Source of the DNA: Clytia hemisphaerica
Lineage: Eukaryota; Cnidaria; Hydrozoa; Leptothecata; Clytiidae
Length of the DNA stretch: 64,000 nucleotides
Direction: 5' to 3'
NCBI GenBank assembly: GCA_902728285.1
Contig: CACVBU010000346.1
Span: forward strand, 11,527 to 75,526
Below are positions 1 through 64,000 of this stretch, piece after piece. Below the pieces are notes generated by a model. The model was not told where the DNA came from and ran no database searches. It was given only the letters and a program-made list of their open reading frames with translations. The position numbers and the translations under genes are program-made. Position 1 is the first letter of the stretch. Each line of letters starts with the position of its first letter.

Positions 1-133
1 AGAAAAACAATGATAAAACCATGCATAATTATTACAATATGCATGATACAGTAATTATGCATGGCTCTATCATTGTTTTTATGGCTGGACTACATAATTA
101 TTCAACAGGGTGGCCTCATTAAAAAAAGGTCTA
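1..133. mobile_element. MITE, palindromic TA-flanked family, right part of a copy
   Basis: This is the same sequence as the complete element at 8313-8495, cut by the window start. It carries a near-palindrome around ATGCATAATTATTACAATAT and ends in AACAGGGTGGCCTC...AGGTCTA at 133. It has no coding capacity, and the mate copy defines its right boundary. Confidence 0.8.
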
Positions 134-190
134 TTGACACTCACTGCCTGGGTATGTGAAAAATTTAAAAGGGATTTTTTAGAGAGTTCA

Positions 191-520
191 TTCGAGCACT
201 GTTTTTAAAATAGGGTTTTTCTTTAAAATAGGGTCTCTCGTGGATATGCGGTCCCATAGATAATAGAAAAGAAAGTTAAAGAGAAAAGAGAGAAGATATT
301 AATTTTTCACAGATGTGTTCTGTAAACAACACTCCTTCGTGTGTTGATTTCTAAGATAAGGGGAAGACGGGGGTATATATAACATGATATATTTCGTAAA
401 AAATGAAGCAAACCCCCTTGTAAAAATACGAACTACTCTCCTTCGCAGTTTTTTTCAGAGACCCCATAGCCACAGAAAACCCTATTTCCACGAAACCCTA
501 TATTAACAACAGCGCTCGAA
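191..520. mobile_element. Inverted-repeat element (MITE-like), about 330 bp
   Basis: The left arm (191-240, TTCGAGCACTGTTTTTAAAA then TAGGGTTTT and GGGTCTCT) matches in reverse complement the right arm (450-520, AGAGACCCC, AACCCTATTT, AACAGCGCTCGAA). The interior is AT-rich with no ORF. Target duplication was not resolved. Confidence 0.6.
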
Positions 521-591
521 GTATAGGTGATTTTTTATACCGCAATTGCAGTAAAAATTGCTACTGCAATTTAGGGATTTATAATAATCAC

Positions 592-2150
592 TCACTCTGT
601 ATCTTGCTGAAGAGCATCACCATCATCATGTTCAGGTTCTAGACCACCAGTGACATCAACAGTCTGTTGTTCGAGGACCCTGCCGATGCACCGGACTGTC
701 CGGTGTATTTGTCCGGTGGCAAAAAGTATCCTTTCGCTACACCGGACGCAATAAGTCCGATGTCAGTCCGGTGTTGCATACAGGGAATTTTGGACACCGG
801 ACATTTATGAAACAAAAAATTAAGAAACACCGGACGCACCCACTGCTGTTCCCCTCAGGCAAAATCGTCGATTCTGTAGAGCTCACGAAATTGCCGAGTA
901 CAGACGTCAAAAAAAAAAAATTCAAAATGGCTGCCGAGCGAGCACTGACAAAAACAAAAAATTAGGAGTTTTCAATTGCCTACTACAGCAGAATAAGACA
1001 GAGAAATGCAGTAAAATAAAAAGTAAACAAACCTTGAACCTTTTGTTTGTCAAAATAAGGAAAATATTCTAGCTGCAGTAATGTTTACATTCAAAAATAA
1101 ATCCATTTTCCACCAGACCTACAACAAGGTTTCAAACCACGCTGCGGCATTACTGGCAATGAATTCTGACTTAAAAAATGTTGGTCCAGTTCCCTAGAAA
1201 GGGTATGATTACACTTCCAAATGACTTTTTTTTACAATAACATTTGTCTTCTCACAAATCCAAAATAAAGGTTATAAAAACCAACACGGGGGTCAACATT
1301 CTTTACAACAAAACCGTCAGATCAAACTTTATAAAGATCAACCACATAAATGTCACTTGTTTTCCTGATATCTGAATAATATTAAAACCTTTCTGTATAT
1401 ATTTGGTTCTTCAAAACCATTTCCCTTTCCCGCAGCAGGCTTTAAAGTTCATGTTGACCCCCGGTTTTATTTGCGCGGTAATCTAGAAAGGCCTTTAGTG
1501 CGGTATAAAACAAATGATTTCATTGGTTTAAAAAAGTCAAAACATCAAGCTATATCACGTGATCAGAATCATGATCGGACTAAACGGAAGCCGTGGTCAT
1601 ATGTCATATGATATTTTCGCGCGTTTTAATTCGGCAAAGTTTAGTAAACTCGACCACGTATCAATGTTTTGATTTTTCAAGCGGGGATTTCTGTAGAATG
1701 ATAAAATATGGCTTGGCTGGAATCGACACCATAACAGCAGTGCACCGGACTGGTCATGTCCGGTGTTTTGATTGTCCGGTGGAAAAAATATCCTTCTCCG
1801 ACACCGGACATACCACTTTCTTAAGTCCGGTGTAGAGATTGTACGGTGGTAAAAAAAATTCTCATTTTACACCGGACTTTCGTGTGTCCGGTGTTCGTTA
1901 AGTCCGGTGCGTCGGCAGGGTCCTGTTGTTCGTCATCACTTTCAATAACATCAGCAACAATTATTTCTTCATCTGTTCCACTTTGTTGGCTGTTTGAGGA
2001 ATCAGTTTCTGGTTCACTTTCACTCTCACCAGCAGTCAGATGTGTTACCAGAAAATGTGCAAATGCACTGTGTGTTTTCTGTGTATATCCAAGCTCTTTT
2101 TTCTTTTGCATCCAAATTTTAAAGGTAGTTTGATTGAGACTTATAACAAA
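592..2150 (-). pseudogene. Unrecognised coding exon split by a transposon
   Basis: On the minus strand an acidic, serine- and glutamate-rich reading frame runs from about 2150 to 1924 (key stretch MQKKKELGYTQ, then ESESEPETDSS). It is interrupted at 674-1923 by an inserted element. If the element and one copy of the 9 bp duplication are left out, the same frame continues from 664 through a short acidic tail (EPEHDDGDALQQD) to a TGA at 592-594. Frame agreement across the insertion is the evidence that this was one coding exon. As it stands, reading runs from the exon into the element, giving an altered C-terminus that stops near 1821. I do not recognise the family. The upstream exon border near 2130-2150 is uncertain, so this may itself be an old transposon gene. 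Confidence 0.55.
674..1923. mobile_element. 1.25 kb non-autonomous DNA transposon with 9 bp target duplication
   Basis: Its terminal inverted repeats are GGACCCTGCCGATGCACCGG at the left and the reverse complement of GGACCCTGCCGACGCACCGG at the right. The flanks are an exact direct repeat, TGTTGTTCG, at 665-673 and 1924-1932. Subterminal regions on both sides are filled with many copies of CACCGGAC/GTCCGGTG (674-835 and 1740-1912), which is the typical subterminal binding-motif layout. There is no transposase ORF. A 9 bp duplication with long repetitive ends suggests the MuDR/MULE superfamily (including Rehavkus-type elements), but that is inference. A smaller inverted pair (GGGGGTCAACAT near 1288 and ATGTTGACCCCC near 1450) lies inside. 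Confidence 0.8.
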
Positions 2151-2635
2151 CATGATTCTATACTTCTAAAATTTCAAAATACAGAGATGTTATTGTATTT
2201 TGTAATCCATATTGGCGGTTGGTAACCATTTGCTAGACACTTTAAATTTCACCCTTAAAAATTATATCTAGCTGTATCTCCATCATCACTGAAAAATACA
2301 CCTACAGACTCAATACACGTATAGTAAAATGATGTCAACAACTAATTCAGTTAATATTAACACTGCTAAAGGATAAATAGATCCCTTTACAATACGAGAA
2401 TATCAGTGGAAATTTTCAAAAAAAAATTCTGTTTCGCCATTACTCTCCAAGATCGAGTTTTGAGCAAGACTAGTAACCGATCTTTTTTTCTCGCGTTGTA
2501 AACGGTGAACTCACGATTGAGTTTTTTAATATTTTGTCGGAAAAAAGTAAACGGGTATATTTTGCTAGAAAATTCAACTGCAGTATTGGAGTATCCCTTT
2601 AAGACAGCTCGGAAAATACAAATCGTTACTGGTTT

Positions 2636-2740
2636 CTGGAAAAGTACCCTACTGGAGCGGAACGGGTCAATTTTTAATAAATCAGCTGAATCAAAACATC
2701 AAAATGAGCCGTTCCTCTACAGTAGGGTGCTTTTCCAGGA
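2636..2740. repeat. 105 bp foldback repeat
   Basis: GGAAAAGTACCCTACTGGAG and GGAACGG at 2638-2667 are mirrored by CCGTTCC and CAGTAGGGTGCTTTTCC at 2708-2738. The following sequence to about 3110 repeats the words TTCCAGCTGG and GGAACGGCT many times, so the whole of 2620-3110 looks like one degenerate repeat block. Confidence 0.65.
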
Positions 2741-3105
2741 AACATCTTGATCCGAGCTGGTTTTAAAGCTCTGAAAAAATCTACCGGAACGCCTCCAAAT
2801 TTCCAGCTGGCTAACTCAAGGAACGGCTCAGAAAAAAAGAAAAAGAAGCTAGAAATCGTCCCGGGAATGGCTCCAGATTTCCAGCTAGTTGGTTAAAGGA
2901 ACAGCTTCAAAATTCTACCAGCTGTAAAATCAGCCTGGAACACGTGTGAATTTCCAGCTGGAGAATTGTTACAGAACTTTCAAAATTTTTCCAGGGAACG
3001 GCTATGCATTTCCAGGAGCAAACTTTTTGAAATTTTCCCGGAACGCCTAGGCCATTTCCAGCTGAGGGGGGTCTCCGGAACGGCTTTTCCATCATTTGCC
3101 CTCGG

Positions 3106-3499
3106 TGGCTGCTTTCGATATTATCTTGTTCCAGCAGAATTTTAACTAGATCAACATTTCCTGATCGTGCTGCACGATGCAATGGAGAAGAATGATATGT
3201 TGTTTTGTTAATAACACTTGGATCTCGCTTTAAAAGACATTTTACCGCTGGAATATTCTCAAACTGCACAGCAAAATAAAACGGACTTTGACCCCTCCAG
3301 TCTGTTACATTGACATCACAATATTCATGATTAACAAGATACTCTACAATTGAATGATCCTTTTCACGTTCTAGAACGTACAATAAAATTGTTGGTCTAT
3401 CTTCAAAATCATATACCAATCTGTTTATACACGTATTATCAATTTTCATTACTTCCTCAAATTTTTCGTAATTCTCTTCTTCTAACAGCCTCAGAACAT
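3106..3499 (-). pseudogene. Ankyrin-repeat exon, isolated
   Basis: The minus strand encodes about 130 residues of ankyrin repeats. Clear repeat cores are YVLEREKDHSIVEYLVNHEY, DWRGQSPFYFAVQFENIPAV, and HSSPLHRAARSGNVDLVKIL followed by LEQ. An acceptor (TTTGCATTTTAG read on the minus strand) ends at 3500, and coding starts at 3499. The 3' side runs directly into the TTCCAGCTGG/GGAACGG repeat block at 3110 with no convincing GT donor, and no partner exon was found nearby. Ankyrin repeats are protein-binding scaffolds, and nothing here shows the function of the parent protein. It may be a truncated gene copy or one exon of a gene with distant exons. Confidence 0.55.
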
Positions 3500-3807
3500 C
3501 TAAAATGCAAACAAAAAGAGATATCATTGATTTTTATTGGTTCAAAATAAAAATAAAATATCAAGTAAATTTATAGGGCAAAATTCATGAAGTAAATTAT
3601 CATTCGTTCGATGTCTTTTCATAATAACATAGGTATGGCCAAGATGTGCTTACATAAACAATATACTAAGATCGAAGAAGTTAAAGAGAATTAAATTTTG
3701 AAAAGCTTGGTATCGTAAAATAAAGAGGTTATTATTTGACGTCAGTTAGTCAACACGCATTTTGTGTAGTTCTTCAAAAATGGTTGAAATTTAGCAAAAT
3801 CAAAAAC

Positions 3808-4880
3808 ATGAACGAAAAAACCGACAAAAAGCAAGAAAAACAACCATTTGAAGAAGCTAAACAAAACCAAACAGGCACTCCCACCTCCTGCTCAGATGAT
3901 GATGACCAAAACCGTCTAAAATGCCGAAAATGCCACCGCATGGTACACTACGAGTGCACACAATTACCGCTTTATCAGCTACAAATTTTTGCCAACACTT
4001 ATAACGAACAATATCTATGTCAGAATTGCGTGCGGATAACACGATCTCTAATGAGTAAATTAGGTGAGAACTCGTATCATATGATGCAGAGGGAGATTGA
4101 GAAGAAGGACGACGTCATTAAAAAGCTCAAAAACCAGCTAGCCAAGAACCGCAGCCTTAAGAAAACGATATCGAAAACATCTTAACCAATAAGATGGCTG
4201 ACTTTGAAATAAAAACCAAGCAGATTATAAAAGAAGAAATAAAGCAAACGACGAATTACATAGAGAAAACATCAGAAAAAACATACGCTGAAATAACTAA
4301 GAAACACAAGGATAATTTCAAATCAGCAGTGAGAGAACACCAACAAGAAAACAAGAATGAAGAAAGAGACATCGAATCAAGAAAACGAAATATTATTATA
4401 CATGGAATGGTGGAATTAGAGGTAGACAACAAAGAGGAACAACAGGAATAAGACAAAATAGATATTGAAGGTATACTAGGTAACATTGGCGTTCAAGATA
4501 TCAAACCGTCCCACCATCATCGCATTGGACAAAACCGAAAAGGGCTACATTGGCGTCCAATCAAGTTGATCTTAAAAAGTATAGAGGAAAAAGAACGGAT
4601 AATGCAAAATCTGCATAAGCTGAAACGATTCAATGAAATTGGTGGCTTTAGCATCACAGACGACTTCACCATCAACGAAAGAAAAATTATTAAAGATATG
4701 TGCCAAAAGGCGAAAGAAATGAATTCAAAAAATGACGATTTCGTTTGGCATGTAAGAGGAAGCCCTAGAACAAACCTTCGCCTAGTTCGAAAACCTAGGA
4801 CAAAGACCAAAACAACGTCTTCTCTTCTGTCCATATCTTCCGACGACTGGACGACAGATGAAGAATTAGACAATTTATAA
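3808..4880 (+). pseudogene. LINE ORF1-type protein with PHD-like zinc finger, decayed
   Basis: Translation begins at ATG 3808. Residues from 3918 form a Cys/His finger in the order CRKCHRMVHYECTQLP, then LCQNC, a PHD-like arrangement seen in ORF1 proteins of some jockey/CR1-group LINEs. A Lys/Glu-rich coiled-coil-like part follows (4080-4440), then a conserved-looking core RKRNIIIHGM (about 4382) and HHHRIGQ (4516-4536), then a basic tail ending at TAA 4880. The reading frame shifts near 4150-4190 and is broken by an in-frame TAA at 4449-4451, so it is not intact. No matching ORF2 follows within several kb. The role in retrotransposon RNA binding is known for ORF1 proteins in general; assignment here is by pattern. 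Confidence 0.65.
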
Positions 4881-4899
4881 ATCTAAAATTATTTCGTAG

Positions 4900-7650
4900 A
4901 GGTCGATAGACCTGTGAAATATAATTCTATGAATAAATAAAAAATAAATAATAATCAAGCTAACGAGGAATATTTTACCGAAAAATCCCCAAATGTCATC
5001 TTCATCTTCAACATAGTAGTCCAGTTGTAACCGCTGATGAGCCCTTAGAGATTAACAACAAAAAAACACCTCTAATACACTGCTTCACACAAGAGCCAGC
5101 TTTGAGATTTATGAAAGTTGACCTAGGTTTGGAAAGCTACCAGAAGCCCATCTGTAATTTTTGTCCCTCTTTGGCTCTAAATCTAATTTATTAGCCTCCT
5201 TTTCAAATATTTTCCAGTCAGGATCATTCTATTCCAACCCCTCCACTTATTTTGTTTTGAGAATTTTTCCAACCACCCTGCTTATTCCAAACCCCTCTTT
5301 TAAAAGATCCAAGATTCATAAATTCACCATTGACAATATCAGGGGTAAAATGACAATAGAGATTTGAGATATTTTGAGTTTGAAAAGGAGCGGAAAGGTC
5401 ATCGACCCCTTATTGGATTTGGAATTCTATGGGGAATAAAATGGAAGGGTTTTATGATGCTTCGAAATGTTTAGATTCTTATTAGGTATTTTGGATCCAA
5501 TAACGTCACCAAAATAGGAAAATCTCTATTAAAAAAAAATGAATATAATAGACTATTGGTTGACCCCTTATTAGATCCAAAATTAAACATAATAGCATAC
5601 AGTACCGTGGCAAATCTAAAAATAGACATTGATTTTTTGTTTGACCGAATTGCAATCCTGTCACCCTTTGCATTAATTACCTTTACCCAAATTACACTCA
5701 ATTACAAAGAAATTGTATCAACTTTCATAACGTTTCAATTTAGACGAAAAGGATTGTGGGATTGAATTTTTGTCAAATGAGAGAAGTAATAATCATGACA
5801 AAGAGCTATTGGGAGCGGTTAATAGGATATAAAACAAGCTTTGAAAAAAAGTTAGCGTGTTATAGGAAAATCGAGTCGGATGACGCCATCCCAGGCCATC
5901 CAATTTTTTGTAAAAAAATCTCAGGTCTCAAAAATCAAAATTTAGAAAAATAAGAATGTCATTTAAGGATATTTGCACTAAGAATAAAATAACTCAAAAA
6001 ATTCAATGATATTTATTTTCCCCAAGACTTCCTAATAATTATCCTAATATGTTGGCTAACATTGAACTCATTTAAAATTTAAAACAGGCAACACATGATC
6101 TTTATCCAAAGGAGGATAATACACTCATTATTACATAAATAAATTATATACCTCCATTATTTTGTGTATATTATCGATGTTGTTTCTGATTCTTTATCTG
6201 CAGATTGCCCCATCTTGAATTAGACTTGTGCCAAAGTACAGCAAGAATCTTTAAAAAATTGAATTGGTTTTTATTTTCCAAGAGACCAAATAATGAGAAA
6301 ATTAGTCTTTATCCCAGCGTGTGTTCAGTAAGTTCAGTACATAAAAGAAATACAAGGAAGCTATTGGTGTGTTATTGAAAGTTGACACAACTCTAGCATG
6401 AGTCAATCAGCTGAATTCAGTAATTGTTCTCTCGGAAAATCTATTTATTTCTCTCATATCAATGACTCACAAAAACGCTTACTGCAACTTAGTCTACTTT
6501 CAACATCCCACTTCTAATGCTGATCTGAGATTCTGCCTATTTTAATTTTTTAATCTAAAAGAAGCATTAGCATTAACAGAGGGTTCTCAACAATATGAAT
6601 TGATTTACAGGTAGTAACCTCAACAGTTTAGACTAAAACTTCTATTTCAAGATCACGAGATTCGAGTGCAGGGCTGATTTTACTTTTGTTTTCAATGGTT
6701 TCATCTTCAATTTTAAAAGCCAACTTCCTAGCGACCGGAAGCTAGCCCATAGTTACAGGCAGAGGTTTGTGCAAAAAAAAACATTTCTATTTGGCAAGTA
6801 CAAAACGCCTACTACCTATTACTGGGACAGCAATTCGGCCACCATTTCATTGAAGCTCCAAAGTCATTCATATATCATAGATAGCAAATAATGTGAATAC
6901 GCTACTCTCACCTGTAATGCAACCTTGGTATTGTTGAATTGTTTCCATAAAAATTATAAAATTAGAAAAACCAAAAAATTTATTTCACAGTTTTCATTGA
7001 GTCTCACTTGTTTTCCTTTGTTCTTTTGTTTCATTCAGTCCCTTGTGACACATCAGTTTCTCAATTCTCATGTGGAGTGTCTTCTGTTTTAAAGTTCATT
7101 TTTGTCAACAATGTGTCACTCTAGGATAATTACTTTTAATTATTTATTCATTTAATTGCTTTTTTCACTTAGTTAATTTAATGACATAATATGGATAGGG
7201 ACTTATTTTTTATATAAATACAGGCACACATTTCAGTTCACTTCAGATCTGACTTGACAGTCATAGAGTCAAGATGTCAAGGAAATCAGATTTTCACAAA
7301 TTTTAATAATAATTCATTTTGATTTTCACTTGTGCACTGGGTACTCACAGTATTCATTCACTGGCTACCTGGTAGGTTTTTGTTTTTGCATTTTTGTTTC
7401 TTTGCTTTTTTCAGTGTGGCCATTTTGTTTTTCTTTCATGTGTCAGCCATTTTGTTTTTCAGTGCCTTAGGTTTAAGACTTTGTATATTTTCAGTACATT
7501 GAAACTTATTCACTCATATAGACTTATACTTTTTCAATTCATATTTACACACTATACTTTGAAACATCTAGACTTATACTTTTATAGACATTTTGGACTT
7601 AGAAAATCTTTCAAATATTTTGGACTTTTTATTTTGAAACTTATTTGACC
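4900..7650. other. Gene-free AT-rich interval
   Basis: No spliced or unspliced gene could be supported here. Short ORFs have no recognisable domain. The stretch 6650-6790 is a dispersed repeat: the order GATTTTACTTT, GGTTTCAT, GCCCATAGTTACAG and GTTTGTGCAAAAAA recurs at 49030-49120. Confidence 0.5.
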
Positions 7651-7734
7651 AATTGTAATTTACCTTTTTAGTTTGAACAATATCAACGTTCCGAACACTG
7701 TCAGTCTCAAATCCCTTTGCACTACATCACCAGA

Positions 7735-7980
7735 TAGGCTTTCACACCGCAAAAGGAACAAATCTTTGCAACAAGAAACACGTAAATGCAATCGCGAAAA
7801 ATCGCACAAGAGTCCGAACAAAGATATAAAAAAAGTCTGTTCTTCCACGGAAAATTGTGAGATCTGTTATCGACACTCTGTAACTTTGACATATCAATCA
7901 ATCGTGCACGATGGAAAAAAGTCTCTAGAGAAAAACAACACAAAAGAAAAAACAAAAAATGTCATCACAATGTGAGCAGA
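7735..7980 (-). repeat. Dispersed repeat shared with 48480-48700
   Basis: Read on the minus strand this gives TGATATGTCAAAGTTACAGA and GTGTCGATAACAG, which matches the plus strand at 48545-48690 (TGACATGTCAAAGTTACAGA, GTGTCAATAACAG) for about 200 bp with moderate divergence. The overlapping ORFs on both strands are explained by this repeat. Confidence 0.7.
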
Positions 7981-8312
7981 TGATCACAATGCCTTGGTCA
8001 CATTCACTTTTTGTAGTGCTCCTTCCAGACAATATCAATCAAACGAATTGAACGCTGAATCAATCGACCACAATCGAACGCAATTCCAATTGCTTCCATT
8101 ACATTCAATTGTATTTGATTATACTTCATTAATTCAATTATATTCACTCTCGTACGATACTCTTGATTGTATCTTCTTTGCTGATGGCATATAGGTGGCC
8201 AACCATGCTAAGCTTTAAAGGAGTGGGTCAATTTAATTGCAATCAAACTTATCAAACATAATCTTAAATCAATCTAACATATTTGACAATCAATTGAACC
8301 AATCGGACATTA

Positions 8313-8495
8313 TAGACCTTTTTTCAAAGAGGCCACCCTGTTGAATAATTATGTAGTCCAGCAGAAAAACAATGATACACCCATGCATAATTATTACAAT
8401 ATGCATGAAACAGTAATTATGCATTGCTGTATCATTGTTTGTATGGCTGGAATACATAATTATTCAACAGGGTTGCCTCTTTGAAAAAAGGTCTA
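8313..8495. mobile_element. Complete 183 bp palindromic MITE
   Basis: The arms are near-perfect inverted repeats of about 50 bp (TAGACCTTTTTTCAAAGAGG at the left; its reverse complement ends at 8495), with an ATGCATAATTATTAC near-palindrome in the centre. The ends are compatible with a TA target duplication, as in Tc1/mariner-type MITEs. A second copy is at 1-133. The surroundings (8020-8310 and 8500-8610) are rich in CAATCAA/TTGATTG words. Confidence 0.8.
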
Positions 8496-10335
8496 TTTAA
8501 GCGCAATTGAACACAATCAGATATTACCCAGGAATTGACTGTTTGATTGAGATTCGATTGCGTTCACAATTTTTGTTCGAACTTGTTTGATTGACACTAT
8601 CTGACTCTTTCCACAAAATTGAGTCTAAATTAAGTAAGTAAAAGCACAGAACAGATTATCCAGCAAAATAAAATGCACACGTTTTCTCATCAACAAAATC
8701 AAACTATCATCACCCACCCCACTCAATTGGTCAAATTAAATGGCATATGGGTCAAACATTTATAAACTTTTAGAGCTACTTTATTTTCATTTTTGTTTCC
8801 ATCGTATCTTTGAGTTGCTGAACTGGACTTGTTATTGGACTACCTCCTTGGATTAAGTTTATCATCTTTACTTTAAACACCCGACAAAGTGCACCTGACT
8901 GTAGCGTGTTAAAATTTCTAACTTCCAATAGCTGATAATAGTAATAGCACCCGCCCCCGACTGTTGACTGTCGGGTGCATCCGGCAGCAGCAGGTCGTCC
9001 ATATTAACTGGTTTTATACCAGAATGTTATGGAGATAAAAGAAAATCTTGTAAAACAACCCAACCTCCTAATGTTCTTAGACAAAAACTTACATAAATAC
9101 TATTCAAACATAGACATCGTTTAAAAAAGTGTCCTACCCCAGCCCAGAATGGCCCAGAATCCCACCATTTTGTTTATAATTTTTTATTTCTTTTATTTGC
9201 TCGCCTACTTAAAAAGTTTCTACAAGGTTTGTTGTTTTTTTAAACGATTAAGCGAGTCAAAAGCCCGCAAATTCTTTATTATCATTTTTTCCCGCGGTTT
9301 TTCCCCCGATTTCTTTCCGAAACGGATTAGGTTTGTGTATCCTTTCGAAATTCGCATTTTTGCAGATCAGATCCAGGTGGCAGATCATATTTCACTCCTA
9401 AAATTTTGAATTCAGAGCTTGCAGATGCTGTGGACTTGGAACCTGGCGAGTAACCTGAGCCTGAGCCTCAGACTCTAATGGACATCTTAAAAGCAATCAT
9501 CTAACTGCTGCTTTTATAGGTTTTTTAGCTTAAAATTTTTAGCTTTTAACATTTGGTTGTTTTGAAAGTTATACAGTAGTCAGGCAAATCCTTGCATTTG
9601 CACGGGCAGTTACATCAATATGACTAAAACATTTTGTTCATCCATCATCACTCTAAGAGAGGCCATCACAGAATGAACTTCCTTTAAGGGATGTGCCATA
9701 TTCATGTGTACACTCCATCACAGAGCCTATTTGAGATATTTTACTAACTAGCCCAGAGAAAAAATTTAACCTTTCAAAGCCGCTAACTTTTTTGAAAAAG
9801 GCCAAAAAGTTCATCATTTTTTTCCGAAAATTCATTCTTTCAAAGGCAATTTCTCGAACAGAACAAACGATTCACAATTCAGGTATCAATTTTTTATACC
9901 GTGAAAGGTCCTAAAGCCGACAGCCCAGCCTAATTCCGACCCCCCAAATAACTGTTATGAAAAAAAATTCTATGTTTACAAACATTCCCTCTCCAAGTTG
10001 AACGATAAACTATTGCTAGAACTCTCGAAACAAAACAAGATAGCTGTAATGTCAAGATGTCAATTAATGTAATTAAAAAGTGCGAGTTGTGAAAATAATT
10101 ACCTTTTATTCTGTTCTGGATCAGTTGCTCATGTTTGAAACGATAACAGTTTTGTAATAAAAGTGACTTGTGCGGGAAAAATACGAAACAACTTGGACTG
10201 GTTTCCATCAAGAAACAAACAGACTAAATTGTAAAAATGGCGCGAAGTTGAAAAAAGGGCGGATGCGGTAGCACTAATTTGAATAACAAACATCGAATCA
10301 ATGAGGCGGCAACTATCAACGCCCTCTTTACCACC

Positions 10336-10796
10336 TACCGTGAGTGGTCCTAAATCCGACAGCCCTGCCTAAATCCGATGGGGTATTTCAAAGATACAAA
10401 CTAAAATAAAAACAAACTTTTTGCTGTGATGCAATGAAGATACCAAAGTGTCAACTAAACTGAGAGATTTGATACACTGAACCAATTGAACCAAAACATT
10501 AATTGCTTCTTAAACAAAACATAATTCTTTATTACAAAATTTTTAACGTTTTAACACGAGCAACGAATTCAGAATTATAGAGGTAATTATTTTTACAACT
10601 TGCACTTTTTTTATCACATTAATTGACATCTTGACATTTTAGTCACCTTGTTACATGTTTGTTTCGAGAGTTCTTGCAATATAGTTTATTGTTCAACTTG
10701 GAGAGGGAATGTTTGTAAACATAGAATTTTCTTCATAGCAGTTATTTGGGGGGTCGGATTTAGGCAGGGCTGTCGGATTTAGGACCACTCACGGTA
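10336..10796. mobile_element. MITE with TACCGTGAGTGG ends, 460 bp
   Basis: TACCGTGAGTGGTCCTAAAT at 10336 is repeated inverted at 10796, and the first 42 bp match almost perfectly. TA sits at both ends, as expected for a TA target duplication. A diverged solo arm of the same family is at 9897-10110: it starts TACCGTGAAAGGTCC and shares the GTTTACAAACATTCCCTCTC block found at 10690-10720. Confidence 0.8.
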
Positions 10797-11435
10797 TAAG
10801 TCCGGATGTTTATTTACGGAAAGCCCGCAATCGGATAGCTCTTCATTTAAGTGTACTCTTTGACGACATATATTATCTTTACTAGCTAGAATAGGAGCAA
10901 GGTGTCATGTAATACATAATAATTGTAATATACGTCGTCTATATGTATCCTTACACAGAGTCCTGGCCCCGCAATCAAGTCAAGTGCCAGTGTAAAGTAA
11001 TAGAAACCAGGCTTGATTACGTAACGTTTCAAAATGAGCACGCTCGTGACACAGACCTCTTTTATATTTTCATGTGCTTTGGAAAATCAAAACATCTCGT
11101 TACTTTTTATGATGATGTTACTACTGTTGTCATTTTTTTTCTCTGAATCTCAAGTGGTCAGGAGTTATGACCAAAAGACTGTGTATCGGTAAAATGACCT
11201 TTTCAAAACGTTTATATACGTCTTTCGCCTCCTAAGGGTTAAACCTTTATTATTTGAATGCCAGTAAGGGAAATCCCTCAATTGCGGTATACTGCAATTG
11301 CAGTAGTTTTCATTTGTGGTTAGCCTACAAAGGCTTATAACGGCTACATATAGTGCTGGCCGACAAAGATAAACAAACATCGACTGTAAAAAATCGAGGG
11401 GTAAATCACTGGAAAAATTATTGTACATTTCCACA

Positions 11436-11665
11436 AAAAGTCAAAAAAAAAGTCAAAAAAGTCAAAAAAAAGTCAAAAATAAAGTCAAAAAGTCAAAGAA
11501 AAAGTCAAAAATTCTTAGAATAAAGTCAAATGGGCGGTTGGCGTTTTCGGACAGATTTGGGCGGAAAAATTGTCAAAAGTCAAAATGAAAGTTTGAAAAA
11601 AGTCAAATAAAAGTACTGTAAAAAAAAAAAGTCAAAAAGTCAAATGAAAATTCCAAAAGTCAAAA
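11436..11665. repeat. GTCAAAAA simple tandem tract
   Basis: This is an irregular run of GTCAAAAA/AGTCAAAA words, interrupted once by a short unique piece (11521-11570). Confidence 0.8.
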
Positions 11666-11959
11666 AGTATCGTACACCTATTTCTGTGATTTACCGTGAT
11701 TTACCCCTCGTAAAAAATCGTACGAAAAGAAAGCTTTTCTTTATTAAAAGAATCTGATCTACGGAAAAAATATTTTGTCTGTGCGTTAAAAAGATATGAT
11801 TAATTATGGTACAAAAATTGCCTGTTTTTTCCTTGAATCTTGAATTCTGTTTCTTGAATAGGGTCATCCAGTGGTGAGTACTGAGAGGCTTCTGATTGGT
11901 TCATGAGTCAGTGGAAACCTCTAAAAGAAACAATCAAATTTTGAGCCATGAAATATAGT

Positions 11960-12295
11960 TGGTTTACAGAGATGGTAGGTTCCTAAGGTTCCGCCGAAAG
12001 TTCCCAGATAGATAGAACACAAATATCGTACACAGATAGAGTTAAATGGCAGGTTCCCAAGGTTCCGAAGGTTCCCAGATATATAGAACACAAATATCAT
12101 ACACAGATAGAGATAAATGGTAGGTTCCGAAGGTTCCCAGATACATAGAACACAAATATCATACACAGATAGTGATAAATAGCAGGTTCCCAAGGTTCCG
12201 AAGGTTCCCATATACATAGAACACAAATATCATATCATACACAGATAGAGATAAATCGCAGGTTCCCAAGGTTCCGAAGGTTCCAAGATAGGAAA
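11960..12295. repeat. About 65 bp tandem repeat, five units
   Basis: The unit reads AGGTTCCCAAGGTTCCGAAG, GTTCCCAGATA, then ATAGAACACAAATATCATAC and ACAGATAGAGATAAAT. It is part of the left arm of the foldback element; a shorter inverted set is at 14045-14135. Confidence 0.85.
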
Positions 12296-12864
12296 GGAAT
12301 AGAGCTAAATATTTGACACATGTGATAGTGCAATTACGTTATTACTAAAAGAGGTAACGACTGGTAACAATGTGATAACGAGTGGTACTTTTGCAAATTT
12401 TGGCCCTTTTTGTTAAAGTAAATGTCTTTAAAAATTCTAGGAAGGGCCATTCGCGAAAGTTTATGCTCGCGAATTATTCTTGACAAAATAGAAAACCTTT
12501 GAACTTTGAATAAAATGTAACTTTTATGGCACTTTTTAGCCTGCTAAAAGACTAATAAGTCAAAGGACAAATGTTTCAAGCCAATCTGAGAAGTATTTGT
12601 CCCTCTAAGCCATTTTTTCATGTGAAAATTCTCAATTTTACGTCTTGATTCGCGAAAGTTTATGCTTGCACAAAATATTTTTCCGTTAAATTCACCAAAG
12701 TAAATGTCGTGAATTTTGTGATTTTTCGTCCTCACGAAAGTTTCTGCTCTCGAAAGTTTGTACGCCTAAAGTATGCGAGGTGGTAACGAGGTGGTAACGA
12801 GGTATCGAGTGGTTAACCAGTTTAAAACGGTGGCCTCAAGTCTCAAATTTGAATTTCTCTTTTC

Positions 12865-13870
12865 TGGTTCTGCAGCAGGACCTGGCAGATCTGGTGAATA
12901 TGCAGCAGGAACAGGAGTTAGTGGTTTTGGTGAATGTGCAGTAATAGTTCATGGTTCTGGTGAATGTGATGGTAAAGTTGGTTGTTTTGGTGAATGCAAT
13001 GGTGGAGTTGATGGTTTTGGTGAATGTGCACCAGTAGTTGGTGATTCTGGTGAATATACAGCAGGCGTTGGTGATTCTGGTGAATATGCAGCAGGAGCAG
13101 GAGTTAGTGGTTCTGGTGAATGTGCAGTAGTAGTTGATGGTTCTAGTGAATGTAATGGTAAAGTTGGTTGTTTTGGTGAATGCAATGATGGAGTTGATGA
13201 TTTTGGTGAATTTGCATCAGGAGTTGATGCTTCTGGTGAATGTGCAGCAGTAGTTGGTGATTGTGTTGAATGTACAGCAGGCGTTGGTGATTCTGGTGAA
13301 TATGCAACAGGAGTTGGTGGTTCGGTGAATGTGCAGTAGTAGTTGATGGTTCTGGTGAATGTGATGGTAAAGTTGGTTGTTTTGGTGAATGCAATGGTGG
13401 AGTTGATGGTTTGCATCCTGCTGCACATTCACCAGAACCATCAACGCCAAAACAACCAACTCTACCATCACATTCACCAGAACCATCAACTACTACTGCA
13501 CATTCACCAGAACCACCAACTCCTGTTGCATATTCACCAGAATCACCAACGCCTGCTGTATATTCACCATAACCACCAACTCCACCATTGCATTCACCAG
13601 GTTCATCAACACCAGCATCATATTTACCAGAACCATCAACTCCTGATGCACATTCACCAGAATCACCGACTCCTGATGCAGAACCTCCAGAACCATTTTA
13701 ATCTTTGATTCACATTCACCAGAAGCATCAATTCCACCATTTCATTCACCAAAACAACCAGCTTTACCATCACATTCACCAGAACCATCAACTCCACCAT
13801 AACATTCGCCTAAATCTCCAATTCCTACTGCACATTCACCAGATCTGCCAGGTCCTGCTGTAGAACCTCA
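12865..13870. repeat. Palindromic 30 bp minisatellite
   Basis: From 12885 to about 13410 the unit GGTGAATGTGCAGCAGGAGTTGATGGTTCT (given as start GGTGAATGTGCA and end GATGGTTCT) repeats on the plus strand; from about 13420 to 13860 the same unit repeats on the other strand. Both strands stay open in several frames because the unit is a multiple of three without stops, which gives false ORFs of about 60-190 residues. Confidence 0.9.
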
Positions 13871-14419
13871 AGAGCCTTAGGGCCACCGTTTTCAACTGGT
13901 TACCACTCGTTACCACCTTGTTACCACCTTGTTACCACCTCGCATACCATTCGTTACCACATTGTTACCACTCGTTACCTCTTTTAGTAACAACGCAACT
14001 TTGCACTATCACATGTGTCAAATATTTAGCTCTGTTCCTTTCCTAACTTGGAACCTTCGGAACCTTCCATTTATCTCTATCTGTGTATGATATTTGTGTT
14101 CTATGTATCTGGGAACCTTGGGAACCTGTCATCTCTGTAAATCAACTACATTTGAACTACTGGATGAAGGGTACCATTTATAAAAGTAGAAATATGACGT
14201 AATTTTAAGCCGTGTGAACCAATCAAATAGCTTCACGGAAGGGGTTTCCACTGCCGGAACGGCATTCGTAATAACCAATCAGAATCGTCTCAGAAACAAG
14301 AACAGGTCTACTACTTGAATATACTGCAATTGCGGTATATGAAAAATGTAAAAGTGACGTTTATACCGCAATTGCAGTAAGAAATTACTACCGCAATTGA
14401 GGGATTTCCCTGACTGAAT

Positions 14420-16090
14420 GCATGCCTTTTTAATACTCAAATATAAAAAAAAATTAAAAAATTTTAACTTGGTCATTAGTCAAAAAAGTCATTAAAATTG
14501 ATAAGCCTCTGCAATGGAGTGCAAGGCTGAAAGCCACATGAATGTGGTTCATCCTATAAAAGGAAGTTCATTCTATGGTGGCCTATCTTGAAGTGAAGGT
14601 GGTTGAACAAAATGTTTTTGGCATATTGATGGAACTGACAGAGTGTGTTTTTGCAACGGGTTTTCCCGACCCTGTGCAAATGAGCTAGAACGTGTCAGGC
14701 ATATACGCAAATTTCAACTTTAAAGTAAAAACAGGGCTTTCATTTTTTCTTTACGACATTCTTCATTCATTAACAAACGATTGGATTTTTTTCGTCTTCT
14801 CCGCACCGGAAAATCATAAAAAAATATGATGCGGGCGGGTGACGCGAATAGAACAATTTTTCGATGGCCGTCCAAGCAAAATATTTTTGATAAATTTGAG
14901 CACTTCTAAACGCCCGCGTCTAGATCGCGCGATTTTGCTACTCGATAAATTTGCATTACCGAACCCGCCCTTACCGCTTTCTTTATGCGAACAGCCTATC
15001 TGCGTTTAGGTCCATATAGAATACTATCAGTGATACTTGAGCCGCCCCGGTGGAGCTTTTTCCTTCAGTGTAATGGGAATTTCTATCTAATGGTAGTGTC
15101 CCGATTGAGATAGAAACTCTATATTCCAGCTCGGAGTTTACAGTGGGAATGGTTTTGCGGTGCAATTTTTCCACCATACTGAGGGTAAAGTCATTTTTGG
15201 TTCTATTCAAGTGGGTTAAAATTTTGTGACAAGCTGGAGTTTTTACATGCTCTTATTTGATTTGGTTGGTCGTTAAGATGTAATAAAAGAATCCTATTAC
15301 TTTTTCTAAAGAACGCGTCATCTCTATCACTTTAAATGACAAATTAGTGAAGTATCTTGTAAAAACTCGAAAGCATCTCAAAATTTTAGACGACCGACGA
15401 CCATTTTTTTGCTAAATTTTCCAGTGGGGCAGGGGGCTCCAGCGGATCTCCAGAGGGCTTCCAGATTCTCGCCCTCACCAATGATAATGAATGTGTATCA
15501 TTACGATATTACGACGGTGGAAAAAGTGGAAAATACACGTCTCACCCTGGATATGGTCGCAATTGTGTTCCCATAAAAAATGAAAATGACTGAAATCAAA
15601 AAGAAAGATAAGAAATAGCGGGAGAAGAATTGTTGTGATGACATCCAATCTAGACCACCGGAAAGCTAGAAAGAAGCACGGAGTGTCAAGATTAGGATTC
15701 AGAACCATCGTTAACTCACAATGCCTGTATTCTAAGTTTTGAATGTTCCGCATCCGAAAATCGAAAGTATGGCTGCACTGACAAATTCCTTCGTCACATC
15801 CTTACGGCTGTTACATCACAGCATAAGAAGAACAATTCTTGTTTTCCAAATCAAAATACAAAGACAATAAAAAAGGATTACCTGGTATATCTTATTGAAT
15901 TTGATTCACAAAAAGAATGGTGTTAATCGATTGTAAAACTATTGCAAAATCTTATATTTTCTGATTTTCCACCCTGTGCAAATGCACAGAGTTCCAAAAA
16001 ACCAGCGTATTTACACCGGGTTTTCGCATTACTTTCGATTTCGACCCGTTGCAACATAGCGAACCTCATGCAAATGCAAGGATTTGCCTG
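14420..16090. other. Interior of the 6.5 kb unit, no gene seen
   Basis: This holds the inverted copy of the left subterminal region (14490-14700) and a right subterminal region (15965-16094) with the words ACCCTGTGCAAATG and CGGGTTTTC. The short ORFs at 14983-15210 and 15475-15753 show no domain. Confidence 0.5.
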
Positions 16091-16278
16091 ACTGTTATAT
16101 CAGGCAGCTTGGTAAAATCCGTGTGTTTTTATTTTATGAGAAATACCTCGCAAGTTATCGATGACGCAAGCAATTAACAAAAGAAAAAAAGAAAGATCAA
16201 AGAGATTTTCTTTAACCAAGATTTAAGATACCTTCGTCGTTAAAAAGTATGTCATTTTTATCTTAACAATTTATTAAA

Positions 16279-16679
16279 GGGACCATTCAAAAAGTATGTA
16301 CGCTCAAAATCGGTGAAAATTGACCACCCCCTCCCCCCTTGTACGCTCTCGTACGCTTTGGCATTACCCCCCCCCCTTTCGCGTACGTATGCTTTTGAAA
16401 TGACCCCCCCCCTCAAAAAAATTTTAGATCGTATTAAACAGTCTATACAAAGGAAAATTAGGGGATTTTGAGAAAAATTAAAATAAGTTCAACTTCTGTT
16501 TGTCTTTGTTGATGATATAATAAGAAGATCTAACCAAACTTTGATTGAAATTTTGTTGTATTGAAAAATGTCAAAGCGTATGTACCTTTCTACCTGACCT
16601 CCCCCTCCCCCTCGTACGCTTTTGGTAGTACTACCCTCCCCCTCCCCCTCAGAGCGTACGTACTTTTTCAATGGTCCCA
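16279..16679. mobile_element. 401 bp C-rich MITE with GGGACCATT ends
   Basis: GGGACCATTCAAAAAGTATG, then TACGCTC at 16279, is inverted at 16679 (GGGACCATTGAAAAAGTACG, TACGCTC). The subterminal regions hold CCCCTCCCCC runs next to GTACGCT on both sides. Confidence 0.8.
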
Positions 16680-16947
16680 AACTACTTCACAACCATATGT
16701 AGCGCTGACTTTTAGTTTTATGACTTGTTCTCACTCGTTTGGTTTCCATAATAAAAAGAAATCGTTATTGTGAGTTTTGAACAAGCTTTAAATCGAGGTA
16801 ATTCCACTAACTGCAAGCAGCTATTCTCCTTGTAAATACTAAAAACTATATTGCATTACCTCTAAAAATGATCTGAAGAAACATACTCAATAAAGGAACC
16901 ATTTTTGAGATGAATTGATAAGAGTGCAAATTGAAACCAATACGCAG

Positions 16948-19064
16948 TACCGTGAGATTGGGTAACTTGCATCAGCAGTGCGTCACAAAGAGCAATATTT
17001 CACAGAAGCGCTTCAAAACACCAGCTTTTTTGGAGTTTTGTCTCGTTTAAGACTAGAACCCTCAATACAAGACATTTGCCTGACCGAAAAAAATCATCAT
17101 CATCAATTTTGTTGATTGTCAGAATCGTTTACTCACTGGAAATACGCAACTTCCTAAAGTTTCGTTTTTTTTTGGTTGTGCTTCATATTAAAAATAACGA
17201 AGATGAAAAGTTACCATCAATCCCGCGAGTAAAAGAATGTATTCCGACTAGTCTACGAAAAGTGCGCTCACGCGGCAAATAAAATATCTTGCAAAATATT
17301 ATATGCATAAAACTGATGGAATCCTTTCTTTTTTATGCTTAGACGTCACAATCGATCCTGACTTGGCAATGGAGAACCAAATTTGGTAATGCATAATTAT
17401 TACGAGCGGTCGAGAAAGTTTTTGTGACGCAAAAATTGGGCGATAAACGAAGCGCTAGAAAAACGCCCACTGAAAATTTTAAAACTAGGAATTTATTGAA
17501 TATTTCACTAATGAAGTATCAAACTTTTTGTTTTTTGTAATTATTATAAATTCATAGTTTTTAAATACTATTTTTTGGAAGTCTAAGGACAATTAAAGTG
17601 AGTTTTTAAGGTGATTGGGTGGATATTGGCCGGATGGGCGTTTTGCACGTTCCGAGATCGAAAATTAGACGAAAGTAAAAGACGGGGGAGTATTTAATAT
17701 TAATTCATTATTTTTCTATTTTTATTTTTCGCAAATGCAAAATGAACTTTTGATTTTTGAATTAAGGAGATAATGGGTTGGTCTAAAAAGCAGGGTAGCC
17801 AATTGGGGTAGCCAATTGGGCTAGGTTGTGGGGTACCTAAATATTTTACAGACCAGAATAGAAATACCGAAAATGAATGCATAGAACCACATTTTACTGA
17901 CCAGGGAGCACGAATCTGATTGATACTTAGATTGATCATGTATGATTACAAAGATAAACAAAGATATAAATTACCACGTGTTAATGCACGAGGAGTAAGA
18001 AATAGAGCTTCATTATAATAGAGCTATTTCAAAAGACTTTTTGTACCTATTATAAGCTGCCATATTAAAAAATTCTAAAAGGAATTAATTGTTTGAAACA
18101 TCTAAACATGATATAAATTAAACAATAGATTCAAAAACAAAGGATTGTTAAGATATGACAAGATTAGAGATCATATGGCCCAAAGGCGATTCCAAAGCTA
18201 TTATCATCGAATTACAGCTTCACGGAAATAACAATTAAAAACATAAATAAAATCTAAATCTAAAATATTAAAAACTGTTTTGTATATATTTTTTATTCGG
18301 GTCTGTAAATTTTCAAACGAAGCCAAGAAGGAAGACAAAATGGCGCCAGGTCTCTTGAGAAGTAACAAAGTTCAGTACCTTTGGAAAAAAGGCTATTGTG
18401 GCTGAAGTTCGAAAGGAATCTTAAATTTTAATACATGGAATCATTAACAAGATGTTGTATAGTTATTTCCACATGAAAACAGGTTTCAGATTTCAAAAGT
18501 TTAGGCAAAAAGAGGTACCCCATAACCTAGCCCAATTGGCTACCCCATTGGCTACCCTGCTTTTTAGACCAACCCGGAGATAATGTAATTTATTATATTT
18601 GATTGTCAATGCCAAAAGATACTTTACTTTACGATTGATCTGCTGTGTTGCTTTGCCACTTACCCCCAGATTGTTTTAGTAGCCACTTCGGTCACGTGAA
18701 TAAAAACATGCGTATATGTTGAACCCGACTGTGGACTAACCGAAATTGCAATTACATAAATTATGGTGAAAGTGAACGCTTAAGACGAATATTTGGGAAA
18801 TCAAAAAGACCACTTTTGTGAGATTGTTGAGTTTTGTTTATTTGGCACTTTGTGATGGACTGATCAGTGGAGGCTAACATACATAGCCCTCAAATGAAAG
18901 ACCTAGCTGGTCATTAATAAAATACAAAATTAAATCAAAACAAAAATGGTAGAGTAAAGATGCGAGCGGAGCTGCGTAGTTGTATTTCAATGACCAGCCA
19001 GGTCATTCATCTGACGGCTATGCATGTTAGCCTCCACTGATGCAAGTTACCCAATCTCACGGTA
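16948..19064. mobile_element. 2.1 kb element with TACCGTGAGATTGGG ends
   Basis: TACCGTGAGATTGGGTAACT followed by TGCATCAG at 16948 is exactly inverted at 19037-19064. A subterminal inverted pair lies at 18865-19040 (CAGTGGAGGCTAACAT ... ATGTTAGCCTCCACTG) around a GAGCGGAGCTGCG core that recurs at 50300-50460. A separate 801 bp element is inserted at 17775-18575. No transposase was found. The TA ends suggest a Tc1/mariner-type non-autonomous element. Confidence 0.7.
17775..18575. mobile_element. 801 bp element with 9 bp target duplication
   Basis: The terminal inverted repeats are about 60 bp: GGGTTGGTCTAAAAAGCAGG, then GTAGCCAATTGG, a second GTAGCCAATTGG in the left arm, then GGGGTACC. The flanks are the exact direct repeat GGAGATAAT at 17766-17774 and 18576-18584. 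There is no coding capacity. The 9 bp duplication fits the MuDR/MULE superfamily (inference). Confidence 0.88.
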
Positions 19065-19399
19065 TCAATCCAATAGAGACTTCAGTCCACAAAAAATCAG
19101 GCAAAAATTCTTGGGAAGCCTTATGTCCAAATTTTACTTTTCTATGAAGCATTGTCGTGAAATATGTAGCCTTAAGTCCAACACATTTGGTTGATGGACT
19201 TAGGGCATTTTTAAAGCTAGATTTTAGCTTGAAACTTGCTTAGTATGAATATTTTCAGTTCAATTCAATACAACCAGATACAACGTCCAATAAATGCCAT
19301 TTTAGAGCCTGTGGAGCAAGCTATTAAAATCTCTTTTAACCACAAAAAGATAAATATAATACCCTGATAATATCAAAAGTATGGACTCTTGGCACTATT

Positions 19400-19915
19400 C
19401 ATAGTGGGCAGCACCCCTCCAACCCCCACCTGAATAAAGTCACCCCCACCTGCATAGGGTAACCCCCACCTGAAAAATGCTACCGACCCAACCCCCACCT
19501 TCTTGGACCACCCCCACCTAAATTCTGAAAAGTTTCCAACCCCCACCTGAAAAAGGTTTTTGACTGTTTTAACAATTTTGAGGGTAAGCAAGGTTAATCA
19601 CTTGAAAATAATTTCTATGCTTTTTATACTTCATACATCTTTTGTTATAATTATTAGACTTGGGAAGAAATAGATTTTTACTGTCAATGTATATGTTTAT
19701 GATGAGCAGGGTTGAAAGAAAGTTTTTGAGTCAAAATAAGAAAACTAGTAAATAAACTCTCCAACCCCCACCTGAAAAAAGTCACCCCCACCTGTATAGG
19801 GTAACCCCCACCTAAGATTTGTGAGCAGGCTAACCCCCACCTGCTTAAATTTTTCTGAAAACCTCCAACCCCCCCCCCTAAAGTTAGGGGGGGGTTCCCA
19901 CTATGCTATTTATTT
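19400..19915. mobile_element. C-rich MITE with CCCCCACCTG internal repeats
   Basis: The ends CATAGTGGGCAGCACCCC and inverted CATAGTGGGAACCCCCCC pair. Both subterminal regions are arrays of AACCCCCACCTGAA-like units (19415-19560 and 19760-19880) around an AT-rich core. Confidence 0.75.
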
Positions 19916-20176
19916 TCAAGTTAGTTCAGGTTAGTTATATCTCAAAATGGAAAAAAATAGACTTAAGGCTGGCCCGAATTGACACGGCAATAGTTCCCAA
20001 AACAAGGGTGAAACGTCTGGAAAAATGTGTTTTCCGAATTATGTCTTTTTTTGCACAGGCTATCGTTTGTCTTGACATGTAGGTTTAAAATGATCAAATG
20101 ATCAATCATTTATCAAATAAATGCAAAAAATTATATTTTTACAGTTTACCAACAACAACAATAAAGAAAAATTAAA

Positions 20177-23100
20177 ATGATTGGAATCAAATTGCAAAGA
20201 TTAACCCCATTTTCAAGACAAGTCTCGCAATTTACAAAGAAGTATTTGCATCTGAATCACAGGTATCCTTTTTTCCTTGACATTGCTTCCCAGCTGGTAC
20301 GCAACATCGTTTTAACGTTTATATATCATTAAAAAAACATCAGGGATGTCAGATGGGCGTTGTTATGGCGTTAATTCTCTGTCAGTTGGGTTATTGCTAT
20401 TTTACTGCTTTGCAAGCTTTGAGAACCCTTTCCCGAAAATTATAATGTATCAATACTCACATTGTTTACATTTATGTGAACTTTGTCTTATAGATCAAAC
20501 AGTAAACTAGTTGAAAGCTATGACCATGTTGTATCAGAGCACAAGCTGATTGGAAAAACCATAGGCCAAGTTTTTATTGAAACTGTGGAAAAGTTTCCTG
20601 ACCATGAAGCTGTTGTGTTTCATCGAGACAAGAAGAGGATGACATTTGCACAGTTGGATGAAAAGGTTATTAACTTTTTCTTAGGCGACATTGACTTGAG
20701 ATGGTCCTTAATAGACATAATAAGTTATTTCTTTAAACGTAATGTTTTAAATAACTTCATTCTATTTATTCATTTATAGAAAATACCATAATCTATCTCT
20801 AATATCTCACCCAGGTGAATAAATTAGCTGCAAGCATTATTGGACTTGGTTTACAAAAAGGAGATCGTGTTGGTATTTGGGGACAGAATCATTTGGAATG
20901 GATGATTACTTTCTTAGCATCTGTCAAAGCTGGAACTATTCTTGTAAGAAGTTTTTATAATGATATTCAAAATTGCAGCTCCTAAACAATTAGCAATATA
21001 TATATTTCTTTCTTATAATCTTGGCTCAAGCTATGAGCACTATACAATGGTTTATATGAAAACTTAATTTCAATATGGATTCTAGGGGTTTTTTTAAACC
21101 TCCTGTATATTATCGAATAGAAATAGAGTATATTTTCTTCTATAATAGGTTAATGTAAACCCTGCATATCAGTCCAATGAGTTAGAATACGCATTGAATA
21201 AGGTAAGACATCTATCAAATCTTAACTTTGAAAAAAAATTTCTTTTGAATTATAATAAGAGAACAATATTAGAATTGCAGTGCAAAACTCTGTATTAAGC
21301 CATCTCAAATATTTCAAAGAATCTATATCTCAAAATTGAAATTAGGCTAACTATTTCATTTCAATCAGGTTGGAATGAAGGCATTGTTCATGACACCAGA
21401 ATTCAAAACATCAAATTATTATGATATTCTTCAAAATGTGACACCTGAAATTCTACATTCACATCCTGGTGAGCTCAAGTCAAAAAAGTAAGGACCTCTA
21501 TTCTTTTGATAATTTGTTTACCCACCTTCTCATTCTAAAGCAATCTTTCAGCAATAACGCAACTTTCATCATCATCTAAACAATTTCAATTAAAGATTTA
21601 TGCTTTCTAATTTTAGAATTCCTACACTGGAATCAGTGATTTTGACAGATGGCCCAGCAATGAGGTAGTCTTTTGCTTTTCTTCATCTATCTATTACATG
21701 TACAGTAGTTAGGTAAGCTAGGTGTTAGGTGTATTTTCTAATCACAATTATTTGTTTGAACCCCCTCCTAAAATTAAGATAAAAGCCTATGGCAATATCA
21801 ATGTCACGTTATATACAAGAGTTCGTCGGTGGACCGGCTAGTATTAATTTGCAAAATATCATGAGTGAGATGCGTGATGTGCCAGCTAAAGCACATGATT
21901 CGAAATTCCAGCAGAACAAATTAGAAAGTTTCATCACAAAATGTATGATTTATGTCCCTTATTAATTATCAACTATTCTTTAATTTCAGTGGTGCATTTT
22001 CATTTGAAGACGCTTTAGCAATTGGAGGAAAAGAAGAAAAATTAAAAGTAGAACAACTTCAGAAGAGCATTCAGTTTGATGATCCTGTCAATATTCAGTT
22101 TACATCGGTAATGATAATTCTTCTGCTTTTCTAATTTTCATATTCAGCAAGCAAAGTATTCATTAAAAAAGGTGCTGATATGGAAATTTTCTGTCTATGT
22201 ATCCTCACATTTGCAAATCTTTTGAAAATATAATGAGCCAGTTTGAGTAAAAAAAACAATTTTTAAGTTTTCATACTCGAAGTTTCAGGTCATACAGGAT
22301 ACAGTGATATAAATTTTTTCTATAAAAATTCACAATTCAATGTCTTCAAAAATTTTCTGAGGTCAATTCGAAATTTTTCTGAGGGCAATTTAGAATCATT
22401 CGAAAGTCTGGAGGAGAAATTTCTATCTGTGACGGCATTTGGCGATGATTTCAGTTCGCTTATTTAACAAGTTCCGACCTGGAAAGGTGGAAATTTAACA
22501 AGTTCAGAAAAGTGGTAAATATATTGAATTTATTTTCACAGGGTACAACAGGGAATCCAAAAGGAGCCACCCTCACTCATCATAATTTGGTCAATAATGC
22601 TGCTGCGATTGCTTTTGGTTTGGACTTTACTCCTGTTAGTAAGATTTCAACAATTTTCCATTTTTCTTGTCTAATAAAAGGCTGTGGGTTAATCTCTTCA
22701 AGATTTTACCTGTTCAATTTTCTATTTTCAGGTTGACCGTGTTTGTATACCCGTTCCACTTTACCATTGTTTTGGCATGGTTCTTGGAAGGTATGTTTTT
22801 AGTAATCTTATATGTGTTTTTTTAAGGGAATTTTGCTTTTTCATGTCGTTTCTTGTATTCTCGATAAAAAAACTGTTACTTTAAGCTTTATGAAGTTCAT
22901 TTAAAGAACTTAAGACTTCTGAAAATCTTAATAAGAGATGAATCAAGGACACCTTTTGTGAATAGTTTTGCGACGGAGATTTCATTGGATGACGAGAAAA
23001 TATTCGTAGAAAATGTATGTTTTTGTATTTCTAACCATTTGTAGTATGGCATGCTTGATGACTGGTGCTGCTCAAGTTTTCCCTCAACGTGGATTTAATG

Positions 23101-26100
23101 CAGAAGCTACACTGGATGCCATTCAAACAGAAAGGTTTAATATTAATTCATATTTATATATTTAATGTTTTATCATTGATTTTCTATGAATCAACTGATG
23201 AATGCATAAACAAGAAACTTAAGTATTGAGAAGAAACACACCTCTTTAATCTTTATGTAATGTTTTATCAAGTATTTCTAGTTGCTATTTATCACTGTAA
23301 CTGTTATATTTTATTTTTAAAGCTGTACAGCAATTTATGGAACTCCTGCAATGTTCATTGATATGCTAAACCATCCTAGCTTTCCAAACATCAATTTTGG
23401 GTCAATGAGAACAGGTATAAAAACATTGCATATCACACGTTACACATTTCACATAGGCTGAACTACTTGAAGATGTGTCCACTTTGTTGAGTCGAAGTCG
23501 AGTCTAAGTCCCCCATGTTGTTTTCTATTTCATGGTCACATTTTTGAGTATTTTAATTTAAAACAATCGAACCCCCTGGTTGACAAACAAAACAATTGAG
23601 AACACTATGAGGAACTAGTTAGTCACAACAGTGGACCTAATTATGTTGATATAGGAAGACTAGTCAGTTCAAGTAGTAAGATATCAGCGCTCTGCATCCA
23701 TATTTCAAAGTAAGTTTTACTGTTTTTGAAGGTCTGTTGATAAAAAATGATAAGCTTGCAAGGCATTGAACAAGCACTCTCTTGAATTTATAAATGGATT
23801 TAAGTTGAAGTCTCTTATTTGATTGTTCATATTTTGTTTGTGTTCAAATGCTTTTGAGAATAATTTCCTCCTTTTTTAACTCTCTACAGTGGCTTTTTGA
23901 GTCGATTCTTATTTCGCTTAACAAATTTATATTCTTATTTAAGGCTTGGTGAATGTAAATCACTTCTATTTTGCTTCTCATCTAGTGTCCTCTGCCTAAT
24001 TTCTTTACCATTAAACAAGGAACTTTTTATTGACATTTGTTCCGTTATTTTATCTAGTCTAGTGTTGCACCATATCTGTTTCATAGGAATTATGGCAGGA
24101 TCACCATGTCCAATTGAAATTATGAAGAAAGTGATCAGTGATATGAATTGCCCTGAGATGACTGTAAGAAAATGTATTTTTTTTCTAAAATGTTCTTTTT
24201 AAATCGTATAAAACCATGCTTTCCAGGTTAAAAACCCCAAAATAAAATACAGAAATTTTATATTGCTAATTTATTTCAAATATTGTCTACTGTAAGTCTA
24301 ATCATATGCAGAGTTTAAATAAGCCCAGTGTAATATGTTCGCTCATTTTTATGTTCGTTACTAGATTGCATATGGGTTGACAGAAACGAGTCCAGCCACC
24401 AATTTGACTTCAAGAGATACCCCTGTAGAGCTACGCGTTTCAAGTATTGGAAGAGTAATCCCACATGTTGAGGTGAGGTTAAGAAATACTGATACTTACA
24501 AAATTTGCTTTTATCAAGGCCACAGAGCTTTATTCATACCCTGGAGGCAGTTTCTCGATCCCAGCCAAGCAAAATATTTTGATCGGAGTTTTTTTTAAAG
24601 TGGTAACAGCATCGAGAGCGCAAGATCTACTTCACTTGCACACTATAGTGTGACGTAGCGCCGTTTGTTGTTAGGCAAAGTTTTAATACTACATGGATTC
24701 TTTGCGGGTACCACCTTCAACAAAACTCCGATCAAGTATGGCGGATATAACTTGGTCCAGGCATTATAAAGGTCATTGATTAAGACGCATTTTTAGCCTG
24801 GTTTTAAAAACACTCTTTCATGTAGTATTTTTCCACAATTTTCACTGCTGTGGTTAATCTAAGTATACATTACAAAAATTTCTAGCATTATCAGATGCTC
24901 ATCAGCTATTATACTGGAAATCTCGCAACAGCCTTTCTGCATCAGGTGTTATTTAGAATTCACTTAACTTATCTTGTTATACTTCTAGACCAAGATAATT
25001 GACGAGGAAGGCCACATAGTTCCAGTCAACACTTCAGGAGAACTGTGTTTCAGAGGTCATTGTGTTTTCCCAGGTTATTGGGATGACGTCATCAAAACTA
25101 AGGAAGCCATTGACGAAAATGGTTGGTTTCATTCAGGAGATTTGGGTCAAATTGATGAAAATGGATATTGTAAAGTGGTTGGACGTTTAAAAGATATGAT
25201 TATTCGTGGTGGCGAAAATATTTATCCAACAGAGGTGGAAAACTTCCTTCATAATCATCCTGATATTGAAGATGTTCAAATTGTTGGAATACCCGACGAA
25301 CGTTTCGGTGAAGAATGCTGTGCATGGATTAAGTAATTTTCATATTTCAAATTCGCATATCAAATTTTTCCAGCCTAATATTTAATATGAGCTGATATTT
25401 CTTTTGATTAGGATTTCGCTAAAAAATTCCACGTATCACTGAAATTATGTTCAGATATTTCCCTCTAATTCTCAAATTCTTATGATTTAAATAATATTCA
25501 AATTCTTTCAAATATTATTTTTCAGACTGAAACGAGGTTCAGAGACAACTGAAGAAGATATCAAACAATTCTGTAAAGGACAGGTATCCAACAATCTTGA
25601 TATCAGATGGTTTGCTTTATCGTTTTTTTATTATTTCACCGTTTTTTGAATATTGCCATGTTTTATAAATGAAACAAGACGACTTAAAGTCGAAAATTTC
25701 GCCTAGAATTTAAACTACATAGGAAAAACAAGAAGTAGAGATTGAAGCCAATTTGAAATCTACTTTACATCGAGCCTTGATGAAACAATTTTACAATAAC
25801 AACGAGGCTTAAAATCGCTAAAAAAGAGACCAATTTAAGAACAACTGTTGTTTAATTTTTAAGAACTAATAAACAAAGGTAATATCACCGTCCATCAAAA
25901 GTTATTGATTTGATTCTTATAAAGCAAATGCTTATATAAGAAAAATTAATATGCTCATATTGTGCGCCATCTATTGTTTATTTTGTAAGAGCTAATTACC
26001 GAAAGGTATATTACCGTCTATCAAGAGTTATTGATTTGATTCTTATAAAGTAAATGCTTATAAGAATAATAAATATGCTCATAATGTGCGCCGTCCATTG

Positions 26101-27533
26101 ATTACTTTGTAAAAACTAATTACCGAAAGGTATATCACCGTCTATTGTTATTGATTTGATTCTTATAAAGTAAATGCTTATAAGAAAAATAAAAATGCTC
26201 ATATTGTGTGCCATTGCTTGTTTACTTTGTAAGAGCTAATTACCGAAAAGTATATCACCGTCTATCAAGAGTTATTGATTTGATTCTTATAAAGTATATG
26301 CTTATAAGAAAAATAAGTAAGCTCATATTGTGCGCCATCCCTTGTTTACTTTGTAAGAACTAATTACCGAAAGGTATATTACCGTCTATAAAGGGTTATT
26401 GATTTGATTCTTATAAAGTAAATGCTTATAAGAAAAATAAATGAGCTCATATTGTGCGCCGTTCCTTGTTTACTTTGGAACAACTAATTACCGAAAGCTA
26501 TATCACCGTCTATCAAGAGTTATTGATTTGATTCTTATAAATTAAATGCTTATAAGAAAAATAAATATGCTCATATTGTGCGCCATCCCTTGTTTACTTT
26601 GTAAGAACTAATTACCGAAAGGTATATCACCGTCTATCAAGAGTTATTGATTTGCTTCTTATAAAGTATATGCTTATAAGAAAAACAAGTAAGCTCATAT
26701 TGTGTGCCATCCCTTGTTTACTTTGTAAGAACTAATTACCGAAAGGTATATCACTTTGATTCTTATAAAGTATATGCTTATAAGAAAATAAAGAAAAAAT
26801 CAAAACTGTGGAGCTAAAGACACAAAGATATATGACGTAATCCAAAGAAAACCCGCGAAAATCGTCCGTGGTTATACGAGCGTGTAATTTGTAAATTAAA
26901 TTTAGTGAGTTCGTCCACCGTATCAAGCACTTTCGTTTTCTAATTTTTTTTCCGATGACACCGCCGCCGCCGCAGAAAGGCTATCGTAATACTTTCGCTA
27001 AGCGAAATTAAAAAAGGAAGTGTTTTGATTACATTTTTAAATCAAGACGAAATAATAATACCCTTACTATGTTATTGATAAGGCACTGAGAATTTATACA
27101 GTACATCTTCTTTATATTCTAGATTTCACATTACAAGATTCCAAGATATATCGAGTTTGTTGATGAATACCCCATGACTGTCACTGGCAAGGTATGGAAC
27201 TTTGTTATAGTTTTGAAATAATCACCATCTTTCTAGAATTAATGTTGTTTGGCTCATAATAGACTGATGTGAGTTCTCCAATTTTCTATGACTCTAAAAT
27301 GTTCCAAGCTTCCCTACCTACCTTCTTTGGGATTGACTGATATTGTTAAAAGGCGGAGAGTAAGGTCTTTTTTTAGGTGAAAATAGAAATTTAGTAAAAT
27401 TTCAAACTTTTAAATCTAAATTTATTCCAGTAGCTGTTGAAAGCAACTGATTCTTTAGGCTACGTCATATTTTTTTCAGATCAAGAAGAACGAAATTCGT
27501 CAACAAATGAAAGTGAAAATGGGCTTGGAATAA
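20177..27533 (+). CDS. ACSF2: Acyl-CoA synthetase family member 2-like, copy 1
   Basis: This ANL-superfamily enzyme would activate a fatty acid with ATP to acyl-AMP and then acyl-CoA, by homology in mitochondria. Seventeen exons: 20177-20262, 20494-20665, 20815-20943, 21149-21202, 21369-21487, 21617-21664, 21990-22107, 22542-22634, 22732-22790, 23045-23134, 23323-23414, 24087-24163, 24365-24472, 24989-25332, 25526-25583, 27123-27191, 27480-27533. All junctions are GT-AG and keep frame, giving 589 residues (human ACSF2 has 615). Residues 1-29 are basic and lack acidic residues ([15 protein letters not shown]), like a mitochondrial presequence. The P-loop [17 protein letters not shown] is at about 241-257, YGLTETSP at 382-389, [11 protein letters not shown] at 465-475, [16 protein letters not shown] at 480-495, and the C-terminal catalytic Lys in MTVTGK at 572. 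The start is the only ATG that links by splicing to exon 2. Intron 15 holds a 122 bp tandem array. Confidence 0.93.
25860..26790. repeat. 122 bp tandem repeat, about 7.5 units, in ACSF2 copy 1 intron 15
   Basis: The unit contains GTTATTGATTTGATTCTTAT, AAAGTAAATGCTTATAAG, GCTCATATTGTGCGCCAT, CTTGTTTACTTTGTAAGA and ACTAATTACCGAAAGGTATA. The phrase TTATTGATTTGATTCTTATA recurs about every 122 bp from 25905 to 26640. The units are well matched with few indels, which implies recent array growth. It lies wholly between exons 15 and 16. Confidence 0.92.
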
Positions 27534-27890
27534 TTTTGATGAATTGGTTCTATATAAGGGGAAATCACTTTGGCAGTGTCTTTTTTAAGCTTACTTTTGT
27601 TCCTTTGATAAAAAAGCAGATATTGAATGAGTAAGGATCTTTTTGTGTTGATTATAGGGGGTTATTATAGGGTATAAAAAACGTTAGAATATGATTTAGA
27701 TATTAAAGAAATGTAATTTTGTAATTTAGTAGATATATAGTATAATTTAGCAAAGAATTTTATTATCCAGGTTTTAGTTTTTTATTTTCTATGATGAATA
27801 TTTTTTATCATTTTTTGATAATATTTTCAAGGTAATAATTTTTTGTACACGTTTTTATAGCACAGTCACACGTTATCCCTAAATACTTTT

Positions 27891-29448
27891 TGGACCTACC
27901 ACGGTGGAGGTCCTATAAATTAACCTTTGTCCGTCTGTCCGTCCGTTAGTTACCAGCTTTTCTCGAGATTGGCTCATTAGTTTTTTCTGATTTTTTGCAC
28001 AATGATGCAAAATGGCAATTCCCAAAATGTGACGGAGCCCGATTTTCGAAAAAAAAATTTGGGGGGCAAATTTGGGCCAAAAAACGGCTAAAAAACGGGT
28101 TTTTTGGACTTAGTGAAAAATTGGATCATTAATTTTTTCTGATTTTTTGCACGAAAGTAGGGTACCATCATAGGTATAAGATGGCTCAAGCAGATTTTTG
28201 CAAAAAAATTTTGTTGGCTCAAAAAACACATGTTTATCTATAAGAATCACTATTAATAAGCATACATCAATGTTCTTAGTCAAATTACTCAATTTTTTTA
28301 TGAGATAGATTTTTTTTCTGCTCATGAGGGCTTAATTTTGAAGAATATGTGTGTTTAGACAGGAAATGTGGGTTGCTTGGCGTGTTTTTATAGAAAAACT
28401 GACCAAATTCGATATTTCTTTATAAGCACATTATCAATTACTTAGGTATTGGCTTTTCTCGAGATTGGCTCTTTCATTCTTTATGATTTTTTACACAAAG
28501 ATGCATAACTATAAACCCTTGAATGCGGCAGAACTCGATTTTCGAAAAAAAATGTTTTTGGGCAAATTTGGGCCAAAAAACGGCTAAAAAACAGGTTTTT
28601 TGGACTTTGTGAAAAATTGGATCATTAATTTTTTCTAATTTTTTGCATAAAAGTAGTGTACCATCATAGGTAAAAGATGGCTTAAGCAGATTTTTGCAAA
28701 AAAATTTTTTGGCTCAAAAAACGCATGTTTATCTATAAGAATCACTATTAATAAGGATACATCAATGTTCTTAGTCAAATTACTCAATTTTTTTATGAGA
28801 TAGATGTTTGTTTTTTCTCACGAGTGTTTAGACAGGAAATTTTGGTTGTTTGGCGTGTTTTTATAGAAAAACTAGCCAAATTCAATATTTTTTTATAAGC
28901 ACATTATCAATTACTTAGGTATTAGATTGATTGGCTCTTTCATTTTCTACGATTTTTTGCATAAGGATGCATAACTATAAATCCTCGAATGTGACGGAGC
29001 CCGATTTTTGGAGAAAAAAAATTTTGGGGTATATTTCAGCTAAAAAAACGGCCATAAAAGGGTTTTTTGGACTTAGTGAAATATTGGACCATTGTTTTTT
29101 TCTGCTTTTTTGTATGAAAGTAGATAAAAGATGGCTCAAGCAGACTTTTGTAAAAAAATAATTTTTCAGCTCAAAAAAAGCATCTTTATCAATAAGAATC
29201 ACAATTAATAAACATACAATGTTCTTAGCCAAATTACTCAATTTTTTGGAGATGTTTTTTGCTCACGAAGTCTTGAATGAAAGAACATTTCAAGAGCATG
29301 AAATTTTGGTTTCTAAACGTTTTTTTATAAGAAACAAACGACTAATTTTAATAAATCGTCACTATTTGTGTTCTGAATGATTGTTTAATGGTCAAGTCAC
29401 GTAGATATCAATTATAAACGTGTTAAATGCATAATCCAGGTAGGTCCA
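27891..29448. mobile_element. 1.56 kb element with TGGACCTACC ends and three internal repeats
   Basis: A perfect 10 bp inverted pair TGGACCTACC/GGTAGGTCCA bounds the unit. The left subterminal part has CCGTCTGTCCGTCCGTTAG. Inside, a unit of about 460-480 bp occurs three times (from about 27965, 28445 and 28925), each with the words GGGCCAAAAAACGGCTAAAA, GATGGCTCAAGCAGA and ATCTATAAGAATCACTATTA in varying degrees of decay. No intact ORF is present. Confidence 0.65.
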
Positions 29449-30012
29449 TGAAAGTATCACTTGTTGAGGTTTAAAATGAAAATACAATATATTATCGCTG
29501 AGAACTATTCAAAATTGTTCATAAAAAACTTTTTGGTTCAAATGTACTCATCGTCAAGTCAGGGCAAAAAAACAAACTGCTGTCGTAATATAAATCTCGA
29601 ATTAATCCGTCAACGTCTTTCCATTCTAGCTTAGAATGAATTTAAACCAGCATTATTCCCTGACTCATGCTTTATTCAGTTTAATCATATTCAGAGGTTT
29701 TGCTTTGTTTTTGGTAGGCTGGCGAATGAAAAATTAACTGTGACGATTTCTAGATTCTAAGCGGGTGAATTCTTAGCAAGCACAGTGTATTGATTAGCGT
29801 AAATATGTACTTGAGGCGGCGAACCGAACTTTTCGAACGGCGAATTGCAATTATTTTCGTGCCTTGTACCAGCGAAATTCGCCGTTTGTTGTTTCCAATA
29901 ACAAAATGTTTTTGATTTTAATAGCACCAATGAAGAAAGGTTATCAATCACTAATCTAACTGTAAATACATTTAAATTAAGAATTCCTTGTTTCATTCAG
30001 TCTTGTCAGGTA

Positions 30013-31199
30013 TCCCTGGTAGAAAATCTTGATAAGATCTTACCAAGATCTTTTAAAGAAACTTGGCAAGAACTTTGTAGGTTTCTTTTCAAGATCTGTG
30101 CAAAGAACTTTAAAGATCTTGACAAGATCTTGACACGATCGTTTAGGATCTTTAAAGATCTTTAAGGATTCTTGAAGGTTTAAGATCTTTCAAGAATCGT
30201 ATTCAAAAATATACACACCCAAAAGATAAAACTGCTAAATTTTCTCCTTTCAACTAATAAAGAAATCATAAGATTCTTAGACCTGAATGTTAATGGTTCC
30301 TAAATTATAGAATATTTGCCTCGACTTTGACGATTGCAAGATCTCAAAACAGATACACATGAAATTTTTTAACTTCAAATCAGTCTAACTGACGAGTTAG
30401 GCTAACTGTCTAGATCGCTATTTATCCGGTTTTATACTCCACCCCATTGTATTCTTCGCCCTTACTTGTCAGCGCTAAATTACTCATTGTGGTGTATACA
30501 ATATAGACTCTGTTGTGTAGCAATCTACTAATTTGCCGTAATTCTACAGATGTCTGTAGAAATATGAAATCTACATATTTTGTAGAATAATAATTCTACC
30601 CTATATACCCTATTTGTATGGTTGTATTTAAATTTGATATTTAAATTCTTTAAAGAAAGTCAAAATCGAAGATTTTATCATAACCACAAATTTACGTGTT
30701 CTTGTGTTTATTCAACAAGATTCTTAACCCGAACTTTATAAGAAACACTAAGAATCTTAAAGTTTCTTTGCATATTTGTCAATTAAGATTTGGAAAGTCT
30801 CTTTGTAAGAACTTAATAAGAAACGCTAAGAATCTTAAAGTTTCTTAGCATATTTGTCAATTAAGATTTGGAAAGTCTCTTTATAAGAACTTGATAAGAA
30901 ACACAAAGAATCTTAAACTATTTTATGGTTGCAAGATTTCATAAGATTTCATAAGATTCTTCTTAAGAACTTAATAAGAAACCTAAATTTTCTTACTATG
31001 AACGTGTGCGAAGAATCTTGACAATTCTTAACAATTTCTTGACACGATCTTTAAAGATCTTTTTGTAATAAGAAATTTTCAAGATTTTATAAGAATCTTT
31101 GTAAGATCTTACAAAGATCTCTTAAGATTCTTACTTGTTAAAGATCTTTAAAGATCTTTAACGATCTTTTCAGATCTTATCAAGAATTTTTACCAGGGA
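30013..31199. mobile_element. 1.19 kb foldback element rich in AAGATCTT
   Basis: TCCCTGGTAGAAAATCTTGA, then TAAGATCTTACCAAGATCTT, at the left is mirrored at the right (reverse complement TCCCTGGTAAAAATTCTTGA, TAAGATCT). Both arms are dense in the palindrome AAGATCTT and in AAGAATCTT, so the single strand could fold extensively. The centre is unique (30230-30700), including GTAATTCTACAGATGTCTGT. Confidence 0.75.
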
Positions 31200-32002
31200 T
31201 GTACAGAACACTTGACAGTGCATTTTGAACTATATTTCAAATTCATAAAAATAGCTTCTAGCCTACTAACATACTTAAATACTTGAATAAAATGCGAGAT
31301 GCTAAGACGCGTGTTATAGTTTTTCATTGGAAATATTTTAGATAATATTCAAATGACAACCTAGACTCTCATACAAACCGAATTTTTAAGAATAAGGAGC
31401 AATTCTTTAACCAATGTATAGCAAAAGAAATTCTTAACGCAATGTTATTGAATTGATTCTTGTAAAACTGTTAGAAATCGAGTAAAATCAAGATGAAGTT
31501 ACAAATTTCTCGAGCCCTAGCTTTCCATATAATGGTGTGGTCATGATGCGGTTATATCAGTAGAATTGCTAGGAAATTCTGAGCAAGAAAATATAGGTAC
31601 CTTTTCATATAGGTGAGGTGTACCCAAAATATAAGTCCTAAAATTTTGCGCATAATCAGGCTTGAAACAAAAGAAATTTTTCTTAACACGCTAATCATGT
31701 AGGTTTTTTAATGCGACAACAAAAGAAACCTATTAACTCGACATAAACTCCCTTAAGGGCAAGGGACCTGGTATATGGCGAGCCGTTTTTCCATTGTTTT
31801 CAAGAAACTGTTTTTCCATCTCTTTACATTCCTCTGCTCAAACATATGCTGTAAAATGATTCTTTTTTTGTTATGTTTTTGTTTTGTCATCGTTATGTTG
31901 TTGTCACTTAATAAGATGAACAAAAACTTAAAATCTGGTTTTAACAGCTCTTGAAATAGAGAAACATTGCATTTTTGCTACTTATTTTTCAGCACAACAG
32001 AT

Positions 32003-35000
32003 ATGTTCAAAATATTGAGAAATATCCTCAAAAAGAAAAGATATGCACGAAATTTACACAGGTATTTTAAAACATTATTTCATCCGTCGTTAAATTCATG
32101 AATTTTCTTCAGAGGGACTAAAATTATATTATATCAAATCTTACAGTATTTTATGACTTCAACACGGAAAGTGTTTTCCAAATTCATCCCTTTCACAGTG
32201 TTGTTGAAACCTCTGTTGTTTGATGAATATGTTTATATTTTTGTGCAAACAAAAGATCAAGGGGACAACTTAAGTCGATGATATGTATCTTAAGACAAAA
32301 GATTGGGATACTTAGGGTCATTCCACGAGTAATAAGTCCCCTTATATGAGCTACGGACTTAACACGAATTTTTTTTATTGTACTCAGGAAAGATAGATCT
32401 AATATACGTTGCCACACTTTTCTTTCTTTTTGCCTTAAACTAAAGTTAAAAGCCTTTAAACTAAAAATTGGCTATTGTGTTCATGTTTTTTGTCGTTTTT
32501 TGACGTTTTATTGAATAATTTGAAAACTAAGCGTTTGGAAAAAAATTTTCGTCTATTTTTCTGGATCATGATCATATAAAAAGTTTTATTAAATTGTAAA
32601 ACGTAAGGGGACTTATCACTCTTTGAAGATGACGAGGTCATGCTTCCTTTGTTATCTTTTATTTCTTCGTCAAATTGACGAAATTGATTATTATCAGCAT
32701 CAATCGATAGAGAATTTAATAAGCTTTCCAAAAATATATACTTTTACTATTGAAATCTATCTGTATCGAAAGCTATCATCAAAAGAGTCAGGTGTGGTGT
32801 AAAAGGTTTCCACGTACCTTAAAAATTTAAAACATTCATCAAAAAAATATGGAAAAGAGATTTTCTTGCCGTTTCACATAGTGTTACTGATGACTGCCAT
32901 GAATTTTAAGAAAATCAGATTTATAAAAGCTCTACCGATGGGACTGGGAACTTAATTGAATAATAATTCAGCACTGCAACTGAAAACTAATCTCTGTATT
33001 TCCTTATAGTGCTAAACTAATTGAAAGCTATGACCATGTTGTATCAGAGCACAAGCTGATTGGAAAAACCATAGGCCAAGTTTTTAATGAAACTGTGGAA
33101 AAGTTTCCTGACCATGAAGCTGTTGTGTTTCATCGAGACAAGAAGAGGATGACATTTGCACAGTTGGATGAAAAGGTTCTTAGTAACACTTTGTAAGAAA
33201 TTTAATCTATTTGTAGGTCCGTCCATCTAATTATCCATTTGTGACGTTAAACAATGATCCGACTGTGTACATTATATTTTCTTCATTAATGCTGCCTTTT
33301 TCGCTTAATTGGTCATTAAGCCAAGAGAGGTCTACCCCTCTCTTGGAGAGCAAAAGGTTTAATGACCAATTTTCGACGTTAAATCTGGAATGCTGATATG
33401 AAAGCGATCAAAATCTTTTGTTAAGCACGAATCTTTATTGTATATTTTTTACAACCCTTAGAAATTTATAAAAAGGACCGTTGATGAGAACCACTTATCT
33501 ATCTAGCGTAGTGAAAAAGCACCCTTTATGTCCCTTTAACTATCCATAAATAAATTGGTTGCCATAAAAGTAGCAGAATGTGCAGTGGGATTCTTTTGTA
33601 AAAAATTGGTCGTATGGGAAAAGTGTTTTCTTTCCCGGTAGAGTTGAAGAGCAAACTTTCATCTGTATTGATTTGATACAAAAGACGAGGAATCTTGTCA
33701 CAGAAAATGTTCATTAGAAGGCTGTAATTCTAAATCCCTTGATATGCGAGTTGATGATTTTTAATAAAATTTTCTTCAAATTCAAAGGGTTGTAAACGCT
33801 TTGACAACTGTTTTGGGAGTTAGTAATACTTTCCTATCAATTTTTTTTGTTTCAGCTAATCGATTTTCGCCAGACAGTCTCAGTGAAAAACCACCCAAAG
33901 TAGTGACGAAATTTGTAAACAAACCGTTTGCAGCGGGATACAAAATCAAAACAAATGTCACATGCCAAAATAAAAAAATGATTGTTTTAATTTTTTTAAT
34001 GACACGTGGTTCGCGCAATGTTTACATTTTACTACTTTTATATCCCTTTAAAAATTCCCAGAAAATTATACTAAAACTGATCAAAAGTTTAGATTACCAA
34101 ATCCGGGGGGGGACTCACATGATCCGACCCACTGTAAGGGTGTCTTTGGGGGCTACTGGATCGCAAATCTGATAGTAAAAATCTGTTGTATCTTTACAGT
34201 TTTGATTTGCACTTATTTTAATTTGTTTTGCACATTGTGTCAACATCTCTGGCTCATTTCAGGTGGCTCCAGCAAAACTTATCTTATGCAATCAAATTAT
34301 ACACTGTAAGGGTCAGAAATGTTCGGTAAGATGCACTGTAAGGGTACCTTTTTCACTACTCAAGGGCTGCACTGTAAGGGTCTGATTTTGAAAGCCATTG
34401 TTTTGACTTCACATGCCGTCGTCTAGAAATCTTGACATCGGTTTTAATTTTTTTTCATTCAGGTGAATACATTAGCTGCAAGCATTATTGGACTTGGTTT
34501 ACAAAAAGGAGATCGTGTTGGTATTTGGGGACAGAATCATTTGGAATGGATCATCACTTTCTTAGCATCTGGCAAAGCTGGAACCATTCTTGTGAGGAAA
34601 CTGTTTAATAAGAATAAACTTACTATTAATGGAACAATGTGTTCTCATTTTGATCAAAGATGTATTTGTAGAACATATTTGATTATTTTTGCCTCATATA
34701 TTCTCAGTTTTTATTAGGTTTGGCCTTTATCGATTATATCAACCTTCCATCTTTATTCTCTCATTAGGTCAACGTCAATCCATCTTACCAATCGAAGGAG
34801 CTACATTATGCATTGAATAAAGTACATAACAATTTTTCTGCGATAACTGTATTAGAGAGTCGATGTTTTACATGGATAGCCCGGTAATCTATGACTTTTA
34901 GACAGTCTTTCGGTTGTTTTCATGGGGTTCACGGCTAGTCGGCTGGGCTATCTATGAACTGAACGGAACATTGGAAGGAGCAGGGATTCGAACTGCGATC

Positions 35001-38000
35001 CCCTGGGTAAAGACGCTGACGTCTTTGACCACTTGGCCATCGCTCCTCTGCGAATCCAGAGATTGATTTCATCGTTTTGAAATTGAAAGAAATACATTAA
35101 GTCAAGTTTCATGCCTTACAGCAATCAACAGACGTGCAATCAACATCGAAATTTTGAAATGAATTTATAACAGTTTTTTTGTTTCGGTCTTGCTCTATCT
35201 ACCAATATTTTGGCAGCAAATTTGGTCCTGCCATTTTGTTTAAGGCAAGTACCAGAAGTATTTAAATCTTTACAGTTAAGCTTATAGAGCTATTAGTTCG
35301 AGAGCCGTCGGACTTTTTATTAGGTCATAAGCCTCAGAATTTTAACCATGGCGTCATCAAATAATGACATAAAGTTCCCACAAAGTGTGATTGGTTGTCA
35401 TGGACACACTGTCCAAATTTCATCGCTAAATATTGAGTAGATAAAACGCTATACAAAGTGTCGTCCAAAAGGGGGGTCATCTGACCAGGTCAAGGAACCG
35501 GTTTTTTTGGTTAGATTTTCGATTTTCACTGTCCCTAAGGGTTGTACTAATTACCTGCAAAATTTCAGCCATGAGGCTCATGACCTAAATTTAGGCCCCT
35601 TTTTGGTCTCATTTTTGGGCATCTGACCAGGTCAAGAAACCGGATTTTTTGGTTAGATTTTCGATTTTCATTGTCCTTGAGGGTTGTACTAATGACCTGT
35701 AAAATTTCAACCATGAGGTTCGTGACCTAAATTTAAGCCCTTTTTTGACCTCTTTTTTTGGGCTCGTGGAGATCAAAGAGACAGCTAGTGTTCGATCTGA
35801 CAAAACTTTTTTGAGACTTTTCGATGCGGCGAACACGTTGAGGATGGTTAAAATTCTGAGGCTTATGACCTAATAAAAAGGCCGACAGCTCTCGAACTAT
35901 ATCAGTGTAGAGCATGTTAATGATATTCTCTGTTTTTAATCAGGTTGGGATGAAAGCACTGTTCATGACACCAGAATTCAAAACATCAAATTATTATGAT
36001 ATTCTTCAAAATGTGACACCTGAAATTCTAGATTCACATCCTGGTCAACTCAAGTCAAAAAAGTAAATACATATTTGCATATTGCTGTTAAACATGAGAA
36101 AGGTTAAATTATCTTTTGAAACAAAAAATCTATTGTTAAAGAAAACTACTACTGCTTCACACTATTCCACCCCTTTGCCTCCACCCCTTTACCTCGCGAA
36201 AAAAATGTTATTCAAGGCATTAAAAATGATATTCTTTATAAAATTTTCTCTTTTTAGTGTTCCAACGCTAGAATCAGTGATATTAACAGAAGGACCTGCC
36301 TTAGAGTTTGTATAATCTGTTTTCATGTCTAATCCAATCTGCAGGCTTAAGAGATTTGGTGAAATTCAAAAGGGATCCTGACTCAAAAGTTGATAAAACG
36401 CGTTTCTAAGCCTTGATGATTCATTAACGTAGCATATGCTATTTTTGTAATAAGCATAAAATTATTTTGTTTCCTGTTCTGATATAATGTGATTCTCCTT
36501 GCGGTATGTTTCAACAACAGACGAATGAGATCTCAGCACAGACTCAGACTGTATTAGTGCAATGCCCCTCCAGAGCGATTCTCACTCCAGTCCTCAGTGA
36601 AATGGCTCACCTATAAATATCACTATTCCTATTTGGCACATGCGCACAAAAAGAAAACATCTCTCAGTTAGAGAGAATTAATTTTAATGAAATTTTGTTT
36701 CTATTTAACAATGATAAAATAATGGTTTTCTTTCAATTTCAGTGGAGCTTTTTCATTTGAAGATGCTTTAGCAATTGGAGGAAAAGAAGAAAAAATAAAA
36801 GTGGAACAACTTCAGAAGGGCATTCGGTTTGATGATCCTGTCAATATTCAATTCACATCGGTATGGGTCATAATTCTATACCAAAAGTCTTTATTGAAAG
36901 TCTATACCCATCGTTTACGGAGTTGAATTGTGGGAAGGGTTGATTATAAAATTTTTCGATCTCAGGCGAACTTCCTACATTCCTGATCATCATATTTTTT
37001 AAGTATTACCACCGCTTTTTCTGTATAAAATATTGCTTTTCTACACATGGACAGTAATGGCATGCTATAAAGAAGAAGTATGTACCCTACTACTAAGGTT
37101 TTGTCAAATCTTTGGTGAAAATGAACTCTTTCTCTTTTAGGGTACAACAGGGAATCCAAAAGGTGCCACCCTCACTCATCACAATTTGGTCAATAATGCT
37201 GCTGTTATGAGTCATATTACTGAAATCACTGAGGTACTATACGTCTGGTTGCACTGACAAATTTTCCCAGTTTGATGTTGTAAACCGTCTATCGTTTTTT
37301 GCAGTAGACTCGAATTCTATCTCGAATCTCTTTTCACTTTCGTTTTACGCGTTTAGCGAAAATTAGTTACCGTGAAAATTAGTTCCCATAATGGGTGGCA
37401 TTGAATAACAAGACTTCAGAAAAAGGAATTCAAAGTCGATGTCTGGTTAAACTGAATTGAACTGTTCTGAAAAAAGGCACTCTGAGAAAGAGGCTACAAA
37501 ATACATTTCCAGGACTTTAAGGATAAAAAGTTTATTCGTTCCGTAAAATTTTATTCCGTTCCGTAACGTCGTTTTCCAAAAATCTTGATTTAATTTTTTC
37601 TTCCACAGGAAGATCGTGTATGCACTCCACAGCCTTTGTATCACTGCTTTGGAACAGTTATCGGCTGGTAAAAGCTATTTCTTCAGATTTCTTTACTATT
37701 TATCATAATACTCACAAAACACTTAATTGCTCGAATATTCTGTTATATGTATTACTGATTCCCGTATGATTTCGAATTATCGAAACTCAGGTATCTATCG
37801 GTTTGCGTCGATTTAGCATTAAAGAACCAAGTTTTCAGTCAATGATTCTTCTCTTCCTTTGAATGAAGTTTAGCAAGTCTCATAAACGGTGCAACGCAAG
37901 TCTATCCTACGCGTGGTATCGATCCTGCAGCTACTTTAGAAGCTATTGAAAATGAAAGGTATCCTGTTCGTCTATATTGTCTTTTTAGTTGTATTTATAT

Positions 38001-41000
38001 GTCTTTTTACATGATCTAAGATCATGTTCAGTTCATTATTTTCAATGTAAGAAACACTCTCCCTCATAATCTTTTAACCTCGTTTGTAACTCACACTACT
38101 TTTTATTTGAAACTCATTAGCTTTAAAATCCCTATCTTTAGACCCGAATACTAATGAAAATCTTTTCTAAGATTCAATTTTGTAATTAAGAAATTTCATT
38201 AAAAGCAATAAAGTCGTTGTTATTGTGCTTCATCTAATAATTACAGAAGTCCAGTTACAGATCTAGTTACAGAACTTCTCCCTTGAAATAGACCCAAGAG
38301 GGACTAAGCAAGTTATCCTCAATACGGCGACTGATCTTAGTGGGCACTAAAACTTTTTACTTTCATGTTAACTTTTAGATGTACGGTGATATACGGTATA
38401 CCGACCATGTTTTTGGACATGTTGCACCATCCAACATTTAAACGTGAGAATATGAAAACGTTGCGAACAGGATGCTTGGGTGGACAACCTTGTCCTCCTC
38501 AATTGATGCGTCGAATCATCGAAGATATGGATTGTCCAGAGTTCACTGTATGTAAACATCCCTGTCTCACTGACCCATCGAATGTTTATTTTTAACGATG
38601 ATCTCATCAGGGAGAATATTTTTAAGGAATCCTACTGGCACTGACAAAGTGTCCTTGTGTCTGCCCACCGGGTGTGCCAAAAATAAGTTACCCTCTTTGA
38701 TTTGATATTGTAGGCAGTAGAAGAAATATTTTTGCAAAAATTGTTGCGGAATCGTTAAAAGTTTTCCTCTGATTGATTCCAAAAAACTTTTGAAAAACCT
38801 TTCTACTACTGCCTGCAATATCAAATCAAAGAAGTTAACATATTTCTGGCGCACCCTATATTTAGAGTCTTTGGTTCTCTTGTTTTCCCAAGATTCCCAA
38901 TGAATCATTATTTTTTTCAGATAGGGTATGGTCTTACAGAAACAAGTCCAATCGTTACATTTGCTGATCCCAATGCTGAAATCGAAAGACGAATGACCAC
39001 TATCGGAAAAACTTTGCCGCACATGGAAGTGAGTTTTCTGTCGTGATTAAAACTTTCATTCTAAAATTGACACAAACACATTGTAAGTTGTTTTTTATGC
39101 TCGTTGGATGACCCGTTGGTAAACCCTAGGACTGTTTCAGTCATCCTTTCTTCTAGATATTTATATCCCAACATCCCAATCCACCATTTTGCCTAGCTAG
39201 TATAAAATGAAAGCATTTATAGCAATATATAGCATTTTCATTTTTATTAGACCAAGATAATTGACGAGGAAGGCCACATTGTTCCTGTTAACACTTCAGG
39301 AGAATTGTGCTTCAGAGGTCATTGTGTTTTCCAAGGTTACTGGGATGACGTCATCAAAACTAAAGAAGCCATTGACGAAAATGGTTGGTTTCATTCAGGA
39401 GATTTGGGTCAAATTGATGAAAATGGATATTGTAAAGTGGTTGGACGTTTAAAAGATATGATTATTCGGGGTGGCGAAAATATTTATCCAACAGAAGTGG
39501 AAAACTTCCTTCATAATCATCCTGATATTGAAGATGTTCAAATTGTTGGAATACCCGATGAACGTTTCGGTGAAGAATGCTGTGCTTGGATTAAGTAAGC
39601 TCCAATTACCTCTATTCATGATATGCACCATTGCAATGTCTTCCGTTCCACCCAATAGCTGATTGGTTGAAAGTGATGTATTGACCGATTTTACGTCACT
39701 TCCAACCAATGAGCTATTGGTTCTGTGACGTAATGTCAGAAGACATTGCAGTAGTGCATATCATGAATATTATGTCCTTTGAATCAAGTTGAAAGGCCTT
39801 TAGGGTAATCATCTCGATAGTACCAAGTCAATCGGTAACCAATGGCTAACGGGGAAGAGATTTAGCAGATCACAAAAATTACATCAAGCCTGTTTTCTAC
39901 AGAGTGAAAAAAATCCGTATATTCCTAAGTTATATCAGTCCTTTTAAGGAGCAATGGACAAGTGGTTAAAGGTGTCTGTGTTAAAAACCAGGGGTTCGCC
40001 CTTTGAATCTCCACTTCTTCCTTCGTTCAGTTCATAGAAGCCGAGCCGCTTATTGCGAACCCCATCCAAGACTGTCATAGAAAGTCCTAGATTTGTCTGT
40101 TTAAGTAAAATATCAACTATCTCTACTATATATCGTTCAATATATCATATAACAGTAGCTTCAAGGATGCATTACTTTTAAAAATTAACACTACACTTTA
40201 GGATTGAGAAGAGGATGTGACACTACCAAAGAGGAATTAAAACAATTTTGCAAAGGAAAGGTAAAGTTGTTGGTTTTCTACCTAGATTCATGTTATAAAG
40301 ACTCATCCTCTATGCAGATTCATGGGAACTGTCCTCTGTAATCTTAATGACTTGCAATAATTAGATATGTTCACCTGTTAATCAATTACATTCGGTAAGT
40401 CTGAAGAAATGGTATCTGTTGAATGAATCATTTTAGTGCTGTGAATATATAATCCTTGTAACCTGTTTTCCTCTTCTCCATAGATCTCGCATTACAAGAT
40501 TCCAAGATATATTGAGTTTGTTGATGAATACCCCATGACTGTCACTGGCAAGGTACGTGACCTAGCATTCGAGCCCAGTCTCTTTGTAACGTCAAATACA
40601 CCTGTCTCACCAAATAATTTCTGCTTATCAAGTCTCTTTAAAAGTATTTAAGCCCTCCTTTATTTGATGACGTTTCCTTAAAATTCTGCACTTCCAATCT
40701 TACTGCCCGAGTTTATGCATTCGAGACAATTCAAGGGGTCAGGGGACGGTATAAAGCAAAGTTGACATGTCTCCAAAATCACCGTCAACTTTGCTCGACG
40801 ACGGTAAAAAACACCAAGATACCGTCGTCTGTTTAGGTGAACAAAGGCGATATAGAGCTTAGAGTGTACATCAACTATCGACTTTGTTTTGTATCATTTC
40901 ACTTACCGTCGCCCTCGATATCCTCCGATACATAAATACGGTAGTTTTAAAGTTCAGACGGTAAGGTAAACCATATTAAGAAACCGATTAAATTCATCAT

Positions 41001-41881
41001 TTTGGTAAGTTGTGTTGTTGTACTGACGCCCAGGTTGTTGATGCTCCCCAAGGTTTTGGAGAATAACTATCCAACGGTGTTTTTTTTTCTCCTCAACTAC
41101 CGTGCTCAAAAGATGGACTACTTGTTAGCCTTTTTGTATTCATAATATCTTTTATATTCAAATCTCGATTACTATTAGACGAGGAGTTAAAGAGGGATTT
41201 TATTTTGAATACATTATCAAGCAACCCCCTTTACCTAATAAATGTCTATCCGATTGTAATATACCACACAAAAGTTGTGTAGAAAATGCCTGTCTCAGCT
41301 TCTCGGTCGTGTTTGAAACTCCAAATGAAAATATTCTAAAAAGCTAACCTGAAAATCACAATCAGCAAAACATCCCACGGGATAAGTAATAAAAGTCTTT
41401 TAACCAGGGGACGCAAAAGATCTTGTAACTTGTAGGTGCAGCTTTTCAGTCTGGGGTTTTCCCAAATATACTAATTTTTACCAAAACGAAACTCTTGGTA
41501 AGGGTTTAAGTTTAGGCTACTTGGAGGATTATTCCTAATGGGATTTCATTAGACTCTATAGTCTAAGACAAATCACTATCTAAAAGAAATAAGCCCAAAG
41601 CCGAAGAAAATTCACAAATGGGTTTTTTGCCGAAAAGAGTTTACAGTCGGTAGAGTTTAACAGTCTTCGAAATTCTTCGAATCTCTCCAGCCGATTTTTT
41701 TACGTATATACGTATACCGCCATATTTTCCCGCCTGAAAAATTTGCAGGGTGGTCAAATTTTCTAATATCAAATGGTGTCGTAGTAGCTCATTCAATGAA
41801 ACATAGTTATTGCTTTGTTATTTTCAGGTCAAAAAGGTCGAAATTCGTCAGCAAATGAAATTGAAAATGGGTTTGGAATGA
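32003..41881 (+). CDS. ACSF2: Acyl-CoA synthetase family member 2-like, copy 2
   Basis: Same enzyme type as copy 1, about 4.5 kb downstream in the same direction. Sixteen exons: 32003-32061, 33010-33175, 34463-34591, 34768-34821, 35944-36062, 36258-36305, 36743-36860, 37141-37233, 37609-37667, 37869-37958, 38379-38547, 38921-39028, 39251-39594, 40209-40260, 40484-40552, 41828-41881; about 576 residues. The first 20 residues ([17 protein letters not shown]) form a basic mitochondrial-type presequence unrelated in sequence to that of copy 1. The P-loop GTTGNPKGA is at 232-240; [24 protein letters not shown] and MTVTGK are all kept. Exons 11 and 12 of copy 1 are fused here (38379-38547). Three splice choices rest on frame: donor GA|GTTTGT at 36305, acceptor GAATGAAG at 37868 rather than TTTAG, and acceptor ATTGAG at 40208 rather than TTTAG at 40201. 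The introns hold two SINEs and several MITEs. Confidence 0.9.
34130..34381. repeat. Four copies of CACTGTAAGGGT
   Basis: The exact 12-mer occurs at 34130, 34302, 34334 and 34370 on the plus strand, within intron 2 of ACSF2 copy 2. The function is unknown; it could be the subterminal motif of an old transposon. Confidence 0.75.
34855..35046 (-). mobile_element. tRNA-derived SINE, copy 1
   Basis: On the minus strand from 35046 the head resembles a class II (Ser/Leu-like) tRNA gene: GGAGCGATGGCCAAGTGG contains an A box (TGGCCAAGTGG), and GTTCGAATCC at about 34990 is a B box. The acceptor-like ends GGAGC and GCTCC pair. A non-tRNA body follows (CGTTCAGTTCATAGATAGCC, AACCCCATG, GACTGTCTAAAAGTCATAGA). 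It lies in intron 4 of ACSF2 copy 2. A functional tRNA is unlikely because the anticodon arm is abnormal (four-base loop) and a SINE body is attached. Confidence 0.8.
35296..35897. mobile_element. 602 bp MITE with TA flanks
   Basis: GTTCGAGAGCCGTCGGACTT, then TTTATTAGGTCATAAGCCTC and AGAATTTTAACCA, is mirrored by the right arm ending GCTCTCGAAC at 35897. TA flanks both ends. Inside, a unit of about 130 bp is repeated twice (ATCTGACCAGGTCAAGGAAC near 35478 and ATCTGACCAGGTCAAGAAAC near 35621). It lies in intron 4 of ACSF2 copy 2. Confidence 0.85.
38670..38856. mobile_element. 187 bp MITE
   Basis: GGGTGTGCCAAAAATAAGTT and CTTTGATTTGATATTGTAGG, CAGTAG are mirrored by CTACTGCCTGCAATATCAAA, TCAAAG and TTCTGGCGCACCC. 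It lies in intron 11 of ACSF2 copy 2, between exons 38379-38547 and 38921-39028. Confidence 0.85.
39614..39769. mobile_element. 156 bp MITE
   Basis: ATTCATGATATGCACCATTG, then CAATGTCTTC, is mirrored by GAAGACATTGCAGTAGTGCA, TATCATGAAT. An inner pair, CCAATAGCT and AGCTATTGG, continues the stem. It begins 20 bp after the exon that ends at 39594 in ACSF2 copy 2. Confidence 0.85.
39948..40105 (+). mobile_element. tRNA-derived SINE, copy 2
   Basis: The head GGAGCAATGGACAAGTGG and the body word CGTTCAGTTCATAGA, then AACCCCAT, GACTGTC and TCATAGA, match the SINE at 34855-35046 in the opposite orientation, with more decay in the B-box region (TTTGAATCTCC). It lies in intron 13 of ACSF2 copy 2 (between 39594 and 40209). 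Confidence 0.75.
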
Positions 41882-42336
41882 TTCTTGGCTATTTATATAA
41901 GGTTTTTGAAAAAGATTTTTAGGGCGGGTGAGATTTTTCAACTATTAATTGAATTTGCGTACGAGTAATTGTAATAGTTTTGATTTTTTAGAGAAATATA
42001 AATACGATAAATTTTAGCATCCCTTTGGCTACCATGAGAATTCTTTAGTTTTTATCAATATTTACAAAAATCAAGGGAAGGGAGCTTTTAAACTATGCCA
42101 GTACTTTAGCCTAAAAGTAAGAAACATTGCTCTATAGTTTTACCCAATTCATCTGAACTAAGTTTCATTGGATATTAGGATTTTAACTTTTACCCGACCT
42201 GGTTTAAAAACACGCTAGGGAACTAAAAATAATGGAAAATCACTGGATTAAAATGAGTAGAAGTCATAAATTCTATTGTCAGCAGTCATAGATGCAGTAG
42301 GAATTCCCAGTAAGGGAATAAATAAATATAGATATG

Positions 42337-42784
42337 AAGTCTGTCTCAAAATAATTTGCAGCTGAGACAAAAAATGGCTGTAACTTTTGGAAGAATTTGA
42401 ATGAAGTTGCGATTTTGTGCTCGTTGAAAAGATATTTGTGAGTGGAATATTATCAAGCAAATAAATTTGAAAAATACATAAAAATGAAGAAAATCAACTT
42501 CTTGTAGAAATGAGGTATGATTACAATTTTCACAGGAGTGATTCTTCAATCTTTGACCATCATCACTGTGAAAAAATTTTTCAAAAATATTTCTAGAAGA
42601 AGTTAATTTTTTTCTTCTTTTTTTTTTCATTTTAAATTTTCTTTTTTTTCCAATTTTTTTTGCTTAATAATATTCCACTCACAAATATCTTTTCAATAAG
42701 CACAACATCGTTACTTGATTCAAATTCTATCAAAAGTTACAGTCATTTTTTGTCTCAGCTGCGAATTATTTTGAGACAGACTTT
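42337..42784. mobile_element. 448 bp inverted-repeat element between convergent genes
   Basis: Arms of about 124 bp (42337-42460 and 42661-42784) are inverted copies: AAGTCTGTCTCAAAATAATT, TGCAGCTGAGACAAAAAATG, then AAAAGATATTTGTG and GAGTGGAATATTAT. The loop is AT-rich with a poly-T run. It sits between the end of ACSF2 copy 2 and the end of the first reductase gene. Confidence 0.85.
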
Positions 42785-43003
42785 AGATAGTGTTTTTAAT
42801 GAAATAAAACGAAGAAGAACAATTAGAATTCTATCAATAGAAACATCTAGGACCCATAAAAATGAAAGTGCAATATAGTGTCTCCTTTTCCGTATAACTG
42901 GTAAACAGTTCAAAATGTACACTAAAAAGGATGGATAAAATCTATACGAGGATGAAGGAAAAGAAAGGCAAATAGCATTTGTCTGAAAATTCGTATCAAA
43001 AGT

Positions 43004-43009
43004 TTTATT
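43004..43009 (-). terminator. Candidate poly(A) signal for the 43.2-44.9 kb gene
   Basis: AATAAA on the minus strand lies about 175 bp after the stop codon. A second AATAAA overlaps the stop codon itself (43183-43188), so the true site is undecided. Confidence 0.4.
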
Positions 43010-43183
43010 TGTCATCGCAACATAATTTTAAATATTTCCAAACAAAATGAATAAATTAATGTTTACATAACGCCCCCATTCCTCAAATATTGAAAAACGC
43101 TAACTGGAAACGTCGCTTGCTTGAAGTAGGCGACTCTCTTCCAGTGGAATTATCTTGAAAAAAATGTCCTATTGTAGTTAAAT

Positions 43184-44932
43184 TTATTTTTGGTTTGGTT
43201 TTCCTTCCGATTCACGAAGTGCTTTGGCAGCTCTAGCCCACCATTCGACTTCGTTGAATAATTTCTTTAAACTACTGCAAATGTGAGTGTTTTCTGTTGT
43301 TCCATCTTCCTTCACTTCCTTGTGAACCTGTTGTGAGAAAGAAAACGAGCAAAAGTTAGTCAACAGGAATTAGTTTATTCATAGTCCGTATAAAATACCC
43401 TGGTCCCTCGACTTTTTGTCATTAGCTTTTTTCTTGGTTCATAACAAAAGACAAAAATTGATTTTCTCAGTTTTTTCTCACGTTTCTAACAATTCCTCCC
43501 CTCTTATGCATGTCGTTCTAAAAAAGCTAGAATTAGAACGCCATGCTCTTAAAAGATCAGTTCGCAATTTGATCATATGATCAAAATTTGAGCAAACCAA
43601 ACCGATTTCTCAACCTAAGTTAAAGCTAGAAACATTAGAAAGCAACAATAGGCTTCCTAAACTTATTTTTTATCCAAGCTATGGTTAGTTCAGTGTATAA
43701 TTCAATAATCAAAAACCAACCATCAGTGGCAAATCTACGTAGAAAGTCCGCGAGTTGAACTTTCTTTTATATAAAGCACAAGGAGTAGGTCAACCCCGGA
43801 CCAAATACCCTTATTTTGGAATTTAAGATATTGGAGCGATTGGAGCGATAACTGTCAAAACGAGCTACTTACAGTATCGACGGCTACGAAATGTTTGACT
43901 GGGAGGCATCCGAATTCTGAAAGGAAAGGGCGTGCAGAGGCGACCGCCATAACACCACCCTGATTGCTCATGGAGTAAGATACGACACCACTTGATTTGA
44001 ATTCAAAACTAAATAGAAAATGATACAATACAAAGGCATGTGTTTGACCAGTTAGTTTATGATGGGGAGGGGATGCTTCCGACAGATCGGTATTCCGGTT
44101 TTAGGCTTACTTCTTCCTACCAATATTCCGGTACATATTGAAAAAAGAGAATTAGCTGTATTAGTTAATGCAGGGGTTCTTTTGAGCCTCGGCGACTAAG
44201 TAGCTATAGTTTTGAAAACGACGAATCCTATGAGAATAATGGATGGCACGAGGAGCTAAGGAGTTTTCAAAAGTTTGCTAAAATCAAAGTAACGTTCTTC
44301 TTCATCATTTAAAGATGGACAGAAAAAAATGGACAGATAGGTAGAAGAATAGGTTACCTGGTTGGCGGTAGATGGTCCATAAGGTTTGTCAATGCTGGTG
44401 GAAGACTTCGATTGTATTCTGCAGTCACGATAATGTAACCGTCTGCGCTCATTACAATTTCATTTAGTTGCTTAAGGTTCTCAGGAGCTTGGGATGGATC
44501 GCGATGGAAATGTAGAGGTAACTTCAGGACTGGTAAATCATAATCGGCTGGGTCTGTAAAGAAATGTAAAAGAAAGTATTAAGTTAATTCAAAAGCATGG
44601 ACCACTGTAAACTACAGTGTTCCAGTGTTAAAACGTGATGTAAAAACTACTGTATTCAAGGAAAAAGCTCAAAAGTTAGGATTGCGTTTATATTCTGTAT
44701 GGGGCAGAAGTGTTTTAACAAGAATTTCCTGCTTGTTTGAGATTTGCTTCCTATGCTAACTTCCATAAGATACGCGGAAAGACGCACGCAGCAACTTACC
44801 AATAACTTCAAGTGTATGTCCTTTAGAGCCCAATACTTCATTGAATTGACTTTCAACAAGTTTCTTCATACGATCGCCCATACGACCATCACGAATAGAA
44901 GATAAAATACAGACCAGTTTGATGGGAGCCAT
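43184..44932 (-). CDS. NADPH-dependent FMN reductase-like protein, copy A
   Basis: This is a flavodoxin-fold flavoprotein of the FMN_red family, expected to bind FMN and reduce FMN or quinones with NAD(P)H. Four exons: 44800-44932, 44358-44553, 43873-44008, 43184-43327; 202 residues, all GT-AG and in frame. The FMN-phosphate loop is SSIRDGRMG (11-19), the second flavin-contact motif is AEYNRSLPPALTN (89-101), and SMSNQGGVMA (about 123-132) matches the family's Gly-rich third motif. The C-terminus has a long extra helix-like part with EWWARAAKALRE. The start AAATGG is the first ATG before the motif. No targeting peptide is seen, so it is probably cytosolic. It is a tandem partner of copy B with exon 2 and exon 3 of identical length. 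The exact substrate cannot be read from sequence. Confidence 0.88.
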
Positions 44933-46131
44933 TTCAAGATGAAGTGATATCAAATGTATTCCACTGAAAGCTTAGCTCTTTCTCTTTCCAAAGTCAAACT
45001 AAAACAAGAATGTATAAGAGTAAAGAAAAGCGTAATAAAATCTCCTGTTGTTGAACATTAGAATATATCATAATCTTTCAAACTGTTTGAATAAATAGAA
45101 TGTATGAATAAAGCTTTTTATTTGAACTATCTCCCTCTTATAGAGATGCCATTCAAATGCAAAAAGTTGAATTCAAAGCTTCTTTATTCACGTGCAAAAT
45201 CTGCTTTTATCAGCAAATACAACAGCAATTAATAATTTAATAAACGTTACACGTGATATGAAGAACTTTCTAGTACGAAAACATTCTGCAGCACTTTACA
45301 TAACTTTATTTCGTGTCGTAATAAACCACAAATGTGGTATAATAAACGCTGTTACCATTTACCATTACATTTATAATCAGATTACCTTTCAATTGTGTGT
45401 AAAATGAAAAGTACATTTAATTTTGCTATCAATAAAGATTACTTCTTTCAAGAGTTTTTGATGCACCATTTTTTTGTAACTGTAAAGAGAGTGCGAGATA
45501 AAAAACAAACATTAAAAGAATATACATACCCCTTACATCTGCAAAGCATAAAATTAAGGGGCAAGATCCTTAAGCAAATATTGGCTGAGCTATCACTGCG
45601 AAAAAAACTTTTCTCGTTTGTAGATTAAAACAAACAAAAACAGAGAAAGAAGGGCTGTAAAAAAGTATTAAGAGACACCCCCTTCCCCTGTTAGGTCTAG
45701 GACATAACATTCAACCAAATTTTACTTTTAAAACAAAATATCATCAATCTGAGATGTATAAATGTATGAGTATGTCACATATGTATATAATCGTAAATAT
45801 TCATTTCAATATAATTTCTAAATTTACAAACTAGAGTGCTTTACAAAATCATGGTACAAAAAAAATCCATACTTAATATGATATTTTCAAAATTGGTAAT
45901 CGTGCAATAATAATAAAAGCAAACCAATCAAACCCAAAATCATTACAGATCGATCCAAATAGTGATACACAGAGGAAACAATCCCTAAACTTATTAAGAA
46001 GCATGAAAGGTGCAATTTAGATTAAGTGATACAGCTATTAGGGGTTAAAGGGCTGTAGTAGAATGTTGTAGCTATCTAGTCACCAAGTCTAATAATAAAT
46101 AATCTAGCTAGCTGAAATAAAAGTAGTCCAT
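44933..46131. other. Spacer between the two reductase genes
   Basis: No gene is seen. The short ORFs at 45192-45628 lack domains and overlap AT-rich sequence. This interval should contain the promoter of copy A and the 3' end of copy B. Confidence 0.5.
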
Positions 46132-47361
46132 TTAGAAGTATCCTTTCTTTGCTGGTACTCCATCAGTGTGACGTTTTAATTTGGTTGCTTCACCCCACCA
46201 AGCCACTTGTTGAAAAAGATCATCTAAACTCTCTGTAATAAAATGGTTCTCAGTACTTCCATCTTCGTTCACCTCTTGGTGCACCTACAAAGTGAAAAAT
46301 ATTGAAAGAAACCTACTGTAAATATTGTGGTATCACTGGTAATGGACTTGAAAGATATATAGTTAAGTAATGGCTTGAAAATTGATCTCGAAGTAAATCA
46401 GCTCGAAAATTAGAAACAGTGAAAATGATGATAAGTTACTCTCAGATTATCTCATTCCAAATATAAACAATATTATATATATGATGCAAAAGAAAAAGGA
46501 AAGCAATTAAGTTTTTCTCAACTCACAGGACATCTCTCGTTTAGGACTAGAGGAAGAAATATCCTAGGATCCTAGAAGAATGGAAAAGAAATATCAATTG
46601 AAATATTGAAATGAAGTAATGAAGATGAGATAATTCTTACAGAGGAAACAGTAGTCATATGCTTGACTGGTAGACAACCAAGTTCTGCCAAATATGGTCT
46701 TGCAGCAACACAAGCAGCTAGTCCACCTCTTGTTCCAAGGGTATAACTTATCAATCCACTTGGCTTATACTCGAAACTAAAAAACGATAAATGGTGTGAA
46801 ATTTGCACAACTTTCAAATTTATTTGATACACTGCATAGCCTGAAGATTGTACGTGAGTAACAAACAGTGTATAAAAAATAGTACAAAATTATTAAAATG
46901 TTGTTGAAAACTGTTGTAACTTTCATTATCTTTTATTTTTAGTATACCTGGGTGGTGGTAACTGGGACATTAGGTTGGTGAGTGCAGGAGGTAAATTCAT
47001 GTTGTATTCAGCAGTTAAGATAAGGAAACAATCCGATTGTTCCACTTTTTCATTCAATGTTTGAAGAATCTCAGGAGCCTCTGAACGATCTTTGTAGAAG
47101 TGTAAAGGCTTTTTCAACAGCGGTAAGTCATACTTGACAGGATCTGAAATTGAAAGAGATGGTTCAATTCATGATTCATTCTCTTATGGTGATTCTTTAC
47201 AATGGAGCATCTTAATGAAAAGGCAACAAACCTATCAGTTCAAGTTGATGTCCCTTTGGCTGCATGGTTTGATTGAATTGGGCTTGAATGAGTTTGACCA
47301 TTCTGTCTGCCATTCTTCCTTCCCGACATGATGATATAAAGCATGCAAATCTCAATGCCAT
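46132..47361 (-). CDS. NADPH-dependent FMN reductase-like protein, copy B
   Basis: Four exons: 47232-47361, 46948-47143, 46641-46776, 46132-46284; 204 residues, in frame with GT-AG borders. Exons 2 and 3 (196 and 136 nt) have the same lengths and phases as in copy A, which shows a tandem duplication. The loop is SSCREGRMADRM (10-21), so the last Gly of the loop seen in copy A is Ala here. The second motif AEYNMNLPPALTN is kept, and the third motif is TLGTRGGLAA. The C-terminal region carries VAWWGEATKLKRH. A cytosolic flavoprotein is expected from the family; the substrate is unknown. Divergence from copy A is large in the first exon and the tail, so the duplication is old. Confidence 0.88.
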
Positions 47362-50300
47362 ATTAATAAATTGGTTTTTAATAAGGAACTAAAATATGAA
47401 ACGGATTAAAGTTCTAAGCATAATTATTTTTGGTGAGTAAAAGACAGAATTTTGTATGACATTATTGAGACTTTTTGGTCTGAAGAAAACCATTCAACCT
47501 TTGCTAATCAGAAAGTCATGTTGAATAATTAAAAAGTCCAGCATCAAATCAAAACGATATTGAAAATATTAGTACACAAATGTCATCGTTTTGATATACT
47601 GGAGTTTTTAATCATTCATTATGCCAGACCTGATCAATCAAGCTTGTCAAACCAATCGAGCAACTGAACTACTCTAACCTCATTGATAGATTAAAGGTTA
47701 CTATTAAAGGTTTCCAGGGGGTTCTCTCCTCTAAAACAGACATCAATACCTTGAGATCGGGTAACTTGCATATATAGCCCTCAAATGAATGACCTGCCTG
47801 GTCATTAAAATAATTAAATCAAAACAAATCTGGATTACGGATTCAAATGTATGTCTGTTGATCATAAAAGTGATATGTCATGCACACGTATACCAAGTCT
47901 AATGGTGATAAAAGAGATTTAAATAAAAAAAATATATAATTATGTTTGAAATGTCATTATTAAAATTTAAGATTACATGTCAAGCAGCCATTGAGAAGCA
48001 TCTGAATTCCCGCCATCTTAAAAATTTATGATCTTGCATGATTTTTTATTATCCAACCACGCTGTTTATTTGCCCGCGATTCCGTCAGCAAGTTTAGTAA
48101 CTCACTAAAAATACTTGCGCTGCAAATATGAGATTCTGAAATGGTAGAGTAGAGCTAGCTGTGAGCAGAAACATTTGTTATAAAATTTTGCTTCTTTGGT
48201 TGGTCAGGGATTTGAAGTACCCTAACTTGGTCTAATGTCGACAACCATCCTCTAATTCCGACACCCTTTTTATCAGCTGAAATTTATAGAAAGATTGAAA
48301 CTATTTTTCTTTGCTTAGTGGTCAGAGAGGAATAATCCTTTTACAATCAGTGATTCAAGCTTTCATATTATTCCTCTCTCTAAAGGAGGGTGTCGGAATT
48401 AGACGCTAGGGATGTTGATATTGACCAACTTACGGTACATAATTTGAAGAAGTACATAATCACACTCACGCTGCTCACATTTTGTCGCCATTTTTTTGTG
48501 TTGTTTTTTTCTAGAGACTTTTTTTCCAGTGTGCCCAATTGATTGACATGTCAAAGTTACAGAGTGTCAATAACAGATATCACAATTTTCTGCGGAAGAA
48601 CAGACTTTTTTGATATATCTGTGTTTGGATGCTTGCGCGATCGTATTTACGATCACATTTACGCGTCTCTTGTCGCAAAGAGTTGTTCGAGTATTGTATT
48701 TACATATTTGTTATCTATGATTCACGGTTATGTTATTAATTAAAGACTTTGGAGGTTCAGTGAAATGGTGGCCGAATGGTTGTCCCATGTTTTGTCAGAT
48801 AATCCCAAGTTAGAGCAGTTGACCGTACCCAATCTCGTACGGTAGTCATTTTCCAGGTCCTTTTTCACAAAATTTCACTGTCCATTCAATAGCCATGTAT
48901 AATTTTGTTTTGAAAAGCCCACCCAATTTTAAAGATGTTTATTGTACCGTGAGATTGGGGTAATTTGCATCAGTCAGTATAGACTTAAACTTGTATATAT
49001 AAAGATTACGGGATTTCGAGTAGGGCCCGATTTTACTTTCATTTTGAGTGGTTTCATTTTTGATTTCAAGCTAACATCTTAGCAACGAGGTGCTCGCCCA
49101 TAGTTACAGAGTTTTGTGCAAAAAACTAAACATAGAAAATTTTCCAAATCCCCCATTTCGATTAATGCAATGAAAAATGAAACTTTTCTATGTTTCACTT
49201 TTTTGCACCTATTCTTCAAAATGAAAATATTTAAGATTTTAAGTTCTTCTTTTATTCAATGATTTTTTACGGCACTTTGTTGACAATCTAACTCTTGCAT
49301 CAAATTCCCGCTTTCTTCAGTAAATTGAAGATGAGAAAAAACCTAAGCCACAGATCACGGATTGAAACAAATATATGAAGGGTGGGATTTTACAGCCACC
49401 CGTCGTGCAAGGCACTGAAAGGCCACAGGTGCCAAACAGAAGGGCTGTTTGAAATACAGCAACCTCATTGGTGGAAATTTGATAAACAGCTGCAAAGGAG
49501 CACTGGGAAGTAATCAGTAGAAGAGACCACTTTCGTTTTTGTTGCAAATTTCTATAAATCTTCTCTCAGGGATTACTGGTCAATATACAAATACACATGC
49601 AGTTACATCAAAATGCCTCGAAAATGTCAATATGAAAATTGCGTAATCAGAGAACGTATGTCTCGCTCATTATAAAAAGGCCGAGACAAACTTTCAATAA
49701 TTGGATTGTAACATCGAGTTAAGTCTCTTTTGTTAAGTCACCAGGGGGTAAATAAAACAGACCTTGATACATTTATCGTTCGTTTCAACTTGACAATTCG
49801 TTTAAAACTCAGCCTCCTAAATATTTGGGGTAGGTAAAATATGTACAAAGAAATTCATACTTTTCCAAACCGGCGAATCTTTAAAAAAGAAGCGAACAAT
49901 AAAATATAATTACCCTTTCCAAATAAACCTCTTCGGTGGCGAGCGTAGTCTACTCTGACGTAATTGTAAAATTTATGTGATGGGAGTTTGACATAGTAAT
50001 GTAATGTTGTTTGGGGAATTATGAAGTTCTCTGGAATTTCGATTTTTTATGACTTCTAATGGTACTTTTTCTAATGAGTTTGATTACTCTGTTCTCACAC
50101 TTATGTCTTTTTTTCGCGTCCTTTTCCGTGATTACTTTTATTTATATTTTTAAAGACAGGTAAGAAGGCATATTGATGTAACTGACATGTGTTGTGTCGA
50201 CTTGTCAGCATTGTATTGTTGTAAAGGAAAAGATAAAAGAGGTAAGACTAGCCTAGTTTTTAATCCTGATATAGGAGTTTAAGTTTAGACTGTCAGTGGA

Positions 50301-50489
50301 GGCTAACATGCATACCCCTCAATTGAATGACCTGGTTGGTCATTGAAATACAAAGTTAAATAAAAACAAATGGTAGAGTAGAGCTGCGAGCGGAGCTGCG
50401 CAGTTCATTTGTTTTGAAATTTTTCTGCTTTGATTGGTCAGTCATTTGATGGCTATGCAAGTTTAAAGGTTCCATTTTTTAAAGATATC
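47362..50489. repeat. Nest of TACCGT-ended repeats, no gene
   Basis: Pieces recognised: 47785-47840 (AGCCCTCAAATGAATGACCT, as at 18885); 48218-48437 MITE; 48480-48700, inverted copy of 7735-7980; 48945-48975 end TACCGTGAGATTGGGG; 49030-49120, copy of 6660-6770; 49317-50290, inverted relative to 56870-57180; 50297-50460, GAGCGGAGCTGCG block. The ORFs at 48543-48743 and 49317-49547 fall inside these repeats. Confidence 0.65.
48218..48437. mobile_element. 220 bp MITE with TACCGTAAGTTGGTC-type ends
   Basis: TACCCTAACTTGGTCTAATG and CTCTAATTCCGACACCC pair with GGGTGTCGGAATTAGACGCT and ending ACTTACGGTA. An inner stem GGAATAATCC ... GATTCAAGC follows. The intact copy serves as the empty-site reference for the interrupted copy at 50490-55162. 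Confidence 0.85.
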
Positions 50490-51082
50490 TACTGTAAGTT
50501 GGTCTAATATCGACATCCCTCCTCTAATTCTGACACCCTTCTTTAGAGACAGGAATAATATGAAAGCTTGAATCACTGATTGAAAAAAGATTATTCCTCT
50601 GTGACCACTCAGTTAGTCACACTAGCGTCCCGCCGAAATGTGTATCAAAGATTAATGCTGCGAAAGCGCTATATCGTTTACTTGACTCTCAAGCAAAAAA
50701 ATGTGCCGCAAAACTTCTAAAGGGATTCATGAAAAAATAACCCGGCACTTTTTAATGAAATTAACATTTTCAAAAACTTTGAGAAATTGCCTAAAATTTG
50801 AGCCCTAGATGAAAAAATTTGAGCCAAGCCAACCTTGAAAACTAATTTGAAGATCAACTTCCCAAGAAAAAGATCTACGGGGGAGGTGGAACCCACCTAG
50901 ATCCGCGCACCGCCGGATAGGCTATCTCCGGGAAATTTTGCCGGACCTTAAACAATGACCCATTTACATGTGCAGAATTGTTTTTACTTTAGCGTATAAA
51001 CAAGGCCTTAAAAATCGAAGCACTGTCTCGGGAATTGAATGAAAAATTTTGGTTGGTTGATTTTGGCTGCTGCACGTTTTAT

Positions 51083-51250
51083 TTTGTTTTTTTTCAATTC
51101 AATTCAAAACATATATTTACCCGAAGGAAGGGACACCAAGTTTAGAAACCTAATTACAAATGGTGCAACCTAATAAAGAAATGAAAACTATTAAAATAAA
51201 ATAAAAGTTTTGTAAAATCTAATCTAAATAAAATCTAATGTTAGTCGTAT
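51083..51250 (-). mobile_element. Probable LINE 3' end (minus strand)
   Basis: Read on the minus strand, this gives AACTTGGTGTCCCTTCCTTC, GGGTAAATATATGTTTTGAA, then TTGAATTGAAAAAAAA: a conserved-looking 3' UTR with a short AATTG-type microsatellite and an A run, as in many jockey/CR1-group LINEs. No coding part is attached. Confidence 0.45.
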
Positions 51251-51412
51251 GTTTTTTAAATATACTTATGTTAAATATTTACATTTTTAGTTTTTTAGTG
51301 AAAAATATATACATCTAAGAAGCATTCTGTGTGCAATTACTGTTCCTGATGAGGGGGTGGTTGAGGGGCATATTTATTAAGGTAGAATTTTCGGACATGT
51401 GATACTAAGTCT

Positions 51413-54400
51413 AGTGGTTCAAGGATTTCGACAACTTCCACACTTTTCTTAGCAAAAAAATAAATCACAGATTTAAAATTATTGGCATCACTGAAACTAG
51501 AATTCGTTCAGAGCATATTGATTTCCCTATTGAGGATTATAAATCTTTTCATACACCCACTGAGGCTGAAGCTGGTGGTTCTTCACTCTACATTGATGAA
51601 AATCTGAAGCCTTTTCGAAGAAATGATCTTGAAAACCTCCTTTATGTCCCTAAATTTCTTGAATCAACTTTTGCAGAAGCCTTTGTTGGAACATCTGATC
51701 TGATTGTAGGTTCAATCTATAAACACCCAACACTCAAAATTAAAGATTTTTTACCCAAATTTGGTATTCTCCTTGATAAAGTAAGCAAAGAAAACAAAAC
51801 TTTAGTTTTATTAGGGGATTTCAATCTAGATCTTCTTGAGTTTGAATCAAAACCTGAAATTTTCGAATTCCTTGATATCCTCAGTAGTTATTTAATCAAA
51901 CCACACATAACCCTTCCTACAAGAATCACTGATAAATCTAGAACATTGATAGACAATATTTTCATTTCTCCAACACCTTACTGCACTAGTAGTGGCAATT
52001 TCATTACTGGAATAGCTGATCACCTTTTACAATTTTGTATTTTTAATAATTCTCAATTCGATAACTTATCTGATAAAACAAAAGGCTATTACAAAGATTG
52101 GAAAAATTTTAACCAACAAAATTTCAGTAATACTTTCAATGATTTCAACTGGGAAGAAATTTTAAAAATTGATCAAAATGACCCAAATATTTCATTTGAT
52201 AACTTTTACAGCAAACTTACAGAATTGATTAATGAGAATGTACCCATTAAAAAAAATTCCAAAAAGCAAAAAAAGAAAAAATTAAAGCCATGGGTCACAA
52301 ATGGTATATCTACCTCAATGTCAGTCAGAGATAAACTTTTAAAAAAATCCATCAATGCTAAAGATCCAATCAATGAAGCTAACCTACGTCAAAAATACAA
52401 ATTTTATAGAAACTTAATCATCAATTTACTGAAAGCCAGCAAAAAGAATTATTTCAAAAATTATTTTACCTAAATTCTACAAACCCTAAAAAAACCTGGG
52501 AAGCTATAAATGAAATCATATACAAAAAGAAGAAGGAACAGTCTAATATTGTCTTAAAAAACTCTTCTAAAAAAACGAAATCATTTCTGAGCCTACTGAA
52601 GTTTCTAATGAGTTTAATAAATTTTTCACTACCATAGCAACTAAAATTCAAGCTGAGATACCAAACATTGGAGATTTTAAAGAATACATAAAAAGACCAA
52701 CATCAGGCAACTCATTTTTCTTTACCCCAGTTAACAAGGATGAATTATTAAACATTTTCAAATCCCTAAATCACAGTAAAAGCTCAGGTGATTTTAGTAT
52801 TCCTGGTAAAATTTTTGACACAGTTCCAGACTCCCTTGCAACTATTTTTAGAAAAAAATCCTAAATCTCACTTTTCAAACTGGAATTTTTCCAAACTCCC
52901 TTAAAACTATTAAAGTAATCCCAGTTTTCAAAAATAAGGGATCTAATCAGGATGTTGATAACTACCGTCCAATTTCACTATTATCGAACATTGATAAAAT
53001 ATTTGAAAAACTTGTTTTCTCAAGATTAATGTCTTTCCTAGATTTCCATGATATTCTCTCAGAAAGACAATTTGGCTTTAGAAAAAATCATTCTACAAAT
53101 CTTGCTCTAATCTCTCTTACTGAAGAGATTCGTAGGTCACTAGATGATAGCAAGTTCTCCTGTGGTGTTTTCATTGATCTGAAAAAAGCTTTTGACACAG
53201 TTGACCACAAAATCCTACTCAAGAAATTAGAACTCTATGGTATCAGAGGTATTTCCCAATAATTGGTTTCAATCATATCTTTCTAATAGAATTCAATATG
53301 TTTCATATTCAGGTGCAAATTCAAACGCACGTAAAATCTCAACAGGTGTTCCTCAAGGTTCTGTTCTAGGCCCTCTTTTATTTTTAATTTACATTAATGA
53401 TCTATGTAATGCAATTGAACATTCCCTAACCTCCCTTTTTGCAGATGACACGAGTCTAATCTACTCAGATAAATCTCTTATTAACATTGAAGAAAGTATC
53501 AATGCAGATCTCCAAAATCTTTATATATGGCTTTGTGCAAACAAAATCCTTTGAATGTAGCTAAAACTAAAATTTTACTTTTCAGGAATGTACACAAACA
53601 AATCAAACATAATCTTCAGCTTTCGATTAATAATATTCCCCTAAACTTAAGCGAATCAGTCAAATACCTTGGTGTAACTCTTGATCACTTTTTAAATTGG
53701 AGAATAAACACAAACGATCTATGCTCTAAATTAAGTAGTGCCAATGGAATAATTTCTAAACCCAGACATTTTGTTCCTCTATCTACACTACTTCAGATTT
53801 ATTATGCTCTATTTTTTTCGCATCTTAATAATTATGCTTGCCAAATCTGGGGTCAAAAACATAACTATAATGTGGAAAGAGTCTTTAAACTTCAAAAACG
53901 ATGCTTACGAATCATGACTTTTTCTGATTTCAATGCTCACTCTAGTAAAATCTTTTATGAACTTAATCTTCTTAAAATTTCTGATCACATTAATCTACTA
54001 AATATAACTCTTGCTCACAGGATCTTATGTGGCTTTTCTCCAATTAGACTCAAGAATCTTTTCTCTCTAAACTTTTATCAACATAAACAAAGAACCAGAG
54101 GGAAATCAGTGCGTCTTCTTTTCAGGCCCTCTTTCAGAACTTTTATGTATGGTACAGAATCTATCACCTATAGTACCATTGTCCAGTGGAATGATTTACA
54201 ACAGAATTTTCCTGCTTATCCCTTGACTGACTTAACTGGTTGTGAACTTAGGATAAACTTACACAATTATCTTGTATCTGATTACTAATTGCTTTGATTG
54301 AACAGTGACAGTAAAGCTATAAAACTTTTATTAATTTTTTTTTTTTTTTTTTTCTTTGAATTACTTTCAAAATTCACCTTTCAAAATCATGTTTCCATTT

Positions 54401-54520
54401 TGATATACCTAAATACATATTTAATTTATTCATAATGATCTCATTATTGATATATTACATATTATTACTACTACAATCATGAAAAATAAAATACTACTAC
54501 TACTACTACTACTACTTATG
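51413..54520 (+). mobile_element. 5'-truncated LINE ORF2 (endonuclease and reverse transcriptase), pseudogenic
   Basis: The frame opens after the TGA ending at 51402. The apurinic/apyrimidinic-type endonuclease runs 51421-52050 with ITETR near 51496 and LGDFNLD near 51814; the domain's first strand is missing. The reverse transcriptase follows with YRPISLLSN (about 52960), RQFGFRKNHSTN (53060), FIDLKKAFDTVDHKIL (53170), GVPQGSVLGPLLF (53347) and the catalytic FADDTSL (53440). The C-terminal region ends YLVSDY at TAA 54288. It is broken by stops or frameshifts near 52473, 52560-52600, 52860, 53262 and 53554, so it is dead. A 3' UTR with poly-T and an (ACT)n tail near 54492-54513 follows. Jockey/CR1-group LINE is the likely class. 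Confidence 0.88.
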
Positions 54521-54950
54521 GAGATTTTTGTCATCGTGATGCTCTTGTAAGTTATTCCACTGTCGTGAAGCTAGCCGTGTAAGCGAGTGAAGGCCAAAGG
54601 TTGTTGTGTTAACGTTTTTGATGAAGAGAAGGCTGATATGGTTAGCTCTAGTCTCAATGTCATGAGGGATTAAGGAAATGGAGAAAGTGGAAAGGCAATC
54701 GGAAGGCAGATATCTGTTGAGATAGCGATATATAAACATGATGTTAAGAGTTTCAACAAGATCGAAGAATTTTAGGATTTTGAGTTCAGAGCAAGTTACG
54801 GTAACTGATGCTCTGGGTTCTTGGAAAGTCATAAGCCTGATTGCTGTATTTTGCAGGACCTGGATTCTATGTGTCACAGTATTATCACAAGTAGATACTA
54901 TTATCAGTATTTCCAACTTTCAAGTTTTAATTAATATTGTCTTGCGAACC
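54512..54950 (-). mobile_element. LINE ORF2 C-terminal fragment, opposite strand
   Basis: The minus strand encodes the region after the RT domain: HRIQVLQNTAIRLMTFQEPR, ELKILKFFDLVETLNIMFIY, RYLNRYLP and SRQWNNLQ. It is the counterpart of KLQKRCLRIMTFSDFNAHSS and ELNLLKISDHINLLNITLAH in the plus-strand LINE, but clearly a different family member. It meets the plus-strand LINE tail to tail at the (ACT)n tract. Confidence 0.75.
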
Positions 54951-55642
54951 TGATTCAGGTAACTCTCATCCTTGTTGTTGAAATGTATCCTGTAGATGAC
55001 TGATGTTGTTTTTTTGTGACAGCTTAATTTCCTAGTGTGACTAACTGCCACTAGCCAAGGAAAACAGTCCAGACAGTTTCAACTTTTCTATCAATTTCAG
55101 CTGATAAAAAGGGTGTCGAAATTAGAGGGAGGGATGTTGACATTAGAGCAAGTTATACGGTATATACGTACCTAAAAATTTTATAAATCTTAACTGATTA
55201 CCTTTATCAGAAAAATTACCACCTTGCCACACACACAGCAAAACTCCCCACTCTACACTCCCCAAGGCTCGTCCACCACACAATCCAAAAAAATATTTGG
55301 TTTTATTTGCTGTTTCTTTCGATGTGCGAAAAAGCATCGGATTTTTGCTATTTACAGGTGAGTATGGGCAGCACGTATCGCCTACTACGCCCTCTACGCC
55401 GCCCTTCTCATTTTTATTGTTTTAAAACCTGGTCGCCCAAAACGTTTTCATTCACCCTTTTACTCGGAATTCGGGAATAACCGAAAGTGAAACTGAATAA
55501 GAGAAACCATGCTGACATTAGACTAGTAAACTAGTCGTTGAAAACAGACCCATATATCAAGCTCCAAATAAAAAGATAGTAACATTGAACATGGGAACAT
55601 ATAAATAAATGAGCATTTATAAAAACGAGTCTAGGTAATTTT

Positions 55643-56257
55643 CTAGTTGGTGAGTTGGGGAGTTTGGGAGTTGCTAGTTTCGAGTTGGGATGTTCGTAAA
55701 ACTTTACGGCGACCGAAAATTTTCTAATTTAAACTAATGTAGCCCAAAAGTACAAATTTCAAATTAGCCAGTACCAAACATATTATTGACTTTAAGATCA
55801 TGAAAATGGTAATGTGCTGGCTAGCAAAGCCAAAATACTTAGTACTGTTATGTCATTGTCATAATGCCATAATGCTGACAACATGACAAGTTCTTTTTTG
55901 TCATTTTATCATTGGAATTGAAACTTTTTAATAAAAATTTTGATCACATTATAAAATACAATGGGTCTAAAGTCACTTTAATCAAGAATTATATTTATAC
56001 TCAATATGATGCAGGAAATATAATTGGATATGAATTGGCAGTAGAAAATAGCTTTCCATGCTCTCAGCGCACGTGTTTAAGGCAAATAAGCATATTACAG
56101 GTGGTATATGTATTATACGTATTATATGTGTTATATATTACTCTCATATTACATTTACTTTCAAAATCGTACTTTTGATGTATGTTATTCTTTTTCGGTA
56201 GCCGGTAATTTTTTAACTCCCCAACTCGAAACTAGCAACTCCCTAACTCGCGACTAG
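55643..56257. mobile_element. 615 bp MITE with CTAGTTGGTGAGTTGGGGAG ends
   Basis: The left arm (CTAGTTGGTGAGTTGGGGAG, then GGGAGTTGCTAGTTTCGAGT, TGGG) pairs with the right arm (CCCCAACTCGAAACTAGCAA, CTCCCTAACTCGCGACTAG). The interior includes a short plus-strand ORF (55912-56178) without a domain. Confidence 0.82.
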
Positions 56258-56607
56258 AATAGTTTCCAAACTCTATAAAAACGCAATAAACAGAAAGAAA
56301 AATAAATGCAATCCCGCACGGGTCGGGTCAGACATGATACAGTCTCCTTACGATCTTAGGTGAAGAAAAAAAGGCGTTGGAAGTAGCTTCTTCTAGTCGG
56401 TTATTTTCCTTTTCTCTCACGCGCGCTGAATATTTAATTAGTATTTACATTATTTGATTGAAATTTTTATTATAAGGTTATAAGTAATAACCGACTAGTT
56501 TAGTAGTCTATGGTACTCTATGCTGACATATGCTTACAGCTGAAAGTTCAGTGAATCTCTGGAATCTAAACCTTGCAAAAACTTGCAAAAGCCAGCCAGA
56601 AAAGTAG

Positions 56608-56879
56608 ATCCTAATATAGGAGTTTAAGTTTAGACTGTGAGATGAAAAGCTTTTAGCTTTTTTATATCTTTGAGATTATTTCTCTAGTAAACTAGTAAAA
56701 CTCTCGAGAATAAATAATATATGATGGATGAAAAGGCAGTCTCGGGTAAGAATATTTTCATTTATTTTACATCTATTCTCGAGAGTTTTACTAGTTTACT
56801 AGAGAAATAATCTCAAAGATATAAAAAAGCTAAAAGCTTTTCATCTCACAGTCTAAACTTAAACTCCTATATCAGGATT
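56608..56879. mobile_element. 272 bp hairpin element with about 105 bp arms
   Basis: The arms are almost perfect inverted copies: CCTAATATAGGAGTTTAAGT, TTAGACTGTGAGATGAAAAG, CTTTTAGCTTTTTTATATCT and GTAAACTAGTAAAACTCTCG. Its outer 25 bp also ends the repeat at 50263-50292. Confidence 0.88.
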
Positions 56880-57222
56880 AGAAATTAGGCTAGTCTTACC
56901 TCTTATCTTTTCCTTTACAACAATACAATGCTGACAAGTTGAAACAACGCATGTGTACAATTAATTGACAAATAATCCCTTACAGAAGTTTATATCGAAA
57001 TCTGCTTCCCATCGCTCCTTCGCGCAAACAATGAGGTTGCCGCATTTCAAACGACCCTTCTTTTTGGCACACGTGGCCTCTCACTCTCAGTGCCTTGCAC
57101 GACGGCTGGCTGGAAAATCCCACCCTTTCTATTCGCTGAGTTATCAAAACAAATTTGTTGTCAAAGAGATTTAACAGTAAGTGAAAATACAGGCCAGGGC
57201 CAAGTTAGGGCAGTTGACGGTA
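56870..57222. repeat. Inverted counterpart of 48800-50290
   Basis: Read on the minus strand, it gives AAAGGAAAAGATAAGAGGTA, AGACTAGCCTA (as at 50225-50260) and GGGTGGGATTTTCCAGCC, CGTCGTGCAAGGCACTGA (as at 49381-49420). The end GCCAAGTTAGGGCAGTTGAC, GGTA at 57222 matches CCAAGTTAGAGCAGTTGACC, GTA at 48832. The copies differ greatly in length. Confidence 0.7.
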
Positions 57223-57752
57223 ATAATCGTGATTTATTATAGAAATCTTTCAAATAAATACATGTTAGAACTGCAAGAAAAAAGTGGGTTTTTTTCCTCT
57301 GGGATTTGCATGATATTAACGAAAGAAAATTCATCCAATAAAGGGAGTGAAAGATAGATTTTAGACACGTACATTTTACTAATTATTTTTTGAATCGAAT
57401 CTCCTTGGTAGGATTTGAAGGCTATCAAAGTTGCGCGTTCTAGCGCGGTTCACCTGGCTTTCACAGAAATGACAGATTGAAGCCTAAATTTACCGCGCTA
57501 AGTTTCGAAAAAATATCACTCGAAAACAAAGGTATCGCTAGATTCAATCCGTCGTCAAAAATACAGCGACTTTCTCTTGCCTGAAAAAAGGTTCGAGATT
57601 CGACTTTAACCCTCCGGGCTTAAACTTCATTGGGTACACCTGCAGTAAACCTTCAGTGTAAAGAGATAGAAAAACAGCTTCTTGAAAACAATGAAAATAC
57701 AACTCGTCATATACCAGTTCCTTTGCCCTGAAGGGAGAGTTTGTTTCGGTTA

Positions 57753-58076
57753 GGCGAGACCAATTTAATTTGTTGTTCTACGGGCAGATCGTCAGCAAAA
57801 AATGAGTCGGTCGGTCGGTAAAATAAAAATAACATTTTCATTAATCAAGGAAGGTAATTAGGCTTTAAGTAATATTTTAAAATAATCTCTTGGTCGAAAA
57901 TTTTTCATGTATAGAATTTATGTTTCTAGATTATTTTAAATTTTTTTATGTCTGAATTTTTTTAATGACTAGTAATAGAAATTTGTGTCATAGGAAATTT
58001 AATATTTTATTTTTTCGTTTGCGGCAAATGCTGGGTCGGTCGCGCCCGTAGAACAACAAATTAAAAAGGTCTCGCA
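57753..58076. mobile_element. 324 bp MITE with GCGAGACC ends
   Basis: GCGAGACCAATTTAATTTGT, TGTTCTACGGGC is mirrored by GCCCGTAGAACAACAAATTA, AAAAGGTCTCGC. The subterminal motif GTCGGTCGGTCGG occurs on the left and GGGTCGGTCGCG on the right. Confidence 0.85.
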
Positions 58077-58637
58077 TTAATGAATTTCCTTTGTTATTGA
58101 TAAAAAATCTGCATAATTAGCGTGATGTGACGAAATTCGTTTGTTTCGAGTCTAATTATGCGTAAAGTTTAGGGTTTATATTTTCGGAACATTTCACTCA
58201 GACCAAAAGATACCTATATTTTCCTGCTCAGAATTCCCTAGCATTTTATCGAAACAATTTAATATCACGTGGTGAGAATTTTTTAGACAAAAAAATAGTA
58301 TAAAATTTGTTACTTCACACTGAAAGTTTGGAAATCCACTTTTTATGATCATAGCATATAGAAACCGGCCAATTTTTTGGATCAAAGCAAAAACTTTTTG
58401 ATAGAAACGATCAAAACACTTTGGGTAATCATAGAGGCTGTCTTCTTTTTACACTTCTCCGAGTAAATCAAGTCTACAGCCGGTTTTATAATCAGAGAGT
58501 CACGGGTTATTTTTCAAAGAATATTTCTTGAAAAAGAGCAATAGGAAAGTCCCTTCTAATTTATATAAAATAATGTACATGTTTGAACGGAAAATGCGGC
58601 GATGTTGTCAGTTTTGTTGTGTAATATATCTCCATAG

Positions 58638-61600
58638 TTACGCGAACTTGGCTTTTGAGAAGTCCATTTCTGGGTGCTGCGCCATGAACCTGCGAAAAGA
58701 ATTGAGGTATAACGTCAAATAAACTTCCCTAACTGATCATGAGGGAAATTGCTCTTTTGGGAAAGTAATAATTACTTCAGAGAACACTATAAAGCGATGC
58801 TGATTATGCTATGCAATTCAACGTGGTGGAATGGAAAGTTCGTGAACAGATTTTTGATACGTAGCTCAGTAAATTCCATAGTGTACAACCTTTGGGTGAT
58901 ATCTAAACTTCATGTAATAAGAAGTCAGATGACCTGAAAAGTTGTTGGTTTTTCATTTGGCCGCCACTTTGACTGATGATGTTATTCAAGAGAACAAAAA
59001 CAGCTTCGAATGGGGCAATACACAGGTTGCAAAATTAAAGTCTGAATACAATTCACGCTTTTACTCGAGATTGTTATGTGCTTGTTACATGACATTTATT
59101 TCTGATTGGTTAGAATTTATTGACACTAACAAATTTATTAGATGTAAGTTGTAAAGCATCAAGTAACATGGGAATAAAATCACGTGAACTTTTTCGAGTA
59201 ATCACATGTTTTGATTGCATTGATATAATTTTGCAACCCTTGTATTGTGTTTGACTAATCAATAGGCAATTATCATCGGTTGCCAGTATATGATATAAGT
59301 ATTCCGTTATCCAACCGAGAAATTTTGATACTTTGGAATGTACAACTTTTGGGTGATATCTAAACTTCACGTGTTTGGAAGTCAGATGACCTGAAAAGTT
59401 GTTGGCTTTTCATTTGGCCGCCACTTTGACCAATGATGTTATTGAAGAAAACGACATCAGCTTCGAATGGGGCAATATAGGTGCATTATGGTGTCCAAAT
59501 GCAAGTTTTGTGGTTACACATTAGTGAAGGGGTTGAAACTATTACTAAGGGATTACCGGAAAATCAATACTAGCCAGTTGTTATTAGTAACCCAAGCAGT
59601 TTTTTCCTAACAAGTCTCTGACAAAGCAATATTGGACTAGAAAACCTTGTTGTAGTAGTGACCTAAAGCAACGATGTAAAAATAATAGATAACCAACTTG
59701 CCTTGATTCTCAAAAAACATCCTTGTTATGGTTGTAAAAATATTAATGACATTTTGCATCGTAAAAAGTGCAATTAAATAAAAACTTGCTTCATTTGCAA
59801 CCTTCTATTTGACAGAATCGATCACGTGATGTATATTTTTCCAAAATTTGGGTTAGAAAAAGTGTATTTTCCTATAGGCAGCCTCACAGAAGGAATTTTT
59901 TAATTAGATATTATTGTTCTATAAACATTCATCTGTTTATTTTGTATCAGGCAACCTTCATGCACTTTTCATTCGTGAGATATCGCACTTCAAATCAAAT
60001 CACACATATATTTTTCAGATAACATCATTTTATGAGCGTTTATTTATCCAGATGAAGATTAAGTGGTATCAGGCCGATCCGTAGTCAATTTGTCTCTTTA
60101 TCTTTTGAAAAAAATTCCAAAATTTGCAGTAAATAACAATTCAAATTTTCTATCAATTCAATGGATGTCAAAAAGTGTGTCAAAATCGAGCTAAACGCAT
60201 AACACGCACTGCACACGGAGCTATTTAAAGGAGTGCTCATTACAATAGGAAAACAATGGTTGTTCTCTTGGGAGAAGTGCCTTCTAGAGGTAGTTGGTTA
60301 TCTATTATTTTTACATCGTTGCCTAAAGCAAGTGGAATCAGCTTTGAATTTACTTAAGTTTAAATAATACTCGATCATTTGCAAATTTGTCTCACAAAAA
60401 AGCGTTGGAAACGTCGCGAATCGTCTCGTAAATTTGCTTGCGATGTTTTTAATTCGATCAATCCGATAGGGAAAACGGTGTGAAGAGGAAAAGAATACAT
60501 ACTTTGCTAACATATCTTGTTTCTTTTGTTCGTCAGAAGTAGGTTTTCCCATCTGAAAATAAAACAAGAAAACATTTAGCAACTGAGAAACATCATATCC
60601 ATCTATTTCAGGTCGAGCTAGTGTCATCACTCAAGACTAAGCTGCAAAACCGAGGAAAGAAATTGATATGATATTTCTATCACAATTTTTCATCTTCTAA
60701 AACAGCACCTGTTCTGCGCATGCCCTGAACAATCAAATTACGAGCTAATTCTTTCTAAAAGCACTATAGCTGACTGAAGTAAGGACAGGAAAATCCATCC
60801 AAAGACTTCCAATAGACCTCAAAATGAAGACGCCCTCCCTTTCATTACAAGGAATGAGTAATGGATTACCTCCTTTTGTCGCTGGTCATACATCATCTTT
60901 TCCACCATACTGCGTGTTTCACCGTCTAAATCAGACAGCTGCAAAGAAAAGAAGGACATTGAACTAATGAAAATCCCAAATAATGACTTCTTTTTAGCGA
61001 TGTTGAAATACGTAGATAATTCATACTTTTTGTTCTATTTTTTGTTCTATTTTATCATTTCCGTTAAAACTTCAACCACCATATTTTTGAAATACGTGAC
61101 CTAAAAATTCCAATTTTGATTTTTGAATTGTTCGAATATTCGACTTTAAATATTCTTTTGTAATTCTAATATATTCCAAAACATAGTTATGAAAACTACA
61201 AACGATCTTGTGCTCCATGAATAACAAATTACCTTGGAATTTTCTGGTTGAACTTTCTTTGTGTTCATGAGTGGATCACTGTTAACGATTTTATCCCACC
61301 ATTCCATCTTGTTGACCTGGGAAAACATGAATATTATATTCCGTTAAATATTATGTAGTAAAGATGCTTAATCGGTTTTTCATTTGAAAAAACATCAAAC
61401 CCAATCTTTGTTCAGTGTAATAGATTTTTTTCAGCTATCGATTAGATACTTTCTGTTGCAGTTTTCTCGGACTGCGAAAGTCTTAAAATTAAATCAGAAT
61501 GTACAACTTGTGGGTGATATCTAAACTTCATGTGTTAAGAAGTCAGATGACCTGAAAAGTTGTTGGTTTTTCATTTGGCCGCCATTTTGACTGATGATGT

Positions 61601-63321
61601 TATTCAAGAGAACAACAACAGCTTCGAATGGGGCAATAAATTTGGTTCACTTTAATCCCAAGCTGGAATACGGGATGAACAAAAAAAATAAAGAATAATC
61701 CTAAAATTAGTCATCTGAGATTAAAACTAAACGTCAAAAATAATTGAACAAGTTTTGAAAAAATAAATCAAGTATTCCGAAAAAATTAAAAAGATTACTT
61801 ATTATGATGCAAAGTCCGTTCCCAGAATTCCAGAAGAGAGTAATTAGGGGTTAAGAGCTTTAGATTGTTTCATAGGGGGCTTCAACAGTCAAAAAAGTTT
61901 GACAGATTTGAGGAAAGAGTGTGCAACTTTTGGGTGATATCTAAACTTCATGTGTTAAGAAGTCAGATGACCTGAAAAGTTTTTGGCTTTTTCGTTTGGC
62001 CACCATTTTGACTGATGATATTATTCAAGAGAACGACATCAGCTTCGAATGGGGCAATTGATTTGTTTCACGTTAAGATAAAGATTTGAAAGATGAAAGA
62101 ATGTACAACTTTTGGGTGATATCTAAACTTCATGTGTTAAGAAGTCAGATGACCTGAAAAGTTGTTGGTTTTTTCATATGGCCGCCACTTTGACTGATGT
62201 TGTTATTCAAGAGAACAATAACAGCTTCGAATGGGGCATAGAGATATGAATGCAAAACAGTAAGAATACCTTTTCCAAAAATATGTGAATCAGTTTTCTA
62301 TCTTCTAACGTCCAGTAACACTCTTCCACTTTGACCTGAAAGTGAGAAAAGAGTCGTTGAATTAAGGTCCACAATCTGCTCATAAAAGCTCTGAATAATA
62401 ACAGGCGTTTTACATTCAAGACATGGAGGTGAATCGTTTCATTAAAGCTGATTCTTTATGCCAACCTATACCAAATACATAACGAGCAACAAAACTCAAA
62501 ATTAAATATGAGGATAAGTACCTTGTTGGGCATTTCATCATCTATGATCGGTGGGTGGCCTTTCAACCCAACTTTCAAATGCTAAAGTGAAAGAAAGACG
62601 GATAATCATTGAGAGTATGAACGAGCATTGCATCAAGAATGAGACTTCTTATTGAAATCAACAAGGGAAGTCTTTAGACAAATGGACCATGGTTAAAAAG
62701 GGTACTGAAATAATCAAAAAAATTCTGTTGTAAAGTGTTTTTAAAGTCTTACCGAATGGGTGAATTCAACGATGATATCTCTCGACTTTAACGGAACTTT
62801 CAGTCCAGTTGGAACGTACAACTAAAAAGAGAAGCCAAGTATTTTTAGGGCTACTACTTCAAATAGGTATCTTCAAAGGCTATTCAGAATACTCTGTGTA
62901 GTCAGATCTTATCAGTTAACTTCCATGGACTCGATGAAAACTAGAGAATTCAGAGTCTAAAGCAGGAAAGTTCATCATTCTACACCCAGGGAAGGCTAAT
63001 AAAAATCACTTTGGTGGCGACTTCAAGATTTCCGATATGCTATATAGTTTGTATCTTGAAAATGACAACTCACTCAAATAATGACACTATATTGTGTTTT
63101 AAATGACTTATTGAGGAAAACAAGAGCTAAAACACGGCTGAAGTACGTGGCATTTAAGAAATAGCTAAAATGGGTTAAGTAAAATACTTTTCACTTACAT
63201 CTATATCAGCCAACGTTTGCACCCATCTGTATTTCTCGAGATCAGCACCATTTCCTACATTCGGTTTGATTTTCCCTTTGGCGTCCTCATCTTCTTCTTC
63301 ATTTTCCTCATTTTCTTTGTC
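58638..63321 (-). CDS. NUDC: NudC (nuclear distribution C), CS domain and C-terminal exons
   Basis: NudC is a dynein/LIS1-associated, Hsp90-linked cochaperone acting in nuclear movement and cell division. Seven exons on the minus strand: 63199-63321, 62753-62821, 62522-62581, 62270-62335, 61233-61316, 60870-60938, 60503-60552, with the last short exon at 58638-58689 making eight in all; 190 residues in frame. An acidic linker ([14 protein letters not shown]) is followed by the CS domain ([40 protein letters not shown]), then KMEWWDKIV, the conserved tail [20 protein letters not shown] and [15 protein letters not shown]. The first exon begins at an acceptor, so the N-terminal half (about 140 residues in vertebrates) is missing from this span. 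The last intron is about 1.8 kb. The introns hold five copies of a 139 bp repeat. Confidence 0.92.
58882..59020 (+). repeat. 139 bp repeat, copy 1
   Basis: Starts TGTACAACCTTTGGGTGATA, contains AAGTCAGATGACCTGAAAAG and TTTGGCCGCCACTTTGACTG, and ends AGCTTCGAATGGGGCAATA. It lies in the last NudC intron. Confidence 0.9.
59339..59477 (+). repeat. 139 bp repeat, copy 2
   Basis: Same order of blocks as copy 1, with GAAGAAAACGACATCAGC near the end. It lies in the last NudC intron. Confidence 0.9.
61500..61638 (+). repeat. 139 bp repeat, copy 3
   Basis: TGTACAACTTGTGGGTGATA to CTTCGAATGGGGCAATA. It lies in the NudC intron between exons 61233-61316 and 62270-62335. Confidence 0.9.
61921..62058 (+). 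repeat. 139 bp repeat, copy 4
   Basis: GTGCAACTTTTGGGTGATAT to CTTCGAATGGGGCAAT, in the same intron as copies 3 and 5. Confidence 0.9.
62102..62240 (+). repeat. 139 bp repeat, copy 5
   Basis: TGTACAACTTTTGGGTGATA to CTTCGAATGGGGCAT, ending 30 bp before the exon border at 62270. Confidence 0.9.
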
Positions 63322-63577
63322 CTGTGTTTGTTTTGGTTTTTAAGGGAGAAGAAAGTTGTAATGGAAAAAGTGACAGTTTGCATTCATTGTATTGAATAGC
63401 TTCAAGAACAGAACTTAAAAATCCTCAAAAAAATTATGGGCTCGTCAAGTACATTTCAGATAAAAAAATAAATTTTACCAGTTATTTTTACCAACAACAT
63501 TTAAATACAAACAAAATAAATTAATTTTAACATAGTATGCAAGTGTTAAGAAAATGTTAGTCAATTAATATACACTG

Positions 63578-64000
63578 CTAGAGAACATTTTTGACAGGCT
63601 GCACGTTAGAAGCAACTAGAGCAGCAGGCACTTGATCTTCAGCAATCGTTATGATATCACTTTCCAATGCTTCTGAAGACTGTGGTTCTCGGGTGGCGAT
63701 TTGCAATTCAATGTCTGAATTGTCGAGCTCAGCTGAATTAAGGATAACAAGTGAAGCAGGGTCTAGATTAACGAATGTTTTGGAGACCGAGTCTCCAATC
63801 TCCTCCTTGGAGCTGTCAAGAATGACTACTTGCTGCCCATTGATTTCAGTCAAGTAGTTTCTGTTGGATGATTTCAAATCAATAGAGGTGTCCTGGTCTT
63901 TAAGTTCTGAAGCTGCTTGTGACATTAAAGATTCAATAATTTCTTGGGTAGATTTTTCTTCCATAGAATCTCCTTCTAATGACTTTGAAGCTTCTTGAAG
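63578..64000 (-). CDS. Acidic protein of unknown family, 3' end, partial
   Basis: The frame is open from the window edge (64000) to TAG at 63578-63580, about 140 residues, without an internal stop. It is rich in Ser, Glu, Asp and Val (MEEKSTQEIIESLMSQAASE, NGQQVVILDSSKEEIGDS, LVILNSAELDNSDIELQ). No domain is recognised; the composition is like the acidic tail of a transcription factor, but that is a guess. It lies on the same strand as NudC, only 257 bp upstream of the first NudC exon seen here. The codon frame is open beyond the M at 63964, so the real start is outside the window. Confidence 0.6.
   Translation of the reverse strand, partial: LQEASKSLEGDSMEEKSTQEIIESLMSQAASELKDQDTSIDLKSSNRNYLTEINGQQVVILDSSKEEIGDSVSKTFVNLDPASLVILNSAELDNSDIELQIATREPQSSEALESDIITIAEDQVPAALVASNVQPVKNVL

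Follow-up and report, generated by a model that had tools for sequence, protein, structure and literature searches.

Conversion between paralogues that affects mainly exons, next to an intron whose divergence prevents alignment, has been described for the GOT1Sd/GOT1Sr genes of the copepod Tigriopus californicus in the accessible part of the report (PMC3728101). The same sections present GOT1p1/GOT1p2, of the same species, as a mosaic in which a single gene has parts of high and parts of low divergence, the stretch sequenced containing no introns (PMC3728101). In mammals, BMP8A/B, DDX19A/B and TUBG1/2 are two-copy genes that, according to the available text of another study, have long evolved in concert along part of their sequence (PMC2720389). 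It is also a published idea, as set out in the portion of the paper available to us, that selection can keep the copies of a duplicated gene distinct at functional sites despite conversion (PMC3924837). Literature searches by subject found no report linking ACSF2, or acyl-CoA synthetase, with (interlocus) gene conversion. Here, we describe a mosaic of near-identical and diverged exons in two ACSF2-like genes, copies A and B, which lie in a stretch of 64,000 nucleotides of the Clytia hemisphaerica genome (the window; contig CACVBU010000346.1, positions 11,527 to 75,526).

The features of both copies, together with those of related genes elsewhere in the genome, are collected in Table 1. The name ACSF2, given by an earlier reading made from the sequence only, is presumed here to apply to A and B. 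Exons were rebuilt with GT-AG borders, which are present at all A and B borders except one in B. The translation of copy A contains no inner stop over 589 aa. In copy B, 15 exons match exons 2–17 of A, the single exon 38379-38547 corresponding to both exons 11 and 12, and the intron between these two is the only one whose position is not common to the two genes. In B, the acceptor AG (40200-40201) ahead of the exon that matches A exon 15 has an additional G behind it (40202), so that canonical splicing would shift the frame, and the shifted reading, followed by hand, soon meets a stop. The extra base could be an indel of the assembly or a defect of recent origin, and copy B may be damaged. Both proteins have the AMP-binding and AMP-binding_C domains, in common with the acyl-CoA synthetases of the ANL superfamily. 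Among NCBIfam models, PRK12583 (NF009233, fatty acid CoA ligase) fits both best, with a cut-off of 832 bits that neither the A nor the B protein reaches (761.5 and 736.5).

Table 1. Positions of the genes and gene parts discussed; coordinates refer to the window unless a contig is named
Feature	Position	Strand	Description
Copy A, ACSF2-like acyl-CoA synthetase gene	20177..27533	+	17 coding exons, open frame of 589 aa, AMP-binding and AMP-binding_C domains
Copy B, ACSF2-like gene	32003..41881 (start approximate)	+	15 exons aligned to A and one candidate exon 1
Copy B, candidate exon 1	32003-32061	+	
A exon 2	20494..20665	+	near-identical to B 33010-33175; silent differences 0
A exon 3	20815..20943	+	near-identical to B 34463-34591
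A exon 5	21369..21487	+	near-identical to B 35944-36062; 15% identity with bacterial homologue
A exon 7	21990..22107	+	near-identical to B 36743-36860
A exon 8, first part (P-loop)	22542..22605	+	near-identical to B 37141-37204; tract ends within exon
A diverged block, from late exon 8 through exon 13	22606..24472	+	most of the A3-A5 stretch and slightly past it
A exon 14	24989..25332	+	near-identical to B 39251-39594; 8/12 mismatches in first 114 nt
A exon 16	27123..27191	+	near-identical to B 40484-40552
B counterpart of A exons 2-8a	33010..37204	+	exons 4 and 6 inside are diverged; introns unalignable
B diverged block	37205..39028	+	A exons 11 and 12 correspond to a single exon, 38379-38547
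B counterpart of A exon 14	39251..39594	+	
X, luciferase/4CL-like	C735 2607432-2619735		seven exons, 569 aa
Y, luciferase/4CL-like	C735 2693521-2687752	minus	seven exons, 569 aa
C513 cluster			four genes, one long open frame each, 650-694 aa

Silent divergence between A and B changes sharply from exon to exon. Among degenerate codons encoding the same amino acid, silent differences are found at 27/313 in the near class (exons 2, 3, 5, 7, the first 22 codons of 8, 14 and 16) vs 72/123 in the far class, which comprises the rest (Fisher 7.6e-27); the two classes were defined after the data had been seen, and the intron-flank, constraint and A3–A5 tests described below use other information. The silent differences per synonymous sites are 0/33.3 in exon 2, 2/29.7 in exon 3, 4/25.7 in exon 5, 6/24.2 in exon 7, 3/17 in the first 22 codons of exon 8, 11/68.8 in exon 14 and 3/14 in exon 16, with dS from 0 to 0.30 per exon and about 0.15 in near exons. 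Exons 4, 9, 10, 11, 13 and 15 are silent-saturated, and the dS values of exons 6, 12 and 17 are 1.6, 0.81 and 0.49 (intermediate), respectively. The heterogeneity among exons was reached by none of 20000 permutations, and the longest silent-identical run spans 77 codons, the maximum among 20000 permutations being 51. The sequence-only reading had pointed to a single difference in the last 150 nt of exon 2 and about a dozen, mostly silent, in the 344-nt exon, and had called exons 3, 5, 7, the start of 8 and 16 close. Its counts were accurate: the mismatches of exon 2 are at offsets 7, 8, 16 and 83 (aligned part, with the first 7 nt of A omitted), of which only offset 83 falls in the last 150 nt, and 11 of the 12 mismatches in the 344-nt exon are silent. 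The low silent divergence of the other exons named agrees with it as well. Its description of the far exons as clearly diverged in protein needs correction for exons 4, 6 and 17, which are only mildly diverged (83%, 75% and 82% identity, respectively); despite this, the silent sites of exons 4 and 6 are at or close to saturation. Uniform dS had been named as an outcome that would speak against conversion, and the dS computed per exon is not uniform.

The introns, previously judged unalignable by eye, do not align in the pairs tested. From exon 2 to exon 17, with the first 1500 bases per intron used, each of the 14 homologous pairs scores within what 60 shuffles give. Comparison of the A locus with the B locus outside exons gave no match better than E 0.001. 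Intron homology continuing out of the near exons, the other outcome that was to count against conversion, is absent beyond a few bases. These few bases do carry a signal: at intron positions 3–8, 40/72 bases match beside near exons vs a null of 38% (P 0.00075), and 38/96 match beside far exons vs a null of 40%. With each of the seven flank lengths tried, near exons gave P 0.02 or lower, and far exons no notable value.

Similarity confined to some exons might arise with no conversion at all if the near exons, which are well conserved in protein between A and B, were held by extreme protein and codon constraint. This explanation is very improbable, and constraint as the cause is ruled out by the bacterial homologues, from which both exon classes are about equally distant. 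The near exons are 96% identical between A and B and 45% identical to a Chryseobacterium homologue (L036) in both copies, and the far exons are 58% identical between A and B and 47% (A) and 40% (B) identical to the same homologue; a further homologue, L037, gives the same picture. Exon 5 is 93% identical between A and B, yet only 15% identical to the Chryseobacterium protein, and in exons 9, 12 and 13 copy A is nearer to the bacterial homologue than to B. Exon 4, with 83% identical protein but saturated silent sites, also argues against constraint. The earlier opinion that selection alone is a poor explanation agrees with the about equal constraint in both classes. Because the exon classes are about equally far from the bacterial homologue and A and B are alike only in the near one, the duplication is old and the near exons have been homogenised since. 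Even less credible is a recent duplication, or a long conversion tract that included introns, followed by rapid intron replacement. Intron positions common to A and B apart from one would agree with such a history, but a near-exon dS of about 0.15 implies alignable introns and 0/14 of those tested align, which rules out intron replacement after a recent duplication; moreover, the far exons are mostly silent-saturated.

We consider recurrent ectopic gene conversion between old duplicates, with a genomic DNA template, to be quite probably the best explanation of the A/B mosaic. Copies A and B would be an old pair whose sequence exchange continues through ectopic (interlocus) gene conversion templated by genomic DNA. 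The introns would have drifted past recognition long ago, so as to make every exon an isolated homology island, and the long exons would have been converted repeatedly while most short exons escaped. The tracts would end at splice sites because homology ends there. Recent conversion between A and B, the central proposal of the sequence-only reading, is strongly supported by the non-uniform dS and by intron homology that stops within a few bases, and the silent identity of the near exons is far above that of the remainder of the same gene pair, the mark by which interlocus conversion is recognised. Longer exons are more alike (Spearman -0.74 between exon length and silent divergence, P 0.001, 16 exons), and near and far exons differ in length (Mann-Whitney P 0.006); exceptions to this trend are the converted pieces of 64 and 69 nt and the exons of 90–108 nt that are not converted. 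Mismatches concentrate at exon edges, with 12/39 within 10 nt where 12.7% is expected (P 0.0025; six converted exons, exon 8 left out), wider margins giving P 0.004-0.033; this concentration, like the length effect, favours genomic DNA as the template. Their skew toward the start of exon 14 (P 0.024, with the split chosen after the data had been seen) suggests more than one event.

Spliced cDNA had been proposed as a possible template, and a cDNA (or RNA) of one copy, with tracts stopping exactly at exon borders, is a reading that we regard as improbable. Most tract ends do lie within a few bases of splice sites, but such ends are uninformative on the template, because homology stops there under a cDNA and a genomic template alike. 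Silent divergence varies little among near exons (P 0.15) and is compatible with one age, i.e. one event, and B is without one intron present in A; that intron, however, lies in a diverged exon. In spliced coordinates, identical runs cross the exon joins 2/3 and 7/8. The cDNA template is not supported by the effect of exon length, nor by the exon 8 tract, which stops inside the exon, nor by the unconverted exons 4, 6 and 15, which sit between converted ones. Near exons alternate with far ones and show no clustering (10 runs, P(runs<=10) 0.80), and the tract is not contiguous in mRNA coordinates. Furthermore, the intron bases closest to the near exons match more often than expected by chance, the tracts of a second gene pair (X/Y, see below) contain about 100 bases of intron sequence, and no intronless ACSF2-like copy occurs among the 46 matches listed, of which the best candidates were scored. 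Outside contig C245, no protein match above 46% identity is found among the matches listed (best candidates scored), and no further ACSF2-like copy or retrocopy that might have been the donor was found, either with the protein among the best candidates scored or with exons 14 and 2 as DNA queries. A scan of viral contigs gave no relative. The converted exons lack the raised GC3 that is common, though not required, under interlocus conversion (near 0.285/0.288 vs far 0.317/0.344), a point against the conversion reading, and base composition gives no signal of the donor direction.

Eleven loci outside contig C245 were compared, and two groups, C735 and C513, hold near copies in coding sequence; sequence L038 is outside every count. 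A probable near-copy pair is also seen on contig C498 among the best-scored matches. The pair on C735, X and Y, consists of inverted acyl-CoA synthetase genes 68 kb apart, with equal exon lengths, whose nearest solved relative by sequence is 4-coumarate:CoA ligase. X and Y are 94-99% identical in exon 1, in codons 66-162 of exon 2 and in exons 6 and 7, and 57-70% identical in the first 65 codons of exon 2, in the part of exon 2 after the P-loop and in exons 3-5. Silent differences amount to 60/105 in the block that runs from the P-loop through exon 5 vs 45/336 outside (P 4e-18). The tracts enter two introns, after exon 1 (93/104 bases alike) and before exon 7 (99/111), and the exon 6 tract stops at both splice sites. 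A 1000-base stretch on contig C574 (L072), which includes introns (5/150 and 5/148 differences), shares 96.6% identity with Y and looks like the other allele of Y, a very recent duplicate being a possible alternative. In the converted stretch of exon 2, X and Y differ at 16/291 sites and Y and L072 at 8/291, so that, on the allele reading, the divergence of the converted stretch would sit not far above allelic divergence. Polymorphism shared between X and the Y versions was considered as a mark of ongoing conversion and rejected, there being no excess in the converted stretch: of the eight differences between Y and L072, three match X one way and four the other.

The C513 cluster, whose four genes we take to be FATP-like, shows the highest silent difference in A3–A5 of three blocks in 6/6 pairs (P 0.006 to 2e-8) and the lowest in the C-terminal part, again in 6/6, the six pairs being drawn from four genes and hence not independent. 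Some 40-codon windows before A3 are as silent-diverged as the block in some pairs. The C513 mosaic is a weaker version of the A/B pattern. Of the three blocks compared, A3–A5 has the greatest silent divergence in A/B, X/Y and C513 alike, and a bacterial orthologue pair used as control has no A3–A5 peak (0.27, 0.36, 0.39; P 0.51). In ANL enzymes, the substrate pocket lies between motifs A3 (P-loop) and A5. We read the pattern as conversion that would homogenise the shared shell of the enzyme, with the pocket staying apart. In A and B, the block from just after the P-loop to past A5 would have escaped conversion; its amino-acid differences most likely set substrate choice, and converted alleles would be selected against, although early divergence in the block may alternatively have blocked pairing. 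From these patterns we infer the DNA template of the conversion, its recurrence and the selection for different pockets.

A sorting of modules in this animal, in which continuing conversion of one exon after another keeps the catalytic shell and the C-terminal domain common and the pocket module distinct, independently in three gene groups, is put forward tentatively, at somewhat less than even chances. If this is the case, enzymes with new substrate ranges would retain a shared, jointly updated body. The same conversion may also have operated with the block escaping by chance or early divergence, without substrate selection, a variant that overlaps the best explanation and that we hold to be rather unlikely. 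Exon length accounts for much of the A/B pattern, and other stretches escaped as well, namely exons 4, 6 and 15 of A/B, which are outside A3–A5, and the first 65 codons of X/Y exon 2, which indicates that short length and early divergence matter too. Escape by chance is set against the recurrence of the A3–A5 maximum in three separate gene groups, one of which, C513, consists of single long open frames in which exon length plays no part.

Conversion of exon islands after full intron divergence would show that ectopic exchange can persist in duplicates of great age, for which stretches of homology not much longer than 100 bases would suffice. That the pocket block is spared repeatedly, in three groups of enzymes from a single genome, opens to direct test the theory that selection keeps duplicates distinct against conversion; trees based on such mosaic genes over their full length will mislead. 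As far as the accessible part of its report goes, Tigriopus GOT1 is the nearest published case, with both exon-limited conversion and islands of divergence, but in different pairs (PMC3728101). Compared with what those sections describe, A/B has 14 unalignable intron pairs, seven converted exons or exon parts and silent saturation in most other exons, and a similar mosaic is found here in three gene groups. The mammalian pairs, according to the available text, were chosen for at least one highly similar intron, whereas A/B is without such an intron among the 14 tested, and GC3 is raised in two of the three mammalian pairs and not in A/B (PMC2720389). In opsins, as in A/B, a functionally important exon is diverged and the adjoining sequence homogenised; unlike in A/B, where introns are unalignable and exons homogenised, the opsin introns are homogenised and overall divergence is low. 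The A3–A5 peak in three groups fits the idea of selection against conversion as presented in the accessible part of its source (PMC3924837). Thus, the homogenised shell and the spared functional part each have precedents, and it is their repetition across gene groups that constitutes the interesting part.

A second pair of acyl-CoA synthetase genes in the same genome (G000), the luciferase/4CL-like X and Y, shows a mosaic like that of the ACSF2-like copies A and B, with tracts that extend into introns. X (C735:2607432–2619735, + strand) and Y (C735:2693521–2687752, − strand) are inverted, with 68 kb between them. Four further acyl-CoA synthetase genes (L025, L026, L027 and L029), each consisting of one long open frame, are clustered at C513:758833–778992, where near-identity in the C-terminal parts is accompanied by divergence in the middle parts. 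Two AMP-binding matches of equal score, inverted relative to each other, were also observed on C498 (5036–5353, +; 10475–10792, −), a probable near-copy pair.

Copies A and B differ by an intron, found in A at 23415–24086 (window 23323–24163) and without a counterpart in B (window 38379–38547), which was either gained by A or precisely lost from B. Upstream of the B exon that matches exon 15 of A, the acceptor AG is followed by one additional G (window 40200–40202), which would shift the frame under canonical splicing; copy B may therefore be damaged or misassembled at this site. Two of the four self-complementary inverted repeats listed below, possibly small DNA transposons, are located in introns of B.

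Repeats (window coordinates)
Feature	Position	Size	Location
Tandem array	25842–26796	period ~125 bases	within intron 15 of A
Tandem repeat	27956–29247	unit ~480–500 bases	immediately 3′ of A
Self-complementary inverted repeats	42337–42783, 38670–38856, 39613–39769, 8312–8496	~150–450 bases across	

A stretch of another contig (L072, C574:7701–8700) differs from gene Y by ~3.4%, introns included, and is probably the other allele of Y retained as a separate contig, which suggests high heterozygosity. P450 matches of equal score and length (C191:213873–215288 and 223152–224567; C49:280131–281501 and C920:370331–371701) are the product of recent duplication, or else alternative haplotypes that were assembled separately. 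The mitochondrial contig (L035, C900) contains cox1 and cob; its TGA codons read as Trp and AGR in cob is compatible with Arg, a combination indicative of non-bilaterian animals such as cnidarians.
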